A DNA stretch of 64,000 nucleotides from Psychromonas sp. 14N.309.X.WAT.B.A12 (lineage in GTDB: Bacteria > Pseudomonadota > Gammaproteobacteria > Enterobacterales > Psychromonadaceae). The stretch lies in contig NZ_JAPNXS010000006.1 in assembly GCF_030397575.1 (NCBI RefSeq), positions 1 through 64,000 of the forward strand, written 5' to 3'. Under the pieces are notes generated by a model. That model made no database searches. It was not told where the DNA came from and was given only the letters and a program-made list of their open reading frames with translations. A program made the translations under genes and the position numbers. Positions 1-64,000 of this stretch are shown piece by piece (positions within the stretch are counted from its first letter, which is position 1; each line of letters begins with the position of its first letter).

Positions 1-49
<49 letters not shown>

Positions 50-187
50 CTTCTTATTTTACACCTTTTAAACTCCCTAGTATCAAAAATCAACTCAACT
101 CCAAACTATATAAACCCTTTATTAAAACTTTTAAAAGCAATTTAATTAATTAGAGCTAATGTATATTAGAAACTAATTCAAAGTAAC

Positions 188-261
188 TTGGTAGCTCGTC
201 GGGCTCAACTCTCAGTAAACAATGACGAAGGTCGTAGGTTCAAATCCTGCTCTCGCAACCA
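188..261 (+). pseudogene. tRNA-fMet-like fragment 1
   Basis: From TTGGTAGCTCGTCGGGCTCA onward this copies the D-loop to anticodon-arm part of tRNA-fMet. The anticodon and the 3' half of its stem are then replaced by about 20 bases with the core CTCTCAGTAAACAAT, after which the tRNA resumes perfectly to CCA at 259-261. There is no 5' acceptor strand, so it cannot fold as a tRNA. Confidence 0.8.
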
Positions 262-363
262 CTTCTTATGAAAATCCCCCTAAAACTCATTACTTACTTA
301 TTAAATAATCCATCTAAAGCTATATTATTTTCATTTTAAATATTTAATTGAGAAATGCAGCAG

Positions 364-438
364 CTTAGTAGCTCGTCGGGCTCAGCTCTCAGTAAACAAT
401 GGCGAAGGCCGTAGGTTCAAATCCTGCTCTGACAACCA
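364..438 (+). pseudogene. tRNA-fMet-like fragment 2
   Basis: Same structure as fragment 1, including the foreign CTCTCAGTAAACAAT segment in place of the anticodon arm, but with more drift (TTAGTAGCTCG for TTGGTAGCTCG; GACAACCA for CGCAACCA). It lacks the 5' acceptor strand. Confidence 0.75.
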
Positions 439-576
439 CTTCTTATTTAATACCTTTTAAACTCTCTATTATCAAAAATCAACTCAACTCCAAACTATAT
501 AAACCCTTTATTAAAACTTTCAAAAGCAATCTAATTAATTAGAGCTAATGTATATTAGAAACTAATTCAAAGTAAC

Positions 577-650
577 TTGGTAGCTCGTCGGGCTCAACTC
601 TCAGTAAATAATAGCGAAAGCAGTAGGTTCAAATCCTGCTCTCGCAACCA
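577..650 (+). pseudogene. tRNA-fMet-like fragment 3
   Basis: Lies exactly 389 bases after fragment 1, with an almost identical upstream spacer. The replaced anticodon segment reads CTCTCAGTAAATAAT. The T arm and CCA end are intact. It is non-functional for the same reasons as fragment 1. Confidence 0.8.
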
Positions 651-730
651 CTTCTTATTTATTACTTCCTTTATCTAAAGTCCCCATAACTTAATGTTAT
701 TTTCAGTCTTAAGCTTAATATATACAACAG

Positions 731-790
731 CTTAGTAGCTCATCAAACACGACTCTCTATAAATAATGGGTCTATAGACCACCCCTTTCA
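731..790 (+). pseudogene. tRNA-fMet-like fragment 4, strongly decayed
   Basis: CTTAGTAGCTCATC and ACTCTCTATAAATAATGG match the D-loop region and the replaced anticodon segment of the earlier fragments. The T arm is no longer recognisable. A still weaker trace (TCCTGTAAACAATAG, then AGATTCAATTATTACTC) lies at about 866-907. Confidence 0.5.
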
Positions 791-1017
791 ACAATTTTGA
801 CTTCGTAAGCCAAAACCTTTTGGGACTTTAAAGAAAAATAATATCCAGTAAGGGTCGCACTCGGTTCCTGTAAACAATAGTAAAGACCTAAGATTCAATT
901 ATTACTCACCTCTATAACTAGTTAAGTAATTTCAATCGACCACAAAACATAATTAAATTAATAATGAAAATATAACAACAACTTTTCTTGCACCTAGGCT
1001 CTAAAAAAAATTATACT

Positions 1018-1036
1018 AATAATAACTATTATCATT
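1018..1036 (+). promoter_or_regulatory. candidate Fur box upstream of vctP
   Basis: AATAATAACTATTATCATT, 22 bases before the vctP start, matches the Fur consensus (GATAATGATAATCATTATC) at roughly 12 of 19 positions. Its place before an iron-siderophore operon supports iron repression. Confidence 0.6.
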
Positions 1037-1058
1037 ACTATCAAAGTCTGAAGGTGTC

Positions 1059-1955
1059 ATGAATATTAAAAAAACATTATTACTACTTTTATGTGTAACT
1101 AGCCTAAGTACGACCGCAGAAACTGTCTCGGTTAAACATAATTTAGGCATAACAACGATAGATCATATACCTGAGCGTGTGGTGGTAATCGGTGTAGGAC
1201 CTTTAGATACCCTAGACTATTTTGGTATCCACCCTATTGCAGTGACCAAAGGAACAGCATTTCCACCTTATCTAGCGCAGTATGATAAAGATAATGTAGC
1301 GTCTTCAGGCTCATTATTTGAACCGGATTTCGAAGCTATTTATAATTTAAAGCCAGATTTAATTATCGTTGGACCACGCAGTGCACAATCTTACAAAGAG
1401 TTATCTGAGATCGCACCAACACTACTTTATGCTTTAGATGAAAAACAAACCTACTGGGAAAGTACACAAACTCAATGGAGAAACATTGGTAAACTCTTTG
1501 CTATATCACCAGCAGTAGAAAAAACCATTACACAACTTAGTACGCAAATTAGCGCTATTAAATCACATAATGAGCAACATAGAGTGGATGCCTTAACTAT
1601 CATGGGCTCTGGAGGTAATATTTCAGCCTTTGGGGCGAAATCACGCTTTTCAGCTATTTACAAAGACTTTGGCTACCAAGAAACAGTCAAAAATATTAAG
1701 AATAGCCGCCATGGTGACTTAGTTTCTTATGAGTTCATTCGTGATGCACAACCGACTAACTTGTTTGTACTTGATAGAGATAAATTAGTAAATAAAGGTA
1801 AAAGTGAAACACGTGAACAATTTGAAAACGATTTAATCAAGGCAACTCCAGCTTACCAAAATAAACGCATGATATTTTTAGATATAAACGCATGGTACTT
1901 AACCGTAGGTGGAGTGACCGCGACTCAACAAATGATTAAAGATATTTCTCACTAA
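1059..1955 (+). CDS. vctP: periplasmic iron-siderophore binding protein (VctP/FatB type)
   Basis: 298 residues. It begins with a Sec signal peptide (hydrophobic LLLLLCVTSLSTTA, likely cleaved near residue 20) and then has the two-lobed iron-siderophore binding fold of the FatB/CeuE/YclQ group: an IPERVVVIG strand, the FEPDFEAIYNLKPDLIIV element and YLTVGG near the C terminus. It should deliver a catechol-type ferric siderophore from the outer-membrane receptor to the inner-membrane permease. The ATG is preceded by GAAGGTG. It is the first gene of a same-strand set with two permeases and an ATPase, in the order of the Vibrio cholerae vctPDGC locus. The symbol is by analogy, and the real ligand is unknown. 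Confidence 0.85.
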   Translation: MNIKKTLLLLLCVTSLSTTAETVSVKHNLGITTIDHIPERVVVIGVGPLDTLDYFGIHPIAVTKGTAFPPYLAQYDKDNVASSGSLFEPDFEAIYNLKPDLIIVGPRSAQSYKELSEIAPTLLYALDEKQTYWESTQTQWRNIGKLFAISPAVEKTITQLSTQISAIKSHNEQHRVDALTIMGSGGNISAFGAKSRFSAIYKDFGYQETVKNIKNSRHGDLVSYEFIRDAQPTNLFVLDRDKLVNKGKSETREQFENDLIKATPAYQNKRMIFLDINAWYLTVGGVTATQQMIKDISH

Positions 1956-2009
1956 TTCTATTCTCCTTGCCCGTCTCATTGATGGGCATTTTATTATCGG
2001 AACAAAACT

Positions 2010-2948
2010 GTGAAGTGGTTATTCTTTTCTCTGTGCTTATTAAGTTTAGGTTCACTTTTTGTCGGTGTGAGCCAGCTGTCTGTTATCTCTTTAATTGAAC
2101 TAGATTCAGATGCCTGGGATCTGCTTATTACTAGTAGACTTCCTCGATTATTAGCTATTTTATTGGCAGGTGCGGGGCTAAGTATTGCGGGCTTAGTCAT
2201 GCAACAAATCAGTCAAAATAAGTTTGCAGCCCCTTCTACTTCAGGCACGATTGAATGTGCAATGTTAGGCTATATGTTAAGCCTGTTACTATTTGGCAAT
2301 GGCGATGCATTATGGCTAATTTTCTTAACCGCTATTATTGGTACCTTGGTCTTTGTTAAGTTAATACAATCAATTCAGTTTAAAAATGCCATTTTTGTGC
2401 CTTTAATTGGAATAATATTCGGTAATATTATTCAGTCATTGGTTACCTTTATTGCTTATAAGTTTGATGCCTTGCAAAATTTGTCAAACTGGAGCTTGGC
2501 CAACTTTTCTAATATTTTACAAGGCGACTTCGAGTTACTTTATATCGCCATTCCCTGCGCTATTATCACCTATCTATATGCCAACCAAATTTCTGCTGTA
2601 GGCATTGGCAAAAGCTTCGCCACCAATCTAGGTTTAAAGTACGGACAAATAGTCACGATCGGCGTCATTTTAGTCTCTATGATGGCCGCCACTGTAGTGA
2701 TGATTGTCGGCGAGTTGCCTTTCCTAGGTTTAATCGTGCCTAATATTATTGCTTATTATCAAGGTGATAATTTAAAGAAAAATTTACCCAATACTGCTTT
2801 ATTAGGGGCATGTGTGGTACTGGTTTGTGATTTAATCAGCCGAATTATTATTTTCCCTTACGAATTACCTGTGTCCATGTTTATCAGTATTATTGGCGGT
2901 TTAGTCTTTATTGTTTTACTGTTAAAGAGAGAAGCTAATGACAGATAA
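2010..2948 (+). CDS. vctD: siderophore ABC transporter permease 1 (VctD/FatD type)
   Basis: 312 residues, almost entirely hydrophobic with about 8-10 membrane segments; FecCD-family permease. Family signatures include RLPRLLAILLAGAGLSIAG near residues 43-61 and the cytoplasmic coupling region GELPFLGLIVPNI near 231-243. It pairs with the next permease to form the channel for the ferric siderophore. The start is GTG at 2010. The stop overlaps the ATG of the next gene by 11 bases, so translation is probably coupled. It lies 54 bases after vctP. Confidence 0.85.
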   Translation: MKWLFFSLCLLSLGSLFVGVSQLSVISLIELDSDAWDLLITSRLPRLLAILLAGAGLSIAGLVMQQISQNKFAAPSTSGTIECAMLGYMLSLLLFGNGDALWLIFLTAIIGTLVFVKLIQSIQFKNAIFVPLIGIIFGNIIQSLVTFIAYKFDALQNLSNWSLANFSNILQGDFELLYIAIPCAIITYLYANQISAVGIGKSFATNLGLKYGQIVTIGVILVSMMAATVVMIVGELPFLGLIVPNIIAYYQGDNLKKNLPNTALLGACVVLVCDLISRIIIFPYELPVSMFISIIGGLVFIVLLLKREANDR

Positions 2949-3888
2949 ATCCAAAATATGCTTGCTCATCATTTTAATCGTTAGTTTTGCAGTGTTCTTG
3001 CTGGGTCATGGCCTAACAGCTGATAATTATCAATATTTTTTGTCTAAACGAACTCCTAAAATACTCGCGATGATCTTAGCGAGTATTGCCATTGCTTTAT
3101 CTTCTTTTGCATTTCAAACCATAACCCATAATCGGATTTTAACTCCGAGTATCATGGGATTTGATGCCTTATATTTATTAATACAGGTCAGCATTGTTTT
3201 TATCACTGGTAGTTTAAGTGTGGTTGCACTCAATCCTTATATCAACTTTTCTATTTCAGCCTTTATTATGGTGAGCTTCTCTACCCTACTCTTCCACTTT
3301 TATTTTGGTTCTGGAAGGCGCAATATTATCGTACTGCTGTTGGTTGGGGTTGTACTCAGCCAGCTACTTTTTAATATCGCTAATATGTTAGTGATGATGT
3401 TAGACCCTAATGAGTATGCCGTTGTACAAGCTAATATGTTTGCTAGCTTTGGCACGGTATCGAAGCAATTAGTTTACCTTTGTATCCCAATTATTCTGTT
3501 AGCGGCAATAGCGCTATTTAAACATGCTAATGTGCTCGATGTGTTATGGCTAGAAAATGATAATGCCACCAGCTTAGGTGTAGATGTACCAATAGTCACC
3601 AAACGTGCTTTATTACTCAGTGCTTTATTAATTGCGGTGTCGACAGCATTAGTCGGCCCTGTTTTATTTTTAGGACTTTTAGTCACTAATTTGACTCGAG
3701 AATGGTTCACGACCTACCAACATAAAACGCTCTTTATAGGCTGTAGCTTAATCTCCATGTTAGCTTTACTCAGTGGTCAAGTCATTGTTGAACATGTCTT
3801 TGCATTACAAACGACTTTAAGTGTGGTTATTAACTTTATTGGCGGGCTTTATTTCTTAAGAATGTTACTCAAAAACCAAATTGTCTAA
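2938..3888 (+). CDS. vctG: siderophore ABC transporter permease 2 (VctG/FatC type)
   Basis: 316 residues, FecCD-family permease with about nine membrane segments. RTPKILAMILASIAIALSS near residues 34-52 corresponds to RLPRLLA in its partner, and VGPVLFLGLLVTNLTR near 238-253 is the coupling element that contacts the ATPase. It begins inside the end of vctD and is followed after 24 bases by the ATPase gene. It differs enough from VctD that the transporter is expected to be a heterodimer, as in the Vct, Fat and Ceu systems. Confidence 0.85.
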   Translation: MTDKSKICLLIILIVSFAVFLLGHGLTADNYQYFLSKRTPKILAMILASIAIALSSFAFQTITHNRILTPSIMGFDALYLLIQVSIVFITGSLSVVALNPYINFSISAFIMVSFSTLLFHFYFGSGRRNIIVLLLVGVVLSQLLFNIANMLVMMLDPNEYAVVQANMFASFGTVSKQLVYLCIPIILLAAIALFKHANVLDVLWLENDNATSLGVDVPIVTKRALLLSALLIAVSTALVGPVLFLGLLVTNLTREWFTTYQHKTLFIGCSLISMLALLSGQVIVEHVFALQTTLSVVINFIGGLYFLRMLLKNQIV

Positions 3889-3912
3889 ACATAGTAATAG
3901 GTAAGTAGGCAC

Positions 3913-4668
3913 ATGATAAAAGTAGAAAATATTAACAAACAATATGCCGGTAAACTGGTTGCCAGCAATATCAATGTCGCCTTTGAAAAAGGCAAAGTCA
4001 CCTCCATTATTGGGCCTAATGGTGCGGGAAAAAGCACTTTATTATCTATCATGAGTCGCTTACTTGATAAGGATTCAGGCAGTGTTTATGTAGATGGAAC
4101 TGAGTTAGAAAAATGGGCGACTAAAACCCTAGCGAAAAGACTGGCAGTGTTAAAACAGACTAATAACTTAAATATGCGCTTTACCGTTAAAGAGCTCATT
4201 TCATTTGGACGCTTTCCACATTCACAGGGTAAGTTAACAGACACCGACCGACAGGTAATACAACATGCAATTGAATATTTAGACTTACAAGTAATTCAAG
4301 ATAAGTACCTTGATAACTTGAGTGGTGGACAAAAACAATTAGCATTTATTGCAATGGTAATGGCACAGGATACAGATTACGTTTTACTCGATGAACCTTT
4401 GAATAATTTAGATATCAAACACTCCCTACAGATCATGAAAAACATTCGTCGCCTAGCACATGATATGAATAAAGCCGTGGTGATTGTTATCCACGATATT
4501 AACTTTGCTTCCTGTTATTCCGATAACATCATCGCCATGAAAAATGGTGAAGTTGCCATTGCCGGTAGTGTGCAAGAAGTGATTCGAGCGCCGGTATTAG
4601 AAAGTATTTACGACACTCCTTTTAAAGTTGTGACCTTAGACAACCAAAATGTCTGTGTTTATTATTAA
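3913..4668 (+). CDS. vctC: siderophore ABC transporter ATPase (VctC type)
   Basis: 251 residues, one ABC domain: Walker A GPNGAGKS at 34-41, signature LSGGQ at about 136-140, Walker B VLLDEP at about 157-162 and the switch histidine in VIHDIN. It powers ferric-siderophore import through VctDG. It is the last gene of the iron operon and ends 3 bases from the convergent end of the araC-type gene, with no visible terminator between them, so the two transcripts may overlap. Confidence 0.87.
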   Translation: MIKVENINKQYAGKLVASNINVAFEKGKVTSIIGPNGAGKSTLLSIMSRLLDKDSGSVYVDGTELEKWATKTLAKRLAVLKQTNNLNMRFTVKELISFGRFPHSQGKLTDTDRQVIQHAIEYLDLQVIQDKYLDNLSGGQKQLAFIAMVMAQDTDYVLLDEPLNNLDIKHSLQIMKNIRRLAHDMNKAVVIVIHDINFASCYSDNIIAMKNGEVAIAGSVQEVIRAPVLESIYDTPFKVVTLDNQNVCVYY

Positions 4669-4671
4669 TAC

Positions 4672-5718
4672 CTAACTATTTTTTACTGATTCTGTTGGTG
4701 AATAACCGAACTGCTTTTTAAACGCATTAGTAAAGTTTGAAGGGTGGCGATAGCCTGCGTTATAAGCAACTTCGGTAATTGAAACAGCACCTCTTCCTAA
4801 CTGCTGTTTCGCTATTTCCAAACGTCGACGACGAATATAACTATTAACGCTGCAGCCTAACGTGGCTTTAAATTTCCTTTGCAAGCTAGAAGCACTCATG
4901 GCAGATACTTCAGACAAGGTTTGTATTGAAATTGAATCGTTGATATGTGACTCAATATAGACCATTAGGGCATCTAACCGTTGGTCAAAATGGTTGTCGA
5001 TATTTGATAGATTGGAACCTGCTTGAATTGTATTTTGGATATTGATGTTTTTTAGCTGTTCAAAAATAGTCATAAACAGGGTTAAGGTTAAACTTTCAAC
5101 TTGCATTCTCTGCATAAAATTCGTTGGAGAACTTAAGCGAATCAGATCTTTACTCAAAGACAAGACCTGCTCATTCAACCGCAATTTAAAATAAGCTAAG
5201 TGTTGCGTTAAAAAGGCATAAAAAGATTCTTCTCGATCGCACCTGCTTTCTACCCACTCAATCGGTAAACTAATATTGAGTTTAGTAACATGATTATCTG
5301 CATATAATTGACGATGGAAACTAGCTGGTTTGCTGAGGTTAACTAACACTGCATTACAACTTGTATCTGCATCTAACTCAAAATTAAGTGAGTCATAACC
5401 AAACTCCAACTTACCTTCTAATAAAACAACAATTACTAACGATTTTTGTACAGTAGACAACACTTCAAAATCGATCAGTTCGTGTGTTTTTCCTCCCTGT
5501 AAAGTAAAACCATTATTAACATGATAAGAGATAAGTTGGCCTTCCGACAATGCTAAAGGCGGTGCTTTTTGTGAAGATGAGATATGACGAGAGTAGTGTT
5601 CAGAGATAACAGTTTGGTGATCCTGCTGTTCGAGACAACGTGTCCCACACCCTTTAAGGGTATATTTATTAGCCTCTTCCATGTGCGCTTTCCTCATAAC
5701 ATAATGGTTATTTTGCAT
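4672..5718 (-). CDS. vctR: AraC-family regulator of the siderophore locus (VctR/PchR-like)
   Basis: 348 residues. The C-terminal 100 residues form the AraC double helix-turn-helix: SISIQTLSEVSAMSASSLQR is the first helix pair and ITEVAYNAGYRHPSNFTNAF, with GYSPTE after it, the second. The N-terminal 240 residues are the sensing half and resemble PchR-type siderophore-responsive activators only in general layout. The gene is divergent from the TonB receptor gene and shares an 87-base promoter region holding a Fur-like box. By analogy with V. cholerae it should activate the receptor or transporter genes when the ferric siderophore is present. Confidence 0.75.
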   Translation of the reverse strand: MQNNHYVMRKAHMEEANKYTLKGCGTRCLEQQDHQTVISEHYSRHISSSQKAPPLALSEGQLISYHVNNGFTLQGGKTHELIDFEVLSTVQKSLVIVVLLEGKLEFGYDSLNFELDADTSCNAVLVNLSKPASFHRQLYADNHVTKLNISLPIEWVESRCDREESFYAFLTQHLAYFKLRLNEQVLSLSKDLIRLSSPTNFMQRMQVESLTLTLFMTIFEQLKNINIQNTIQAGSNLSNIDNHFDQRLDALMVYIESHINDSISIQTLSEVSAMSASSLQRKFKATLGCSVNSYIRRRRLEIAKQQLGRGAVSITEVAYNAGYRHPSNFTNAFKKQFGYSPTESVKNS

Positions 5719-5763
5719 AATTGATTAAGCTGTTCTGCCTCCATCAACTCCCCTATTATAAAC

Positions 5764-5782
5764 GCGAATAACTATCATTACT
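5764..5782 (+). promoter_or_regulatory. candidate Fur box between vctR and vctA
   Basis: GCGAATAACTATCATTACT agrees with the Fur consensus at about 12 of 19 positions. It shares the core TAACTAT-ATCATTAC with the site before vctP, which suggests one repressor for both promoters. It is suitably placed to repress vctA and vctR together. Confidence 0.6.
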
Positions 5783-5805
5783 AATTAATAATTTAAGGGA
5801 AGTAA

Positions 5806-7794
5806 ATGGAATTCAAAGCGGTAAAAAATAAGGTTTGTGTAGCAGTATTACTTGGTTTAAGTACACAAGTTATTGCAGAAGATACACAAACAATGGATCA
5901 GATAGTGGTATGGGGAACCAGCGTATCAAGTAATTCAGAAAACTTAGGTGACCAAGATATTTCATTAAAGCAAGCGGATCATATGTCAGATCTTCTTCGT
6001 GATATTCCAGGGGTAGATGTAGGTGGAACGCATTCGTTAACACAGCGTATCAACGTACGTAGTTTAGGGGAAAGTGACTTAGATATTCGTTTGGATGGTG
6101 CATCTCAACATGCGAATATGTTTCATCATATTGGTAACTTAACATTAAATCCCGATATTCTTAAATCTGTTGATATTGAGGTAGGTAATAACTCTGTTAC
6201 TCAATCAGGTTTAGGTGGCACAGTGCTTTTTGAAACTAAAGACGGTAAAGATCTATTACGTAATGGAGAGCAAGTTGGTGCTCGGGTTTATGGTGGTTAC
6301 GCAAGCAATGATAACCAACAAGGTTCTTTAACGGTATACGGTATGTTAAGCGATAAAGTTGACGCAATGATTTACGGTAATATAGTCGACCGCAATAATT
6401 TTGAAGATGGTGATGGCACTGAAACCTACGGTTCAGCAGGTAAAGTATCTAATATCTTATTTAAAGTGGGTTATGAACCTTCTGCTCAGCATCGTTTTGA
6501 ATTGAGCTATGACATGTATCGAGATAGTGGCGACTACAATCCCCGTCCAGATATGTCTGGTGATGCGAACTTAGGGTTAAGTGGTGACTTATTGATCCCT
6601 ACCGATTATGACCGTGACACAATTACCGCTTCCTATCAATTAAAAGGTCAAAAACACACCGGTAAAGCAAATGTTTACATCAGTACCACTGAAATTACAC
6701 GTGACGAAACAGTAATGGAAGGAGTATGGCCAACTAACCGTGTTTCAGTTAATACCGCTAAAAACCAAAATATAGGGATAAATACCCTATTTGAATCTAA
6801 CCTAGTGGTAGGCAGTTTTGATAACCAACTCAATTATGGTGTCGATTTTGTGCACCAAAACAGCAGTAGCACTTATGGTGATACCGACTATATGGATGAA
6901 AATGCTATCTCTAGCGCCATTTTCATTGAAGACCGCTTCTACTTTACCGATAACTTCTCTGTGACAGCCGGTCTCCGTTACGATAATTTCCGTCGTGATG
7001 CCGAAACCAGCGATAAAACATTTGATGATATTACTTGGGCTTTAGGCGTTGATTGGGATGTAACAGAGTCCGTCAGTTTATTTGCCAGTGCTCGAAGTCT
7101 GTTTAAAGGCCCAGAATTACTTGAAACCTTTATACAGTATCAAGACGTTGCCTATTTGGATGATGATATAAAAGCAGAAACAGGTTTAAACAGTGAAGTG
7201 GGAATACGTTACTCAGAATTCTTTGGTGAGCACTCAGTCAGCGCTAGCGCCACTGTCTTTCAGACTAATATTGATGATTACATTACAGAAACCTATCAAG
7301 ATGATGGCTCGTACTTAATCGAAAATATTGGAGATGCGGAAATAAAAGGCTTTGAGTTAAGTACCAGTTATGGGTACGACGCTTTCTTTACCAAGTTATC
7401 TTACTCACGTTCAGATTCAGACAACACAACGACAGGTGGCCCACTTCTTGATGCCAATGGTCGTAGTATGGATATCGGCGATAGTATCTCATTATCATTA
7501 GATTACGAACTATCATCGATCAATTTATTAGTAGGCTGGACATCAAACTTTGTATTAGAAGAAGATAATGTTGAAGATGATAGCGCGGTTAAAGAAGCTT
7601 ACAACACACATGATCTATACGCACAATGGAAGCCATCAAGTATCGAAGGACTACAATTAACCTTTGGCATTGATAACGTAACAGATGAATTATACACCTC
7701 TCATGCATCCAGAACTGGATCAGCTCGTGGTTACACATTAGATGATTATGAACCAGGCCGTAACTTTAAACTATCAGCCGCTTATCAATTCTAA
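5806..7794 (+). CDS. vctA: TonB-dependent siderophore receptor (VctA-like)
   Basis: 662 residues. A signal peptide ends near residue 24 (VIAED). A TonB box (MDQIVVWGT) follows, then a plug domain (LLRDIPGVDV, then INVRSLGESDLDIRLDGA) and a 22-strand-type barrel ending in aromatic F (LSAAYQF). It should carry a ferric siderophore across the outer membrane using TonB energy. RBS AAGGGA lies 8 bases before the ATG. A Fur-like box is upstream, and the periplasmic and inner-membrane importer is next door. Length is normal for catechol receptors; ligand specificity cannot be read from the sequence. Confidence 0.85.
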   Translation: MEFKAVKNKVCVAVLLGLSTQVIAEDTQTMDQIVVWGTSVSSNSENLGDQDISLKQADHMSDLLRDIPGVDVGGTHSLTQRINVRSLGESDLDIRLDGASQHANMFHHIGNLTLNPDILKSVDIEVGNNSVTQSGLGGTVLFETKDGKDLLRNGEQVGARVYGGYASNDNQQGSLTVYGMLSDKVDAMIYGNIVDRNNFEDGDGTETYGSAGKVSNILFKVGYEPSAQHRFELSYDMYRDSGDYNPRPDMSGDANLGLSGDLLIPTDYDRDTITASYQLKGQKHTGKANVYISTTEITRDETVMEGVWPTNRVSVNTAKNQNIGINTLFESNLVVGSFDNQLNYGVDFVHQNSSSTYGDTDYMDENAISSAIFIEDRFYFTDNFSVTAGLRYDNFRRDAETSDKTFDDITWALGVDWDVTESVSLFASARSLFKGPELLETFIQYQDVAYLDDDIKAETGLNSEVGIRYSEFFGEHSVSASATVFQTNIDDYITETYQDDGSYLIENIGDAEIKGFELSTSYGYDAFFTKLSYSRSDSDNTTTGGPLLDANGRSMDIGDSISLSLDYELSSINLLVGWTSNFVLEEDNVEDDSAVKEAYNTHDLYAQWKPSSIEGLQLTFGIDNVTDELYTSHASRTGSARGYTLDDYEPGRNFKLSAAYQF

Positions 7795-7816
7795 TTTATT
7801 TTTTATTACCCATGTT

Positions 7817-7840
7817 GAGGGCCTAACGGCTCTCTTTTTT
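7817..7840 (+). terminator. intrinsic terminator or attenuator after vctA
   Basis: GAGGGCC-TAAC-GGCTCTC (7-bp stem with one G:T pair) is followed directly by six T. Since the DUF2218 gene starts only 17 bases later on the same strand, this may reduce, rather than stop, transcription into it. Confidence 0.7.
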
Positions 7841-7857
7841 ATACTGGAAGCCAAACA

Positions 7858-8148
7858 ATGCATTATAGTAAAACATTAATAAAATCAGAAAATGCCGCTC
7901 GTTACTTGCAAACCCTATGTCGACACTTTTCAAGAAAAGTGCCAGCAGAATGGAATGAGCAAACAGGTAAAGTTAACTTTGCAATGGGCAACTGTGAACT
8001 AACTAACTTAACAGAAAGTAATGAATTAGCTGTTATTTGTAGCGCTGATTCATTGGCTAAATTAACCACAGTTCAACGTATTTTAGAACAACATGTAACC
8101 ATGCTATCCAGAAGAGAAACGATCCATATTGTTTGGATAGAAGGCTGA
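7858..8148 (+). CDS. DUF2218 family small protein
   Basis: 96 residues, no signal peptide or membrane segment. The layout (ENAARYLQTLCRHFSRKVPA near 12-31, the middle strand VNFAMGNCELT, and the end TIHIVWIEG) fits DUF2218, a small cytoplasmic alpha-beta family often found beside siderophore receptor or esterase genes. Its function is unknown; a role in intracellular iron or siderophore handling is inferred only from company. It follows vctA by 63 bases, with an attenuator-like hairpin between. A perfect 10-bp hairpin follows the stop codon. Confidence 0.75.
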   Translation: MHYSKTLIKSENAARYLQTLCRHFSRKVPAEWNEQTGKVNFAMGNCELTNLTESNELAVICSADSLAKLTTVQRILEQHVTMLSRRETIHIVWIEG

Positions 8149-8154
8149 TAATAT

Positions 8155-8182
8155 ATGCTTCTTCCACACTCTGAAGAAGCAT
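8155..8182. terminator. perfect hairpin between the DUF2218 and LysR genes
   Basis: ATGCTTCTTC and GAAGAAGCAT form a perfect 10-bp stem with an 8-base loop. There is no T tract on either side, so use as an intrinsic terminator is uncertain; the convergent position fits a two-way transcription barrier. Confidence 0.5.
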
Positions 8183-8283
8183 GACTGTGCTGTTCATTAA
8201 CAAATAACATTCGTAGCACCAACCAATCGCTCTAGTTTCTTAGCATAAGATTTAGATCTCACCTTTACTAACGGTAATCTTGT

Positions 8284-9195
8284 TTAAGTTTCCATACTCT
8301 TTTGAATATCTTCTTTACAATCCAACACGATATCAGTGAACGCATCAATGATTGCGCTCTCCTCATTACGCCTATATTGTAATTGTAAAGGAATGGCCGT
8401 TTGCACTTTTATCAAGGGAATAAAGTGGCAAGCATCACTATATAATTTACGTACGCAAAATGGGGCAATGGCTACCCCTAACCCTGCCGCTACTTCTGTC
8501 ACTAAGGTTTGCATATGGCGTGGTTGACTCACAATACTAGGAGAAAACCCGGCTTGCTTGCATTGCATAATGGTTTCGTCAAATAAACCAAGAGCTTCAT
8601 CACGATTAAAAATAATAAAAGATTCGTTTTTTAATTCAGCTAAAGCAATATTTTTCTGGTTCGACAGAGGATGATCCTGATTGACTATAGCGACTAATTT
8701 ATCAACGTAAATAGAGTGAGTAACAAAGTCTTGTGCAATCCCACTTGGTAAAGGACGTGAAAAAGCAATGTCTATTCGTCCTGTTTGCAACGCATCAATT
8801 TGCTCCGTTGCAGTCATCTCCAATAAAACTACATTTACTGCTGGGTATTGCTGTTTATAACGGCGTACCAATTTCGCCATAAAGGTGAAACAGGCAGAGC
8901 TAAGGTGAGCAATATGCAGCGTCCCAATTTGTCCATTATTAGCACGTTTCACCTGTGATTTAGCTTGCTCTGTCATCGCTAAAATAGCAGTTGCATCTAC
9001 TAATAACTGTTTTCCTACTTCGGTAATATTTACCTCTCTGGAAGTTCGTTTAAATAAATTGACGCTTAACTCATCTTCTAAAGCCGCTATCTGGCGACTT
9101 ATCGCTGGTTGGACTGTATTTAACTCGCGTGCAGCTTCAGAAAAACTTTTATGCTTAGCCACCACAACAAAACTTTTTAAGGATTTAATATCCAT
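8284..9195 (-). CDS. LysR-family transcriptional regulator
   Basis: 303 residues, the usual LysR length. The N-terminal winged helix-turn-helix (SFSEAARELNTVQPAISRQI, residues about 17-36) is followed by a linker helix and a two-lobed effector domain (GTLHIAHLSSACF onward). It is divergent from the MFS exporter gene, and a dyad lies in the 127-base gap, so it probably controls the exporter and itself. The inducer is unknown. The N-terminal DNA-binding half resembles CbbR/BenM-type members in general only. Confidence 0.85.
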   Translation of the reverse strand: MDIKSLKSFVVVAKHKSFSEAARELNTVQPAISRQIAALEDELSVNLFKRTSREVNITEVGKQLLVDATAILAMTEQAKSQVKRANNGQIGTLHIAHLSSACFTFMAKLVRRYKQQYPAVNVVLLEMTATEQIDALQTGRIDIAFSRPLPSGIAQDFVTHSIYVDKLVAIVNQDHPLSNQKNIALAELKNESFIIFNRDEALGLFDETIMQCKQAGFSPSIVSQPRHMQTLVTEVAAGLGVAIAPFCVRKLYSDACHFIPLIKVQTAIPLQLQYRRNEESAIIDAFTDIVLDCKEDIQKSMET

Positions 9196-9256
9196 CGTGA
9201 GGATCCTTATTTAAACAACTCCACCAATACCATTATTGTATAGATTCAATAAAATA

Positions 9257-9272
9257 ATAACATTTTTGTTAT
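9257..9272. promoter_or_regulatory. dyad in the lysR-MFS promoter gap
   Basis: ATAACA-TTTT-TGTTAT is a perfect inverted repeat of 6-base arms in the shared promoter region. LysR proteins typically bind such AT-rich interrupted dyads, so this is the best operator candidate. Confidence 0.45.
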
Positions 9273-9322
9273 AACCAATGTTCTTTTATGCTTCGCCTAT
9301 GTTCATAGTCTGAGAGTCGAAA

Positions 9323-10498
9323 ATGCCAACAAACACCACTAGCCCATCTTTAAGTCGCTTTATTTTATTATTAATGACCACTGCGATTGCTGCCACAGCG
9401 GCGAATCTTTATTATAACCAGCCAATTTTGCCTTTAATTGCACAAGAGTTTGAACTTACTAGTGGTCAATTAGGTAGCATTCCAGCGTTAACTCAATTCG
9501 GTTACGCTTTTGCATTATTGTTTATTTCACCATTAGGCGATGCCATAGCAAGACGTCGTTTAATCGCTTGCTTATCTAGTCTACTGGTTGCTTCCTCTTT
9601 ACTCGCGGTATTTTCCCCTAATCTCATACTATTATTAATTGCTGTATTTTTAATTGGGGTAAGCGCTAATATTACACAACAACTAATTCCCTTTGCCGCC
9701 TCCATGGTCTCGCCAGAAAACAAAGGCGCAACTTTAAGTACTTTAATGGTGGGATTAACATTAGGTATTTTATTATCAAGAACCTTAAGTGGTTTTGTTG
9801 GTGAACAATTTGGCTGGCGTGCTGTATTTATTATGTCGGCTGGGCTATCTGCTGTGTTTGGGCTGCTATTATTTAGCTTTTTACCACTCAATAAACCACA
9901 CAGTAATCTAGGTTATTGGGCATTAATTAAGAGTACTTTAAGCTTATTTATTAAACATAAGTCATTACAAAAATACACTTTTTCAGGTGCCTGTTGGTTT
10001 GCCTCTTTTAATGTGCTGTGGGCTACTTTAGCTATCCATGTCAGCGATGCCCCTTTTAACTATAATGCCCAACAAGCAGGATTATTTGGTGTCATAGCCT
10101 TGGCCGGCGTCATTGGTGCTAAATTAGCCGGCAGATGGATCAATAAACTTGGCTCTAAAAATGTAGTAATGGTTGCTTTAGTCTTGATTGCATTGGGCTT
10201 TGTTATTACAGGTTTATTCGCGGGTAATCTTATCGCCTTAATTGTCGGTATCATCTTAATTGATTTCGGTATTTTTAGTGCACAAGTAGCAAACCAAGTA
10301 CGAGTATTTAGTATCGACCCGAATGCACAAAGTCGTATCAACGGTATCTATATGCTCGGTTATTACCTAGGTGGCGCGATAGGTTCAGTGGTTGGATTAA
10401 AAGCCTTTGCGTTATATCAATGGCCTGGAGTGATTTCGGTGAGTTTACTGTTTTTATTAGGCAGCGGATGTTTTAATGCATTGGCTAAAAGAACCTAA
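9323..10498 (+). CDS. MFS efflux transporter (arabinose-efflux-like family)
   Basis: 391 residues with about 12 membrane segments. The N terminus AATAANLYYNQPILPLIAQE is characteristic of a drug/sugar-efflux MFS subgroup that often sits beside a LysR gene; the loop between helices 2 and 3 reads GDAIARRR. It should export a small molecule by proton antiport. The substrate is not predictable. Divergent from the LysR gene, which probably regulates it. An 11-bp perfect hairpin follows the stop codon. Confidence 0.8.
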   Translation: MPTNTTSPSLSRFILLLMTTAIAATAANLYYNQPILPLIAQEFELTSGQLGSIPALTQFGYAFALLFISPLGDAIARRRLIACLSSLLVASSLLAVFSPNLILLLIAVFLIGVSANITQQLIPFAASMVSPENKGATLSTLMVGLTLGILLSRTLSGFVGEQFGWRAVFIMSAGLSAVFGLLLFSFLPLNKPHSNLGYWALIKSTLSLFIKHKSLQKYTFSGACWFASFNVLWATLAIHVSDAPFNYNAQQAGLFGVIALAGVIGAKLAGRWINKLGSKNVVMVALVLIALGFVITGLFAGNLIALIVGIILIDFGIFSAQVANQVRVFSIDPNAQSRINGIYMLGYYLGGAIGSVVGLKAFALYQWPGVISVSLLFLLGSGCFNALAKRT

Positions 10499-10504
10499 TC
10501 ATTA

Positions 10505-10532
10505 AAATCGATGCACTATAATGCATCGATTT
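10505..10532. terminator. bidirectional hairpin between the MFS and rpmJ2 genes
   Basis: AAATCGATGCA and TGCATCGATTT form a perfect 11-bp stem with loop CTATAA. Short A/T runs at the arms let it serve both the MFS gene (plus) and the rpmE2-rpmJ2 pair (minus). Confidence 0.65.
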
Positions 10533-10545
10533 CGTGATTTATACA

Positions 10546-10671
10546 CTAGCCCTGCCTTGCTTTAAAGCGCGGGTTAGTTTTGCAAATAACGTAAGATTTC
10601 CCCTTCCTTCTCACAATCTGACAGTCAGGGTGGCGTGTTTTAGCACTTTTTAATGAACTCAATACTTTCAT
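10546..10671 (-). CDS. rpmJ2: alternative ribosomal protein L36, zinc-free form (RpmJ2/YkgO)
   Basis: 41 residues: begins [20 protein letters not shown], followed by [21 protein letters not shown]. It is the C-minus paralogue of L36: of the four zinc ligands of the normal form, the first cysteine and the histidine are gone while two cysteines remain. It replaces zinc-bound L36 in the ribosome when zinc is scarce. It starts 8 bases after the rpmE2 stop with a G-rich Shine-Dalgarno (GGGGGCAAG), so it is translated from the same message. The gene is easily missed because of its length. Confidence 0.92.
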
Positions 10672-10679
10672 CTTGCCCC

Positions 10680-10928
10680 CTAAGACTTTAATTTACCAAA
10701 GCGATTATTAAACTTAGCAACGCGACCGTCATGTGCAACAACAGTCTGTTTACCAGTGTAATAAGGATGAGATTCGCTTGACACCTCAATCGCGTAATAA
10801 GGGTACGTCTGTCCATCTATCTCGACGGTTTTACTAGGTTGTAGAGTGGAACCGACGATAAAGTACTTATCCACAGATGTGTCGTGAAAAGCCACTTTTT
10901 GGTATTTAGGGTGAATATTCTCTTTCAT
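10680..10928 (-). CDS. rpmE2: alternative ribosomal protein L31, zinc-free form (RpmE2/YkgM)
   Basis: 82 residues starting [17 protein letters not shown]31 type B. It has no cysteine at all, so it cannot hold the zinc of standard L31. Under zinc limitation it displaces RpmE from the 50S subunit and frees zinc; this is established for the E. coli, Bacillus and Streptomyces homologues. It is followed by rpmJ2 in one operon, and a palindrome of Zur type lies just upstream. Confidence 0.93.
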
Positions 10929-10939
10929 AAAAAGCCTCT

Positions 10940-10975
10940 AATTAAATTAAAATGTTATAACATAGCAATTTAATT
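10940..10975 (-). promoter_or_regulatory. candidate Zur operator upstream of rpmE2
   Basis: The core ATGTTATAACAT (10952-10963) is a perfect 12-bp palindrome centred in a larger symmetric element with 9-bp outer arms (AATTAAATT and AATTTAATT). The TGTTATA/TATAACA half sites match the gammaproteobacterial Zur motif, though the halves overlap more tightly than in E. coli. The genes behind it are classic Zur targets. Confidence 0.65.
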
Positions 10976-11079
10976 TAGAGCGGCGGCTTTTGCAAGATAT
11001 TTTTGATAATAGTTATCACTAGTCAATTTTAAATTATTTAAAATACTTCTGTTCAAAAGAATAAAAATGAATGATAAAA

Positions 11080-11109
11080 GGAGGAGATAGCCACGATCAG
11101 CGTGGCTAT
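11080..11109 (-). terminator. terminator of the guanidine operon
   Basis: ATAGCCACG and CGTGGCTAT pair over 9 bp with loop ATCAG. On the minus strand the stem is followed by CTCCTCCTTTTAT, giving a modest T tract, 21 bases after the allophanate hydrolase stop codon. Confidence 0.65.
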
Positions 11110-11129
11110 GAATAGTTAAAGAAGATCAA

Positions 11130-12974
11130 TTAAATAACTTTATCAATAGAAAGTGTTGCCATATACCCTTCCCAACCACCAAACTCTGTAATATCTTTTG
11201 CTGATTCAATAGCATAACCTTCACAGATAAAACTAGTTACCCAGCTTCCATCGGCGAGTTGAATTTTACCTAGTCCTAGTGGTTGAGGGATGCCTGTTAA
11301 AAAACTACCCACAGTACTTTCTGGTAAACGCCATACTTCAACGTCAATGGCTGCACCTTGCTCTGCTACTCTGATTAAACCAGGACGAAATGGAGGCCCC
11401 CCCGCTAACGCATAAAAACGATAATCGGCCGAGGTCTTAGTGCTTTTTACTAGATACGCCCCACGCTCAGTCAATTGATGGTTGAGTGGAAAACCAGTGA
11501 GGTGTGCACCACATACCGCTATATCAACCTGTCCCTCTTTTGCTTCTGAGCTTAATGTTTGCTCAACATCACTGAGTTTATGTGCTGTCGCACCTAAAGT
11601 GAAATTGGTTGTTTTTTGCCATTGAGCACCGACACTTAATAACAAGCGGTCACTAAAAGCAGGGCCAAACAGCGTAATACCAAATGGTAAACCTGAAGAC
11701 AATAACCCAGCAGGTAACGCAATTGCGGCATAGTCTAACAGGTTCATAAAGTTGGTGTAATAACCTAGATTTGAATTAAGTTGAATTGGGTCTGCTTCAA
11801 CCTCTTTTATGCGGTAAGCAGTGCCTGCCGTAGGGGTTAATACGCAATCTAATTCCGATAAAATAGCGTCACACTGTACTTTAAATGCTTGTAAACGATA
11901 CATTGCTTTAAAAGTATCTACTGCTGAATGTGCCGTTGCACCGCCCACGATAGTTTGTATCACTGGTAAACACTGTGTTGGATCCGCTTTAAAAAACGCT
12001 TCAATCGCAGCATAACGTTCAGCCACCCAAGGTCCTTCATAGAGTAATCTCGCCGCATCTAAAAATGGTTGGAAATTGATAATAATAATCTCTGCACCAG
12101 CCTCTTTTAAACGCTCAACACTGGTTTCAAATAACATTTGAGCACCATAGTCACCAAAAAAATTCAACTGTGATGCTTCAGGTATTCCAACTTTTAAACC
12201 AGTCAGTGTTCTATTTGTATCATAATGCTCTGCACTGTTGGTTAGTAAATTATCACGTGAATAACAATCATCAGCATCTAACTCTGATGCTATATCTAAC
12301 ACCAGATTCACTTCACTGGTACTGTTAGCAAAAATAGTCACACAATCTAAGCTTTTACAGGCTGGCACCACACCAGTACAACTAATTAATCCCTTAGTTG
12401 CCTTCATACCCACAATGTTATTTAATGCGGCTGGTACACGACCGGAGCCCGCTGTATCAGTGCCTAAAGAAAAGCTAACCTGCCCAGTTGCAACGGCAAC
12501 TGCACTACCAGAGCTTGAGCCTCCAGAAACATAGTCAGGATCAAAGCTATTATTCACTGCTCCCCAAGGACTGCGCACACCCACTAAACCCGTTGCAAAC
12601 TGATCAAGGTTAGTTTTACCTAGTGGGATAGCTCCCGCTTCAATCAATAGTTTTACAACACTTGATGACTCAGTAGGTTGAAATGAATAGGCTTCACAAG
12701 CAGCGGTAGTGGGTAACATAGCAAAATCGATATTATCTTTAGCTGCAAATGGCACTCCATATAATGGCAACTCATCGATAGATTTAGACTCAAGTACCGT
12801 TAACATCTGATCAAGTTGTTCTTCAGAAATGGTGCAGATCCAAACATTACTGGTATCGTTTTTTGCCTGTACTAACTTTTCTTTTAAGAATGTTTTAACG
12901 TTTAACTCACCACTACGGTAAGCCGCTTTTAACAGGTCTATATTCATATTTTGTTGTAGCATTAACTTGTCCAT
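11130..12974 (-). CDS. atzF: allophanate hydrolase
   Basis: 614 residues. Amidase-signature domain from about 30 to 440 with the Ser-cisSer-Lys triad: lysine in FAAKDNID, then GGSSSGSAVAVATG and DTAGSGRVPA with the nucleophile serine. The C-terminal 150 residues are the extra domain typical of full-length allophanate hydrolases. It converts allophanate to two ammonia and two CO2. Its start codon overlaps the carboxylase stop by one base (TAATG), so translation is coupled. Being last in an operon with a carboxylase and two DUF1989 proteins under guanidine riboswitches, its substrate should come from carboxyguanidine. Confidence 0.9.
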   Translation of the reverse strand: MDKLMLQQNMNIDLLKAAYRSGELNVKTFLKEKLVQAKNDTSNVWICTISEEQLDQMLTVLESKSIDELPLYGVPFAAKDNIDFAMLPTTAACEAYSFQPTESSSVVKLLIEAGAIPLGKTNLDQFATGLVGVRSPWGAVNNSFDPDYVSGGSSSGSAVAVATGQVSFSLGTDTAGSGRVPAALNNIVGMKATKGLISCTGVVPACKSLDCVTIFANSTSEVNLVLDIASELDADDCYSRDNLLTNSAEHYDTNRTLTGLKVGIPEASQLNFFGDYGAQMLFETSVERLKEAGAEIIIINFQPFLDAARLLYEGPWVAERYAAIEAFFKADPTQCLPVIQTIVGGATAHSAVDTFKAMYRLQAFKVQCDAILSELDCVLTPTAGTAYRIKEVEADPIQLNSNLGYYTNFMNLLDYAAIALPAGLLSSGLPFGITLFGPAFSDRLLLSVGAQWQKTTNFTLGATAHKLSDVEQTLSSEAKEGQVDIAVCGAHLTGFPLNHQLTERGAYLVKSTKTSADYRFYALAGGPPFRPGLIRVAEQGAAIDVEVWRLPESTVGSFLTGIPQPLGLGKIQLADGSWVTSFICEGYAIESAKDITEFGGWEGYMATLSIDKVI

Positions 12975-15900
12975 TATAGTTTCTCCAAAATCATTAAGCG
13001 TTGCCCTGCATGTACTTGTGCACCCTCTTTTTGTACAATATTCATGACCTTACCATCGGCAGGCGCAACCACTTCTATCTCCATTTTCATTGCTTCTAAA
13101 ATTAACAGGGTTTGTCCTGCTTTGACTGTTTCACCAAGTTTTACTAATACCTGCCAGATATTGCCAGCTACATGGCTGTCTACTCCACGTTGCTGCTCGG
13201 TTAATGTGGCAATATCGGTTTCGATTTGTGTCATCTCTTTTGCCACGAAATTAGCTTGTCCGGTCTCCTGCCAACGTTGACGTTCCGCTTCAAAAGCTTG
13301 TTGTTGCTTTTCTTTGAAGGTCACAATCGATTCTTGATCTGCACTTAATTGTGCTTGGTATTCAGCAAGGCTAAAGGTGGTCTCTTGGATTTTTAAGGGG
13401 TAATCACCGCGTGGGAAATCTTTACGGATTTGCGTTAATTCTTCACTACTCACAGGGTAAAAACGGATCTGGTCAAAAAAGCGTAATAGCCACGGTTTTT
13501 TGAACTCTTCTGTTTGGCGGTAACGATTCCACATTTGTAATGTGCGTCCCACAAACTGATAACCACCAGGACCTTCCATACCATAAACACATAAGTAAGC
13601 ACCACCGATACCCACGGCATTTTCTGGCGTCCAAGTTCTTGCTGGGTTGTATTTTGTAGTCACTAAACGATGACGAGGGTCTAAGGGAGTTGCTACCGGA
13701 GCGCCTAAATAGACATCTCCTAACCCCATCACAAGATAACTGGCATTGAATACAATGTCTTTCACTTGTTCAACGGACTCAAGGCCATTAATACGACGAA
13801 TAAACTCGATATTATCAGGGCACCAAGGTGCATCTTTGCGCACTAATTCATCGTATTTTTTAATCGCTAAACGTGTCGCATAATCATCCCAAGAAAGTGG
13901 GATATTAACGATTCGTGATGGCACTGAAAGTTGACTATCATCACCTAAGCTCTGTTCAGCATCTACAACGATGTCGAGTAACTGTTTAAGTGGTAATTGT
14001 AAATTATCGTAATGAATTTGCAGCGATCGGATACCCGGAGTTAACTCTTGCATGCCTTGTAGTTTCAGACTTTGCAATTTCAACATTAATGCATGCACGC
14101 GAAAACGTAATGCAACATCTAATACCTGTTGCCCATATTCCACTAATAGGTAGTCTTCACCACTGGCACGAAATACCACTTGTTCATTTAATGCCGTTTT
14201 ATCAAGTTGTTTAATAATCGCACTTTCTGGTAAAACAGTTGGTAATTTTTGTGCTAGATATTGCCCTTGTTCGATTGCCGCTAATTGTGCTAGTTCAAAC
14301 TGTTGTGCATCTTCGATAGAGACGGCTTGGAAGCGAATGGTTGCACCAGCTTTCAGCTGACCAACTTTCCATAAATCTGCTTTAATGATGGTGACCGGGC
14401 AAACAAACCCACCTAAGCTTGGGCCATCTGGTCCTAAAATCACCGGCATATCACCAGTAAAGTCTATGGTACCAACTGCATAAGCGTTATCGTGGATATT
14501 CGATGGGTGTAACCCAGCTTCCCCACCATCATTACGAGCCCATTTTGGTTTTGGTCCCATTAAACGGACACCTGTACGGCTTGAGTTAAAATGCACTTTC
14601 CATGTAGCATTAAAAAATGCGTCGATATCTTCTGGCTGGAAAAAGTCAGGCGCGCCATGAGGACCGTAAATAACACGAATAGTCCAGTCATCGCTGATTT
14701 CAGGTAATTGAGCAGTTAGGTTATTTTCCACAGGTGCAGTTTGAGCTAAATCTTCAATATGTAATACGTCGCCAGTTCGGATAGCTCGCCCTGCATGACC
14801 GCCAAATTGCCCCAAGGTAAAGGTCGATTTACTACCTAAATAATCAGGGCATTGAATACCACCTTGCACAGCTAAGTAACTACGAGCACCAGCACCTTGA
14901 ATATTACCTAAAGTCAGCGTTTGACCGGCTTGTACTGTAATGATTTTACCAACTTTGATGCTCTCTTGGTCCAACTCAGCTTGAATAGTTGCCCCTGTCA
15001 GAATAAATCGCGTCGCACTATTAAACTTTAATGTAGGACCACTGACGGTAATCTCTAATCCTGCATCACTTTTTTCGTTTCCTAATAAAGTATTACCTAA
15101 GCAAAAACTCATGCTATCCATTGGGCCTGATGGCGGTACCCCGACATCCCAATAGCCTTTACGTCCGGGATAATCTTGAATAGTGGTTTGCGTGCCTCCA
15201 GCTAAAACATCAATAGAGCAAGGTAAGTAGGTAAACTGATTTAAGGTTTGTGTTAATAACTCGCCCGCTTCAACAATATCGTTATTTAATAGCTGCAATA
15301 AATAGTCTTTGTTACTTTCAATACCGTACACTTGGCTGTCGGATAATGCTTGTTTCAAACCATTTAATGCAAGAGAGCGGTTTTCACTATGACAAATCAC
15401 TTTAGCTAGCATAGGGTCAAAGAATGGTGATACTTCTACCCCACTTTCTAGCCAATGATCAATACGTAACTGCCCTTGTTCAACTTCTGTAGCCCATTTT
15501 ACATGGCTGATTAAACCGGCACTTGGTTGGAAATCTTTATTCGCATCTTCTGCATAAAGACGTACTTGAATTGCATGACCATTAACAGCTAAGTTACTGC
15601 CCAACTCTACCACTGGAGGTAAGGTATTAGCCGCTAAGCTAACCATCCAATTCACTAAGTCAACACCGTACACCATTTCCGTGACACCGTGCTCTACTTG
15701 TAAACGAGTGTTTACTTCTAAGAAGTAAAATTGCTGTGCTTGCTGGTCAAATACAAACTCTACAGTACCTGCACTACGATAGTTCACCATCGCTGCTAGA
15801 CGTGTCGCTGTTTGATGGAGTTCGCTACGCAGCTGTTCACTTAAATTCGGTGCAGGGCTTTCTTCAATCACCTTTTGGTTACGACGTTGTGCCGAACAAT

Positions 15901-16579
15901 CACGCTCACCTAGTGCGATTGCGCCGCCTTTACCATCACCAAAAATTTGCACTTCAATATGACGTGCTTGCACAATAAACTTTTCTAAAAACAACGCACT
16001 ATTGCTGAAGTTATTTTCACTTAACCTTTTAACTGAGTCGTAAGCTTGGCTTAGCTCTTCAGCACTATTGCAGCGTTGCATGCCAATACCGCCACCACCA
16101 GCAGTACTTTTTAACATCACTGGGTAACCAATTACATCAGCACGTTGCAATGCTTCTTCTACACTGTTTAATAAATCACTACCCGGCAATAATGGAACGT
16201 TTGCTTGTTCTGCTAATTCACGTGCTCGGTGCTTTAGACCAAACTGCAACATCTGTTCAGCAGTTGGTCCTAAAAACACCAGTCCATTGGCTTCACAGGC
16301 AGCAACAAAATCTACATTTTCACTTAAAAAACCATACCCAGGATGAATAGCCTGTGCACCACATTGTTTAGCAATGTTGATCACTTTATCCATATCAAGA
16401 TAGGTTTGCTTAGCATTGCCTTCCCCTAAGGAGAATGCATGGTCAGCTTGTGAAACATGAAGGCTATCAGCATCTGCTTGACTATAGATAGATACACTTT
16501 CGATCCCCATGGCAGTGAGTGTTCTAATAATACGGCAAGCGATAGCACCACGATTGGCAATTAATACTTTAGTAAACAT
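12974..16579 (-). CDS. biotin-dependent guanidine carboxylase (urea carboxylase family)
   Basis: 1201 residues. Domains in order: biotin carboxylase ([16 protein letters not shown] at the start, the ATP-grasp glycine loop [22 protein letters not shown]), carboxyltransferase halves of KipA/KipI type from about 470 to 1050 ([20 protein letters not shown], then [11 protein letters not shown], then [20 protein letters not shown]), and a C-terminal biotinyl domain with EAMKM, biotin on about Lys1165. It uses ATP and bicarbonate. It would usually be called urea carboxylase, but members found with paired DUF1989 genes and guanidine riboswitches act on guanidine, making carboxyguanidine. A guanidine-II riboswitch precedes its start codon. 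RBS AAAGG, spacing 9. Confidence 0.85.
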
Positions 16580-16585
16580 AATAGT

Positions 16586-16649
16586 GACCTTTTACAGGTC
16601 GGGTCGTCCCGAATTAATACTGAGAAATTAGTAACAAGGTCGTCCTTGT
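16586..16649 (-). promoter_or_regulatory. guanidine-II (mini-ykkC) riboswitch before the carboxylase gene
   Basis: Read on the minus strand: P1 is ACAAGG-ACGA-CCTTGT (16649-16634), a 21-nt linker follows, and P2 is TCGGG-ACGA-CCCGA (16612-16599). Two small hairpins with identical ACGA loops closed by GG/CC are the definition of the mini-ykkC motif (loop ACGR). Just after P2, GACCT (16600-16596) can pair with AGGTC (16590-16586), which contains the Shine-Dalgarno of the carboxylase. GACCT shares two bases with the 3' arm of P2, so P2 (ligand bound) and the SD-blocking hairpin exclude each other: a translational on-switch. Confidence 0.88.
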
Positions 16650-16688
16650 ATTCTCATTGATTGTATTGAATCAATTTGTGCGTAACCT

Positions 16689-17327
16689 TTAGTCCCACAC
16701 CAACATTTCTACAGGAGTTGGATTGTAAGCATTACATGGATTATTTAACTGAGGGCAGTTAGATAATAATACGATCACGTCCATTGCAGCTTTCATTTCA
16801 ACATACTTACCAGCACCACTGATACCATCTTCAAAGGTTAGCCCGCCCTCTTTGGTTACAGGTACATTCATGAAGAAGTTAATGTTATGGGTAATATCTC
16901 GCTTGCTTAAACCATATTGTGGGTTCTCAGCAACCGCTAATAACCAACTATCACGACAAGCATGCATGCACTTTTTCTCTAGCGAGTAACGTACGGTATT
17001 ACTTTCCGTTGCACATGCACCGCCTAATGTATCGTGACGACCACAGGTATCAGCAGTAATTTCTAGCAGAGTATTACCATCGTTCGATAGTAGTTTGGTA
17101 CCCGCTGTGAGGTATACATTCCCTTGCTCGCGAATCGTATCCATTGCGCTGTAACGCTCACTTGGATCCTTAGCATTATAAAATAAGGTATCAGCGGCTT
17201 GGTTTCCTTCTAAATCTAAAATACGTAAGGTTTGTCCTGCTTTCACTACTTTCATGTAGTAATCACCGGCAGGAACTGTATCGCGACGTACCGCTTGTTC
17301 AGCTTGTAGTGGACTTTCAGCGATCAT
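16689..17327 (-). CDS. DUF1989 protein, carboxyguanidine deiminase subunit (urea carboxylase-associated)
   Basis: 212 residues from the ATG at 17327; a longer frame starts at 17366, but 17327 has TAGGAG at the right distance and begins 2 bases after the previous stop. It is a DUF1989 family member with [12 protein letters not shown] near residue 42, [23 protein letters not shown] and [10 protein letters not shown]. It was formerly called urea amidolyase-associated protein; in guanidine operons two such proteins form the carboxyguanidine deiminase CgdAB, which turns carboxyguanidine into allophanate and ammonia. Which of the two genes is cgdA and which cgdB is not decided here. The cysteine-rich motifs and the conserved His/Asp are consistent with metal-dependent hydrolysis. 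Confidence 0.8.
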
Positions 17328-17329
17328 AA

Positions 17330-18100
17330 TTATGCTCCTACAGTGTGTGTGTGAGTGTGTTGGCACTGATAACGACGGTTATTTTCAAATCCACGTGTAT
17401 TTTCTCCACATAGATTTGCACAAAGGTCATCATCGGCAATAGGCGCAGCTTTACTGACTGATAATAAAACAGGTAAATTTGGGTATTTATTACTTGGATT
17501 CATAGGATGCGGACAAGTTGAAATAACCACCAAAGTATCAATTTCAAAACGCAATCCAACACTATCACCTGCTTTACTGTGCTGTTCAACAAAATTTAAG
17601 TCGCCTTGGTCATCGGTAGTCACTTTGCTAAAAATATTAATATTGGCAGCAAGGTCGCGTTTTCCTAATCCATATTTAGCAACTTCTACTAACAAACTAT
17701 CATAGCCATTTTGTAACCAGTTATTGTGGTCACCTTGATAATCACGTACGCCCCACTTATCTAACACTTTTTGCTTGTTAGCCACGCCCCCAACACTATC
17801 AATCCACCCCGTATCATCACTAACAATAGAACAGAAGATTCTTCCCATATCAGAATATAAACAGTGGCCCTGTGTCAGTTTAAAGGTGTGCTGCCCTTTT
17901 AATGTATCTGGCGCGTTATAACGTTCTAATAAATTATTTGGGTTATAAAACAACATGGATGCGTTTGCACCACCCTCCAAGTCAGTAACGGTCAATAAAT
18001 GCCCTGCTGGCACAACGAGTGACCAGTGACTTGCACCGGGTATATGCTCTTCATAAATCGCATCTGCAACGCGACTTTGTGGTTGTTGATTTTGTTGCAT
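17330..18100 (-). CDS. DUF1989 protein, second carboxyguanidine deiminase subunit
   Basis: 256 residues. Paralogue of the following gene product: [16 protein letters not shown] lines up with [26 protein letters not shown] with [11 protein letters not shown], and [14 protein letters not shown] with [14 protein letters not shown]. This copy lacks the two cysteine motifs of its partner and carries a Cys-containing tail ([11 protein letters not shown]). It is expected to form a heteromer with the partner in carboxyguanidine deimination. The gene ends in a CA-rich run coding alternating His-Thr (17341-17360), and the next gene begins right after its stop. Confidence 0.8.
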
Positions 18101-18109
18101 TTTATTCTC

Positions 18110-18901
18110 CTAAACAGTTTTTTCCGTAACTGTATTTTTAACTAAATGTTGCAGTGATGAAGGGACTGCTTGCCCGGTTTCCAGCAAGATATCATAGACG
18201 ATTTGAGCTCCGAATCGCTCGGGAGCTTGGGGATCAATACGTGGTTTATCTAATACCCAAACACGAGAGCCTAGGCTAAAACCTTCTGATAAATCATGCG
18301 TGATCATAAATACGGTTAAGCCACGCTTTTTCCAAAGATCACGAATTAATTCGTGCATATCTTTACGAATACCAGGATCTAAAGCACCAAAAGGTTCATC
18401 TAATAATAGGATACGTGGTTCTTTAATTAAGGCTTGTGCAATGGCTAGACGTTGCTGCATACCGCCGGACATTTCGTTAGGATAACGTTGCGCTGCATGG
18501 CCTAACCCAACCGCCGTTAGCATTTCTAATGCCGCTGCTTTTAGTTTATTACGTTTATTTTTTGAAAAGACTTTGCCTAGTAATGGAGAAGCCGCAAACT
18601 CCCCTCCTAACATGACATTTTCTAGTGCATTGAGGTGTGGAAAAGCAGAGTACTTTTGAAACACTATGCCACGTGTTTCATTAGGCTCAGCGGGCATCGT
18701 TTCACCATCTAACAAAATATTGCCACGGCTTGGTGTTTCAGTTCCTAACAACATATTTAATAAAGTTGTTTTACCGCAGCCTGATGCGCCAACAATACTT
18801 ACAAATTCACCGGCTTTTACACTTAAATCTACCTTCTCTAAAACCACTGTAGAACCATATTCTTTCCACACTTGTTTCATTTCAATAATGTTATTTTTCA
18901 T
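18110..18901 (-). CDS. ABC transporter ATPase, guanidine importer
   Basis: 263 residues, nitrate/taurine-type ABC ATPase: Walker A GASGCGKT near 37-44, signature MSGGMQQRLAIAQAL, Walker B ILLLDEPFGALD and switch MITHDLSEGF. It powers the permease encoded just before it. Its ATG overlaps the permease stop (TAATG), and the first DUF1989 gene starts 9 bases after its own stop. The substrate is inferred to be guanidine from the riboswitches and the enzymes in the same operon; related clusters are often annotated as urea uptake. Confidence 0.85.
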   Translation of the reverse strand: MKNNIIEMKQVWKEYGSTVVLEKVDLSVKAGEFVSIVGASGCGKTTLLNMLLGTETPSRGNILLDGETMPAEPNETRGIVFQKYSAFPHLNALENVMLGGEFAASPLLGKVFSKNKRNKLKAAALEMLTAVGLGHAAQRYPNEMSGGMQQRLAIAQALIKEPRILLLDEPFGALDPGIRKDMHELIRDLWKKRGLTVFMITHDLSEGFSLGSRVWVLDKPRIDPQAPERFGAQIVYDILLETGQAVPSSLQHLVKNTVTEKTV

Positions 18902-19722
18902 TAATCATTTCCTCGCTTACCGTGGTACCAAGGGAAAGCACGTTGAGAAAGCAACCGTAATAGTGCATCCATCACAAAGGCTAATACCGCAATCCACAAC
19001 ACATAAGGTAGAATGACATCCATCGCAAGGTATCGACGAATCAAAAAGATGCGATAACCTAACCCTTCTGTTGCTGCAATCGCTTCACCTGCAATTAAAA
19101 ATAACCAAGCACTACCTAAAGTTAAACGCACAGCATCTAATAAAGCAGGCAATACTTGTGGCAACACCACTCTAACCATGATTTGCCAGCTATTTGCACC
19201 TAGCGTCTGAGCCTTCAATAATTGTTCTGAAGGTAATGACTCTGTACGTAACTGTAAATCTCGAATTAGAATCGGACAGATTCCAATGATAATTAACATC
19301 ACTTTTGATAGTTCACCTAAACCAAATACAATAAATAATACTGGTAGAATAGCCATCGGCGGGATTAATGAGATAGCAGTGATCAGGGGAGAGAATGTGG
19401 CACGCATAATCGGTAGCATGCCATTTACAACACCAATCACTAAGCCGATCAATGCACTTATACCAACGCCTAGCAATAAACGCTGTAAACTTGCACCAGT
19501 ATCAACCCATAACAGATATTCACCAGTTCGTTTACTCGGTTCAAAGGCCATACGGTGTATTGCATCATAAAAGCTAGACCAGGCAGGTAGCAACTTGTCA
19601 CTTGGGTTTTCTAATAGACGTGCATCAGATGCCATCGTATAAGCAATTATCAAGATAACAAACGGTAACAGCGTTAATAAGAATCGTGTGGTACGACTTG
19701 GTTTGCTATTCATTAATCTCAT
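18901..19722 (-). CDS. ABC transporter permease, guanidine importer
   Basis: 273 residues with about six membrane segments; binding-protein-dependent permease of the SsuC/TauC/NrtB type. The coupling motif is LGANSWQIMVRVVLPQVLPA (EAA loop) near 170-189. RBS AAGG is 10 bases before the ATG. It should form a homodimeric channel for the substrate bound by the upstream periplasmic protein. It overlaps the ATPase gene by one base. Confidence 0.85.
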   Translation of the reverse strand: MRLMNSKPSRTTRFLLTLLPFVILIIAYTMASDARLLENPSDKLLPAWSSFYDAIHRMAFEPSKRTGEYLLWVDTGASLQRLLLGVGISALIGLVIGVVNGMLPIMRATFSPLITAISLIPPMAILPVLFIVFGLGELSKVMLIIIGICPILIRDLQLRTESLPSEQLLKAQTLGANSWQIMVRVVLPQVLPALLDAVRLTLGSAWLFLIAGEAIAATEGLGYRIFLIRRYLAMDVILPYVLWIAVLAFVMDALLRLLSQRAFPWYHGKRGND

Positions 19723-19733
19723 AATGATCAGCC

Positions 19734-20822
19734 TTATAGTTTGTTATCAATAGCCATTTGCATGAAGCTTGGGTCAAAACGTAACTTAATATTACTTTTA
19801 TCACCGTAAACCCCTGTTGGTGTTTCTATACCGATGAATTTAGCATCAGCTGCGCCTTCGCCTAATAAACCATGTTCAAAAGAAAATTCAGCAACTTTAT
19901 CCATAGTACTTAACAGTGCAGGGCTATTGTTAAACTCAACGGCATCTTTTGCATCATAAAACATTTTAGTTGACGCTAATTGAGCATCGTAGCCGGCTAA
20001 ATCAGTGCCTGAAGCATCAGCCATTGCGCTGCGAGCCATAGTTGCTTTTGCATCATCGCCTTGCATGGTTTGCATTATTTCGTACCATGCTCCGGTTAAT
20101 GCTTTACCTAGTTTAGGGTTATCAGCTAACACATCTGAGTTAACCACTAATAGGTCAATGATCTCACCAGGGATCTGTGAAGAATCAAACACTTTATTAG
20201 TATCTGGCATCGCAGTTATTTCACTTAATAATGGATTCCAAGTTGTGACGGCAGTAACATCATCAGTAGTAAATGCAGCGACTAAATCGGCATCAGAAGT
20301 ATTAACAACACGTACATCACGCTCTGTTAGTGAAACAGTTTGTAAAGCACGGGTAAGGAGATAGTGAGAAACACTTAATTCAACCAAGTTGACGTTTTGG
20401 CCTTTGATATCAGCTAAGTTATCAGTGCCTTTTAAAACAACCGCATCATTACCATTAGAGAAATCTCCGATAATAAGTGAAGTTGAATCAACACCACTGG
20501 CAGCTGGAATGGTTAGAGCATCCATGTTAGTCATTACAGTTGCATCAAATTGACCCGCTGTGTACTGATTAATTGACTCAACATAGTCATTGATTTGAAC
20601 AATATCGATTTTAATATCGTATTTATCAGCCCATTTTTTAACAATGCCTGAAGTCGCACCATAATCCCATGGCATCCACCCTACATAGATGGTCCAAGCT
20701 AACCGGAATTCTGATTTAGTTTCTGCGAAGGCAGTGGAAGGGGTAACAATTAAGGCACTACATAATGTGCTAACGGTAAGTACTTTAGTGATTGATTTAC
20801 GTAGGTATTTAGTTAATTCCAT
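19734..20822 (-). CDS. periplasmic substrate-binding protein of the guanidine importer
   Basis: 362 residues with a signal peptide ending near residue 33 (STAFAETKS). It has the NMT1/ABC nitrate-taurine-type binding fold: WTIYVGWMPWDYGATSGIVKKW resembles the first strand and helix of the urea-carboxylase-region binding proteins, and VVNTSDADLVAAF marks the second lobe. It is the first gene of the operon, 37 bases after the guanidine-I aptamer, with AAGGAG before the ATG. The ligand is most likely guanidine; this is inference from the regulation and the downstream enzymes. Confidence 0.82.
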   Translation of the reverse strand: MELTKYLRKSITKVLTVSTLCSALIVTPSTAFAETKSEFRLAWTIYVGWMPWDYGATSGIVKKWADKYDIKIDIVQINDYVESINQYTAGQFDATVMTNMDALTIPAASGVDSTSLIIGDFSNGNDAVVLKGTDNLADIKGQNVNLVELSVSHYLLTRALQTVSLTERDVRVVNTSDADLVAAFTTDDVTAVTTWNPLLSEITAMPDTNKVFDSSQIPGEIIDLLVVNSDVLADNPKLGKALTGAWYEIMQTMQGDDAKATMARSAMADASGTDLAGYDAQLASTKMFYDAKDAVEFNNSPALLSTMDKVAEFSFEHGLLGEGAADAKFIGIETPTGVYGDKSNIKLRFDPSFMQMAIDNKL

Positions 20823-20858
20823 TTCTTTTCTCCTTAGTTACACATTTAAAAGCATGAG

Positions 20859-20966
20859 AGACATTGTTGCGTCTTCTCCCGGGCTTTTATCCCTCCGTGT
20901 AACCTTAGAAAAAAGGTCGACAACTCTCGGACCAGTCACTGCGAACAGCCGGAACCCTAGATGTCT
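20859..20966 (-). promoter_or_regulatory. guanidine-I (ykkC) riboswitch at the head of the operon
   Basis: The minus strand holds the conserved blocks of the ykkC motif in order: CTAGGGTTCCG (5' side), ACTGGTCCGAGAG (middle), ACACGGAGGGATAAAAGC followed by CCGGGAGA (3' side). P1 can form between AGACAT (20966-20961) and ATGTCT (20864-20859). The 3' end lies 36 bases before the first start codon. No terminator with T tract is visible, so control is probably at translation: GTGTAAC just before the AAGGAG site can pair with GTTACAC in the aptamer (20903-20897). Confidence 0.93.
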
Positions 20967-20969
20967 ATT

Positions 20970-20998
20970 TTTATATTGTATATCGGCAACACTTACAA
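20970..20998 (-). promoter_or_regulatory. candidate sigma-70 promoter of the guanidine operon
   Basis: On the minus strand, TTGTAA (20998-20993) and TATAAA (20975-20970) are separated by 17 bases. The predicted start, about 20963, falls at the very 5' edge of the riboswitch P1 stem, which is slightly tight; a more distant promoter is possible. Confidence 0.4.
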
Positions 20999-21376
20999 CT
21001 GCGGCCAATGTCTCTCATACGAGCAATTTAACAATCTAATAGAAGCAATCACTATGCCAAAAACAAAAAACCTTTATTTTCAATTGTTAATAAAAATTAG
21101 ATTAAAATATTTTTGAGAAATGCACCAGAAAAAAACAATAATTGCACCATTAAGAAACAAAAAGTTGGGTGATTCGATAGTAATTAGGATAAAAAGTAGA
21201 ATATAAAAAATAATGAGAATGATTATATTCATCAATTATTAATAAAATATTATAAACATAAGCGATTAATAAGGGTTATCTATGAGATGTAAGTATAAAT
21301 AATAATAACTATTAGTTAATATATACCTCTAAAGATATCATTTCATTCATATCAATACTCAAATGGAAGCAGCGTT
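20999..21376. other. intergenic region between the guanidine operon and rpfG
   Basis: Holds CAATGTCTCTCAT (21006-21018), the perfect complement of 20854-20866 on the other side of the riboswitch. The rest (21040-21360) is very AT-rich, with no open frame or clear operator; the rpfG promoter must lie here. Confidence 0.6.
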
Positions 21377-22426
21377 TTGAATAAACAAAGACATGTGGTT
21401 ATTGTTGACGACCAATCAACAGGCAGAATTATTCTAAAAAAAATAATTTTACAAATCGCAGATGACATTACAGTCATTGATTTTGCAGATCCTAACGAAG
21501 CGTTAAAATGGTTAACAACGCACCCTGTGGATCTTATTATTACTGACTATAAAATGCCCGACTTAAATGGCATTGAGTTTATTCAAAAAGTACGGGAATT
21601 AAGTCATGGTCAACATGTCCCCATCATGATGATTACCGTTGTGAGTGAAAAAGCAATTCGCTATGAAGCTCTAGAGGCAGGTGTTACTGCATTTTTAACG
21701 CGTCCTATCGACCAGATTGAGTGCCGTACCACTTGTAGAAATTTACTTAAACTACACCAACAACATGTAATTATTCAAAATAGAGCTGATTGGCTTTCAC
21801 AACAAGTTGAGCTTGCCACTGAGCAAATTCTGCAACGAGAAAAAGAAACTATTTTAAAGCTAGCTAAAGCAGGTGAATACCGTGATGAAGAAACCGGTAA
21901 TCACGTTATTAGAATGGCTAAATATTCAAAAGAAATTGCCTGTGAAATGGGTTTAACGGAAGCAGAATGCAGTGATTTAGAGCATGCGGCACAGATGCAT
22001 GATATAGGTAAGATAGGTATTCCAGATAATATACTACTCAAACCGGGTAAGTTTGAACCTGATGAATGGGCGACCATGCAGACTCATGCAACTATTGGGT
22101 TTGAAATATTATCAGGCAGTGAATCAAAATATATGCAAATGGGGGCTATCATTGCACTTAATCACCATGAACGTTTTGATGGCACGGGCTACCCAAATAA
22201 ATTGGCAGGCAAAGATATCCCTCTAATTGCTCGCATCGTTTCTGTGGCGGATGTATTTGATGCATTAATTTCAGTGAGACCTTATAAAAAAGCATGGCCT
22301 ATCCAAGATGCTATAAACTTTATTACGGCTAATTCAGGATCTCAGTTTGACCCAAAGTGCGTTGACGCTTTTATTCGACGCCTTCCAACGATCTTAAAAA
22401 TACAAAGTGAGTATCCTGATATTTAA
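21377..22426 (+). CDS. rpfG: RpfG-type response regulator with HD-GYP c-di-GMP phosphodiesterase domain
   Basis: 349 residues. Receiver domain 1-125 with phospho-acceptor D57 (LIITDYKMPD) and acidic pair DD at 11-12; a coiled linker; then an HD-GYP domain with MHDIGKIGIP (about 205-214) and HHERFDGTGYP (about 262-272), all catalytic residues present. It should degrade cyclic di-GMP when phosphorylated. The start is TTG at 21377 with GGAAG upstream; no in-frame ATG fits. It is followed by an RpfC-like hybrid kinase and a convergent RpfF-like synthase, so it is called the output arm of a DSF signalling system. Confidence 0.85.
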   Translation: MNKQRHVVIVDDQSTGRIILKKIILQIADDITVIDFADPNEALKWLTTHPVDLIITDYKMPDLNGIEFIQKVRELSHGQHVPIMMITVVSEKAIRYEALEAGVTAFLTRPIDQIECRTTCRNLLKLHQQHVIIQNRADWLSQQVELATEQILQREKETILKLAKAGEYRDEETGNHVIRMAKYSKEIACEMGLTEAECSDLEHAAQMHDIGKIGIPDNILLKPGKFEPDEWATMQTHATIGFEILSGSESKYMQMGAIIALNHHERFDGTGYPNKLAGKDIPLIARIVSVADVFDALISVRPYKKAWPIQDAINFITANSGSQFDPKCVDAFIRRLPTILKIQSEYPDI

Positions 22427-22549
22427 CTAATACTAATCACACTATTTAACTGATCTATTTAGCTTGTTAAAATAACTTACTTTTTGTTACGCAAAAGTTA
22501 GATCACTTATTTGCTTTAACATAATCAATAATACAGGCTATATCTATTA

Positions 22550-25123
22550 ATGAACGTCTTTTGTAAAAGAATCTATGCTGTAAAGAAGTACCTAAGGAAA
22601 CATAACGACCCTGAAATAGAACAAGCACTAGTACGTGTGTTTATTGAGCTATCATTGAGTGTTTATATTTTAACTTCTTGGAATTCAAATCAAAATTTTA
22701 TTGATGTTTTAATGTCTCCAGAAAATGTAGTTATATTATCAACAACTTTACTAGCAATAATAACTTTCATTTTAATCATAATGAACCCCAAAATTAGCCC
22801 ATCTAGGAGAGTTTTTGGTATATTTTTAGATCTTATACCTTTATCTATTCTAATGGGAATAGCAGGCAATCAAGCTGTATATTTGTTTGTATTTTATCTA
22901 TGGGTCATTTTAGGGAATGGTTTTAGATTCGGGGTAAATTATTTATATACTTCACTCATAATAGGATTAATAAGCTTTATAACAACTATTTTTTTGAGTG
23001 AGTATTGGAAAAATAACTTAAATATTTCAATAAGTTTATTACTTATAATCACATTAATTCCATTATATTCAATTTTTTTAATTAATAAATTATATTCAGC
23101 AATCAATATGGCTGAAAAAGCGAACCAGGCTAAAAGTCGATTTTTAGCTAATATGTCACATGAGTTAAGAACGCCTTTAAATGGGGTATTAGGGATTGGT
23201 GATTTATTAAGAGAAACTAAACTAGAAGATGAGCAACGCAACTTAGTCAACACGATGCAAAGCTCAGCAAAAATATTACTCAATTTAATAGAAAAAGTAC
23301 TCGATATATCTAAAATTGAAGCGGGAAAAATAACTATTACTGAAAGTAATTTTGAACTTTATTCTGTTATTAATTCTGTTATGGCTACGCAAAAGTTAAT
23401 TGCCAAAGCAAAGTCACTCGAGATCAAGTCTTCCATCGCGAGCAATATCCCCTACCTATTAAAAGGAGACCAACAATATCTCCGCCAAGTACTTGTTAAC
23501 TTAATTGGTAATGCCATTAAATTTACCGATCAAGGAACAATTACCCTTAATATTGAAACGGTAACAAGAGCTGAGCAGTCCACCACACTAAGATTTGAGA
23601 TTATTGATACCGGTATAGGAATTAATAAAAGTGCGTTAAATAGTGTTTTTAATGACTTTACACAAGTTGGAGAAACAAACAACCGTCATATTGGTGGTTC
23701 AGGATTGGGTACGACCATTTCAAAAGAATTGGTTGAATTAATGGGAGGTGAAATTGGTGTTAGCAGTGAGTTAGGTAAAGGATCAACTTTTTGGTTTGAA
23801 CTCCCTTTTAATTTCACTCCAAATCCTTTAAAGAAAATAAATAGTAGTAATTTATTAATCTTAGCGACGCCTGAAACTCAACAAACCATACAACCGTTTT
23901 TAAATACTTGGAATATAAAAGCGACCTTTACTCAATCAGCAGATGAAAGTCTGACACTCTTATCGCAAAGCTTAACTCGAAAAAAACCTTATAAAACCAT
24001 TATCATTGATAGTTTGAGTTTATCTGCGTTGACATCACTAGAGCAATTTTTAGATCGTGTAAAGGCTGAAACAGATGCGATAAACTTTTCTATTATTCTA
24101 CTAAACCCACCTTCACAGGACTTAACATCCAGTGCAATTAAAAACAGAGTGACTAGAATAATAGTAAATTTAAAGGATAACAGAGAACTGTTTAATGCTT
24201 TCTATTTTTGTCTACAAAAGAAAGCTCATCAGGAGACTAATATTGTATCTTTTAATGAATTTTATGCTGCTCAAGAAGATGCTAAGCAATTAACTATTTT
24301 GGTAGCAGAAGACAATAAAGTGAACCAACAAGTTATTGCTGGCATATTAAAACGAGCAGGGCATGCCGTTATCCTTGTTGATGATGGAGAGCAAGCTTTA
24401 GATGTTATTACCAAGAGATTTGATGAAATAGACCTATTCATTGCTGATAAAAACATGCCTAAATGCTCTGGTGATGAGGCAATCAAAGCATTGCAATTTA
24501 TAGATACCAATAACCGATTACCTGTCATCATGCTAACTGCAGATGCAACAACAGACGCAAGAAAATTGGCGCTTAGCTTAGGAGTGAAGGAGTTTTTAAC
24601 AAAACCAGTCGACTCTCATGACCTATTAAAAAAAATAGCCGTTTTATCTCAATCTATTCAACCGAAAACCCGAGGAATATCCTCAGTCATTGGACTTAAA
24701 ACAGGTAATGTAAAAAGCATTTCCCCTTCTTCAGGAGCTCCCTGTCAAAAAGAGACTGAAAACCAATGGTGTAATTTAGATACTCTTACTGAATTATTTG
24801 CTTTAGATGATGATCAGCAGTTTATGCGTCAACTCGTTGTTGCTTTTACCACAGATGCCAACAAACACATTCAACATCTAAAAACAGCTAGCATTGATGA
24901 TTACCTTCAATTAAGAGAATCATTACATGCACTTAAAGGGGCCGCAGCTGAATTGGGAGCTAACACGTTATCGGAAATGTGTGTAAAAGGGGAATCCTAT
25001 AAACCCAGTGATCTTAATAGCCAAAGACTGACTCTATTAGTTAAGGAAATAGAATTCACCTATGATAAAACTGTAGAAACGTTGAATACTATTTTAATTA
25101 ACGCTTCTACAGAACATACATAA
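22550..25123 (+). CDS. rpfC: RpfC-type hybrid sensor histidine kinase (DSF receptor candidate)
   Basis: 857 residues. The N-terminal 185 residues have about five to six membrane segments after a short basic tail, as in RpfC. Then HisKA with FLANMSHELRTPLNG (His about 204), HATPase (NLIGNAIKF, DTGIGI, GGSGLGTTIS), a receiver-like segment without conserved aspartates (about 430-565), a true receiver (VAEDNKVNQQ; Asp about 633 in ADKNMP) and an HPt domain with LHALKGAAAELGA (His about 793). RpfC senses fatty-acid signals and phosphorylates RpfG. It lies 123 bases after rpfG on the same strand and ends 13 bases from the rpfF stop. Longer than Xanthomonas RpfC because of the extra segment. Confidence 0.83.
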   Translation: MNVFCKRIYAVKKYLRKHNDPEIEQALVRVFIELSLSVYILTSWNSNQNFIDVLMSPENVVILSTTLLAIITFILIIMNPKISPSRRVFGIFLDLIPLSILMGIAGNQAVYLFVFYLWVILGNGFRFGVNYLYTSLIIGLISFITTIFLSEYWKNNLNISISLLLIITLIPLYSIFLINKLYSAINMAEKANQAKSRFLANMSHELRTPLNGVLGIGDLLRETKLEDEQRNLVNTMQSSAKILLNLIEKVLDISKIEAGKITITESNFELYSVINSVMATQKLIAKAKSLEIKSSIASNIPYLLKGDQQYLRQVLVNLIGNAIKFTDQGTITLNIETVTRAEQSTTLRFEIIDTGIGINKSALNSVFNDFTQVGETNNRHIGGSGLGTTISKELVELMGGEIGVSSELGKGSTFWFELPFNFTPNPLKKINSSNLLILATPETQQTIQPFLNTWNIKATFTQSADESLTLLSQSLTRKKPYKTIIIDSLSLSALTSLEQFLDRVKAETDAINFSIILLNPPSQDLTSSAIKNRVTRIIVNLKDNRELFNAFYFCLQKKAHQETNIVSFNEFYAAQEDAKQLTILVAEDNKVNQQVIAGILKRAGHAVILVDDGEQALDVITKRFDEIDLFIADKNMPKCSGDEAIKALQFIDTNNRLPVIMLTADATTDARKLALSLGVKEFLTKPVDSHDLLKKIAVLSQSIQPKTRGISSVIGLKTGNVKSISPSSGAPCQKETENQWCNLDTLTELFALDDDQQFMRQLVVAFTTDANKHIQHLKTASIDDYLQLRESLHALKGAAAELGANTLSEMCVKGESYKPSDLNSQRLTLLVKEIEFTYDKTVETLNTILINASTEHT

Positions 25124-25136
25124 ATCTTAGTTCAGA

Positions 25137-26015
25137 TTAAGCTTGGTTTGCGGTTTGGCGCATCACTAATTTATCCATCATTCGTAGATCTTTATCATTT
25201 ATATTTAATGCTGAGTCTACCCATATTTTAGTGATCTCAATTAGTTCCTGATAAGTAATAGGATTGTATATATCTTTAACTTTTCTTATAGCTTGATAAC
25301 TATTCGACTTTCTATCTGCAGAATTAATGTAGCGATAAACTTCCATCTCGCCTTCTCCTTTTTTTGCTAAAATATCAACAATGCCAAGCTCGAATAATTC
25401 TTCAGCAGAGTATAGCTTTCCGCTTAATATAATTTCTTCTGCTTTAACTTGCCCAATTTTTCGGCTTAATAAAGTATAAGCACCCATACCTGGAAATAAA
25501 TTAAAAAGTACCTCAGGCAAACCCATTTTGACTCCTTCTTCCGCAATTAAAAGGTTACTTGATAAGGCTGCTTCAAACCCTCCCCCTAATGCATCTCCTT
25601 GCACTAATGCAATAGTAGTTAACTCTGATTCAAGGTGTACGATATTATTATAAAGAACATCAATACATTTAATTGCGTAACTTAATAAACTATCTTTATC
25701 TTTATTTTGAATCAACATCTGAAATACAGCCAAATCTCCACCTAAATTAAAAATTCCTTCAATATCTGAGCTAAGAACTAAATAGTTGTATTTTTGTTGT
25801 AGGCTAGCTTTCATTTCTGATTTAACAGAATTTTGATATTTATTTATTTCTTCTAATAAATGTGCAGTAAAACATGGTCGAGGGCTTGCGTGCATGTAAT
25901 ACCATCCTGCTTTGTATTTCGCATCATAATATACTGATAGTTGAGAGTACTGATGTTCTGCAGAAGGTTTCTTAGTAACTGATTGTAATTTAGTAACGCG
26001 TGCTAAGTTATTCAT
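25137..26015 (-). CDS. rpfF: RpfF-type DSF synthase (crotonase family)
   Basis: 292 residues, close in size to Xanthomonas RpfF (289). The diagnostic stretches match: FNLGGDLAVF near 89-98, VQGDALGGGFEAALS near 138-152 with the oxyanion and catalytic Glu148, and GLPEVLFNLFPGMGAY near 165-180 with Glu168; these correspond to Glu141 and Glu161 of RpfF. The C terminus keeps EITKIWVDSALN and LRMMDKLV. RpfF makes cis-2-unsaturated fatty-acid signals from acyl-ACP by dehydration and thioester cleavage. RBS AAAGGAAA. Convergent to rpfC and divergent from macA. An ordinary enoyl-CoA hydratase is unlikely given both glutamates and the motifs. Confidence 0.88.
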   Translation of the reverse strand: MNNLARVTKLQSVTKKPSAEHQYSQLSVYYDAKYKAGWYYMHASPRPCFTAHLLEEINKYQNSVKSEMKASLQQKYNYLVLSSDIEGIFNLGGDLAVFQMLIQNKDKDSLLSYAIKCIDVLYNNIVHLESELTTIALVQGDALGGGFEAALSSNLLIAEEGVKMGLPEVLFNLFPGMGAYTLLSRKIGQVKAEEIILSGKLYSAEELFELGIVDILAKKGEGEMEVYRYINSADRKSNSYQAIRKVKDIYNPITYQELIEITKIWVDSALNINDKDLRMMDKLVMRQTANQA

Positions 26016-26419
26016 TATGTATATTTCCTTTAAGTTTTTTTAAATCAATTTAAGAGCTCGCTTAAATCGAACATTCATCTGAATTGATAAATGTACTTAA
26101 AGTGTACCAATATAAATCTCACTTAAGCTGACATAGTTTTCCGGAATATCAACAACTTACTATAAAAACAAGAATATCATTAAGTTTTAGCTATGACCTT
26201 AACCGCCCCTTAACTTAGAGGTGAATATCATAGTAATAATACCTTTAATCTCTTTATAAAGTGAGCAAATTGGTGCTTGTTAGGAGTGAAACAGTAATGA
26301 ATTTAAACCTTGTCATTACATTTCCACTCTACTTTTTTGCTCCTATTTGCAGCGTCAAATTAACCACTTTTTAAAGTAATTTACTGATACTTTTTATGCA
26401 TTATGGATACCTTTAACCC
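26016..26419. other. shared promoter region of rpfF and macA
   Basis: 404 bases without a credible gene. It contains an imperfect long hairpin at about 26284-26329 (GAGTG...CAGTAATGA with TCATTAC...CACTC). No Fur, PhoP or other familiar operator was recognised. Confidence 0.5.
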
Positions 26420-27592
26420 ATGAAAAAAATGTTAATCATTATTGTCATTGCAGCTATTTTATTAACCGCTGGGGCATTTTACTTTATTGAAAATGAAGAG
26501 CCTGCGCAAGGCTATGCTACCCAACCCGTTCAGCGAGGAAATATCGAAAATAGCGTACTCGCAATAGGCATGCTACAAGCCTCTAAGCTAGTTAGTGTGG
26601 GTTCACAGGTATCAGGGCAAGTTATCAGCTTACCCGCTCCACTTGGAGAGCATGTTAATAAAGGTGACTTAATTGCAGAAATCGATAATTTAACGCAAAA
26701 AAATGATTTAGAAACCGCTAAAGCGTCACTGGCTAGTACCAATGCCGAATATAAGGCGAAGCAAGCACAAATCAATCAAGCACAAAAAGCCTTTAATCGT
26801 CAAAAGGCGATGTTTAAAGATAATGCAAGCTCAAAAGAAGATTATGAAACAGCGGAAGCTGATTTAGCTGTCTATAAAGCGGAACTTGATAAATTAAAAG
26901 CAGAACAAGTACAAGATAAACTCAGCATTGCAAGCGCCGAGTTAGACTTAGGCTACACCGTCATCAAAGCCCCGATGGAGGGTGTGGTTGTCTATCATTC
27001 AGTTGAAGTCGGTCAAACAGTAAACGCCAGCCAAACAACACCAACATTGGTCGAATTAGCAGACTTGAGTCGAATGACAGTACAGGCACAAATCTCAGAA
27101 GCAGATGTAATCAATACACACCCTGGCCAAGCCGTCTATTTCACTATTTTAGGTCAACCCAATAAACGTTATGAAGCGACGTTACGTGCTATCGAGCCAG
27201 GTCCGACATCAATGGATGGTGATGATAGTGATATGGAATCCAGTGATTCAGATGCTATTTATTATAATGGTTTGTTTGAAGTAGCCAACCCAGATGGTGT
27301 TTTACGTATTGGCATGACAGCACAAGTATCAATTGTTTTAAATAAAGCGGACAACGTACTTTTAGTGCCTTCACAAGTATTGCAAAAACGACCAGGTCGT
27401 CCAGTACGTTACCAAGTACCAGTACTTGAAAATGACCAAGTGACTTATAAAGATGTGCAAGTAGGCATCAGCAATAAAATTTATACAGAAGTGACCGATG
27501 GTTTAGCAGAAGGCGACCAAATAGTGGTTGGTTCTGCAGCAGCTAACTCCCCATCACGTACTCGTAAACCGCGTTCACCAATGGGGTTTTAA
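26420..27592 (+). CDS. macA: MacA-like periplasmic adaptor of an ABC efflux pump
   Basis: 390 residues. An N-terminal membrane anchor (MLIIIVIAAILLTAGAFYFI) is followed by a split lipoyl domain (VGSQVSGQVISLPAPLGEHV and ELGYTVIKAPMEGVVV-like halves), an alpha-helical hairpin from about 95 to 175, and a beta-barrel and membrane-proximal domain. This is the HlyD/RND adaptor layout of MacA. It joins the inner-membrane ABC protein MacB to the outer-membrane channel. The macB gene starts 4 bases after its stop. Typical substrates are macrolides, heme or peptides; this one is unknown. Confidence 0.85.
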   Translation: MKKMLIIIVIAAILLTAGAFYFIENEEPAQGYATQPVQRGNIENSVLAIGMLQASKLVSVGSQVSGQVISLPAPLGEHVNKGDLIAEIDNLTQKNDLETAKASLASTNAEYKAKQAQINQAQKAFNRQKAMFKDNASSKEDYETAEADLAVYKAELDKLKAEQVQDKLSIASAELDLGYTVIKAPMEGVVVYHSVEVGQTVNASQTTPTLVELADLSRMTVQAQISEADVINTHPGQAVYFTILGQPNKRYEATLRAIEPGPTSMDGDDSDMESSDSDAIYYNGLFEVANPDGVLRIGMTAQVSIVLNKADNVLLVPSQVLQKRPGRPVRYQVPVLENDQVTYKDVQVGISNKIYTEVTDGLAEGDQIVVGSAAANSPSRTRKPRSPMGF

Positions 27593-27595
27593 ATA

Positions 27596-29536
27596 ATGGA
27601 TAATCCTCTATTAGCGATCTCAGGCGTGTTCCGCTCATTCGCCGCGGGAGATCAAAAACTAACTGTATTAAATGATGTTAATTTATCCATTGAACGTGGT
27701 GAAATGGTCGCGATTGTTGGTGCATCAGGTTCAGGTAAATCAACCTTAATGAATATATTAGGTTGTTTAGATAAACCTAGCCAAGGTAGTTACTTTATCA
27801 ATGGACAAGATACCTCAGAAATGGATGCTGACCAGTTAGCTCAACTGCGTCGAGAGCATTTTGGTTTTATCTTTCAGCGTTACCATTTATTAGGTGACCT
27901 AAACGCCATTGAAAACGCAGAAATCCCAGCTATTTATGCAGGAAAAGACAAAAACGAACGAGACAGTCGCGCACGTGTGCTTTTAACTCGTTTAGGATTA
28001 GCAGATAGACTTGACCATAAACCCGGTGAATTAAGTGGTGGTCAGCAACAACGTGTTAGTGTTGCCCGAGCTTTAATGAATGGTGGTGATGTTATTCTTG
28101 CCGATGAGCCAACAGGTGCTTTAGATAGCCAAAGTGGCGATGAGATGATGAAGTTATTACAAGAACTGCATCATGATGGACATACCATTATCTTAGTTAC
28201 ACATGATATGGATGTCGCTAACTTTGCTGATCGCATCATCGAAATCAAAGATGGTGTGATCATCAGAGATGCACAAAAAGAGCAAATAAAAACAACCAAT
28301 ACCCTGCCTCAACTTGATGCTGACAGTAAAAAAAATAATAGCATTAGTCGTTATGTTGAAGCCTTTAAAATGGCTTTATTAGCCATGTCATCACATCGTT
28401 TACGTACCTTTTTAACCATGCTTGGCATCATTATTGGTATCGCCTCCGTAGTGTCTGTGGTGGCATTAGGTGAAGGCTCACAGCAGGCAGTATTAAAAAA
28501 TATCAGTGAGATGGGCACCAATACCATTGACGTTCGTCCTGGTTCTGGATTTGGTGACCGACGCTCAGATTTAGTACGTACTCTAACTTCGTTAGATAGT
28601 GACGCGCTCAAAAACTTAACCTACGTAGACAGCGTTACTCCCTCGATCAGTAGTTCAGGTACGATCCGCTATGCAAACCAAGGTGTATCAGCCAGTTTTA
28701 ATGGTGTGGGATCTGATTATTTCCGTGTTAAAGGCTATGAAATTGCTGAAGGTCAATTTTGGGATGAAACTAATGTAGCAAGTTTATCGCAAGATGCCGT
28801 TATTGATGATAACACTCGTAAAGCACTGTTCTTAGATAAGTCAGCAATTGGTGAGGTGATTTTCCTTGGCGAGTTGCCGGTACGTATTATTGGTGTCACT
28901 AAACCTAAAACCAGTACTTTCCGAAACAGTGATGCCTTAAATGTATGGATCCCATATAGCACAGTAGCCAGTCGCATGATCAATCAAAACTACCTTGATA
29001 GCATCACGGTTAGGGTTAATGAATCGGCATCAAGTAGTGCCGCTGAACAAGGAATAACTTCTCTGTTAAAAATGCGTCACGGTAGCCAAGACTTCTTTAC
29101 TGTTAACACAGATTCAATTCGTCAGAGTATCGAAAAAACCACACAAACTATGACCCTATTAATTTCAGCTATTGCCGTTATTTCATTAATTGTCGGTGGT
29201 ATTGGCGTAATGAATATCATGCTCGTGTCTGTAACTGAACGTACTCGTGAAATAGGCGTTAGAATGGCAGTTGGTGCAAGGCAAAGTGATATTTTAAGAC
29301 AGTTTTTAATTGAAGCCGTCTTAGTATGTTTATGCGGTGGTGCCATTGGTATTGCCCTCGCCTATCTGATAGGTTTTATATTTGCTTCCACTGGCAGTAA
29401 TTTCCAAATGATTTACTCAACGGGCTCTATTGTCGCAGCCTTTGCCTGCTCTACCTTAATTGGTGTTCTTTTTGGATTTTTACCTGCACGAAATGCAGCG
29501 CAGCTTGACCCTGTTGATGCATTAGCGAGAGAATAA
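27596..29536 (+). CDS. macB: MacB-like ABC exporter (ATPase-permease fusion)
   Basis: 646 residues, full MacB length. The N-terminal ATPase has Walker [10 protein letters not shown] near 42-50, signature [15 protein letters not shown] and Walker [13 protein letters not shown]. Then come a first membrane helix near 270 ([20 protein letters not shown]), a large periplasmic domain, and three C-terminal helices with the FtsX-type motif [20 protein letters not shown]. It drives substrate through the outer-membrane channel by periplasmic motion. It lies between the adaptor gene and the channel gene, with 3-4-base gaps on both sides. Confidence 0.9.
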
Positions 29537-29538
29537 TT

Positions 29539-30951
29539 ATGATCAAACCATCTTCATTATTACGTTGTACTTATGCTTTAGGTATTACATTGTTAGTCAG
29601 TAGCTGTAGTACAAGTCAACCAGACCAGGACTACCAGCCTGAAGTGACTATTCCAGATAGCTGGCAAAGCTTGAGTGTGACAGAGCAAGTGCAACTTGAT
29701 CCATGGTGGGAACGTTTCAATGACCCGGAACTCAACACCTTGATTGAGCAAGTCTTAATCAGTAATAACGATTTAGCATTAGCAACACTAACCTTACGCA
29801 GTGCTCGTTTAAAAGCAGGCCTAACGGAAGCAGAAGGTTCATTTCAGATCAGTTCAAGTACCGATGCGAGCCGCGAAACGTCACTAAATAGCAGTGACAG
29901 TAGCAGCAGTTACAGTACCGACCTATCGATCAGTTATGAACTGGATTTATGGGGACGTGTTGCCTCTGAAGTTGATGCCGCAAAATGGACTAGCTTTGCC
30001 AATGCCGAGGATAGAGAAAGTACTGCGCAAAGTCTCGCTGCAACCACTGCTTCTCTGTATTGGGAAATTGGTTATTTAAAACAAAGCCTAGCCCTAAGCC
30101 AAGATAATATAGATTCCGCCAAACAAAGCTTAGCGATTATTGAAAGCCAATATCGTTCAGGTGCAGTTACCCAACTAGATATTTTTGAATCACAACGCAG
30201 TTTGGCAGAGCAACAGGTCTCCTATAGTGAATCACAACAGGATCTTATTGAAGCACAAAACGCATTGGCTATCTTATATAATCAACCACCGATGAAAATG
30301 CCAATCACCATTGATAAATTACCTGAAGGCAATATTCCCATGATTGCTGCTGGTGTGCCTGCAGACCTGTTAATCCGCCGCCCTGATGTGAAGTCAGCGC
30401 TTTACAGTTTGAAATCTGCTTATGCGACTAAGGACGCCACTTTTGCCGGATATCTGCCGAGTTTAACCTTATCCGGCGCGATAGGTTCATCTTCTGATCA
30501 ACTCAAAGATCTATTATCCAATCCAATTGGCACATTAGGCGCGAACTTAATGTTACCTTTCCTGCAATGGAATGAGATGGAACTAAACAAAAAGCTATCA
30601 CAAATTGATGTGGAATCGGCGATTGTTACCTATAGAGATACTTTATATGGTGCATTTAGTGAAGTAGATAATGCTATTTCAGCAAGACAACAATACCAAT
30701 ATCAAGGGGCAAGATTACAAGAGCAATATAATGCAGCAGAAGCCGCAGAACGCATCTATGCAAGCCAATATCGCTATGGTGCCATTGGCATTCAAGACTG
30801 GTTAGATGCACAAGATACATTACGTGATACTGAGCAAGATATTTTAGAAAACCGCTATAATCAATTCAATATACAAGCGGTCTTATATCAAGCATTAGGC
30901 GGCTCAGATATTGCTCCTGAAGTGACTATTTCAGGACAAAAGCCTACTTAG
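29539..30951 (+). CDS. TolC/NodT-family outer-membrane efflux lipoprotein
   Basis: 470 residues. Lipoprotein signal with lipobox LLVSSC (Cys23), then two repeated outer-membrane-efflux domains typical of NodT/OprM proteins (DPWWERFNDPELNTLIEQ at the start; ADLLIRRPDV about residue 275, a hallmark of the family). It should form the trimeric channel for the adjacent MacAB pump, making a self-contained export operon. A strong 16-bp terminator follows. Confidence 0.88.
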   Translation: MIKPSSLLRCTYALGITLLVSSCSTSQPDQDYQPEVTIPDSWQSLSVTEQVQLDPWWERFNDPELNTLIEQVLISNNDLALATLTLRSARLKAGLTEAEGSFQISSSTDASRETSLNSSDSSSSYSTDLSISYELDLWGRVASEVDAAKWTSFANAEDRESTAQSLAATTASLYWEIGYLKQSLALSQDNIDSAKQSLAIIESQYRSGAVTQLDIFESQRSLAEQQVSYSESQQDLIEAQNALAILYNQPPMKMPITIDKLPEGNIPMIAAGVPADLLIRRPDVKSALYSLKSAYATKDATFAGYLPSLTLSGAIGSSSDQLKDLLSNPIGTLGANLMLPFLQWNEMELNKKLSQIDVESAIVTYRDTLYGAFSEVDNAISARQQYQYQGARLQEQYNAAEAAERIYASQYRYGAIGIQDWLDAQDTLRDTEQDILENRYNQFNIQAVLYQALGGSDIAPEVTISGQKPT

Positions 30952-30967
30952 TCCGATATGAAAACAA

Positions 30968-31002
30968 AAAGCCACCATCATGGATGCCATGATGGTGGCT
31001 TT
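30968..31002. terminator. strong bidirectional terminator
   Basis: AAAGCCACCATCATGG and CCATGATGGTGGCTTT form a 16-bp perfect stem with loop ATG, with A runs before and T after. It separates the convergent efflux operon and proXWV. Confidence 0.85.
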
Positions 31003-31026
31003 CAATCAATTAATATTTTGAATTAG

Positions 31027-32265
31027 TTAAACTTTTTCCAACGGTTTAACCTCAACTTCTGTTTCTGAAGGCTGGTCACTTAAGATATCAGATAAGGTGC
31101 TTCTCGATATGTGCCCCTCCACTTCACCGGCGTTATTCACAACGGCTAATGGGTGTTCATTGTCTAACATATCTGGAATTACAGATTCTAATAGTGCATC
31201 ACTTTGTACTGATGGAACATCTTCCAATAGTGAATTTGTGATTTCATTGCCATAATCACTTTGTTCAACACCTTCTAATGTTTCCTGTGTAATCACTCCT
31301 TGATAACCATCGTCATTAACTACGTAGCCGTAGTTATGCTTAGATTTACGCATCTGCATTACCGCTTCCCCAATATTCTCACTTGAGATACGACAAATCT
31401 GTGGCTGCATCACTGTTTCAACAGTTAATGCGCGCGCGCGGTTAACATCTTTAACAAAGGCTTCAACATAATCGTCAGCCGGATTTAACAATATATCAAC
31501 TGGTGTGCCTTGTTGAATCAAGAAACCATCTCGTAAAATAGCAATTTTATCGCCAATGCGTAATGCTTCATCTAAATCATGAGTAATAAATACGATGGTT
31601 TTATGTAGCTTATCTTGTAATTCAATGAGCTGATCTTGCATTTCACTTCTGATCAATGGATCTAATGCCGAGAAGGCTTCATCCATTAATAAGATATCAG
31701 CATCTGTACATAATGCACGAGCTAAACCAACACGTTGTTGTTGACCGCCAGAAAGTTGACCTGGGTATTGATTTGAATACCCACCAAGTCCCACTGTGTT
31801 TAACCATTCTTCAGCACGCGCTTCACGATCTGTTTTAGGCACACCTTGCACTTGCAGACCATAGGCAATATTTTGGATTACAGTACGATGTGGCATTAAG
31901 CCAAAGCGTTGAAATACCATGGACATTTTATTACGACGGAAATTTTGTAACTCTTTATCATTGAGTTTCATCACATCTTCACCTGAAACAACAATCTCAC
32001 CTGCTGTTGGGTCAATAAGACGATTGAAGTGGCGAATCAATGTGGACTTTCCTGAACCTGAAAGTCCCATAATCACAAATATTTCACCAGGGTAGATATC
32101 TAAATTTATATCCGCTAAACCTACCGTATAGCCAGTTTCAGCTAAAATGGCCTCTTTAGATTTTCCTGCTTTTACTTGTTCTAACACCTTTTTGTCATTC
32201 TTACCGAAAATTTTATATAGATTCTTAATACTAATTAAAGGTGTTTTTTTATCTGTTGTGCTCAT
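31027..32265 (-). CDS. proV: glycine betaine ABC transporter ATPase (ProV/OpuAA type)
   Basis: 412 residues from the ATG at 32265; a 20-residue upstream extension is possible but would overlap proW and lacks a good ribosome site, whereas GGAGACC fits 32265. ABC ATPase with Walker A GLSGSGKST, signature [15 protein letters not shown] and Walker B ILLMDEAFSALDP, then a pair of CBS domains (ALTVETVMQPQI onward, to the end) that sense ionic strength in OpuA. It energises betaine or related osmolyte import. The Glu of Walker B is conserved in the ProV-specific form DEAFSALD. Confidence 0.9.
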   Translation of the reverse strand: MSTTDKKTPLISIKNLYKIFGKNDKKVLEQVKAGKSKEAILAETGYTVGLADINLDIYPGEIFVIMGLSGSGKSTLIRHFNRLIDPTAGEIVVSGEDVMKLNDKELQNFRRNKMSMVFQRFGLMPHRTVIQNIAYGLQVQGVPKTDREARAEEWLNTVGLGGYSNQYPGQLSGGQQQRVGLARALCTDADILLMDEAFSALDPLIRSEMQDQLIELQDKLHKTIVFITHDLDEALRIGDKIAILRDGFLIQQGTPVDILLNPADDYVEAFVKDVNRARALTVETVMQPQICRISSENIGEAVMQMRKSKHNYGYVVNDDGYQGVITQETLEGVEQSDYGNEITNSLLEDVPSVQSDALLESVIPDMLDNEHPLAVVNNAGEVEGHISRSTLSDILSDQPSETEVEVKPLEKV

Positions 32266-32266
32266 C

Positions 32267-33157
32267 TTAATGGTCTCCAAAATTCTGTAATGTACGTTTA
32301 GCATAACTTTGAGAGATTCGATCAAAGATAATCGCTAACGCAACAATGGCAAGACCATTTAATAAACCTTGAGTAAAGTATTGATTACTAATCGCTTGTA
32401 AAACCGGTTGTCCTAAGCCTTTAACACCGATCATAGATGCAATAACTACCATAGCTAATGCCATCATAATGGTCTGATTAATGCCAGCCATAATAGTGGG
32501 CATAGCCAGTGGAATTTGTACACCAAATAAACGCTGTATTGGACTTGCTCCATAAGCGGTGGCGGCTTCTAATACTTCTTTATCTACTAAGCGAATCCCC
32601 AAGTTGGTTAGACGAATAACCGGTGGGATTGCATAGATAATAACCGCAATAACACCCGGCACTTTACCGATACCTAACAACATAACAACCGGAATTAAGT
32701 ATACAAAAGCAGGCATAGTTTGCATCACATCTAAAATAGGGGTAACAATAGACTGTATGCGATTAGAGCGCGCCATCGCAACACCTATCGGAACCCCAAT
32801 AAATATTGCTAGCAAGGTTGAGACGATGATCATACTCATGGTACGCATGGTATCTTCCCACATTCCAAAATATCCAATAAGTAGAAAGGCAACGATCACT
32901 GAGGCAGTTAATTTTAATGAACGACTAGCTGCATACGCAAAGGCGCCTACAGTAATAATAACCAGCCACCAAGGAGTGGATAATAATAATTTTTCAAACC
33001 AAATGAGAGTAGCTAATAGTGGGTCGAAGAAAGATTGGATTGCATCTCCGTATTCTCGTGAAAAGTCTCGAAATAAACCATCGAGTAGTTTTTTGAAGTC
33101 TCTTAATTCTTTACGATCAAGTTGCGGGATTTCTGAGATCCATGACTTGTCTGACAT
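32267..33157 (-). CDS. proW: glycine betaine ABC transporter permease (ProW type)
   Basis: 296 residues from the ATG at 33157, which has CAGGAGAG upstream; a longer frame to 33226 has no such site. A hydrophilic N-terminal arm of about 60 residues precedes about six to seven membrane segments; the EAA-like loop is AATAYGASPIQRLFGVQIPL. It forms the channel with ProV. The one-base gap to proV implies coupled translation. Confidence 0.9.
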   Translation of the reverse strand: MSDKSWISEIPQLDRKELRDFKKLLDGLFRDFSREYGDAIQSFFDPLLATLIWFEKLLLSTPWWLVIITVGAFAYAASRSLKLTASVIVAFLLIGYFGMWEDTMRTMSMIIVSTLLAIFIGVPIGVAMARSNRIQSIVTPILDVMQTMPAFVYLIPVVMLLGIGKVPGVIAVIIYAIPPVIRLTNLGIRLVDKEVLEAATAYGASPIQRLFGVQIPLAMPTIMAGINQTIMMALAMVVIASMIGVKGLGQPVLQAISNQYFTQGLLNGLAIVALAIIFDRISQSYAKRTLQNFGDH

Positions 33158-33270
33158 TTTCTTTTTCTCTCCTGAAAAAAGTTTAACCAACCTAGGTAAA
33201 TATCTAGCCAACCATGTGATGGTCATCTGACATTATAAGAAAATAAAGGTTATTTACTTACCTAGAATGA

Positions 33271-33297
33271 TAAAAAAGCCTAGAAAAAACTAGGCTT
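33271..33297 (-). terminator. intra-operon attenuator between proX and proW
   Basis: On the minus strand AAGCCTAG-TTTTTT-CTAGGCTT is followed by TTTTA. It sits in the proX-proW gap, so it should let the binding protein be made in excess of the membrane parts. Confidence 0.75.
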
Positions 33298-33309
33298 AAT
33301 ACTGCGGAT

Positions 33310-34314
33310 TTATAACTCTGCTAATGCTTTTTTAATTTTTGCAGCTGTTGGTGCATCAACCCAAGTTGTCCATGTAGATTCATAGTCAGTTAGGAAGTGC
33401 TCAACGATGTAATCACCGTCTGCTTGCTCTTCTTCTATCCAAGCTAATAAACCATTCATTTGCTCGTTAGTGTACTCACGACCTTCTAAGTATTTAACGA
33501 TTTCAGGTGCGCGCTGAGCAAACTCTTCCGTCACTACTGAATCAACAGCAGATGGTGGGTACATAGTCACTTTAGGCGTTAAACAGTCGATTTGAGTTGT
33601 ACAGTTAAGAAACTCTTCTTTGTCGATGCCTGTACCGAAGTCAACTTTAACCATTTTATATTTACCTAAAACGGCTGTTGGTGCCCAGTAGTAACCTAAC
33701 CAAGCTTCTTCACGTTCGTAAGCTTTTGCAATTGAACCAGATAGACCAGCACCAGAACCTGGATCTAATAATTCAAATCCAACTGATTCTAAATCAAGCG
33801 CGGTAAACAATTGACTCGTTGAAATTTGACAGTTCCAGCCAGCAGGACATCCCATAAAGCCTGACAGATCAGGGTCTTCAGGGTGCTTAAACAGCTTAGC
33901 ATTGGCTTTAATGCCTTCGATAGTTGCTAAAGATGGATCTTTCTCAACCATATAAGCCGGTACCCAGAAACCTTCTTCACCGCCATCGGTCAAAGTGGTA
34001 CCCGCATAACGAATACGACCTTCAGCAACACCTTTATCTAATGCGTCACGCATTGAGTTACTCCAAAATTCCGGAGCAATATCAGGTTGACCTTTTTCAA
34101 TCATAGCTGCACCCGTTGGCATTGTATCGCCAGGTACTAGCTCAGCATCACAACCAAAACCATGCTCGAGGATGAAACGATCAACGTTGGCAACAACAGT
34201 TGCAGAAGCCCAATTCATATCCGCAATTGTGACTTTGCCACATTCACTTGCAGCAGCTGGCAGTGTAAACGAAGCGCAGGCAAGTAAGATAGAAGAGGAA
34301 ATGATTTTACGCAT
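33310..34314 (-). CDS. proX: glycine betaine binding protein (ProX type)
   Basis: 334 residues with a signal peptide cleaved near residue 22 (AAASEC). OpuAC-type binding fold: CGKVTIADMNWASATVVANV at the start, GEEGFWVPAYMVEK, and LGYYWAPTAVLGKY with the tryptophans and tyrosines that form the aromatic cage for quaternary ammonium groups. RBS AAGGAT. It is the first gene of the operon, the reverse of the E. coli proVWX order. Confidence 0.9.
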   Translation of the reverse strand: MRKIISSSILLACASFTLPAAASECGKVTIADMNWASATVVANVDRFILEHGFGCDAELVPGDTMPTGAAMIEKGQPDIAPEFWSNSMRDALDKGVAEGRIRYAGTTLTDGGEEGFWVPAYMVEKDPSLATIEGIKANAKLFKHPEDPDLSGFMGCPAGWNCQISTSQLFTALDLESVGFELLDPGSGAGLSGSIAKAYEREEAWLGYYWAPTAVLGKYKMVKVDFGTGIDKEEFLNCTTQIDCLTPKVTMYPPSAVDSVVTEEFAQRAPEIVKYLEGREYTNEQMNGLLAWIEEEQADGDYIVEHFLTDYESTWTTWVDAPTAAKIKKALAEL

Positions 34315-34583
34315 ATTAATATCCTTATTAACTAGTGAATTTAATCGAATTTTTGAGATAAAACATAAGCATCATACACTAAAATGGGCTTTACATGAAG
34401 GTCAACGCCGGCTTCGGAAAGAATACGCTTCCAAACGAATGATAAATAAAGCATTATTTTTCAATAACTTTTATTTAGTTGTGTCTAAATATAGCTAGAA
34501 AAGCGAACTTCCACTCTTACTCATAAGCTCTGTTTATGGCACAATAATTTTTACCTCCCCAATACACTTAAACGGCATTATTT

Positions 34584-35963
34584 ATGTTAAAAATTAGAAA
34601 TTTAGTTCATCCAAAATTGAATATTAAACAGTGGCAAATTGAACCTAATGAAAACTGGTGTGTATTAGGTAGAAATGGGTCAGGTAAACAGTATATCAAC
34701 CAATTATTCCAAGGAACCTTACAAGCAGATCAAGTAGAATCATTATCGCTACCAGAATTGGATAAAATAGGCATTATCTCGTTTGAGGAACAACAAGCCA
34801 CTTATGAGAATGCGTTAGACATTGAAGCACCTGACTTTGTAGATCCAGAACAAGCCCCTACCAAAGCACGAGATTTTTTACCTGAAGCAAAATGGCATGA
34901 CCCGTTAATTGTTGAATTTGGCTTAGCTCACCGAATGGACACGGGGTATTTGAAGTTAAGTACAGGTGAGAGTAGAAAATTATTAATGTTACAGGCCATT
35001 TTCAGCGGCATTGAGTTATTAGTCTGCGACAACCCTTTTGATAGTTTAGATGTAGGCTCCTGTGAAGCACTATCGCAAGCATTACACAAACTCAGTGAAA
35101 GTGGTGTTAATGTTTTACTGATGCTTAATAACCGCCAAGATATCCCCGTATGGTGTAATCATATCGCCTTTATTGAGCGTGGTTACTTAACGGAAATTGG
35201 CGAATTGACTGATCCACAAACTCAACAACAACTCGATGCACTGTTAGCGCCAACCCCGGATCATACACAATGGCCAGAAAATCAATGTGAGTTGGCTGAT
35301 TTCAAACACCCTTATCTGGTTAAGTTGAATAACGGTAAGGTGCATTATAACGGTGTGAATGTTTTTGAAAATCTTGATGTTGCGATTAAACCACTCCAAC
35401 ACACTTTAATTACAGGGCCTAACGGCAGTGGTAAGTCTACTTTAATGCAGTTAATCACCGGTGATTGCGCACAATGCTACAGCAACGATATTCAGGTATT
35501 AGGCTATCAACGTGGCTCAGGCGAAACCATTTGGCAAGTCAAAGAGAATATGGGAATTGTTAGTTCAGAGTTACACAGACAATACCGCATTAATAGTGAT
35601 CTTATCAGTGTTATTTTATCGGGTTTTTATGATTCCATTGGCGTTTATCAACAACCAAGTGCTGCTCATATTGATCTTGCTGAGCAATGGTTAACTAAAA
35701 TTGGGATGCAAGATAAACAAAAAACACCTTTCCAAAGTCTAAGCTATGGAGAGCAGCGATTAGCCTTGATTGCCAGAGCATTAGTGAAGTCCCCTTACCT
35801 ACTTATTTTAGATGAACCAACACAGGGCTTAGATGAGTTAAATCGTCATCGAGTATTAAATTTCTTAGAGCACTTAGCAACACAGAAACACAGTACCATG
35901 CTTTTAGTTAGTCATCGTAAAGATGAGTTTTTATCGATTTTTGAGCAGCATATTACTTTATAA
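34584..35963 (+). CDS. modF: ModF-like protein with two fused ABC domains
   Basis: 459 residues, two ABC domains in tandem as in ModF (490 in E. coli). Domain 1 has altered Walker A GRNGSGKQ (Gln in place of Ser/Thr) near 30-37 and altered Walker B LLVCDNPFDSLD (Asn for the catalytic Glu). Domain 2 is canonical: GPNGSGKST near 279-287, LSYGEQRLALIARALV, LLILDEPTQGLD. The match to ModF is clear (QRGSGETIWQVKENMGIVSS; DSIGVYQ). No modABC genes are nearby, so a molybdate role is only by name. A hairpin with T run follows the stop. Confidence 0.82.
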   Translation: MLKIRNLVHPKLNIKQWQIEPNENWCVLGRNGSGKQYINQLFQGTLQADQVESLSLPELDKIGIISFEEQQATYENALDIEAPDFVDPEQAPTKARDFLPEAKWHDPLIVEFGLAHRMDTGYLKLSTGESRKLLMLQAIFSGIELLVCDNPFDSLDVGSCEALSQALHKLSESGVNVLLMLNNRQDIPVWCNHIAFIERGYLTEIGELTDPQTQQQLDALLAPTPDHTQWPENQCELADFKHPYLVKLNNGKVHYNGVNVFENLDVAIKPLQHTLITGPNGSGKSTLMQLITGDCAQCYSNDIQVLGYQRGSGETIWQVKENMGIVSSELHRQYRINSDLISVILSGFYDSIGVYQQPSAAHIDLAEQWLTKIGMQDKQKTPFQSLSYGEQRLALIARALVKSPYLLILDEPTQGLDELNRHRVLNFLEHLATQKHSTMLLVSHRKDEFLSIFEQHITL

Positions 35964-35984
35964 ACATCTCTGTATATAAAGCAT

Positions 35985-36024
35985 AAAATTGGTAAGTTTA
36001 GTTGTTTTAGACTTGCCAATTTTT
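35985..36024 (+). terminator. terminator of modF
   Basis: AAAATTGGTAAG and CTTGCCAATTTT form a 12-bp stem with one G:T pair and a 15-base loop, ending in T. Its 3' arm lies inside the end of the convergent P-loop gene. Confidence 0.55.
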
Positions 36025-36402
36025 ACGCATTTTTGCAATAACAGGCTTAGGCACTTCATGGATATTAGTAAACTTTCCTGTGCAGTTAATCACTTTCAAT
36101 CTTGCATTGAAGCGCGTCGCTAACTGCTCATAGAACTTCATTTCCCAACGCTTAACAAAGGTATTTGCAACAATCACATTTTGTTTGTTTTTTAAGGCCA
36201 TCAAAGATTGTTGTTGGCACCAGTGATGCGCTTCCGATAACTTTTCAGGCTGAAATAGATAAACCCCACCTCGATCAATAAAATACATATCAGCTTCAAC
36301 ATGCAGCGTATTCTGTTGTGATTCTTGGAGCAGTTTTTTAGCAAGTGTGCTTTTGCCACTTCCTGGTAAACCTCTGATTAAAGTAAGTGTAAGTTGAGAC
36401 AT
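36007..36402 (-). CDS. small P-loop kinase-like ATPase (AAA_33 type)
   Basis: 131 residues. Walker A GLPGSGKS at 11-18, followed by an EADMYF strand near 38 and the VIVANTFVKRWEMKFYEQLA helix. This layout matches small polynucleotide-kinase or zeta-toxin-like P-loop proteins (AAA_33). The lid region (HEVPKPVIAKMRKNWQV) fits the family ending. Its function is unknown. It is not in an obvious operon: terminators lie on both sides. Confidence 0.7.
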   Translation of the reverse strand: MSQLTLTLIRGLPGSGKSTLAKKLLQESQQNTLHVEADMYFIDRGGVYLFQPEKLSEAHHWCQQQSLMALKNKQNVIVANTFVKRWEMKFYEQLATRFNARLKVINCTGKFTNIHEVPKPVIAKMRKNWQV

Positions 36403-36433
36403 GAAGGCGCTTTATCATAAGAAAAGTAAATAA

Positions 36434-36472
36434 AAAATGGTTTGATTGTAATTGGCACAATCAAACCATTTT
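36434..36472. terminator. strong terminator after the chemoreceptor gene
   Basis: AAAATGGTTTGATTGT and ACAATCAAACCATTTT form a 16-bp perfect stem with a 7-base loop, followed on the minus strand by TTATTTAC. It ends the transcript of the chemoreceptor gene that starts at 38220. Confidence 0.8.
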
Positions 36473-36555
36473 AATGACAGTGTTTGGGATAAACAAGTGA
36501 CCTAACATATTGTTTCTAATTAGATCACTTGAGTAAGGGTGAGGGTTTAATAAAC

Positions 36556-38220
36556 TTAAATTTTAAATTGACCGACGAGTTTTTCTAATTTCCCACCTTC
36601 CGACAATACATCACTGGCAATTTTTTCCGCTTCAACACTGCTCGATGTTAAACTATTCACAATGTTTTGGATTTCATAAACATTACGATTAATCTCTTCC
36701 GTTACCGAGCTTTGTTCAGTGGTCGCTGTTGCAATTTGTGTACTCATATCATTAATAGAAGTAATAGAGTTTGTCACTGACACTAAGCTTTCAGAAATAG
36801 TACGAGATGAATCAACAGTGCGCGTACTGCGCTCTTGACTTAAGGACATAGCATTAACTGACACTTTCACTAACCGATGTAACTCATCAAGCATTTCATT
36901 AATCTCTAATGTACTTTGTTGAGTACGACTTGCCAGACTACGTACTTCATCGGCAACAACCGCAAACCCTCGACCTTGTTCACCTGCGCGAGCAGCTTCA
37001 ATGGCCGCATTCAATGCTAACAAGTTGGTTTGTTCAGCAATTGCGCCAATAACACTTAATACTTGATTAATTTTTTGTGATTGATCGCTTAATGCACTGA
37101 CACTCATTGCTGCACCGTTTATTTCTTCCACTAAGGCAGTCACTTCTGCTAATGAAGTTTCAACGCACTCTTGTGCATTTATCACATCTAATGTTACCGC
37201 TTGCGTTGCTTCCGCAACTTGATTGGTATTATTCGCTACCTCGTTTGCCGTTGAAGACATCTCTGTGATCGCTGAAACAACTTGGTCAGTTTCATTGTTG
37301 TGATGCTGTAACTGTGATGCAATTTCTGTACTTTGCGCATTCATATCTCGACCAGCCTGATTGATACCTATGGTGGCAGTATTAATATCAGTGATGGTAT
37401 TACGTAATTTATCCACGAATAAGTTAAAAGATCGTCCTAATTGTGCAATCTCATCTTGGCCATTAATCTCAAGACGTAAAGTTAAGTCCCCTTCACCTTG
37501 TGCAATATCATTAAGGTTATCAGCCATGCCTTTAATTGGTTTAACCATTCGAGAGGCAGCAAATACAACAATCACAACCGTTAATACAATTAATGCGATA
37601 GAAATATATAAGGTCAACCAGAGCTTACCTTTTAATCTCTCAGTCGTAGTGGCTGTATAAGCATTAATAACGGTTTGGATATCATCAATATAAGCACCGG
37701 TACCAATCATCCAATTAGTATTGGGTACCATTGCGGCAAAACCTAATTTTTCAAACTGCTCCTGAGATCCTGGTTTTTGGAAATAAAATGAATAAACCCC
37801 ATTACCTTTTTGTGCTGCATTTAACAGACCCACAATCAACTTATTGCCTTTAGTATCCGTTAAATCAATCAGATTTTTACCTTCTAGATCCGGTTTAATT
37901 GCGTGGAAAATATTGACACCCTTAGTATCGTAAATATAAAAGTAACCAGCGTTGCCAAAACGAAGATTACGTAAAGCAGCGTTAACATTACCTTGGTTAG
38001 GCAAAGATAACTGATGCGACACGACATTAGATGCCACTTCCGTAATTTCCCTGAGTTGCTGCTCTCTCTCTTTAATTAACGCACTGCGGAACTCAGCAAT
38101 ATTATCCTCTAATCCTTTCTTTTCTAAAGAAAAAGAAATGAACGATAATAACGCTAATATACTAATCAGCGGAATTAAGGTTAAAAGTAGTAATTTTTGA
38201 AGCATAGTTAGTTTATTCAT
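36556..38220 (-). CDS. methyl-accepting chemotaxis protein with Cache sensor
   Basis: 554 residues. A membrane helix near 12-30 precedes a periplasmic single-Cache domain ([20 protein letters not shown], then [11 protein letters not shown]), a second helix near 195-215, HAMP, then the long signalling coiled coil with tip [20 protein letters not shown]. It should sense a small ligand, typically an organic acid, in the periplasm and signal to CheA. Between a terminator and the TRAP operon on the same strand, it might sense what that transporter takes up; this is inference. Confidence 0.87.
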
Positions 38221-38509
38221 GTAGATTCCATCCCTTTTATTAAGGGTTAATAAAATACCTAAAGATAGTTAGTTTTAGTGAGTATATTGGCAAATTCCAA
38301 ATACGTCTCATCTTAGTTGCGAACTTTTTATAAAATGTCAGAAAACTGTGATGTATCACTTTAAGTAATTAGCCTATCGGATTAAAAAAGTACATAGAGT
38401 GATTAAATAGCGGAAATAAAGCGTCATTAATCGATCGTCGAAAAGAAATAAGCAATAAAAAAGCCAACTATTAAAGTTGGCTGTAAACATTCAGTAATAT
38501 CTGACTTGG
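38221..38509. other. gap between the chemoreceptor gene and TRAP operon with terminator
   Basis: No gene seen. AGCCAACT (38462-38469) and AGTTGGCT (38475-38482) form an 8-bp stem, followed on the minus strand by TTTTTTATTGC: the intrinsic terminator of the TRAP operon. The rest holds the promoter of the chemoreceptor gene. Confidence 0.75.
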
Positions 38510-39817
38510 CTAGTTAATTAAACCAAAAAATCTTGGTAGGAATAAACTGATTTCAGGAATAAACGTAATTAATAATAAGGTTACAATCAATACTGCACAA
38601 AACGGCATAATGCTTCTTATTACATTTTCTATTTTAGTACCACTGACACTACACCCAACAAACAGTGCTGTACCGACCGGCGGTGTTGCAATACCAATAC
38701 ATAGGTTAAAAATAATCATCATTGCAAAATGAATCGGATCCATACCAAGCGTGGTTGCAATCGGCATAAAGATCGGTGTAAAGATTAAAACTGCAGGCGT
38801 TAAATCCATGAACATACCAATAATGAGTAAGATAATATTCATTAAAATAAATATGATGATCGGGTTGTCAGAAATAGATAGCATCCAATCACTGATCATA
38901 GTTGGCAAACCTGTGAAAGCCATTGCCCATGACATAATGGTTGAAGCACCAATCAGGAATAACATAATGCCAGTAATTTGCGTTGTTTCATTGCAAATTT
39001 TGGAGAAATGACACCACTTCAGTGTTCGATAGCAGAGTGACAAACCAAAGGAATAAAGAACCGCTATACATGCCCCTTCCGTAGCCGTAAATACACCGCC
39101 AATAATGCCACCAATAACTACAAAAATAAGCCCTAAACTGGGCACAGCTTCCCAAATAATACGTAGTACATCCCGTACCGTAAAACCATCATTAGCACTG
39201 GTTTTGTAGCCTTTCTTCTTAGCAATGAAATAAGCAACAACCATACAACTTAATCCCATCAAAATACCTGGGACATAACCTGCAATAAATAATGCAGCAA
39301 CTGAGGTTCCACCAGATACGACTGAAAATACAATTAAAGAGTTACTTGGTGGAATCAATAATCCAGCAGGACAAGAGGCAACATTTACGGCTGTTGCTAA
39401 ATTTTTATCGTAGCCTTCTTTCTCTAATTCAGGGCCTAATGTTTTACCCACGGCTGCCGCTGCTGCTACTGCAGATCCAGAAACCGCACCAAACATCATG
39501 TTGGCAAAAATATTTACATGTAGTAAAGAACCAGGGATCCAACCTACCATAAGCTTGGCTAAGTTAATTAATCGCCCAGCAATACCTCCGACATTCATTA
39601 TGTTGCCGGCTAAAATAAAGAATGGAATTGCTAACAAACTGAAACTATCAATACCCGTAATGATTTTTTGGCCTGCTGTTATACTTGCCACATCAAAGGG
39701 TAAAATAAAATACATGATGGTTAATGACGACATTGCAATTGCCACCGCAATCGGAACGCTTATCGCAATCATGAATAAAAAGAGGCATAACAACCAAACA
39801 CCAATGGACAAGTCCAT
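38510..39817 (-). CDS. dctM: TRAP transporter large permease (DctM type)
   Basis: 435 residues with about 12 membrane segments; DctM family motifs include FFILAGNIMNVGGIAGRLI near 60-78, FGAVSGSAVAAAAAVGKTL near 107-125 and GIATPPVGTALFVG near 374-387. RBS AAGGAC. It forms the sodium-driven channel of the TRAP system with DctQ. The substrate is not readable from this subunit; the divergent alginate lyase suggests uronates or oligouronates. Confidence 0.9.
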   Translation of the reverse strand: MDLSIGVWLLCLFLFMIAISVPIAVAIAMSSLTIMYFILPFDVASITAGQKIITGIDSFSLLAIPFFILAGNIMNVGGIAGRLINLAKLMVGWIPGSLLHVNIFANMMFGAVSGSAVAAAAAVGKTLGPELEKEGYDKNLATAVNVASCPAGLLIPPSNSLIVFSVVSGGTSVAALFIAGYVPGILMGLSCMVVAYFIAKKKGYKTSANDGFTVRDVLRIIWEAVPSLGLIFVVIGGIIGGVFTATEGACIAVLYSFGLSLCYRTLKWCHFSKICNETTQITGIMLFLIGASTIMSWAMAFTGLPTMISDWMLSISDNPIIIFILMNIILLIIGMFMDLTPAVLIFTPIFMPIATTLGMDPIHFAMMIIFNLCIGIATPPVGTALFVGCSVSGTKIENVIRSIMPFCAVLIVTLLLITFIPEISLFLPRFFGLIN

Positions 39818-39837
39818 AATATAAGTCCTTTTAAATT

Positions 39838-40314
39838 TTATACTGCTTTGTTTTTAAATAAATCTAAGGTATTTAAAGCTAAATAAATGAGAATAATGAC
39901 TGCCGAAATGGGTAATATCGAATAAACAGTAGACATCGGGAGTTGTAACGCGGGTGATAATTGCTGTGTTGTTCTTTCCATCAATGCTAAGCCACCTTTT
40001 AACATAGCTAAGGATACAAATGAAAAACAGATCGCATTAATCAATAATTGCAATGCTATATGTGCTTTACCTTTGAGGTAATTATCAAGCAACGTAATCG
40101 CTAAGTGCCCTTTTGCTCCAAATAAATAACTTCCTCCTAATAAACCAAGCCACACCATAATGTAACGAGAAAGCTCATCAGTCCAATTACTCGGATCATT
40201 TAGAACATAACGACTAAAAACTTGCCAAGTTACCGTTACCACCAACAGCATCAATGCAAAGGAGGAAATACCAAGAATGATCCTATCCAATAGGTTTCTT
40301 AACGTTGTTAACAT
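39838..40314 (-). CDS. dctQ: TRAP transporter small permease (DctQ type)
   Basis: 158 residues from the ATG at 40314; an upstream TTG would add five residues but lies inside the GAGG ribosome site. Four membrane helices, with the DctQ motif WTDELSRYIMVWLGLLGGSY near 48-67 and a short GHLAITL element. It links the binding protein to DctM. It is preceded by an attenuator hairpin and followed by dctM after 20 bases. Confidence 0.88.
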   Translation of the reverse strand: MLTTLRNLLDRIILGISSFALMLLVVTVTWQVFSRYVLNDPSNWTDELSRYIMVWLGLLGGSYLFGAKGHLAITLLDNYLKGKAHIALQLLINAICFSFVSLAMLKGGLALMERTTQQLSPALQLPMSTVYSILPISAVIILIYLALNTLDLFKNKAV

Positions 40315-40331
40315 GTCTACATACCTCAAAA

Positions 40332-40360
40332 ATTTTGCTCTAGCAAAGCCAGAGCAAAAT
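40332..40360 (-). terminator. attenuator between dctP and dctQ
   Basis: ATTTTGCTCT and AGAGCAAAAT pair over 10 bp with a 9-base loop; on the minus strand TTTTTGAGG follows, so the T tract runs into the dctQ ribosome site. Likely keeps the binding protein in excess over the permeases. Confidence 0.7.
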
Positions 40361-40381
40361 GATAGTGTTACTGTTACTTAT

Positions 40382-41338
40382 TTAAAGCGCTTCAATTTTT
40401 TCAATAAATGTAGCTAATTTAGGATCTTTCTTAGCTTCATCAATCATAGGTTTAACTGCTGCGCGGAATGGGGCTTTATCCACTTCTACAAATGTCACGC
40501 CTGCTTTAATTCCCTTCGCTTTATTCATCTCATCAGTTGCATCCCAGATTTTGATTTGCTCTTCAAGCGATTCTGCAGCCGCTTCTTTTAATATTTTTTG
40601 CTCTTCTGGAGTTAGTGAGTTAAATGCGTTTTCAGAAATAATAATCACATCAGGTGTCATTAAATGTTGATCCATCGAGTAAAACTTAGCAACTTCACTG
40701 TGCTTCATTTCAACTAAACTAGAAATATTGTTTTCAGCGCCATCGATGACACCTTGTTGTAGTGCCGTGTAAACTTCAGTAAATGGAACAGGTGTTGCTT
40801 TACCACCTAATAAGTTAACCATTTCAATCATAGTTGGTGACCCTGGAACACGAATTTTCATGCCGGCAAGATCAGCTGGAGAGTTAATTGCTTTTTTTGC
40901 ATAAAAACTACGCGTGCCTGAATCATAAAATGTCAATCCGATAAAGCCTTTGCCTTTACTCGACATCAGCATCTCTTCAGCAACATCACTTTTCATGAAT
41001 TTTCTCATGTGCGGCACATCGCGAAATAAGAAGGGTAATGCATTCACTTTAAACGTTGGTTCAAAAGACTCTGCTAAACCACCATTAATTTTAGCCATAT
41101 CAATTGCACCAGTTACTACCTGTTCAGCTTGGTCACGCTCTGAACCTAGTTGCGCATTCGGAAATATACGAATAGTTAATTCACCATCCGATTTTTCTTT
41201 TACTTTTTCAGCCATGATCATCATGCCTTTATGTGCAGCACTTTCTAATGACATGGCATGACCCAAATTTAATGTTTTTGCATAAACACTTGGACTAAGA
41301 AGTAAGGTAGTAAGTAAAGGTAGCAGTATCTTTTTCAT
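40382..41338 (-). CDS. dctP: TRAP transporter periplasmic binding protein (DctP type)
   Basis: 318 residues from the ATG at 41338, for which AAGGAA is well spaced; the ATG nine bases earlier is too close to it. Signal peptide to about residue 20 (SVYAKT). DctP family: NLGHAMSLESAAHKG, NAQLGSERDQAEQV, GMKIRVPGSPTMIEM with the conserved Arg that binds a carboxylate, and TEVYTALQQGVIDGAENN. It captures an organic acid, plausibly a sugar acid, for DctQM. Confidence 0.88.
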   Translation of the reverse strand: MKKILLPLLTTLLLSPSVYAKTLNLGHAMSLESAAHKGMMIMAEKVKEKSDGELTIRIFPNAQLGSERDQAEQVVTGAIDMAKINGGLAESFEPTFKVNALPFLFRDVPHMRKFMKSDVAEEMLMSSKGKGFIGLTFYDSGTRSFYAKKAINSPADLAGMKIRVPGSPTMIEMVNLLGGKATPVPFTEVYTALQQGVIDGAENNISSLVEMKHSEVAKFYSMDQHLMTPDVIIISENAFNSLTPEEQKILKEAAAESLEEQIKIWDATDEMNKAKGIKAGVTFVEVDKAPFRAAVKPMIDEAKKDPKLATFIEKIEAL

Positions 41339-41848
41339 TGTCTTCATTTCCTTATTTAAAGTGGCAATATTTTGTGAACATCATTAATGCATCAATGACA
41401 AACAACGCAGATATTACAAACAACATTAAGTATTACAATAATAAAATATATTCCTATGACATTGCTCACTTTTACTTATATAAAAATCAGATCTTTGTCA
41501 CCACAAATTACTTAATAGTATAAATAAAATCAAAAGTGTTATGTAACACACTGAAATTTAATTAAAACTACAAATTCAATTACTTAGAATAGCCATTAAT
41601 TCAAGAATTAAATAAATAGATGAGTATTTTAAATAAATCTCAATTTAGAGAGATAAGTAACGAAACACTTCCTATATGTATGACAATATAAACATAGTTA
41701 GAACATTATTAGATAATAAAGCTAATCACATAATGTTAATGGATAATATCTCGAACGAATTTACTCCTCCTCTAAAGGTTAGCAACCAAACCATATTATT
41801 AGTGCTTCTAACTGTTGAACCCAATCAATTATTAAAATAGGCATTCAC
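41339..41848. other. divergent control region of the TRAP operon and alginate lyase
   Basis: About 510 bases, very AT-rich, no credible gene (the 61-codon frame inside has poor composition and no ribosome site). It must hold the promoters of dctPQM and the lyase. No operator was recognised. Confidence 0.5.
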
Positions 41849-42820
41849 ATGTTAATTAAAAAAACTCCTAATACTGTCGTTAAAAATAGCTATAAAATAG
41901 CTGCAATAGCTTGTTCATTTGCATTACTTGGTTGTGCAAATACGGCAGACAAGGACACAAAAATACTCGCTACAGTAGGGTCTCCTGCAAGTCAATTTGA
42001 CCTATTAGGTTGGACTATCAGTGTACCGGTTGACTCTGATGGCAATGGTAAATCTGACCAAATTAAAGAGAAAGCGTTAGCCGCAGGTTATTCTGATCCA
42101 GAATATTTTTATCTAGCCGATGACGGAGGTATGGTCTTTAAGTCCCCCGTTAAAGGAGCTAAAACCTCTAAAAACACTAAATATACCCGTTCAGAATTAC
42201 GTGAAATGATACGTCGAGGCAATACTTCATACAGTACAAAAGGCGTGGGTGGTAATAACTGGGTATTTTCTACAGCTCCAGCTGCAGATCTAAAAAATGC
42301 CGGTGGAGTGGACGGTACATTGGAAGCAACACTAGCAGTTAATCACGTCACAACTACAGGTGTTAACTGGCAACAAGGACGAGTGATCATAGGCCAAATT
42401 CATGCCAATGACGATGAACCAATTCGTTTGTATTACCGCAAATTACCACAACATGAAAAAGGGTCAATCTACTTTGCACACGAACCAAACAGTGAAGCAG
42501 AAGAGCAATGGGTAGATATCATAGGTAACTCATTACCAAACTACTGGAATCAGGATACAATGCCAGCAGAGCCAGAAGATGGTATCAAATTAGGCGAGAA
42601 ATTCAGCTACCGTATCAGGGTCACTGGACATGATTTAGCAGTAACAGTGATGCGTCCAGGTAAAGCAGATATCACTAAACATGTTGATATGTCTGAAAGT
42701 CGCTATGATGTAGGCGGGCAATATATGTACTTTAAAGCAGGTGTCTACAACCAAAACAAAACCGGTAATGCTAAAGACTATGTTCAAGCAACCTTCTACG
42801 ATTTAAAAGTTACACACTAA
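41849..42820 (+). CDS. alginate lyase lipoprotein, polysaccharide lyase family 7
   Basis: 323 residues. Lipoprotein signal with lipobox ALLGC (Cys29). The PL7 jelly-roll domain fills the rest: conserved blocks RSELREM near 111-117, QIH near 187-189 and YFKAGVYNQ near 297-305, with the catalytic Gln/His/Tyr and Arg in place. It cleaves alginate by beta-elimination; the QIH form often favours polyguluronate, but specificity is not certain. As a lipoprotein it should act at the cell surface or in the periplasm. It is divergent from a TRAP importer that may take up products. A clear terminator follows. Confidence 0.9.
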   Translation: MLIKKTPNTVVKNSYKIAAIACSFALLGCANTADKDTKILATVGSPASQFDLLGWTISVPVDSDGNGKSDQIKEKALAAGYSDPEYFYLADDGGMVFKSPVKGAKTSKNTKYTRSELREMIRRGNTSYSTKGVGGNNWVFSTAPAADLKNAGGVDGTLEATLAVNHVTTTGVNWQQGRVIIGQIHANDDEPIRLYYRKLPQHEKGSIYFAHEPNSEAEEQWVDIIGNSLPNYWNQDTMPAEPEDGIKLGEKFSYRIRVTGHDLAVTVMRPGKADITKHVDMSESRYDVGGQYMYFKAGVYNQNKTGNAKDYVQATFYDLKVTH

Positions 42821-42850
42821 TGTCTAATTAGTGTTCGTTGCAAAATAAGT

Positions 42851-42874
42851 AAGGCTGGTTTTCCAGCCTTTTTT
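42851..42874 (+). terminator. terminator of the alginate lyase gene
   Basis: AAGGCTGG-TTTT-CCAGCCTT followed by TTTT: an 8-bp perfect stem and T tract, 30 bases after the stop codon. Confidence 0.88.
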
Positions 42875-43036
42875 CTACTTCTCAGTCGTGCCCTCTCCTT
42901 TCACAATATATTGACTCTTATATTTACCCTACCCACTTGAAATTTATCTAATATTTTAGCAAAGCTAATAATATCAATGACATTAAATAAGTGCGCTGAT
43001 TTTGCGTATGAAACATGACTTAATTTAAGGTGTAAG

Positions 43037-43222
43037 TTGAACCTATCAAAAATTAACTACGTTAATCTTCGGCCTGAGAATGAACGAAAAAATGTTAATG
43101 AATGTGATTGGTATGATAATCAAAAATCCAATTTGGTGTATTTTCCGTATGAGAACGAATTAGTAATAAAAGATGATAAAAGATTTCATTTTGTTAATAT
43201 TAATTTAGCGTTAGTAAATTAG
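43037..43222 (+). CDS. possible small protein, unknown
   Basis: 61 residues from TTG at 43037, with AAGGTG a suitable distance upstream. Charged and aromatic (NECDWYDNQK, FPYENELVIKDDKRFHF), no signal peptide or membrane segment, not recognised. It lies alone in the 480-base gap before the BCCT gene. It may be chance; the composition looks more protein-like than nearby AT-rich frames. No function proposed. Confidence 0.25.
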   Translation: MNLSKINYVNLRPENERKNVNECDWYDNQKSNLVYFPYENELVIKDDKRFHFVNINLALVN

Positions 43223-43303
43223 TTTTATTAAATTTTCATTTATAACTCCTTACCTCTCTTTTTATAATCAATCATCGCTTTAAGGGCAGACATTAGAAAT
43301 ATT

Positions 43304-44884
43304 ATGGATAATCAACAAAATAAATACAGTATTGAGACAACCGACTACCAGGTGGGTCAAGATAACCTTCAAAAATGGGGATTTGATATACATAACCCAG
43401 TATTTGGAATAAGTGCAGGCCTGATATTGTTATTCATTACTATGACATTAATGGTTGAACCAGCAACAGCGAAAGCAGTATTAAATGACCTTAAAAATGG
43501 CATCATGAAAGATTTTGATTTGCTATTTATGTGGTCAACTAACTTCTTTTTGGTGTTTGCTATCATTTTAATGCTTAGTCCATTAGGTAAAATTCGTATT
43601 GGTGGAAAAGAAGCCAAGGCAGAATACACAACAGGCTCTTGGCTAGCGATGTTATTTGCTGCAGGAATGGGTATTGGATTACTGTTTTGGGGAGTTGCAG
43701 AACCAACAGCCTATTTCACCGATTGGTGGGGAACCCCTTTTAATGTTGAGCCATATACACCAGAGGCAAAAGCATTAGCTATGGGCACTACTATTTTTCA
43801 CTGGGGCATTCACGGTTGGGCTATCTATGCAATCGTAGCCTTGGCACTAGCCTTTTTCGCCTATAACAAAGGTTTACCTCTATCGATTCGCTCGGTTTTC
43901 TATCCGATATTTGGTGATAGAGCTTGGGGTTGGTTAGGTCATATCATCGATATTTTAGCGGTATTAGCCACTTTATTTGGTCTAGCGACCTCATTAGGGT
44001 TAGGAGCACAACAAGCAACCAGTGGTATCAATCATGTATTTGGAACTGACGGCGGTATTGGTATGCAGTTCGCTGTGATTGCCTTTGTTACTTTCATTGC
44101 TATTTTATCTATTATTCGTGGTATAGAGGGAGGTGTAAAGCTACTCAGTAATATCAATATGTTTTTTGCCTTTGCATTACTGGTATTTGTGACCGCGGTG
44201 AGCTTTGATGTCGTTATTATCTCTATTCCAGAAACATTAATGGCTTATTTAAACAATATTATCCCATTAAGTAATCCCCATGGCCGTGAAGATGAAGTTT
44301 GGATGCATGGCTGGACTGTATTCTATTGGGCATGGTGGATTTCATGGTCACCATTTGTTGGTATGTTCATTGCTCGCGTCTCTAAAGGCCGTACCGTCCG
44401 TCAATTCCTTTTTTGTGTGATTTTTGTGCCGACACTATTAACCATCATTTGGATGGGCGTATTTGGTGGTATTGCATTAGATCAAGTGGTTAATAAAGTA
44501 GGTGAACTAGGTACTAATGGCTTAACAGATATCTCGTTAACTTTGTTCCATGTTTATGATCAACTTCCTTTTGGAAATGTTATTTCAGTTTTATCGATTG
44601 TATTAATATTGATCTTTTTTGTGACCTCTTCTGATTCGGGCTCACTGGTAATAGATAGTATTACGGCAGGCGGAAAAATTGATGCCCCTGTGCCACAACG
44701 TATTTTTTGGGCAACAACAGAAGGTGCTATTGCAGCGGTAATGTTATGGATTGGTGGTAAAGAAGCATTACAAGCTTTACAGTCAGGTGTAGTCGCCACA
44801 GCACTACCTTTCACCTTTGTATTGCTTATTATGTGCGTAAGTTTGATTAAAGGCTTAAATACTGAACGTACTCTATACAAATAA
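43304..44884 (+). CDS. BCCT-family betaine/choline/carnitine transporter
   Basis: 526 residues with 12 membrane segments. BCCT signatures: GMGIGLLFWGVAEPTAYF near 122-139, the glycine-rich helix GLATSLGLGAQQATSGIN, and YWAWWISWSPFVGMFIARVS near 343-362 with the tryptophan box for quaternary amines. It imports an osmolyte or a choline-like nutrient with sodium or proton. Cytoplasmic tails are short (about 45 and 10 residues), unlike the long regulatory tail of BetP, so strong osmotic activation by the C terminus is not expected. Confidence 0.9.
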   Translation: MDNQQNKYSIETTDYQVGQDNLQKWGFDIHNPVFGISAGLILLFITMTLMVEPATAKAVLNDLKNGIMKDFDLLFMWSTNFFLVFAIILMLSPLGKIRIGGKEAKAEYTTGSWLAMLFAAGMGIGLLFWGVAEPTAYFTDWWGTPFNVEPYTPEAKALAMGTTIFHWGIHGWAIYAIVALALAFFAYNKGLPLSIRSVFYPIFGDRAWGWLGHIIDILAVLATLFGLATSLGLGAQQATSGINHVFGTDGGIGMQFAVIAFVTFIAILSIIRGIEGGVKLLSNINMFFAFALLVFVTAVSFDVVIISIPETLMAYLNNIIPLSNPHGREDEVWMHGWTVFYWAWWISWSPFVGMFIARVSKGRTVRQFLFCVIFVPTLLTIIWMGVFGGIALDQVVNKVGELGTNGLTDISLTLFHVYDQLPFGNVISVLSIVLILIFFVTSSDSGSLVIDSITAGGKIDAPVPQRIFWATTEGAIAAVMLWIGGKEALQALQSGVVATALPFTFVLLIMCVSLIKGLNTERTLYK

Positions 44885-44906
44885 GTGATATCCACACCTA
44901 AAACAC

Positions 44907-44940
44907 AAAAAGCTATCAAACTCAGTTTGATAGCTTTTTT
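44907..44940 (+). terminator. terminator of the BCCT gene
   Basis: AGCTATCAAA and TTTGATAGCT form a 10-bp stem with loop CTCAG, flanked by AAAA before and TTTTT after, extending the pairing. It can also serve the convergent porin gene. Confidence 0.88.
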
Positions 44941-44987
44941 ATTACTTATAACTGCATTTATTAACTAACCTCTGTGCTGGTTAACAA

Positions 44988-46046
44988 TTAAAAATAAACA
45001 CGTCCGTAAGCATAAGCATCTTGAGCAGCTTCACCTACGTTTAACTCTATGGCTAAAATAATTGGTCGACTAGGTTTAAAGTTGATGCCAACAGTTCCCC
45101 AAATACGTTCTTTACCCCAAGAATAATCAACTCCATCACCGTAAGCACTGCTGCTATCCCAGGCTTCATATTCTTCATAGTTAATTGAGCTTGTCAGTTC
45201 AATTTTATCTGTTGCATTAAAGCGTGCAGAGACTAAACCACCTTTATTTTTTAGTGTGTGGTAATCGTTGTAAATTGTATCGCCATCAGTGTCTGTTGTA
45301 TTGTTTTGTGAGATATCTTCATTCTCAATAAAACCATTTACACCAATCGCTAAGTCTTCTAATACATACGCGCGTAAACCTAAAGTAAACAAGTTTTGCT
45401 CGCCGTATTTTGAAGCACCGTCAGATCCTCTACGTGTTTCTGCGCCAATCACCACATCAGCAACGTCACTGAAGTAACCAACATAACCATTAATAATATC
45501 ACCTTGCTCAGAACCTGATGAGCTCTCGCCCTGATAGGTATAAGAGATACCCATTCTAAACGCGTCAGCCACACCTTCGTATTTAATCGTATTGTCTTGG
45601 TCACCCGCTTCACCAGTTTCTACTGTCGTATCAAAGGTAAAGTCACCATACTTATCGTAATCATCTAATGCGGTATCGGTTAAACCAACCTCAATAGCAT
45701 GCTGCTTGTAAAACTTATAACCTAAGAATAGTTTATCTACATCCAGTTCCATATCACCCGAACCGTATTCCCAGTTTTCACGTTGGTAATCAAGCTCTAA
45801 ACGGTAATAAATCCCTTCGGTTTCACCTTTTAATCCTAATGTGGCAAAACTATCATCAATATATGATTGTTCGTCCGTATAAAATTCCCCATATTCATAA
45901 TCAGCCCCAAAATGACCACCTACACCAACTTCACCATATACCTTTAAGTAATCGCCATTTTCTTTCTCGTAAATAGTGGCAGCTTGCGCAACAGAATGAG
46001 TTAATACGGTTGCTATCGACATACAAAGAATCGATTTTTTGAACAT
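44988..46046 (-). CDS. outer-membrane porin-like barrel, paralogue 1
   Basis: 352 residues. Signal peptide to about residue 22 (SVAQAA), then beta-strand pattern with YGEVGVGGHFGADYEYGE near the start and a terminal YGRVYF ending in phenylalanine. Acidic loops are typical of marine porins. It shares long identical stretches with the second barrel gene 6 kb upstream (IDDSFATLGLKGE; HAIEVGLTDTALDDYDK). Given the nuclease and nucleotidase genes between the two copies, uptake of nucleotides or nucleosides is a reasonable guess. Family membership beyond a general Gram-negative porin is not certain. Confidence 0.75.
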   Translation of the reverse strand: MFKKSILCMSIATVLTHSVAQAATIYEKENGDYLKVYGEVGVGGHFGADYEYGEFYTDEQSYIDDSFATLGLKGETEGIYYRLELDYQRENWEYGSGDMELDVDKLFLGYKFYKQHAIEVGLTDTALDDYDKYGDFTFDTTVETGEAGDQDNTIKYEGVADAFRMGISYTYQGESSSGSEQGDIINGYVGYFSDVADVVIGAETRRGSDGASKYGEQNLFTLGLRAYVLEDLAIGVNGFIENEDISQNNTTDTDGDTIYNDYHTLKNKGGLVSARFNATDKIELTSSINYEEYEAWDSSSAYGDGVDYSWGKERIWGTVGINFKPSRPIILAIELNVGEAAQDAYAYGRVYF

Positions 46047-46723
46047 TGAAAAGTTCCTTAATTTAATGTTTTAAATACCACGTGCATCTCTTTTTATAAT
46101 AATTGATATCAAGCACAACAAGCAGCTGAACTAGATTTGGGTTAAACAAAGAACTTAACTTACCCCGTAAATGAATACCTATGAAGATTAATGGTAAGGC
46201 ATAACTGTTAGAGGAAATAATAAAAGGTTGTCCCTATTATGGTTCTTCCCTTAACGACAAAACATGAAAATAAGTCGTTTAACCAGAAAAATAGATCCCT
46301 TATTGATGTGATTGATACTACACGCTTGAGATCACTTAATAGACTTAAAGCGGGTCTATAAAGCAACAATAAATGCATACAAAATAGATATAAATCGCAT
46401 ACTTTTTGCATAATAAGTTGATATTTAAAACTTTCCAAATAAATGATTTAATAATGACTAATATTTATGGAACTTTAACTTTTAAGCTTAACAATCAATC
46501 ACTTGATTAAATTTTAAGCGTGATGAGATAAGTTATTTTATTGAGATAGGCTGATGTGTGAAATAGATTATAAACGGCACAGCTCATAAAAACTGCAGTA
46601 AGTTACTTAATAGGCTATGGAGATGAATGCAGTAAAAGAATAATAAAAAGGCCTGTACAATACAGGCCTTTGGGAAGTGGAAATAGAGTAAGTTAATTGA
46701 CTTACAACGATTTTATTAATTGC
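46047..46723. other. gap with terminator of the endonuclease gene
   Basis: No gene supported; a 76-codon frame on the minus strand here is low-complexity and lacks a ribosome site. At 46648-46670, AAGGCCTGTA and TACAGGCCTT form a 10-bp stem with loop CAA, followed on the minus strand by TTTTATTATTC: the terminator of the endonuclease gene. Confidence 0.75.
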
Positions 46724-48700
46724 TTAATCAGCCCATATTTCACTGACGTATTCAGGGTGATCAATAAATGGGTTTCTATTACCCTGAAACTCATAAGCCG
46801 CTTCATTTCTATCAAGCTCTTTTTGACTTACTGGGTCACTTTCGTGCCACTCTTTAAGCAGTGTTATTACCCATTCCTCATATACATAATCAGAACTACT
46901 ATCTAAAACTGCAGCTGCATTGTCAGAATTAGCTTCCCAAGTAGAAATAATATCTTCATATCGTGTTGCCATATAGAAATAAGCACGTGCAAAATCACCT
47001 TTAAATTCATCAATTGGTTCAAATACCGTACCAGAATATCCTAAGTCGCTGCTAGCAGAGCCTACTTTGCTGCCATTATCTGAAACATATGTACTTGTTC
47101 CAACTACACCGTATGGGTAACTACTACGTTGACCATTCACATAACCATCAGTGGCATAGATATGGTGAATATCTGTATACATTGGATATTCGTCGTCAAA
47201 CCAACTCTTTGGAAATGAATGCTCACGATTATAACAGCTCCCTTCATCAATATAATTACCACACTGATCAGTAACAGGCGTATAGTTATAACTATCTGAT
47301 GTCGATACATTTTCAGAATACATATCTAAAATAGTACCATCATTTTCATAGTAGCTATCTAATGAATTCGTCCCCATGAAATCCCAAATATTACTGTAAG
47401 TTTTAGTGGTATGGTCTTTAATGATGTTATATAACGCAGTTTTTAACTCAAGGTCAGATAGACCTTCAGCACTCGCATAGTAAACAGAAGTATCTGAGCT
47501 TGAACCAGTAGTCACTGACAAACCATCAATATAAACGATCTCAGAATCGGTGAATCCAGTTTGGTCGTAAAAACGCATTCCCACTTCTATACTTGTAGTC
47601 TCTGAAGCTTCATAAGTAGCAGTCACCTCTTGCCATTCATTCAAAATTGCATTATCAGAATAAGTGGCATAATCACCAAGGAACAACCTTGCTTTTACAA
47701 AACCATCGGTATGGTAAATCCAAGTAGTAAAGGTATATGTAGAACCCGCCACCACATCAATACTTTGACGAAAATCAGTGCTGCCTTGAGTTCCCGTATT
47801 AACAGACACTTGTGCCGAAGAAGTCCCTTCGTAGTAGGTACTTGTATTCTGAGAAACCACGATACCTGTATCAATAGTTGTCCAGTTATCAGGTATAGCA
47901 TCAGTCCAGCTTTCAAAATCACCGTTGAGTAATAAAGTGCTCTCGCTCTCGTCACTTGTGTACTCTTCAGTCGTTGTTTCTTCCGTAGTTTCTTCTACGA
48001 CTTCCTCTGTTGATGTTTCGTCAGTAGCTTCTTCTGTTGTATCGTCTTCACTTTCAGTAATAAACGAGAAACTATCTACATAAACAATCTCTTCTTCATC
48101 AAAACCAGTTTGATCATAAAAACGCAAGCCTACTTCGATGTTCTTATCTTCATCAGCAGTATAGCTATAGGTCATTTCTTGCCATTGATAAACTAAATCT
48201 GCATCAGAATAGTTTTGATAGCCATCCACATACAAACGAGCACTGACCATGCCTTCCGTATGATAAATCCATGTGGTTACTGTGTAAGTAACTCCCGCTT
48301 CAACATCAAACGATTGACGAAAATCTGTGTCCCCCTGTGTGGCTGTTGTAACTGTAATTTCTGCAGAACTTTCACCTGAATTAAATACATCGGTGCTTTG
48401 TGCAACAGTGATCCCATCTTCAATGGTTGTCCAACTATCGGGGACACCTTCTGTCCAACTTTCGAAATCACCATTTAATAATAAGCTAGTTGTAGTACTA
48501 TCATCACTTGCATCTTCGCTTGTGCTGTCGTCAGTACTGCTTTCGTCTTCGATGTCTGTTGCTTCTTCAGTCGACTCACTTTCTTGAATCGCTGTAATAT
48601 AGTCATTACTCGTGATCGTTGAGTTGTCATCGCTGCTTTCACAAGCCGTTAACCCACCCATCAATGATAACAGTAATGCTGCTTTTAATTTATTATCCAT
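46724..48700 (-). CDS. surface lipoprotein endonuclease I with two repeated binding domains
   Basis: 658 residues. Lipobox GGLTAC (Cys20), then an acidic linker. Two copies of a beta-sandwich domain of CBM4/9-like type follow: LLLNGDFESWTEGVPDSWTT near 72-91 and LLLNGDFESWTDAIPDNWTT near 255-274, each ending EVGLRFYDQTGFDEEEIVYVD or close to it. An endonuclease I domain fills about 410-658, with the catalytic NREHSFPKSWF near 490 and DIHHIYATDGYVNGQRS. It should cut extracellular DNA at the cell surface. The first of four nucleic-acid genes on this strand to be read from its terminator end. Confidence 0.85.
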   Translation of the reverse strand: MDNKLKAALLLSLMGGLTACESSDDNSTITSNDYITAIQESESTEEATDIEDESSTDDSTSEDASDDSTTTSLLLNGDFESWTEGVPDSWTTIEDGITVAQSTDVFNSGESSAEITVTTATQGDTDFRQSFDVEAGVTYTVTTWIYHTEGMVSARLYVDGYQNYSDADLVYQWQEMTYSYTADEDKNIEVGLRFYDQTGFDEEEIVYVDSFSFITESEDDTTEEATDETSTEEVVEETTEETTTEEYTSDESESTLLLNGDFESWTDAIPDNWTTIDTGIVVSQNTSTYYEGTSSAQVSVNTGTQGSTDFRQSIDVVAGSTYTFTTWIYHTDGFVKARLFLGDYATYSDNAILNEWQEVTATYEASETTSIEVGMRFYDQTGFTDSEIVYIDGLSVTTGSSSDTSVYYASAEGLSDLELKTALYNIIKDHTTKTYSNIWDFMGTNSLDSYYENDGTILDMYSENVSTSDSYNYTPVTDQCGNYIDEGSCYNREHSFPKSWFDDEYPMYTDIHHIYATDGYVNGQRSSYPYGVVGTSTYVSDNGSKVGSASSDLGYSGTVFEPIDEFKGDFARAYFYMATRYEDIISTWEANSDNAAAVLDSSSDYVYEEWVITLLKEWHESDPVSQKELDRNEAAYEFQGNRNPFIDHPEYVSEIWAD

Positions 48701-48793
48701 TTTATCTCTCTTAAAATACCATTTAAAAGTAAACGTTATAGCGATGCCAACAAAGTGTTAATTGACACTGTATTGGCATCATTATGATCCCTG

Positions 48794-51700
48794 TTAGATT
48801 TTTGCTTTTTGGCGACGTAAGAATGCTAAACCGAAAAGCGACAATAAGCTGTACAATCCAAACGAACCACCACCAGAACCATCGTATTCCTCAGCTGGAG
48901 CAATTGTTGCAGAAGTTGAATCTTCAGAGGCCGCTTCAAAAGTCATCGATTGTGTGTATTCAGAAAGCACTTCTGCATCACGTGTTAGTGTCATCTTAGC
49001 TGTATAAGTCCCCGCTTCGATACCATAAACTTCGATTTCTACTAACGATTGATCATCCTCAGTAATGGTAATGTTTGGTAATACAACATCACTCATATCT
49101 TCAGAAGACGATAAAGCGATTTGTACAACATCACCGACCAATGCACCTTCAGCAAGCACATAAGGCACAGTCACTGAACTACTGCTGATTGTTAGATAAA
49201 CTGGCTCGCCTTCACCTACCTCACCATATTCATAGCTTAATGAGATAATTGCAGAGTCATGGTCAGATGAACGGTATTCATCATCGACATAGAAGTTATC
49301 TGGTACATCACCTTTATATTCACTGTTATAATCGTACAAAGCAGACTCTGCAGCATTGATATGCCAATCAACGGCATCAATAAGACGAGTTTCTAATGAA
49401 GGACTTACTAAGATATGGTCTAACGAGCCAATTTCATCATCGTAAGAATAACTCCAGCTTTGTTGATCTTTTTCTGCATCTTTTAATGCAACTGCATTTA
49501 GATAACCATAAGTTTTAGTGATAGTTTCAGCCGAACCATCTACATTAAATTGTGGTTTATCCCCGATGAATGTATCACGTGCAGTTGTGATCTCTTTACC
49601 CGTTGTATTTTCTGTTAATACTAGGATTGGGTCTTCTTTACCGTAAGAGTTTAAATCTCCGACAATAACAAGGTCACCACCAATTTCTTCAAGTTCTTCA
49701 CCTAATTGAACAGCTGCAGCAACACGTAGATTTTCACAAGATCCTTGTAAATCAGCATCTGGTGCATCATCACTCCACGTGCTTTCGTCGCCAAACTCAA
49801 CACCATCCCAATCTTCCCAACATGTTGAGCCTTTTGATTTAAAATGGTTGACTGCAACAGTTAAGGTTTTGCCTGTATTAGGAATTTTAAACGTTGCTGC
49901 TATTGTTTCTCGTTGGTAGTTATCACCGCTCTCTAACACTTCACCGCTGCTATCTTTTACAACAACGTTACTGTCATTAACAACGACAGGTGCATGCTGC
50001 TCAGGCATAGAAATAACTTGCATGCTTTCAATGCTAACTTTTGTTGGGCGGTATAATAAACCTGTGCTAATCGCATCAGAGCCTAAGGCATCTAAGTCGT
50101 CTAACACTAGGTCGTTATTTGAATCATAGCCAACAAATACATAACGGTTGCTGATTGACACATCACTATCTACATCTTTAGGATCTTCATCGTAGTATTC
50201 ATCATTAATCGCATCAACAAGTGCTTGAATAGCACTATCGCTACCAAAGCCATTATTTTCAATTTCCATCAAACCGACAATATCAGCATCTAAACCTTTA
50301 ATAGCGGAAACTAATTTAGCAAGCTGCTTGGTGTACTCATCTTCATCATCAGCGCCACGATTATCACCAAAACTATTGCTATCTCCACCGTATGGTGAGT
50401 TGAATAGATTAAGTAAATTTTGTGTGCCTACTTTGATCACAAAGCTATCATCATCAGTTGTTGTACTGAGATCTGGTGACGATGTTCTATCCGTATTATG
50501 AGTAAAGTTGCTGCTCACTAACTCGTTAGTCACAACCATATTAAAGTTACCGTAACTATAAGTAATTACCCCTTCCATACCGATCACGCTATCATCAATA
50601 CGAATATAGTTATCTTCAGGGTTTGAATTAAAGTTAGGGTAATATGGGATTTCCCCATCATCGGCACTTTCACTACTTTCTATAATTAAACGATAATCAT
50701 CATTTTCATCTTCTGCAGCAAATGCTTCATCACTACCCGCAACATTATTTTGTGTAGGGTTCATATTAGGACGTAGATAAGACAAGATTAAATCATTACG
50801 GTAGCTGTCGTAGTTAAAACCAAACGTTTTAGTGACGCGCATATCTTGATTACCACTAGTGGTCATATCGATATCTTCAGGTAAATTAACCAACATACCT
50901 TCGTAGCGCTCTAAAGTGGCATTAAATGATCCGTTATCATCAGCAATCATTTCAATATCAGTTGCCGCAGGGACTGAGGTACTGGTATCGATGATATCCC
51001 ACTCATCAGTCTCTAACTGCGTCAATGTATAATATTCAGTCACGGTACTAGTCACACAAACAGTATTACCAACCATGTCATCACTTGCATTTGCAGTGCT
51101 GACAAAAATACCATCTGATGTCATTTCATCACCATCTGAAACAATATCTTGTAAGTAGAAACCTTTTTCAGGGTAAGTAGTAACGGCAGTAACAATACCT
51201 GTGACATTATAACTTTCAGTTGACTCAAAACCACTAGTGATCATTGGAGAAGCTGAATCAGAACCTTGAATTTCGGCAATGGTGGTTTGCGTATCTAAAG
51301 AACACGTAGACGCAACGACTTCCACATAATCTGAATAGGTTGCAGTACCTAGATCATCAAATACATCCTCCCCAAAGTCTTCCCAATCAGAAGAAGAATA
51401 AGATGATGATTGAACGGGTGTTGCACCTCCCTCTCCAGCTCGACGACGTAAGGTTTGACCACTACCCCAGTAAGTTCCATCAGTACCAATAGTGTCATAA
51501 GTAGTATTAGTATCAGTATCAATAATGGCAACATGGTCATCGCCATTAAAACTTAAACTATAATAAGATTGCTCGTCATAACTTGCCGCAATGACAGTCG
51601 AAGCGGAACTCGCAATAGCGGCTGATAAATCTGCATCCGCAGCACTATTATAAATGACTAATGTTGCACCACCAGCAATCGTTACACCATCAAGTACATT

Positions 51701-51934
51701 GTCACCATCTGGTGTGCGAACTTGGTTATCGTAAGAGCTATATTGTAATTCAATATTACTAGTGAATGTGTAGCTGCTTGTACCTGTATTAGTTAATTCT
51801 ATCGCTTTATTATCACCAGAGCCTTCAACATACTCACTAATAATAATATCGGTTATCGCCGCGTTAGCATTGGCTGCAAAAATACCACCAATAGCGAGGG
51901 CTAGTGTGGTCCTTTTTAGATTTTTACTCATCAC
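48794..51934 (-). CDS. xds: extracellular exonuclease of the ExeM/Xds/NucH type with GlyGly-CTERM tail
   Basis: 1046 residues. Signal peptide to about residue 25; lamin-tail domain about 26-165 (ITDIIISEYVEGSGDNKAIE); OB-fold-like region about 225-330 (YNVTGIVTAVTTYPEKGFYL); an exonuclease/endonuclease/phosphatase domain about 490-890 with MEIENNGFGS, NHFKSKGS, VGDLNSYGKEDPI and SSDHDSAI, all metal and catalytic residues visible; a C-terminal sandwich domain; then a GlyGly-CTERM tail (GSGGGSFGLYSLLSLFGLAF and RRQK) for rhombosortase processing. It should degrade DNA outside the cell, as ExeM of Shewanella and Xds of Vibrio do. Confidence 0.88.
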   Translation of the reverse strand: MMSKNLKRTTLALAIGGIFAANANAAITDIIISEYVEGSGDNKAIELTNTGTSSYTFTSNIELQYSSYDNQVRTPDGDNVLDGVTIAGGATLVIYNSAADADLSAAIASSASTVIAASYDEQSYYSLSFNGDDHVAIIDTDTNTTYDTIGTDGTYWGSGQTLRRRAGEGGATPVQSSSYSSSDWEDFGEDVFDDLGTATYSDYVEVVASTCSLDTQTTIAEIQGSDSASPMITSGFESTESYNVTGIVTAVTTYPEKGFYLQDIVSDGDEMTSDGIFVSTANASDDMVGNTVCVTSTVTEYYTLTQLETDEWDIIDTSTSVPAATDIEMIADDNGSFNATLERYEGMLVNLPEDIDMTTSGNQDMRVTKTFGFNYDSYRNDLILSYLRPNMNPTQNNVAGSDEAFAAEDENDDYRLIIESSESADDGEIPYYPNFNSNPEDNYIRIDDSVIGMEGVITYSYGNFNMVVTNELVSSNFTHNTDRTSSPDLSTTTDDDSFVIKVGTQNLLNLFNSPYGGDSNSFGDNRGADDEDEYTKQLAKLVSAIKGLDADIVGLMEIENNGFGSDSAIQALVDAINDEYYDEDPKDVDSDVSISNRYVFVGYDSNNDLVLDDLDALGSDAISTGLLYRPTKVSIESMQVISMPEQHAPVVVNDSNVVVKDSSGEVLESGDNYQRETIAATFKIPNTGKTLTVAVNHFKSKGSTCWEDWDGVEFGDESTWSDDAPDADLQGSCENLRVAAAVQLGEELEEIGGDLVIVGDLNSYGKEDPILVLTENTTGKEITTARDTFIGDKPQFNVDGSAETITKTYGYLNAVALKDAEKDQQSWSYSYDDEIGSLDHILVSPSLETRLIDAVDWHINAAESALYDYNSEYKGDVPDNFYVDDEYRSSDHDSAIISLSYEYGEVGEGEPVYLTISSSSVTVPYVLAEGALVGDVVQIALSSSEDMSDVVLPNITITEDDQSLVEIEVYGIEAGTYTAKMTLTRDAEVLSEYTQSMTFEAASEDSTSATIAPAEEYDGSGGGSFGLYSLLSLFGLAFLRRQKAKI

Positions 51935-51978
51935 TTTATCCTTAAATTATTCTTTGATTATTAACTGCGCTTCGCAAA

Positions 51979-53058
51979 TTAGAAATAAACACGACCATAT
52001 GCATAAGCGTCTTGAGCCGCTTCACCAAAGTTAGCTTCCAATGCAAAAACCACTGATTTTGTAGGTTTAAAATTAAACCCTAATGTGCCCCAAATACGCT
52101 CTTTACCCCATGAATATTCATCATCAGGTGCAACACCGTATGGGCTATAAATATCCCACTCTTCATAGGCTTCATAGTTAAACGAACCTGTTAATTCTAC
52201 TTTTTCATTAGCAATGTAGCGTGCTGAAATTAAAGCACCTTTATTCTCGAGGGTTTGATAATCGTTATAACTGTATGTTTCTTCTAGGTCATCGCTGATA
52301 GAGACCAGTGTTGAATCTTGTGCAATATCTTCATACTCAATAAAACCATTTAAGCCTATTGATAAATCATCTGTTAAATAAGCGCGTAGCCCTAAGGTAT
52401 AGAGCATTTGCTCACCATACTTAGAAATGCCTTCGGATCCGGTACGTGTTTCTGCACCCAGGACAACATCTGCATAATCACTAAAGTAACCAACATAACC
52501 ATTGATCACATCACCTAATTCAGAGCCAGAAGAGCTTTTACCATCGTAAGTATAAGATAGGCCCATCTTGAAGTTAGACATCATGCCTTCATATTTAACG
52601 GTATTCTCTTGGTCACCACCTTCACCAGTTTCTACAGTGGTATCAAAAGTAAAGTCGCCAAATTTATCGTAATCGTCTAACGCCGTATCGGTTAAACCAA
52701 TTTCGATAGCATGTTGCTTATAAAACTTGTAACCAATAAACAATTTATCGATTGCCAGAACCATATCACCTGATCCGTACTCCCAGTTTTCACGCTCATA
52801 ATCCAGCTCTAAACGATAATAAACATCGTCATATTCACCTTTTAGCCCTAAGGTCGCAAAGCTATCATCAATGTAAGATTCATCATCAGTATAAAATTCA
52901 CCGTACTCATAATCTGCACCGATATGTCCACCTACCCCCACTTCACCATAGACTTGTAAATTATCACCATTATCTTTTTCATAGATAGTCGCGCCATGTG
53001 TTATAGGGCTAGCTAATACCGTTGCGACGGCAATGCTGAGCATTGTTTTGTTTAACAT
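51979..53058 (-). CDS. outer-membrane porin-like barrel, paralogue 2
   Basis: 359 residues from the ATG at 53058, which has AAGGATGA upstream and opens a proper signal peptide (ending THGAT); a longer frame would put a basic stretch before it. Close paralogue of the barrel gene at 44988, matching across the whole length (YGEVGVGGHIGADYEYGE; YGRVYF end), with the main differences in loops. Flanks the nucleases on the other side, just after the nucleotidase gene. Confidence 0.78.
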   Translation of the reverse strand: MLNKTMLSIAVATVLASPITHGATIYEKDNGDNLQVYGEVGVGGHIGADYEYGEFYTDDESYIDDSFATLGLKGEYDDVYYRLELDYERENWEYGSGDMVLAIDKLFIGYKFYKQHAIEIGLTDTALDDYDKFGDFTFDTTVETGEGGDQENTVKYEGMMSNFKMGLSYTYDGKSSSGSELGDVINGYVGYFSDYADVVLGAETRTGSEGISKYGEQMLYTLGLRAYLTDDLSIGLNGFIEYEDIAQDSTLVSISDDLEETYSYNDYQTLENKGALISARYIANEKVELTGSFNYEAYEEWDIYSPYGVAPDDEYSWGKERIWGTLGFNFKPTKSVVFALEANFGEAAQDAYAYGRVYF

Positions 53059-53222
53059 TTCATCATCCTTATATAATGTTTTTGATATATGACGAACCCT
53101 TATAAAAATAGACGCGCCAGATGTCACAAAGCGCATGAAAGTAACAGGGCTTTATGACAGTTTTGTTTAACTGATAAATTATTTACTTTTTATTTCATAA
53201 GTGATTAGGGAATCGTATGTGA

Positions 53223-54875
53223 TTATTGATACTTAGGTGTATAGGCAGCAGTCTTAATTGGAGAGTGAGACTGAATATAATCCTTCAACACTTCCGCATC
53301 TACATAACCGGTATTTACATAGGAAGTATGCTGAGTAATATTCGGGTATCCATCTCCACCCGCGGCATTAAATGAGGGGACACTGAAACGATATTGTTGA
53401 TCAAGTTGTATTGGTTTACCTGAAATAATCACCTGACTAACCTGCATATCGCTTACGTCCATAGTAATACCAGCAAATTGCGGATAAGCGCCAGAATCTT
53501 TCTGTTTAGTGGCAACTTGTTTTAAGTACTCCATTACTTCAGCACCACTCATATCAACATAAGTAATAGTATTAGCAAAAGGTTGCACAGTTAAAATATC
53601 TTTATAAGTAATATTACCGGCTTCAATAGAAGCACGTATGCCACCTGAATTCATGACTGAAAAGTCAGCTTGTACGCGTTGCTTATGTGAGCTTGCAATT
53701 AAGTACCCAAGGTTAGTTTGGTTATTACGCACGACTTTTCGCTCGCCCTGTAAAAGTCCATCGCTGCTACCTACAACGATATTCAAGGCTTCTTGGCCTT
53801 GTTCCTGGAATGGTTTTAAGGTGTTAAGTACTTTTTCATCTTGTGTAATCTCTTGCTCTACAAAAACACGTACTTTTTTACCATCTTCACCAACCACTTT
53901 TTGTTTAAGGTTAACGGGAATCAATTTATATGACTGCAAAGTCAAATTGCCATTTTTAAAAGTATAATCTGCACGTCCTACATATTTCCCCCATTCATGA
54001 GCTTGCACAATATAAGTGCCATTTTGTTGGTCTGGCGTACAATCATCACCTGCACTAAATTTTGCATATTGGTTTTTACCCTCCATACAAACAGGCTCTT
54101 GAGAATGTCCACCAACGACCATATCAAGGTCACCAGGTTCAAGGTAACGAGCTAATTGCACATCTCCCGGTGCATTCGCACCACTGTCGCCATTAAGGTA
54201 ATGCCCCATGTGTGTTGCTGCTATGATGACATCAGGATTCTCACTTGCTTTTAATTCAGCAATCACTTGCTTAGCTTCTACTTTAGGGTCAGTAAATTTA
54301 ACTTGCTTAATAAATTCTGGGTTGCCAATTTTAACCGTATCTTGAGTAGTTAAACCGATCACGGCTATTTTAATACCAGCCTTATCAAAAATTTTGTAAG
54401 CATCAAACATACGCTTACCATCTTTATAAATATTAGCGGCTAAAAAGGGGAAGTTAGCCCAGTCTGCTTGCTGAGCGAGAACGTCTAAAGGGTTATCAAA
54501 CTCATGGTTGCCTACAGCCATTGCATCATAGCCAATCATATTCATACCAATAAAATCAGGCTTAGCATCAAGCAGATCAGATTCAGGCACACCAGTATTA
54601 ACATCACCACCAGACAGCAATAAAACTGAGCCACCATCGGCCTCAACTTCGGCACGAATGTAGTTAATTAATGTTGCCCTAGCCGGCATGCCATATTCAC
54701 CGTATTTGTTTTGCCAAAAATGGCCATGATTGTCATTGGTATGTAATATGGTGAGTTTGTATTCTTGGTCCGCAACCCAATCATGTTGGATAGAAGTTTC
54801 AGCTTGTAAGCTAGTGCTACCAGCAAGCATGATCAACGCTAAACTTGAGTATTTAATCTGTTTCTTATCCATCAA
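53223..54875 (-). CDS. ushA: periplasmic 5'-nucleotidase/UDP-sugar hydrolase (UshA type)
   Basis: 550 residues with a signal peptide (LIMLAGSTSLQAET). The metallophosphatase domain shows HTNDNHGHF at 45-53, GGDVNTG, GNHEFDNP, ATHMGHYLNGD and GGHSQEP, the two-metal ligand set. The C-terminal nucleotide-binding domain starts near 340 with NSGGIRASIEAGNITYKD. It removes phosphate from nucleotides in the periplasm so nucleosides can enter. It would handle the products of the nucleases downstream on the same strand. Confidence 0.9.
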   Translation of the reverse strand: MMDKKQIKYSSLALIMLAGSTSLQAETSIQHDWVADQEYKLTILHTNDNHGHFWQNKYGEYGMPARATLINYIRAEVEADGGSVLLLSGGDVNTGVPESDLLDAKPDFIGMNMIGYDAMAVGNHEFDNPLDVLAQQADWANFPFLAANIYKDGKRMFDAYKIFDKAGIKIAVIGLTTQDTVKIGNPEFIKQVKFTDPKVEAKQVIAELKASENPDVIIAATHMGHYLNGDSGANAPGDVQLARYLEPGDLDMVVGGHSQEPVCMEGKNQYAKFSAGDDCTPDQQNGTYIVQAHEWGKYVGRADYTFKNGNLTLQSYKLIPVNLKQKVVGEDGKKVRVFVEQEITQDEKVLNTLKPFQEQGQEALNIVVGSSDGLLQGERKVVRNNQTNLGYLIASSHKQRVQADFSVMNSGGIRASIEAGNITYKDILTVQPFANTITYVDMSGAEVMEYLKQVATKQKDSGAYPQFAGITMDVSDMQVSQVIISGKPIQLDQQYRFSVPSFNAAGGDGYPNITQHTSYVNTGYVDAEVLKDYIQSHSPIKTAAYTPKYQ

Positions 54876-55453
54876 TTTAATCCTTTAAACTCGGTAAACT
54901 ATTTGCTCAATAGGTGTTTTATTAAATGGGTTATTACCGCTCCATGAACCCAATCGCTACTTAAACCATCTAACAAATATTGATCAAAATCAATACAACT
55001 TATGGTTAATTGATATCCAAAAATAGTCCAATTTTGGTGCTTTAATGCCCCAAATTGGTGAAAGAGAAGGGTAATAAAAAGGCTGGAAGTTTAAAAAATG
55101 TGCGATATGAATAGCTAAAAGGGAAATCATTGCTGACCAAAAGGTCAAGTAACGCTCTTTATTGGTGCTAAGCAATCTTGACCATTTATTCAAATTAATT
55201 AATAAATGACATTTTATTGACTTAAAATAACTATTTTTGAGCACGTATAACACTCTGTAGGGTATTTCAAGTTTTTGTTAGGAGAGTTTATGCGTTGATA
55301 ATTTTGGATGTTAAGCACCCAATAACGGAATAATTTATTCTCTTAATTACGGCTCAGAGTATAATCAAAAATCGAATAATAAATCATACAATATAAGCGT
55401 AAAAAAGAGGTTATTAACGCTATACCCCCCCCTTTTTTCGCTTTGATTCGTAT
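54876..55453. other. gap between ushA and the second chemoreceptor gene
   Basis: 577 bases. It contains an imperfect hairpin at about 55028-55058 (CCAATTTTGG with CCCAAATTGG) and a C8 run near 55426. An 87-codon minus-strand frame here starts at GTG without a clear ribosome site and is not supported. The ushA promoter should lie near 54880-54990. Confidence 0.5.
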
Positions 55454-57079
55454 TTAAACACTGAAGTATTCAGTCTCTTTTTTTAGGCTTTTAGATAAGG
55501 TTTCCAATAACTCTGCTTGATTGAAGTTATTTTGTAAAGTTTCACTTGTCTCTTTCGACATAACAGATATCGCTTCAACTCCTTTAGAGACCTCATATAT
55601 AGTAGCAACCTGTTGGTTAGTTGCACTGACCACTTCAAGCACTTTAACTAAGGAATCATCTGCTTGGCGCTGAATATCATTTAGTAACTCATTGGCTTGA
55701 TGAGTTAACGTTAATCCTTTTTCAACTTGTGGTACGGTTGTTTCCATTGCAGCTACAGATGCTTCTGTATCTCCCTGAACTTGGTTAATCATAGCTTCAA
55801 TTTCACCAGTCGCATCGCCTGTTCTTATCGCTAATTGACGTACCTCATCAGCAACAACGGCAAACCCTCTGCCAGATTCACCAGCACGAGCAGCTTCTAT
55901 TGCTGCATTTAATGCTAATAAATTTGTTTGATCAGAGATACTTCGAATTACATTAATAATTTCACCAATCTCTCGTGTTCTATCTTGTAATACACTGATT
56001 TGTTTAACTGTAGAATTAACCGTGGTGGATATGTTTTCAATTTCAGTCGCGACATTCTGAACTGCTGATTTACCGTGTTGTGTTAACTCTGCAGTAACCT
56101 TTGAGTTGTCCTCAGTTTGTCTCACTGTATCAACAACATTATCTATGCTCTGACTCATCGACTCTAGGCTTAGTTGTGCACTATGAGTCTGTTCGACTTG
56201 TTTATCAGCGGCCGTTAATGCTTGTAAAGAACCGGCTGCAACTGAAGTAGCTCGCTCCGATAATTCAGAAGAAGAAGCCATAATATTATTCACTGTTGAT
56301 TTTAGTTGCTGCTGCATGACTCCGATAGAAGCCATCATACTGTTAGGACAACATGACTTTACCTCACCAGCTAAATTGCCCTGAGAAATCTTAGAGACTA
56401 CTTTTGCCGCTTCTTGTGGATCTCCACCAACAGACATCTTGACTTGGTAACTAATACGGTATGCAATGAATCCCCCTAAGATAATCGCAATACTTGTTAG
56501 ACTAAGCATCCATCCTTGAAATGTACTAGCAACAAGCCTTACTTCCTTTGTTGCATTTTGATTCGCCAATTCTTGATAATCAATAAACTGATTAATGGTA
56601 GATAGCCAAGATACAAAAGCAGGCTTTGCCTGATTAAGTAGTATATTATTAGCTTCAGTCATACCACCAGCTCGCTTAGCTTCAATGATTAGAGACACCA
56701 ATGGCATTGCTTGAGATTCAACTTTTTTAATTTTTTCGTAAATGTTTTTCTCTTTGTTAGTCGCTTTATCAGACGAGATAATCTTATCCATCTCTACCGC
56801 TGAGCGCTGATAACTTTTACCTAGTCGTTGTAAATCATCAATAGCTGTATTTAGCTCCACTTCTGTCCTAGCTAACGTAATATCACGAAGCGCAATAGCG
56901 CGATCATGGACACTACCTCGGAAATCGATAGCATGACGTTGTTTAACAGAGTTTACATCGGTTATCTGTGTGATCGTTGAATCAATAAAGTTAACTCGGT
57001 GAATACTAATAAAGTTCAAAACAAGCATCATTAAAATAACAACACCAAAGCCAATGACTAACCGTAAATTAATGGTCAT
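55454..57079 (-). CDS. methyl-accepting chemotaxis protein with four-helix sensor
   Basis: 541 residues from the ATG at 57079; a TTG at 57118 would add 13 residues before the first membrane helix. Helix 1 (LRLVIGFGVVILMMLVLNFI), a helical periplasmic sensor of four-helix-bundle type (about 30-190), helix 2 (LTSIAIILGGFIAYRI), a HAMP-like region, then the signalling domain with tip [19 protein letters not shown]. The ligand is unknown. Monocistronic. Confidence 0.83.
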   Translation of the reverse strand: MTINLRLVIGFGVVILMMLVLNFISIHRVNFIDSTITQITDVNSVKQRHAIDFRGSVHDRAIALRDITLARTEVELNTAIDDLQRLGKSYQRSAVEMDKIISSDKATNKEKNIYEKIKKVESQAMPLVSLIIEAKRAGGMTEANNILLNQAKPAFVSWLSTINQFIDYQELANQNATKEVRLVASTFQGWMLSLTSIAIILGGFIAYRISYQVKMSVGGDPQEAAKVVSKISQGNLAGEVKSCCPNSMMASIGVMQQQLKSTVNNIMASSSELSERATSVAAGSLQALTAADKQVEQTHSAQLSLESMSQSIDNVVDTVRQTEDNSKVTAELTQHGKSAVQNVATEIENISTTVNSTVKQISVLQDRTREIGEIINVIRSISDQTNLLALNAAIEAARAGESGRGFAVVADEVRQLAIRTGDATGEIEAMINQVQGDTEASVAAMETTVPQVEKGLTLTHQANELLNDIQRQADDSLVKVLEVVSATNQQVATIYEVSKGVEAISVMSKETSETLQNNFNQAELLETLSKSLKKETEYFSV

Positions 57080-57336
57080 ATAGTTTCTCAAAATAAGGGG
57101 GTAAATAGGATTATTCAATTAATGAGCCTAGTGTGTAACTCTCAATTAATCCACTTAAAGATAAAAAAATTACTTATATTGAGATAAAATATAAAAAAGA
57201 GAAAAAGTAAAAAAGTTCTATTAGATTTAATAGGTTAGATTAGTTAGTTTATTGAAAATCAAGGTGTCATAGGAAGGTAGTTTTATTTAAAAACGGTTGA
57301 ATAGTCGCCTCTTTATTGAGATCTATCTAGGAAAAA

Positions 57337-57365
57337 CAAAAAGAGCGTACAGGAAGCCCGCTCTT
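57337..57365 (-). terminator. terminator of the minus-strand phosphoribosyltransferase gene
   Basis: AGAGCG and CGCTCT pair around an 11-base loop; on the minus strand TTTTTGTTTTT follows. Located 25 bases after the stop codon. Confidence 0.75.
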
Positions 57366-57389
57366 CATTATAAATATTGCCAACGTTAC

Positions 57390-57965
57390 TTATTTTTCAG
57401 TAGGCAAAAAGTCTTTAATAATTTCATATAAACGTGGACGTTTAACTGCAATATCTTCAGCCGATAAGCCTTCTAAAGAATGAGGGTACTTTAACCAAGC
57501 ATCGGTTTCGTGTAGATAATAATCAGGTACTCTATTGGTTTGATTACGTGAAGGCTTAAAATAAGGTACTGCAACGCGCACATCTTCTGGCATATTTAAT
57601 CGTGTTTTACGTTGTAACTCTTGGATAATAGCCTCAATTGAACGCCCCGTATCATAAACATCATCGACTAATAATAAGCGATCATGATGTTCAAGGTTTT
57701 TAACCAGATAATTTAAACCATGCACTTTAACCTCTTTTTGCTGCTGGTCAATCGCCGCAGCATAAGAAGAAGTACGAATAGCAATATGGTCAGAATCAAT
57801 ACCGTGTACTGCTAAAAATTCTTGGACAGCAATCCCAATAGGTGCTCCACCACGCCATATGGCAACAATAAAGGTAGGTTTAAAACCACTATCCAATATT
57901 TGCCGAGCTAATGCATAAGAGTCTTCTAATAAATTCTGTGCGGTTAAATATTGTTTTTCTGCCAT
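57390..57965 (-). CDS. phosphoribosyltransferase family protein, canonical copy
   Basis: 191 residues from the ATG at 57965, which has GGAAG upstream. PRTase type I fold: the PRPP loop reads LLVDDVYDTGRS near 99-110, with the two Asp and TG of the family, and FIVAIWRGGAPIG near 33-45 is the pyrophosphate-binding turn. It resembles xanthine/hypoxanthine phosphoribosyltransferases in layout, but the base cannot be assigned. Divergent from a close paralogue with a shared 103-base promoter gap. Confidence 0.8.
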   Translation of the reverse strand: MAEKQYLTAQNLLEDSYALARQILDSGFKPTFIVAIWRGGAPIGIAVQEFLAVHGIDSDHIAIRTSSYAAAIDQQQKEVKVHGLNYLVKNLEHHDRLLLVDDVYDTGRSIEAIIQELQRKTRLNMPEDVRVAVPYFKPSRNQTNRVPDYYLHETDAWLKYPHSLEGLSAEDIAVKRPRLYEIIKDFLPTEK

Positions 57966-58068
57966 ATGACTTCCAAATCTAGTTAAAGATAATGCCACTA
58001 ATGATTGAATATAAAGTGACTTTATGTTCTAATTTTTTGATTAAATTCCTTTAAACATATCATAATAT

Positions 58069-58707
58069 ATGGGTGATTTCTTGGCTAAATACGACGAAAA
58101 AATATTTTTAGATGAAGACACCTTAATCGAGGAATCCTTCCAATTAGCAACACAAATTATTGCCAGTGACTTTAAACCAACGTTCATTGTGGGCTTATGG
58201 AGAGGCGGTAGTTCTGTGGGTATTTATGTACAAGAGTGTTTACAAACATTAGGTGTACATACTGATCATATATCAATCCGCACCTCTTACGGTGGTTTCG
58301 ATAGTTATCACCAGCAAGCAAAAGGAGATCACCCGATTCATGTTCATGGTCTTACCTACTTGGTTAAAAAGCTTAATGCTGAAGATAAACTACTGATAGT
58401 TGATGATATGTATCGCTCAGGAAAAAATGCAGATGCGGTTATCAATGAATTAAAAGCAAGGCTCAAGCGCAATATGCCTGAGGATGTACGTATTGCCACC
58501 GTATGGAAGAAAAAAACATTAGCTGAAGATGCCACTGGGCCTGATTATTTTATACACGCTACAGATGATTGGGTAGTGTTTCCCTATGAGCTTCAGGGGT
58601 TATCATTAGACGAGATAAAACAACATAAATCTTTTGCTTATACTTCTATCGTGCCAGAACTTTTCACTGAAAAATCGATTGGTCAAGTAAATAATACTAA
58701 CGCCTGA
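58069..58707 (+). CDS. phosphoribosyltransferase paralogue with altered PRPP loop
   Basis: 212 residues, the same fold as the minus-strand neighbour: FIVGLWRGGSSVGIYVQECL matches FIVAIWRGGAPIGIAVQEFL, and LTYLVKKL matches LNYLVKNL. The PRPP loop is changed from VDDVYDTGRS to VDDMYRSGKN, losing the usual Thr and the final Ser/Thr. The ATG at 58069 has no good ribosome site; a TTG at 58081 is an alternative. Function may have shifted from catalysis to binding or regulation. A terminator follows. Confidence 0.7.
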   Translation: MGDFLAKYDEKIFLDEDTLIEESFQLATQIIASDFKPTFIVGLWRGGSSVGIYVQECLQTLGVHTDHISIRTSYGGFDSYHQQAKGDHPIHVHGLTYLVKKLNAEDKLLIVDDMYRSGKNADAVINELKARLKRNMPEDVRIATVWKKKTLAEDATGPDYFIHATDDWVVFPYELQGLSLDEIKQHKSFAYTSIVPELFTEKSIGQVNNTNA

Positions 58708-58725
58708 GTCGATAAGCTAGTTAAT

Positions 58726-58757
58726 GTGGTTAGTACCTTTAACCACTTAGTTATTTT
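58726..58757 (+). terminator. terminator of the plus-strand phosphoribosyltransferase gene
   Basis: GTGGTTA and TAACCAC form a 7-bp stem with a 7-base loop, followed by TTAGTTATTTTT. Confidence 0.6.
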
Positions 58758-58764
58758 TCTCGTT

Positions 58765-59718
58765 TTATTCCTTATGCTTAAATTTATACATGGCTTTATC
58801 TGCATCAGATAATAGAGCTTGTATATCTCGATGTTTTTCTACCTCATACTCAGTAATACCAAATGAAAAACAAACATCTAAGTCTACATTATTATTATCA
58901 AGTTCAACCTTTAAAGACATTGCTAAAGTTGACATTAACTGCTCAGCATTATCCGCATCAGTATTACTAAATAGCACCACAAATTCATCGCCTCCTAAAC
59001 GTCCAATCACATCTGAAGAACGAAATGTATCCCCGAGTAACTTTGCAAAAATATTTATTACTTGATCACCAACTGCGTGTCCAAAATTGTCATTAATGGC
59101 TTTAAAACGATCTAAATCAAGATAAGCTAAAGACGCTGGGAGTTCGTTTCTATTGCATAGGTTTAGAGAGTTTTGTGCTAAAGAAAGAAAACCACGGCGA
59201 TTCAATAATCCAGTTAAGTCATCATGAGTCGCCATTTGCATAGCAGATAACTCTAACTCAACTGTTTTCGCTAAATCTTTTAAAATATCACAATCTTCTT
59301 TGCTGAATTCACGTGCTTGATGATCGGCAATACACATTGTTCCTAATCTGAACCCATTGATCGCTAAAGGACAACCAGCATAAAACTCTACTTTAGGTTC
59401 ATCAACGACTAACGGGCTATCATAAAAACGCAAATCTTCACTTGCAGCTGGAATAACGAATACATCATCACCTAAAATCGCATGACCACAAAAAGAAGTT
59501 TCGCGCGGACTTTCATTAACGTCAAGTCCAATACATGACTTAAACCATTGACGGTTTTCATCTATTAGGCTCACTAAAGCAATCGGTACATCAAACAAAC
59601 GTTTAGCAAGTCGAGTAATGCGATCAAAACGCTCTTCTGCCAATGTGTCTAATACTTCCAAAGACCTAAGCATGGCCAAACGTTGTTTTTCATTACTCGG
59701 AATATCTGGTTTATTCAT
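58765..59718 (-). CDS. diguanylate cyclase with GAF sensor domain
   Basis: 317 residues from the ATG at 59718 with TTAGGATT upstream; a longer frame begins at 59742. N-terminal GAF domain about 20-150 (RLFDVPIALVSLIDENRQWF; SPRETSFCGHAIL, a stretch typical of this GAF-GGDEF group). The GGDEF domain is about 155-317, with active site RLGGDEFVVLF, and an RSSD inhibitory site lies a few residues before it, so product feedback is expected. It makes cyclic di-GMP in the cytoplasm. Monocistronic. Opposes the HD-GYP protein encoded earlier in the window, in general terms. Confidence 0.9.
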   Translation of the reverse strand: MNKPDIPSNEKQRLAMLRSLEVLDTLAEERFDRITRLAKRLFDVPIALVSLIDENRQWFKSCIGLDVNESPRETSFCGHAILGDDVFVIPAASEDLRFYDSPLVVDEPKVEFYAGCPLAINGFRLGTMCIADHQAREFSKEDCDILKDLAKTVELELSAMQMATHDDLTGLLNRRGFLSLAQNSLNLCNRNELPASLAYLDLDRFKAINDNFGHAVGDQVINIFAKLLGDTFRSSDVIGRLGGDEFVVLFSNTDADNAEQLMSTLAMSLKVELDNNNVDLDVCFSFGITEYEVEKHRDIQALLSDADKAMYKFKHKE

Positions 59719-60138
59719 AAATAATCCTAAATAAAAAATCAAGCCCTTAGACTATAGCAACTTAAACACTGAAATTAATACTTAAGTGTTAATTTTGATA
59801 TATTGAAACAATAACATCCAGTATTGATTTTATCCATAATACTTAAAAATAACTTAGTTTAAGATAGAGATTTCAAGCTTATTAAAGTAACTCGGCAAAG
59901 TAAACTATTTGAAACTTACCGAGCATTCAATTAAGTTATTTTTCTCTAAACAACAATTAGTTGTAATCAATTTCTCACCTTATACAATGCCTGAATAATG
60001 TATATTAATACCAGTGAAAGATTACCTGTGTTGTTGATTACCTGTCCGAGATAACTAAAAGATATCTCACCTGATTCGCTAGTTATCTAGCAAACAATAT
60101 ATTACAAATAAATCTAATGTTTCTTAAGGAACCTATTA
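59719..60138. other. gap with structured leader before the thioesterase gene
   Basis: No gene seen. A hairpin at 59891-59923 (CTCGG...CCGAG) may end transcription. Nearer the thioesterase gene, GAGATA (60048-60053) can pair with TATCTC (60063-60068), or GATAACTA (60050-60057) with TAGTTATC (60080-60087); the two pairings share bases and exclude each other. ATTACCTGT occurs twice just before (from 60021 and 60037). RBS AAGGAA lies 7-12 bases before the start codon. Confidence 0.45.
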
Positions 60139-60522
60139 ATGAAAGAGATCTACTTCCCTTTTTTAGAGCACACTGGCGCTAAACTTAAAGATTTTACGCA
60201 TGGCCAAGCAAACGTTGAATTATATGTTGAGCCTTATCACCTTCAGCATAAAGGGTTTGTTCATGGGGGAGTTATTTCTACATTAATGGACAATACGGGA
60301 TGGTATGCAGCTGTTTCCAACTTAGATGCAGGCTTTACCGCAGTTACCATGGAAATTAAAATTAACTACTTAAAGCCTGCATTAGGAAAGTATTTATTAG
60401 CATCGGCAAGTGTTAAGCGACAAGGCAGAACAACCACATTTGTGACCATTGAATTATTCGATGAAAAAGAAGTGTTAGTTGCCTATGCCACTGGAACTTA
60501 TGCTGTTATCGCAGACACTTAG
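60139..60522 (+). CDS. PaaI-family hotdog thioesterase
   Basis: 127 residues, a single hotdog domain. The family signature HGGVISTLMDNTGWYAAVS (about 41-59) has the Gly-Gly before the helix and the catalytic acid Asp. INYLKPALGKYLLASASVKR is the long central strand pair. It hydrolyses acyl-CoA or a related aromatic thioester in the cytoplasm, probably as a dimer or tetramer; the substrate is unknown. Monocistronic, possibly with a structured leader. Confidence 0.85.
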   Translation: MKEIYFPFLEHTGAKLKDFTHGQANVELYVEPYHLQHKGFVHGGVISTLMDNTGWYAAVSNLDAGFTAVTMEIKINYLKPALGKYLLASASVKRQGRTTTFVTIELFDEKEVLVAYATGTYAVIADT

Positions 60523-60597
60523 TAATACTGTTCGTTAGAGATTGAAATATCTGTGACAATGAACTATCAAATATGCTCATTGTCATTGCTATGTCAT

Positions 60598-61050
60598 TTA
60601 TTTAAAACGAATCATTACGTCCATTTTTGTTGACATAGAAGCACTTAAAATTTGTTTGTGTTGAGGTGCTAGTACGATAATACCGTTATGTTTAGCTATC
60701 TGCTTAAATAGATTGTTTAAATCAAAGCCGTTATCACGCTCATGCGATGCTTTCACAGCAGTTTTTTTATCGAATAAACGATCTGCCTTTTCAAAAATTA
60801 ATATATCTCGCGTATCACGTGCTTGAGAAAATAGCGCAGCAACCTCTTCTTCAGATGCTTTTTGTTCAATGACATTATTACTTTGTATGCCACTATTCGT
60901 TTCAGAGGTTAGTGCTTTGTTAAAATCAGAAAGTTGAGATTCATCTCCACCATTAAAGGTAATTAAAAAACGCGTTTTATGCAGTGCAATTTGCGGCAAA
61001 TTACTTAAAAAACGGAAGTAGCTTTTACTTTGGTAATCAACAATTAACAT
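60598..61050 (-). CDS. degenerate AAA+ domain protein, no Walker A
   Basis: 150 residues. The second half follows the AAA+ core: DILIFEKADRLFDKKTAVK lines up with the common ILFFDEADALFGKRTEVK, ASHERDNGFDLNNLF with DSHDRYANIEVNYLL, and GIIVLAPQHKQ with GIVILATNLKK (sensor 1). The Walker B acids DE have become EK, and no Walker A is present; the N-terminal 60 residues (RFLITFNGGDESQLSDFNKA) are short and divergent. It therefore cannot be an active ATPase. RBS AGGAAT makes it look translated. Its function is unknown; a regulatory or structural relic is possible. Confidence 0.65.
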   Translation of the reverse strand: MLIVDYQSKSYFRFLSNLPQIALHKTRFLITFNGGDESQLSDFNKALTSETNSGIQSNNVIEQKASEEEVAALFSQARDTRDILIFEKADRLFDKKTAVKASHERDNGFDLNNLFKQIAKHNGIIVLAPQHKQILSASMSTKMDVMIRFK

Positions 61051-61321
61051 GTTATTCCTATTAAAGATTTATAAGGTTACTTCAATCATATGCTTTGAAA
61101 TAACTTGTATTCAACAGAATCATCACGATCACTTGCTGAGTATTATGGATAAAAATAGGCAAGATCTTACCTGAAGCGAAGCTAATAAGACATGTAAAAT
61201 TTAATCTCAACAAGTATCTATTTTATTACCTAAAAATAAATCAATAAAAAGTATGAAGATCATACGATTAACTATGCCTATCTGCTATTATCCTGGTTCT
61301 TTTTTATTACCTGAGCTTACT

Positions 61322-62518
61322 ATGTCATTGCCCATGCCCACACGTTCTCGTTTTGCCACTTCTATTTTAGTTTTAGGTATATTGCTAATAGCTGCTAACT
61401 TACGTGGTCCAGTCACCAGTATTGGCCCAGTATTAGATCAAATCATTATATATTTTGGACTTAACTCTTCACAGGCTGGAATGTTAACAACCTTACCACT
61501 AGTAGCCTTTGCCCTTGCCTCTCCGGTTGCCGCTAATTTAGCCAAGAAGCAAGGCTTAGAAATATCACTATTTATTGCCTTAATATTGATTGGTATAGGC
61601 TTAAGCTCTCGCCTTATTGACTCTGTATTTATCCTTTATATTGGTACTGCGATTATTGGTGTCGGTATTGCGATTGGTAATGTGTTGTTGCCGAGTTTAA
61701 TTAAACGTGACTTCCCACATAAAGTTGCATTGATGACCTCTGCCTATGTACTGGCCATGGGTATATTTGCAGGGAGTTATTCAGCGTTAATTATTCCATT
61801 AGCTACTTTTAAAAATATCGGTTGGGCTGTTGCCTTATCTTGTTATGGCGTCATGACTTTAGCAAGTATAATTGTCTGGTTGCCACAATTAAAACTACAT
61901 ACAAAACCGACCAAAGATATTTTAGCGTCCGCGCCAAATAGTAAAATATGGCATCATGCCTTAGCTTGGCAAATCACTTTATGCTTAGGCCTAAATTCAT
62001 TTTTTACTTACATCATTATCGCCTGGTTGCCAAACATCCTAATGGATGGCGGCTATTCAGCACAACAAGCAGGTGTTTTACATGGGACCTTCCAATTAGC
62101 AACGGCAACGCCCGGACTTGTTTTGATCCCCTTACTAGCAAAGCTAAAAGATCAACGTATTTTAGCTATCTCTTTAGCGCTGATTGGTTTTATCTGCTTC
62201 TTAGGTTTATTGTATTTACCAAGTGCGGCATTAATTTGGTCTATTTTTATAGGCTTTTCTTCTGGAGCTATATTTATTCTTGGATTGTCCTATATTAGTT
62301 ATCGCACAAATCACTCGCAGCAGGCAGCATCTCTATCTGGCATGGCACAATGTGTAGGTTATAGCTTAGCTGCGATAGGGCCAATGTTCACAGGTATGCT
62401 ACACGCTTATTTTGAAAACTGGACAACAACTATTTGGTTATGCGCTATTACGTGCCTTTTATCGGGTGTGTTTGGCTATCTAGGGGGACGTGATATTAAA
62501 CTGGATAAAGATGTCTAA
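61322..62518 (+). CDS. MFS transporter of the CynX/NimT family
   Basis: 398 residues from the ATG at 61322 (start uncertain; a frame open from 61253 would add 23 residues that do not look like the family). About 12 membrane segments. The N terminus VLGILLIAANLRGPVTSIGP is the CynX-family signature. Members include cyanate and nitroimidazole-related transporters; the substrate here is unknown. Convergent with the Nudix gene; a hairpin follows the stop codon. Confidence 0.82.
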   Translation: MSLPMPTRSRFATSILVLGILLIAANLRGPVTSIGPVLDQIIIYFGLNSSQAGMLTTLPLVAFALASPVAANLAKKQGLEISLFIALILIGIGLSSRLIDSVFILYIGTAIIGVGIAIGNVLLPSLIKRDFPHKVALMTSAYVLAMGIFAGSYSALIIPLATFKNIGWAVALSCYGVMTLASIIVWLPQLKLHTKPTKDILASAPNSKIWHHALAWQITLCLGLNSFFTYIIIAWLPNILMDGGYSAQQAGVLHGTFQLATATPGLVLIPLLAKLKDQRILAISLALIGFICFLGLLYLPSAALIWSIFIGFSSGAIFILGLSYISYRTNHSQQAASLSGMAQCVGYSLAAIGPMFTGMLHAYFENWTTTIWLCAITCLLSGVFGYLGGRDIKLDKDV

Positions 62519-62524
62519 TGACGT

Positions 62525-62545
62525 GACAGGTAATGGCTACCTGTC
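62525..62545. terminator. hairpin between the cynX-like and Nudix genes
   Basis: GACAGGTA and TACCTGTC form an 8-bp stem with a 5-base loop and no T tract. A second possible stem GGGTTA/TAACCC followed by TTTCTTTTT (from about 62565) overlaps the Nudix stop codon. Either could end the plus-strand transcript. Confidence 0.45.
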
Positions 62546-62578
62546 GCTTACTTAAAATCAATTCAAGGGTTATAACAA

Positions 62579-62977
62579 TTATATTAACCCTTTCTTTTTA
62601 AGCCATTCTAATACCTGAATCGCCCCTTCTGAACAAAGTGCTTTATCCTGATAAGTTAACCATTTAATTTCGGCTATTTCTGCACTAGCCTTTAATTCCC
62701 CTGCGAACTTCGCAAAGTAACAAGTAAGTTTAACGGTAGCAGGCTCTCGTTGACCATCTGCCACTGCACTAAATGTACCTGCGTAATCAATGCTATTGCT
62801 AATCAGGTTAACCGATAACTCTTCGTTTACCTCACGGCTTAAAGCTTGCTGATCAGACTCCCCTGATTCACGCTTTCCACCGGGTAAATAAAACAAAGAT
62901 TTGTTATGTGATCGAGCAACTAATAACTTACCGTCATGTACCAATAACCAAGCTAATTTATCTATTTCTTTTGACAC
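62579..62977 (-). CDS. Nudix hydrolase
   Basis: 132 residues, one Nudix domain. The box reads GGKRESGESDQQALSREVNEE (the G-x5-E-x7-RE-x2-EE pattern is complete) near 31-51, so it should be active. VNKLAW-like start (DKLAWLLVHDGKLLVARS) and the short C terminus with EVLEWLKKKG fit small nucleotide or pyrophosphate hydrolases. The substrate is unknown. It is followed on the same strand by no gene; the LysE gene lies 31 bases before its start. Confidence 0.85.
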   Translation of the reverse strand: MSKEIDKLAWLLVHDGKLLVARSHNKSLFYLPGGKRESGESDQQALSREVNEELSVNLISNSIDYAGTFSAVADGQREPATVKLTCYFAKFAGELKASAEIAEIKWLTYQDKALCSEGAIQVLEWLKKKGLI

Positions 62978-63008
62978 ATTTTTCCTTAACTAACATAAAT
63001 AAGATTTA

Positions 63009-63653
63009 TCACTTTCTGCCTAATAATGCTGAAATAGCCAACATGCTGCCTAAACTAATAAATACACTGCCTAAAATACGATTTATCCAACGCATTGGAC
63101 GAGGGTTAGTAAACAACGGTGCCATTTTTGCACCTAAACCGGTATAAATAGACATAAACAAGTATTCGAGACAAAACCAAGTACTGGCTAAAATAATGTA
63201 CTGCGGCAATTGAGGTGCTTCTGAGCTCATGAAACTAGGGAACAAAGCAATAAAAAATAACAGATCTTTAGGGTTACTGATCCCAACCATAAAACTTTTT
63301 TTAAATAACTTATGGGCGGCGTAAGTTGCTAAAACAGGTGTATTCATCTGGGTCTCAGGTAGTTTAATCGCACCTTCCCGCCACGCACTCCAACCTAAAT
63401 AAACAAGGTAGATTGCACCAAGTAATTTAATCACTAAAAATAAGGTCTCAGAAGCGGCCAACACCGCACCTAACCCTATAGCAGAGATAGTCATCAAAAT
63501 TAACGCTGATAATGCGCCACCTAAAATGGTTGGAATCGCTTTTTTATAACCAAATTTAACACCGTCTGAAATACACAAAATAGCAGAGGGACCGGGACTA
63601 AATAGCAATAAACTGATTACACTGATATAAACTAACCAAACATTTAATTCCAT
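63009..63653 (-). CDS. LysE/RhtB-family amino-acid exporter
   Basis: 214 residues with about six membrane segments. The family opening FSPGPSAILCISDGVKFGYK (about 18-37) and the GAIYLVYLGWSAWREG element near 90-105 are clear. It exports an amino acid or related compound by proton exchange. The substrate is unknown. The Nudix gene follows after 31 bases on the same strand and may be cotranscribed. Confidence 0.87.
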   Translation of the reverse strand: MELNVWLVYISVISLLLFSPGPSAILCISDGVKFGYKKAIPTILGGALSALILMTISAIGLGAVLAASETLFLVIKLLGAIYLVYLGWSAWREGAIKLPETQMNTPVLATYAAHKLFKKSFMVGISNPKDLLFFIALFPSFMSSEAPQLPQYIILASTWFCLEYLFMSIYTGLGAKMAPLFTNPRPMRWINRILGSVFISLGSMLAISALLGRK

Positions 63654-63698
63654 TTTATTAACTCTTATTAACGACTAAGTCCCTTAATTACCTAACAG

Positions 63699-63731
63699 TT
63701 TCAGGTAAACATTAATACTGTTTACCTGAAA
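63699..63731 (-). terminator. hairpin after the redoxin gene
   Basis: TTTCAGGTAAAC and GTTTACCTGAAA form a 12-bp perfect stem with a 9-base loop, 9 bases after the redoxin stop codon. There is no long T tract, so the strength is uncertain. Confidence 0.6.
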
Positions 63732-63740
63732 GCTAATGGT

Positions 63741-64000
63741 TTATTGGTAAGTCCCGCGGATAGGATAATCATTTTCCGGTGATTTAATAAACTCTAAGCC
63801 TGCCGCTAATGTGCCTATTTCAGGACGCGCCAATGGGCCATTAGAAATATCAATGACTTGTACCTGCCCTTTTTCATTAATAACGAACATGCCAGGTTCT
63901 GCAAATTGATGGTCGGTCTCTTTCTCTGAACGAGGGTTAGAAATATATAAACCTAACGACTGCATCTGCTCTATAGTTAAACCGTAATAAACAGGAAAAG
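63741..64000 (-). CDS. peroxiredoxin-like/redoxin protein, C-terminal part only
   Basis: The reading frame is open to the window edge; the ATG at 63965 is internal, since the codons before it (FPVYYGLTIEQ) continue the protein. At least 86 residues are visible. GMFVINEKGQVQVIDISNGP and ARPEIGTLAAGLEFIK are typical of the C-terminal half of AhpC/TSA-type redoxin proteins of unknown detail. The part that would carry the active cysteine lies outside the window. Confidence 0.65.
   Translation of the reverse strand, partial: FPVYYGLTIEQMQSLGLYISNPRSEKETDHQFAEPGMFVINEKGQVQVIDISNGPLARPEIGTLAAGLEFIKSPENDYPIRGTYQ

Follow-up and report, generated by a model that had tools for sequence, protein, structure and literature searches.

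An internal guanidine-II riboswitch and a predicted Shine-Dalgarno hairpin before the carboxylase gene of a guanidine-I-headed operon in Psychromonas

The window, that is, the whole stretch of 64,000 nucleotides analysed here, contains a minus-strand run of seven genes whose first start lies at 20822. The run begins with genes for an ABC transporter substrate-binding protein (19734–20822; TIGR03427, ‘putative urea ABC transporter’, 555.2 bits against a cut-off of 333.9), an ABC permease (18901–19722; PF00528) and an ABC ATPase (18110–18901; PF00005). It continues with two DUF1989 proteins of the UAAP1 (17330–18100; TIGR03425, 309.5 bits) and UAAP2 (16689–17366; TIGR03424, 339.7 bits) families, which we take to be the subunits of carboxyguanidine deaminase, and closes with a urea/guanidine carboxylase of 1201 residues (12974–16579, ATG at 16579; TIGR02712, 1841.2 bits against a cut-off of 1303.85) and an allophanate hydrolase (11130–12974; TIGR02713, 792 bits). 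Just 3′ of the operon, short minus-strand genes at 10560–10930 presumably encode ribosomal proteins L36 and L31, as read by eye, and the 3′ part of a tRNA gene, truncated by the window edge, occupies positions 1–46 of the plus strand. The gene content matches the published guanidine carboxylase pathway, and the order guanidine-I, importer, deaminase, guanidine-II, carboxylase and allophanate hydrolase given in a 2025 review (PMC12186494) is found in full.

The guanidine-I aptamer that heads the operon (RF00442; 20874–20971, minus strand) scores 87.6 bits against a cut-off of 63 (E value of 2.5e-14). Its conserved 3′ end is overlapped by a terminator-like hairpin, GGGAGAAGAC...GTCTCTC with a CTTTT tail (20848–20887, minus strand), which folds with −10.3 kcal/mol, an AAAG/CTTT pairing included, and which a simple terminator scan does not list. 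The arrangement GGGAGA...TCTC followed by CTTTT is present in all seven genus genomes, including that of the window, with a differing best fold in one of them (G002). It fits the transcriptional ON switch that guanidine-I is reported to be in the available portion of the review (PMC12186494).

The second aptamer, guanidine-II or mini-ykkC (RF01068; 16651-16599, minus strand), sits in the 109-base gap 5′ of the carboxylase gene and scores 35.7 bits against a gathering cut-off of 32. The E value is 0.0018 over the whole window times 4227 families (cmscan) and 2.6e-5 across the whole genome, where this is the sole guanidine-II match at E ≤ 0.001 and guanidine-III gives no match at the same threshold. 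The element consists of hairpin P1 (ACAAGG-ACGA-CCTTGT; 16634–16649), a linker of 21 nt (16613-16633) and hairpin P2 (TCGGG-ACGA-CCCGA; 16599–16612), all on the minus strand; P2 ends 19 nt from the carboxylase ATG, so that the aptamer adjoins the site where ribosomes would bind to translate a guanidine gene. Both loops are ACGA closed by GG/CC, consistent with the ACGR loops described for this class in the accessible text of PMC9094411, and the linker falls within the range of 7–40 nt given in that of PMC7544219. Across 39 distinct aptamers, the window's included, the outer pairs 4–8 of P1 form in 150 of 195 cells (mean of 82.9, s.d. 6.2, highest 100 in 1000 shuffles that swap arms between genomes and ignore their relatedness) and pairs 4–6 of P2 in 93 of 117 (mean of 67.8, s.d. 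3.8, highest 79 with arms swapped in the same way). The excess of formed pairs over swapped arms suggests that both stems are selectively maintained. For this set, four of 48 further loci were dropped for having fewer than two hairpins, and one locus without a start (L003) was not counted as gdx. A chance match is ruled out by the covariance-model score, the genome-wide E value and the stem covariation, and at the level of sequence the element is confirmed as a true guanidine-II riboswitch. An earlier note on this DNA had already named it as such, with two ACGA hairpins 21 nt apart, a two-base overlap of P2 with a third hairpin, and an internal position before the carboxylase of an operon headed by guanidine-I. 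These features are exact in the sequence or backed by both Rfam matches, and the checks that the note proposed, the ykkC and mini-ykkC covariance models and covariation of the stems, bear out the assignment.

Below P1, the minimum free energy fold adds a helix, P0, in which GAGAA (16651–16655, minus strand) pairs with TTCTC (16622–16626, minus strand) within the P1–P2 linker, position 16651 facing 16626 and 16655 facing 16622, and thereby encloses P1; a possible sixth pair would use 16656 (TGAGAA with TTCTC(A)). The P0 partners co-vary among congeners (TGAGT/ACTCA, GAGC/GCTC and AAGC/GCTT) and are weakest in congener G005 (TGAG/TTCA). With swapped linkers as a control, the observed P0 score is reached in 11 of 2000 cases for the genus and in 21 of 2000 for 36 carboxylase leaders from elsewhere. 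P0 is best regarded as extending P1 across a bulge. Just 5′ of it, the fold also contains an A+T-rich hairpin, ATTGATT/AATCAAT (16656-16675, minus strand), and two congeners (G019 and G009) show, by eye, a different A+T-rich inverted repeat near P0.

On the other side of the aptamer, hairpin P3 (GACCT-GTAAA-AGGTC; 16586–16600, minus strand), whose stem is also returned by a terminator-like scan, holds the Shine-Dalgarno sequence AAGG (16588–16591, minus strand), with its first base 12 nt 5′ of the A of the ATG. Two bases, 16600 and 16599, are common to P3 and the 3′ arm of P2. Seven carboxylase-linked guanidine-II copies, the window's included, were found among 24 genomes of the genus, the other six carboxylases being 83–94% identical to that of the window, and P3 stands in the same register in all seven, with loops of 3–5 bases that mostly differ. 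In congener G005 the stem reads AACCT/AGGTT: a G-C pair has become A-U by changes on both sides, and the change breaks the fourth P2 pair (C.A); the guanidine-II match of this congener, at 29.8 bits, lies below the Rfam cut-off. Since the seven copies are related, they do not count as independent cases of conservation, and other constraints also act on part of P3 (GA, AGG).

Folding with RNAfold, whose model does not include kissing loops, gives a free window leader of −24.4 kcal/mol in which P3 stands together with the three inner P2 pairs; as the two coexist, ligand binding need not exclude P3. When full-length P2 is forced (−22.9 kcal/mol), the outer two P3 pairs open and the U and C of AGGUC are freed, with AGG still paired in a modelled three-pair stem. 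The cost of opening the Shine-Dalgarno sequence drops from 3.57 to 2.16 kcal/mol when P1 and P2 are forced, a gain of 1.4 kcal/mol, and a drop of more than 0.5 kcal/mol is obtained for six of the seven genus copies. The seventh, from G005 (4.67 to 4.71 kcal/mol), shows no modelled release because its fourth P2 pair is broken while P3 is kept. The visible on/off mechanism claimed in the earlier note is thus plausible but weaker than claimed, given the coexistence of P3 with inner P2, the gain of 1.4 kcal/mol and the behaviour of G005. The further suggestion of the note, that the switch would subject the costly carboxylase to a second ligand check, is a conjecture about its role.

The same note had regarded a guanidine-II switch at an internal gene of a guanidine-I-headed operon as a layout not known as described. 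This is not the case: the two-switch layout is stated for three enterobacteria, Raoultella terrigena, Erwinia rhapontici and Klebsiella michiganensis (PMC12186494, section 6), and is common in the order. Among 394 genomes of the order, 38 carry guanidine-I, 95 guanidine-II and 31 both, and in 28 of the 38 guanidine-II follows guanidine-I on the same contig and strand at a distance of 4.1–6.8 kb; the corresponding values for 369 genomes of the class are 29, 27 and 15, with guanidine-II 3.3–5.1 kb downstream on the same strand in 11 of the 29 and no guanidine-II match in 14 (both samples include the window genome, and weak matches are lost under the stricter filters applied to them). Guanidine-II lies directly 5′ of the carboxylase in 28 of 28 order and 10 of 11 class genomes, G178 being the exception. 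Carboxylases close to that of the window (52–62% identity) occur at 19 of 80 loci, and the 18 that were scanned (L127 was left out) include 11 with guanidine-I, six with guanidine-II and five with both (L109, L111, L113, L116 and L118), four of these five with guanidine-II directly before the carboxylase. The layout is exemplified by Pseudomonas laurylsulfatiphila, Caballeronia pedi, Enterobacteriaceae bacterium RIT714 and a Chromatiales MAG; in a Hyphomicrobium MAG the second switch precedes another gene, and guanidine-I and carboxylase loci of Methylophilaceae, Acinetobacter (three), Neorhizobium and Aliarcobacter have no guanidine-II at the cut-off. A separate observation is that guanidine-II lies directly before a gene for a PF00487 desaturase-like membrane protein in G178, G186 and G356 (L071 and L086 among the loci), an arrangement for which one literature search turned up a single paper of apparently unrelated content. 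G178 (L100, reversed coordinates 3328-10570) assembles three guanidine switches in one cluster.

This distribution bears on a tentative but credible alternative, in which a carboxylase–hydrolase cassette retained the internal switch as its own inherited leader when it was combined with an import/deaminase cassette under separate regulation; the switch may then head its own transcript, and the double control would be a by-product of assembly. In congener G015 (L092, 10967-13672) the transporter set differs, with 26–40% identity to that of the window, the deaminase, carboxylase and hydrolase are 90–96% identical, and the switches are 6.8 kb apart. G178 likewise has one switch per block, with guanidine-I at the transporter, guanidine-II at the desaturase-like gene and guanidine-I at the deaminase genes, and the class genomes with guanidine-I and no guanidine-II match indicate that the layout is facultative. 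However, its retention in most guanidine-I genomes of the order, with guanidine-II directly before the carboxylase, suggests that the arrangement is kept. In addition, a promoter scan of the minus strand between 16651 and 19564, 5′ of the internal switch, found nothing promoter-like, the scanned region as a whole having 12 such sites on both strands against a mean of 14.9 expected. The absence of a consensus promoter weakly suggests a single transcript for both switches, and an independent transcript as the default was rejected on the same weak argument.

Comparison of leaders bears on how the internal switch might act. The 45 guanidine-II contexts assembled comprise the window, six named loci and 38 genome stretches (19 that share contig and strand with a guanidine-I aptamer, one short contig with none (G039), and 18 more drawn from the order and class samples); carboxylase loci that lack such a guanidine-I partner on their contig and strand, among them L062-L065, L067 and L083, were left out. 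Guanidine-II is directly before the carboxylase in 43 contexts, and those of G178 and Hyphomicrobium, before other genes, were dropped from leader modelling, which together with 13 gdx leaders gave 56 modelled leaders: seven genus carboxylase, 36 carboxylase from elsewhere and 13 gdx. P3 in its genus form occurs in none of the 38 contexts other than the seven genus copies; in five of these 38 the best-scoring local hairpin is a different one of 4–5 pairs at the same offset. When P1 and P2 are forced, release exceeds 0.5 kcal/mol in nine of the 13 gdx leaders, by various pairings, and in none of the 36 carboxylase leaders outside the genus, three of which go the opposite way (for two of the 36, which have no Shine-Dalgarno match, a fixed window was used); the P3 release mechanism is therefore not general. 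Shine-Dalgarno matches in these 36 leaders are short (median of 3 nt).

Start-region pairing also differs between the groups. Mean base-pair probabilities in gdx leaders are 0.224 with the linker, 0.180 with downstream bases and 0.139 with P2; in genus carboxylase leaders they are 0.311 with downstream bases, 0.126 with P2 and 0.008 with the linker, and in the other carboxylase leaders 0.249 with downstream bases and 0.167 with the linker. One aptamer thus appears to serve several platforms. No linker anti-Shine-Dalgarno is found in the window leader, where ensemble linker pairing rounds to 0.0, and linker pairing is modelled in three of the four gdx leaders of the genus (L004, L005 and L008). 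Not every gdx leader relies on the linker: in four that come from other genera (L060, L068, L070 and L074), most of the pairing is to P2 or to downstream bases, and because P2 bases are involved there too, the P2 overlap is not peculiar to the genus.

An unlikely alternative is an aptamer that folds and binds while translation is set mainly by a feature other than P3, such as the linker or the nearness of the aptamer to the start codon. The 36 carboxylase copies elsewhere show no modelled release, yet have P2 close to the ATG (median of 18 nt, range 10–69), and G005 keeps P3 without full P2. Within the genus, however, P3 is conserved, once with compensation, and release is modelled in all copies but one. 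An off state in which the Shine-Dalgarno sequence pairs with the 3′ arm of P1 (GACCTT/AAGGTC) is highly improbable, for although the window leader offers six complementary bases, this pairing is lost in G005 and G010, where P1 has GACCCT, and in each of the seven genus copies the start region has an ensemble pairing with P1 that rounds to 0.0.

The reading that we favour, with a probability of roughly three in four, is that guanidine-II acts as a translational ON switch for the carboxylase, and through coupling for the hydrolase, inside an operon headed by a transcriptional-ON guanidine-I switch. Without guanidine, the P3 hairpin would bury the Shine-Dalgarno sequence. With guanidine present, P1 and P2 would kiss, favouring full-length P2, which would take two bases from P3 and free the Shine-Dalgarno sequence; translation of the allophanate hydrolase would follow that of the carboxylase by coupling. 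With a transcriptional guanidine-I and a translational guanidine-II switch, the same ligand would gate both levels, and most likely, in our model, they operate serially, with class I controlling transcription and class II the translation of the carboxylase.

A more specific version is somewhat unlikely, in our estimation: guanidine-II of the genus may have gained a platform of its own, P0 together with a P3 in competition with P2, which would set it apart both from the genus gdx leaders with their linker pairing and from the carboxylase copies elsewhere. With guanidine-I it may form a two-level gate, in which import and deamination would switch on before carboxylation, the latter requiring more guanidine. 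Confidence in this version, and in the favoured reading, is lowered by the P2 overlap in gdx leaders outside the genus and by the one genus gdx leader that does not use the linker. Affinities of the two guanidine classes do not appear in the available portion of PMC12186494; if the thresholds of the switches differ, the operon would offer a natural example of a single ligand being sensed twice, in transcription and in translation.

In Raoultella, Erwinia and Klebsiella, the importer and carboxyguanidine deaminase genes are associated with guanidine-I, and the carboxylase and allophanate hydrolase genes lie directly downstream under guanidine-II (PMC12186494). The operon described here shares this layout in a different organism, and neither P3 nor P0 is discussed in section 6 of that review; the published layout is thereby extended to another genus, with counts of its frequency. 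A ribosome-binding-site hairpin overlapping P2 has, as such, already been proposed: for the guanidine-II switch of Gloeobacter violaceus, the accessible text of a 2017 study describes a proposed stem-loop that overlaps P2 and the ribosome binding site and is exclusive with the folded switch (PMC5486947), and the P3/P2 overlap resembles this proposal when the two are compared by description. Modestly new, then, is the predicted release of the Shine-Dalgarno sequence from P3 upon formation of P1 and P2 in this genus. For guanidine-II switches of the gdx/sugE type, a putative anti-Shine-Dalgarno in the P1–P2 linker and translational ON control have been proposed, according to the accessible part of PMC9094411; the window has the same aptamer but pairs its start region in P3 rather than with the linker, suggesting that, even inside one genus, different platforms are coupled to the same small aptamer.
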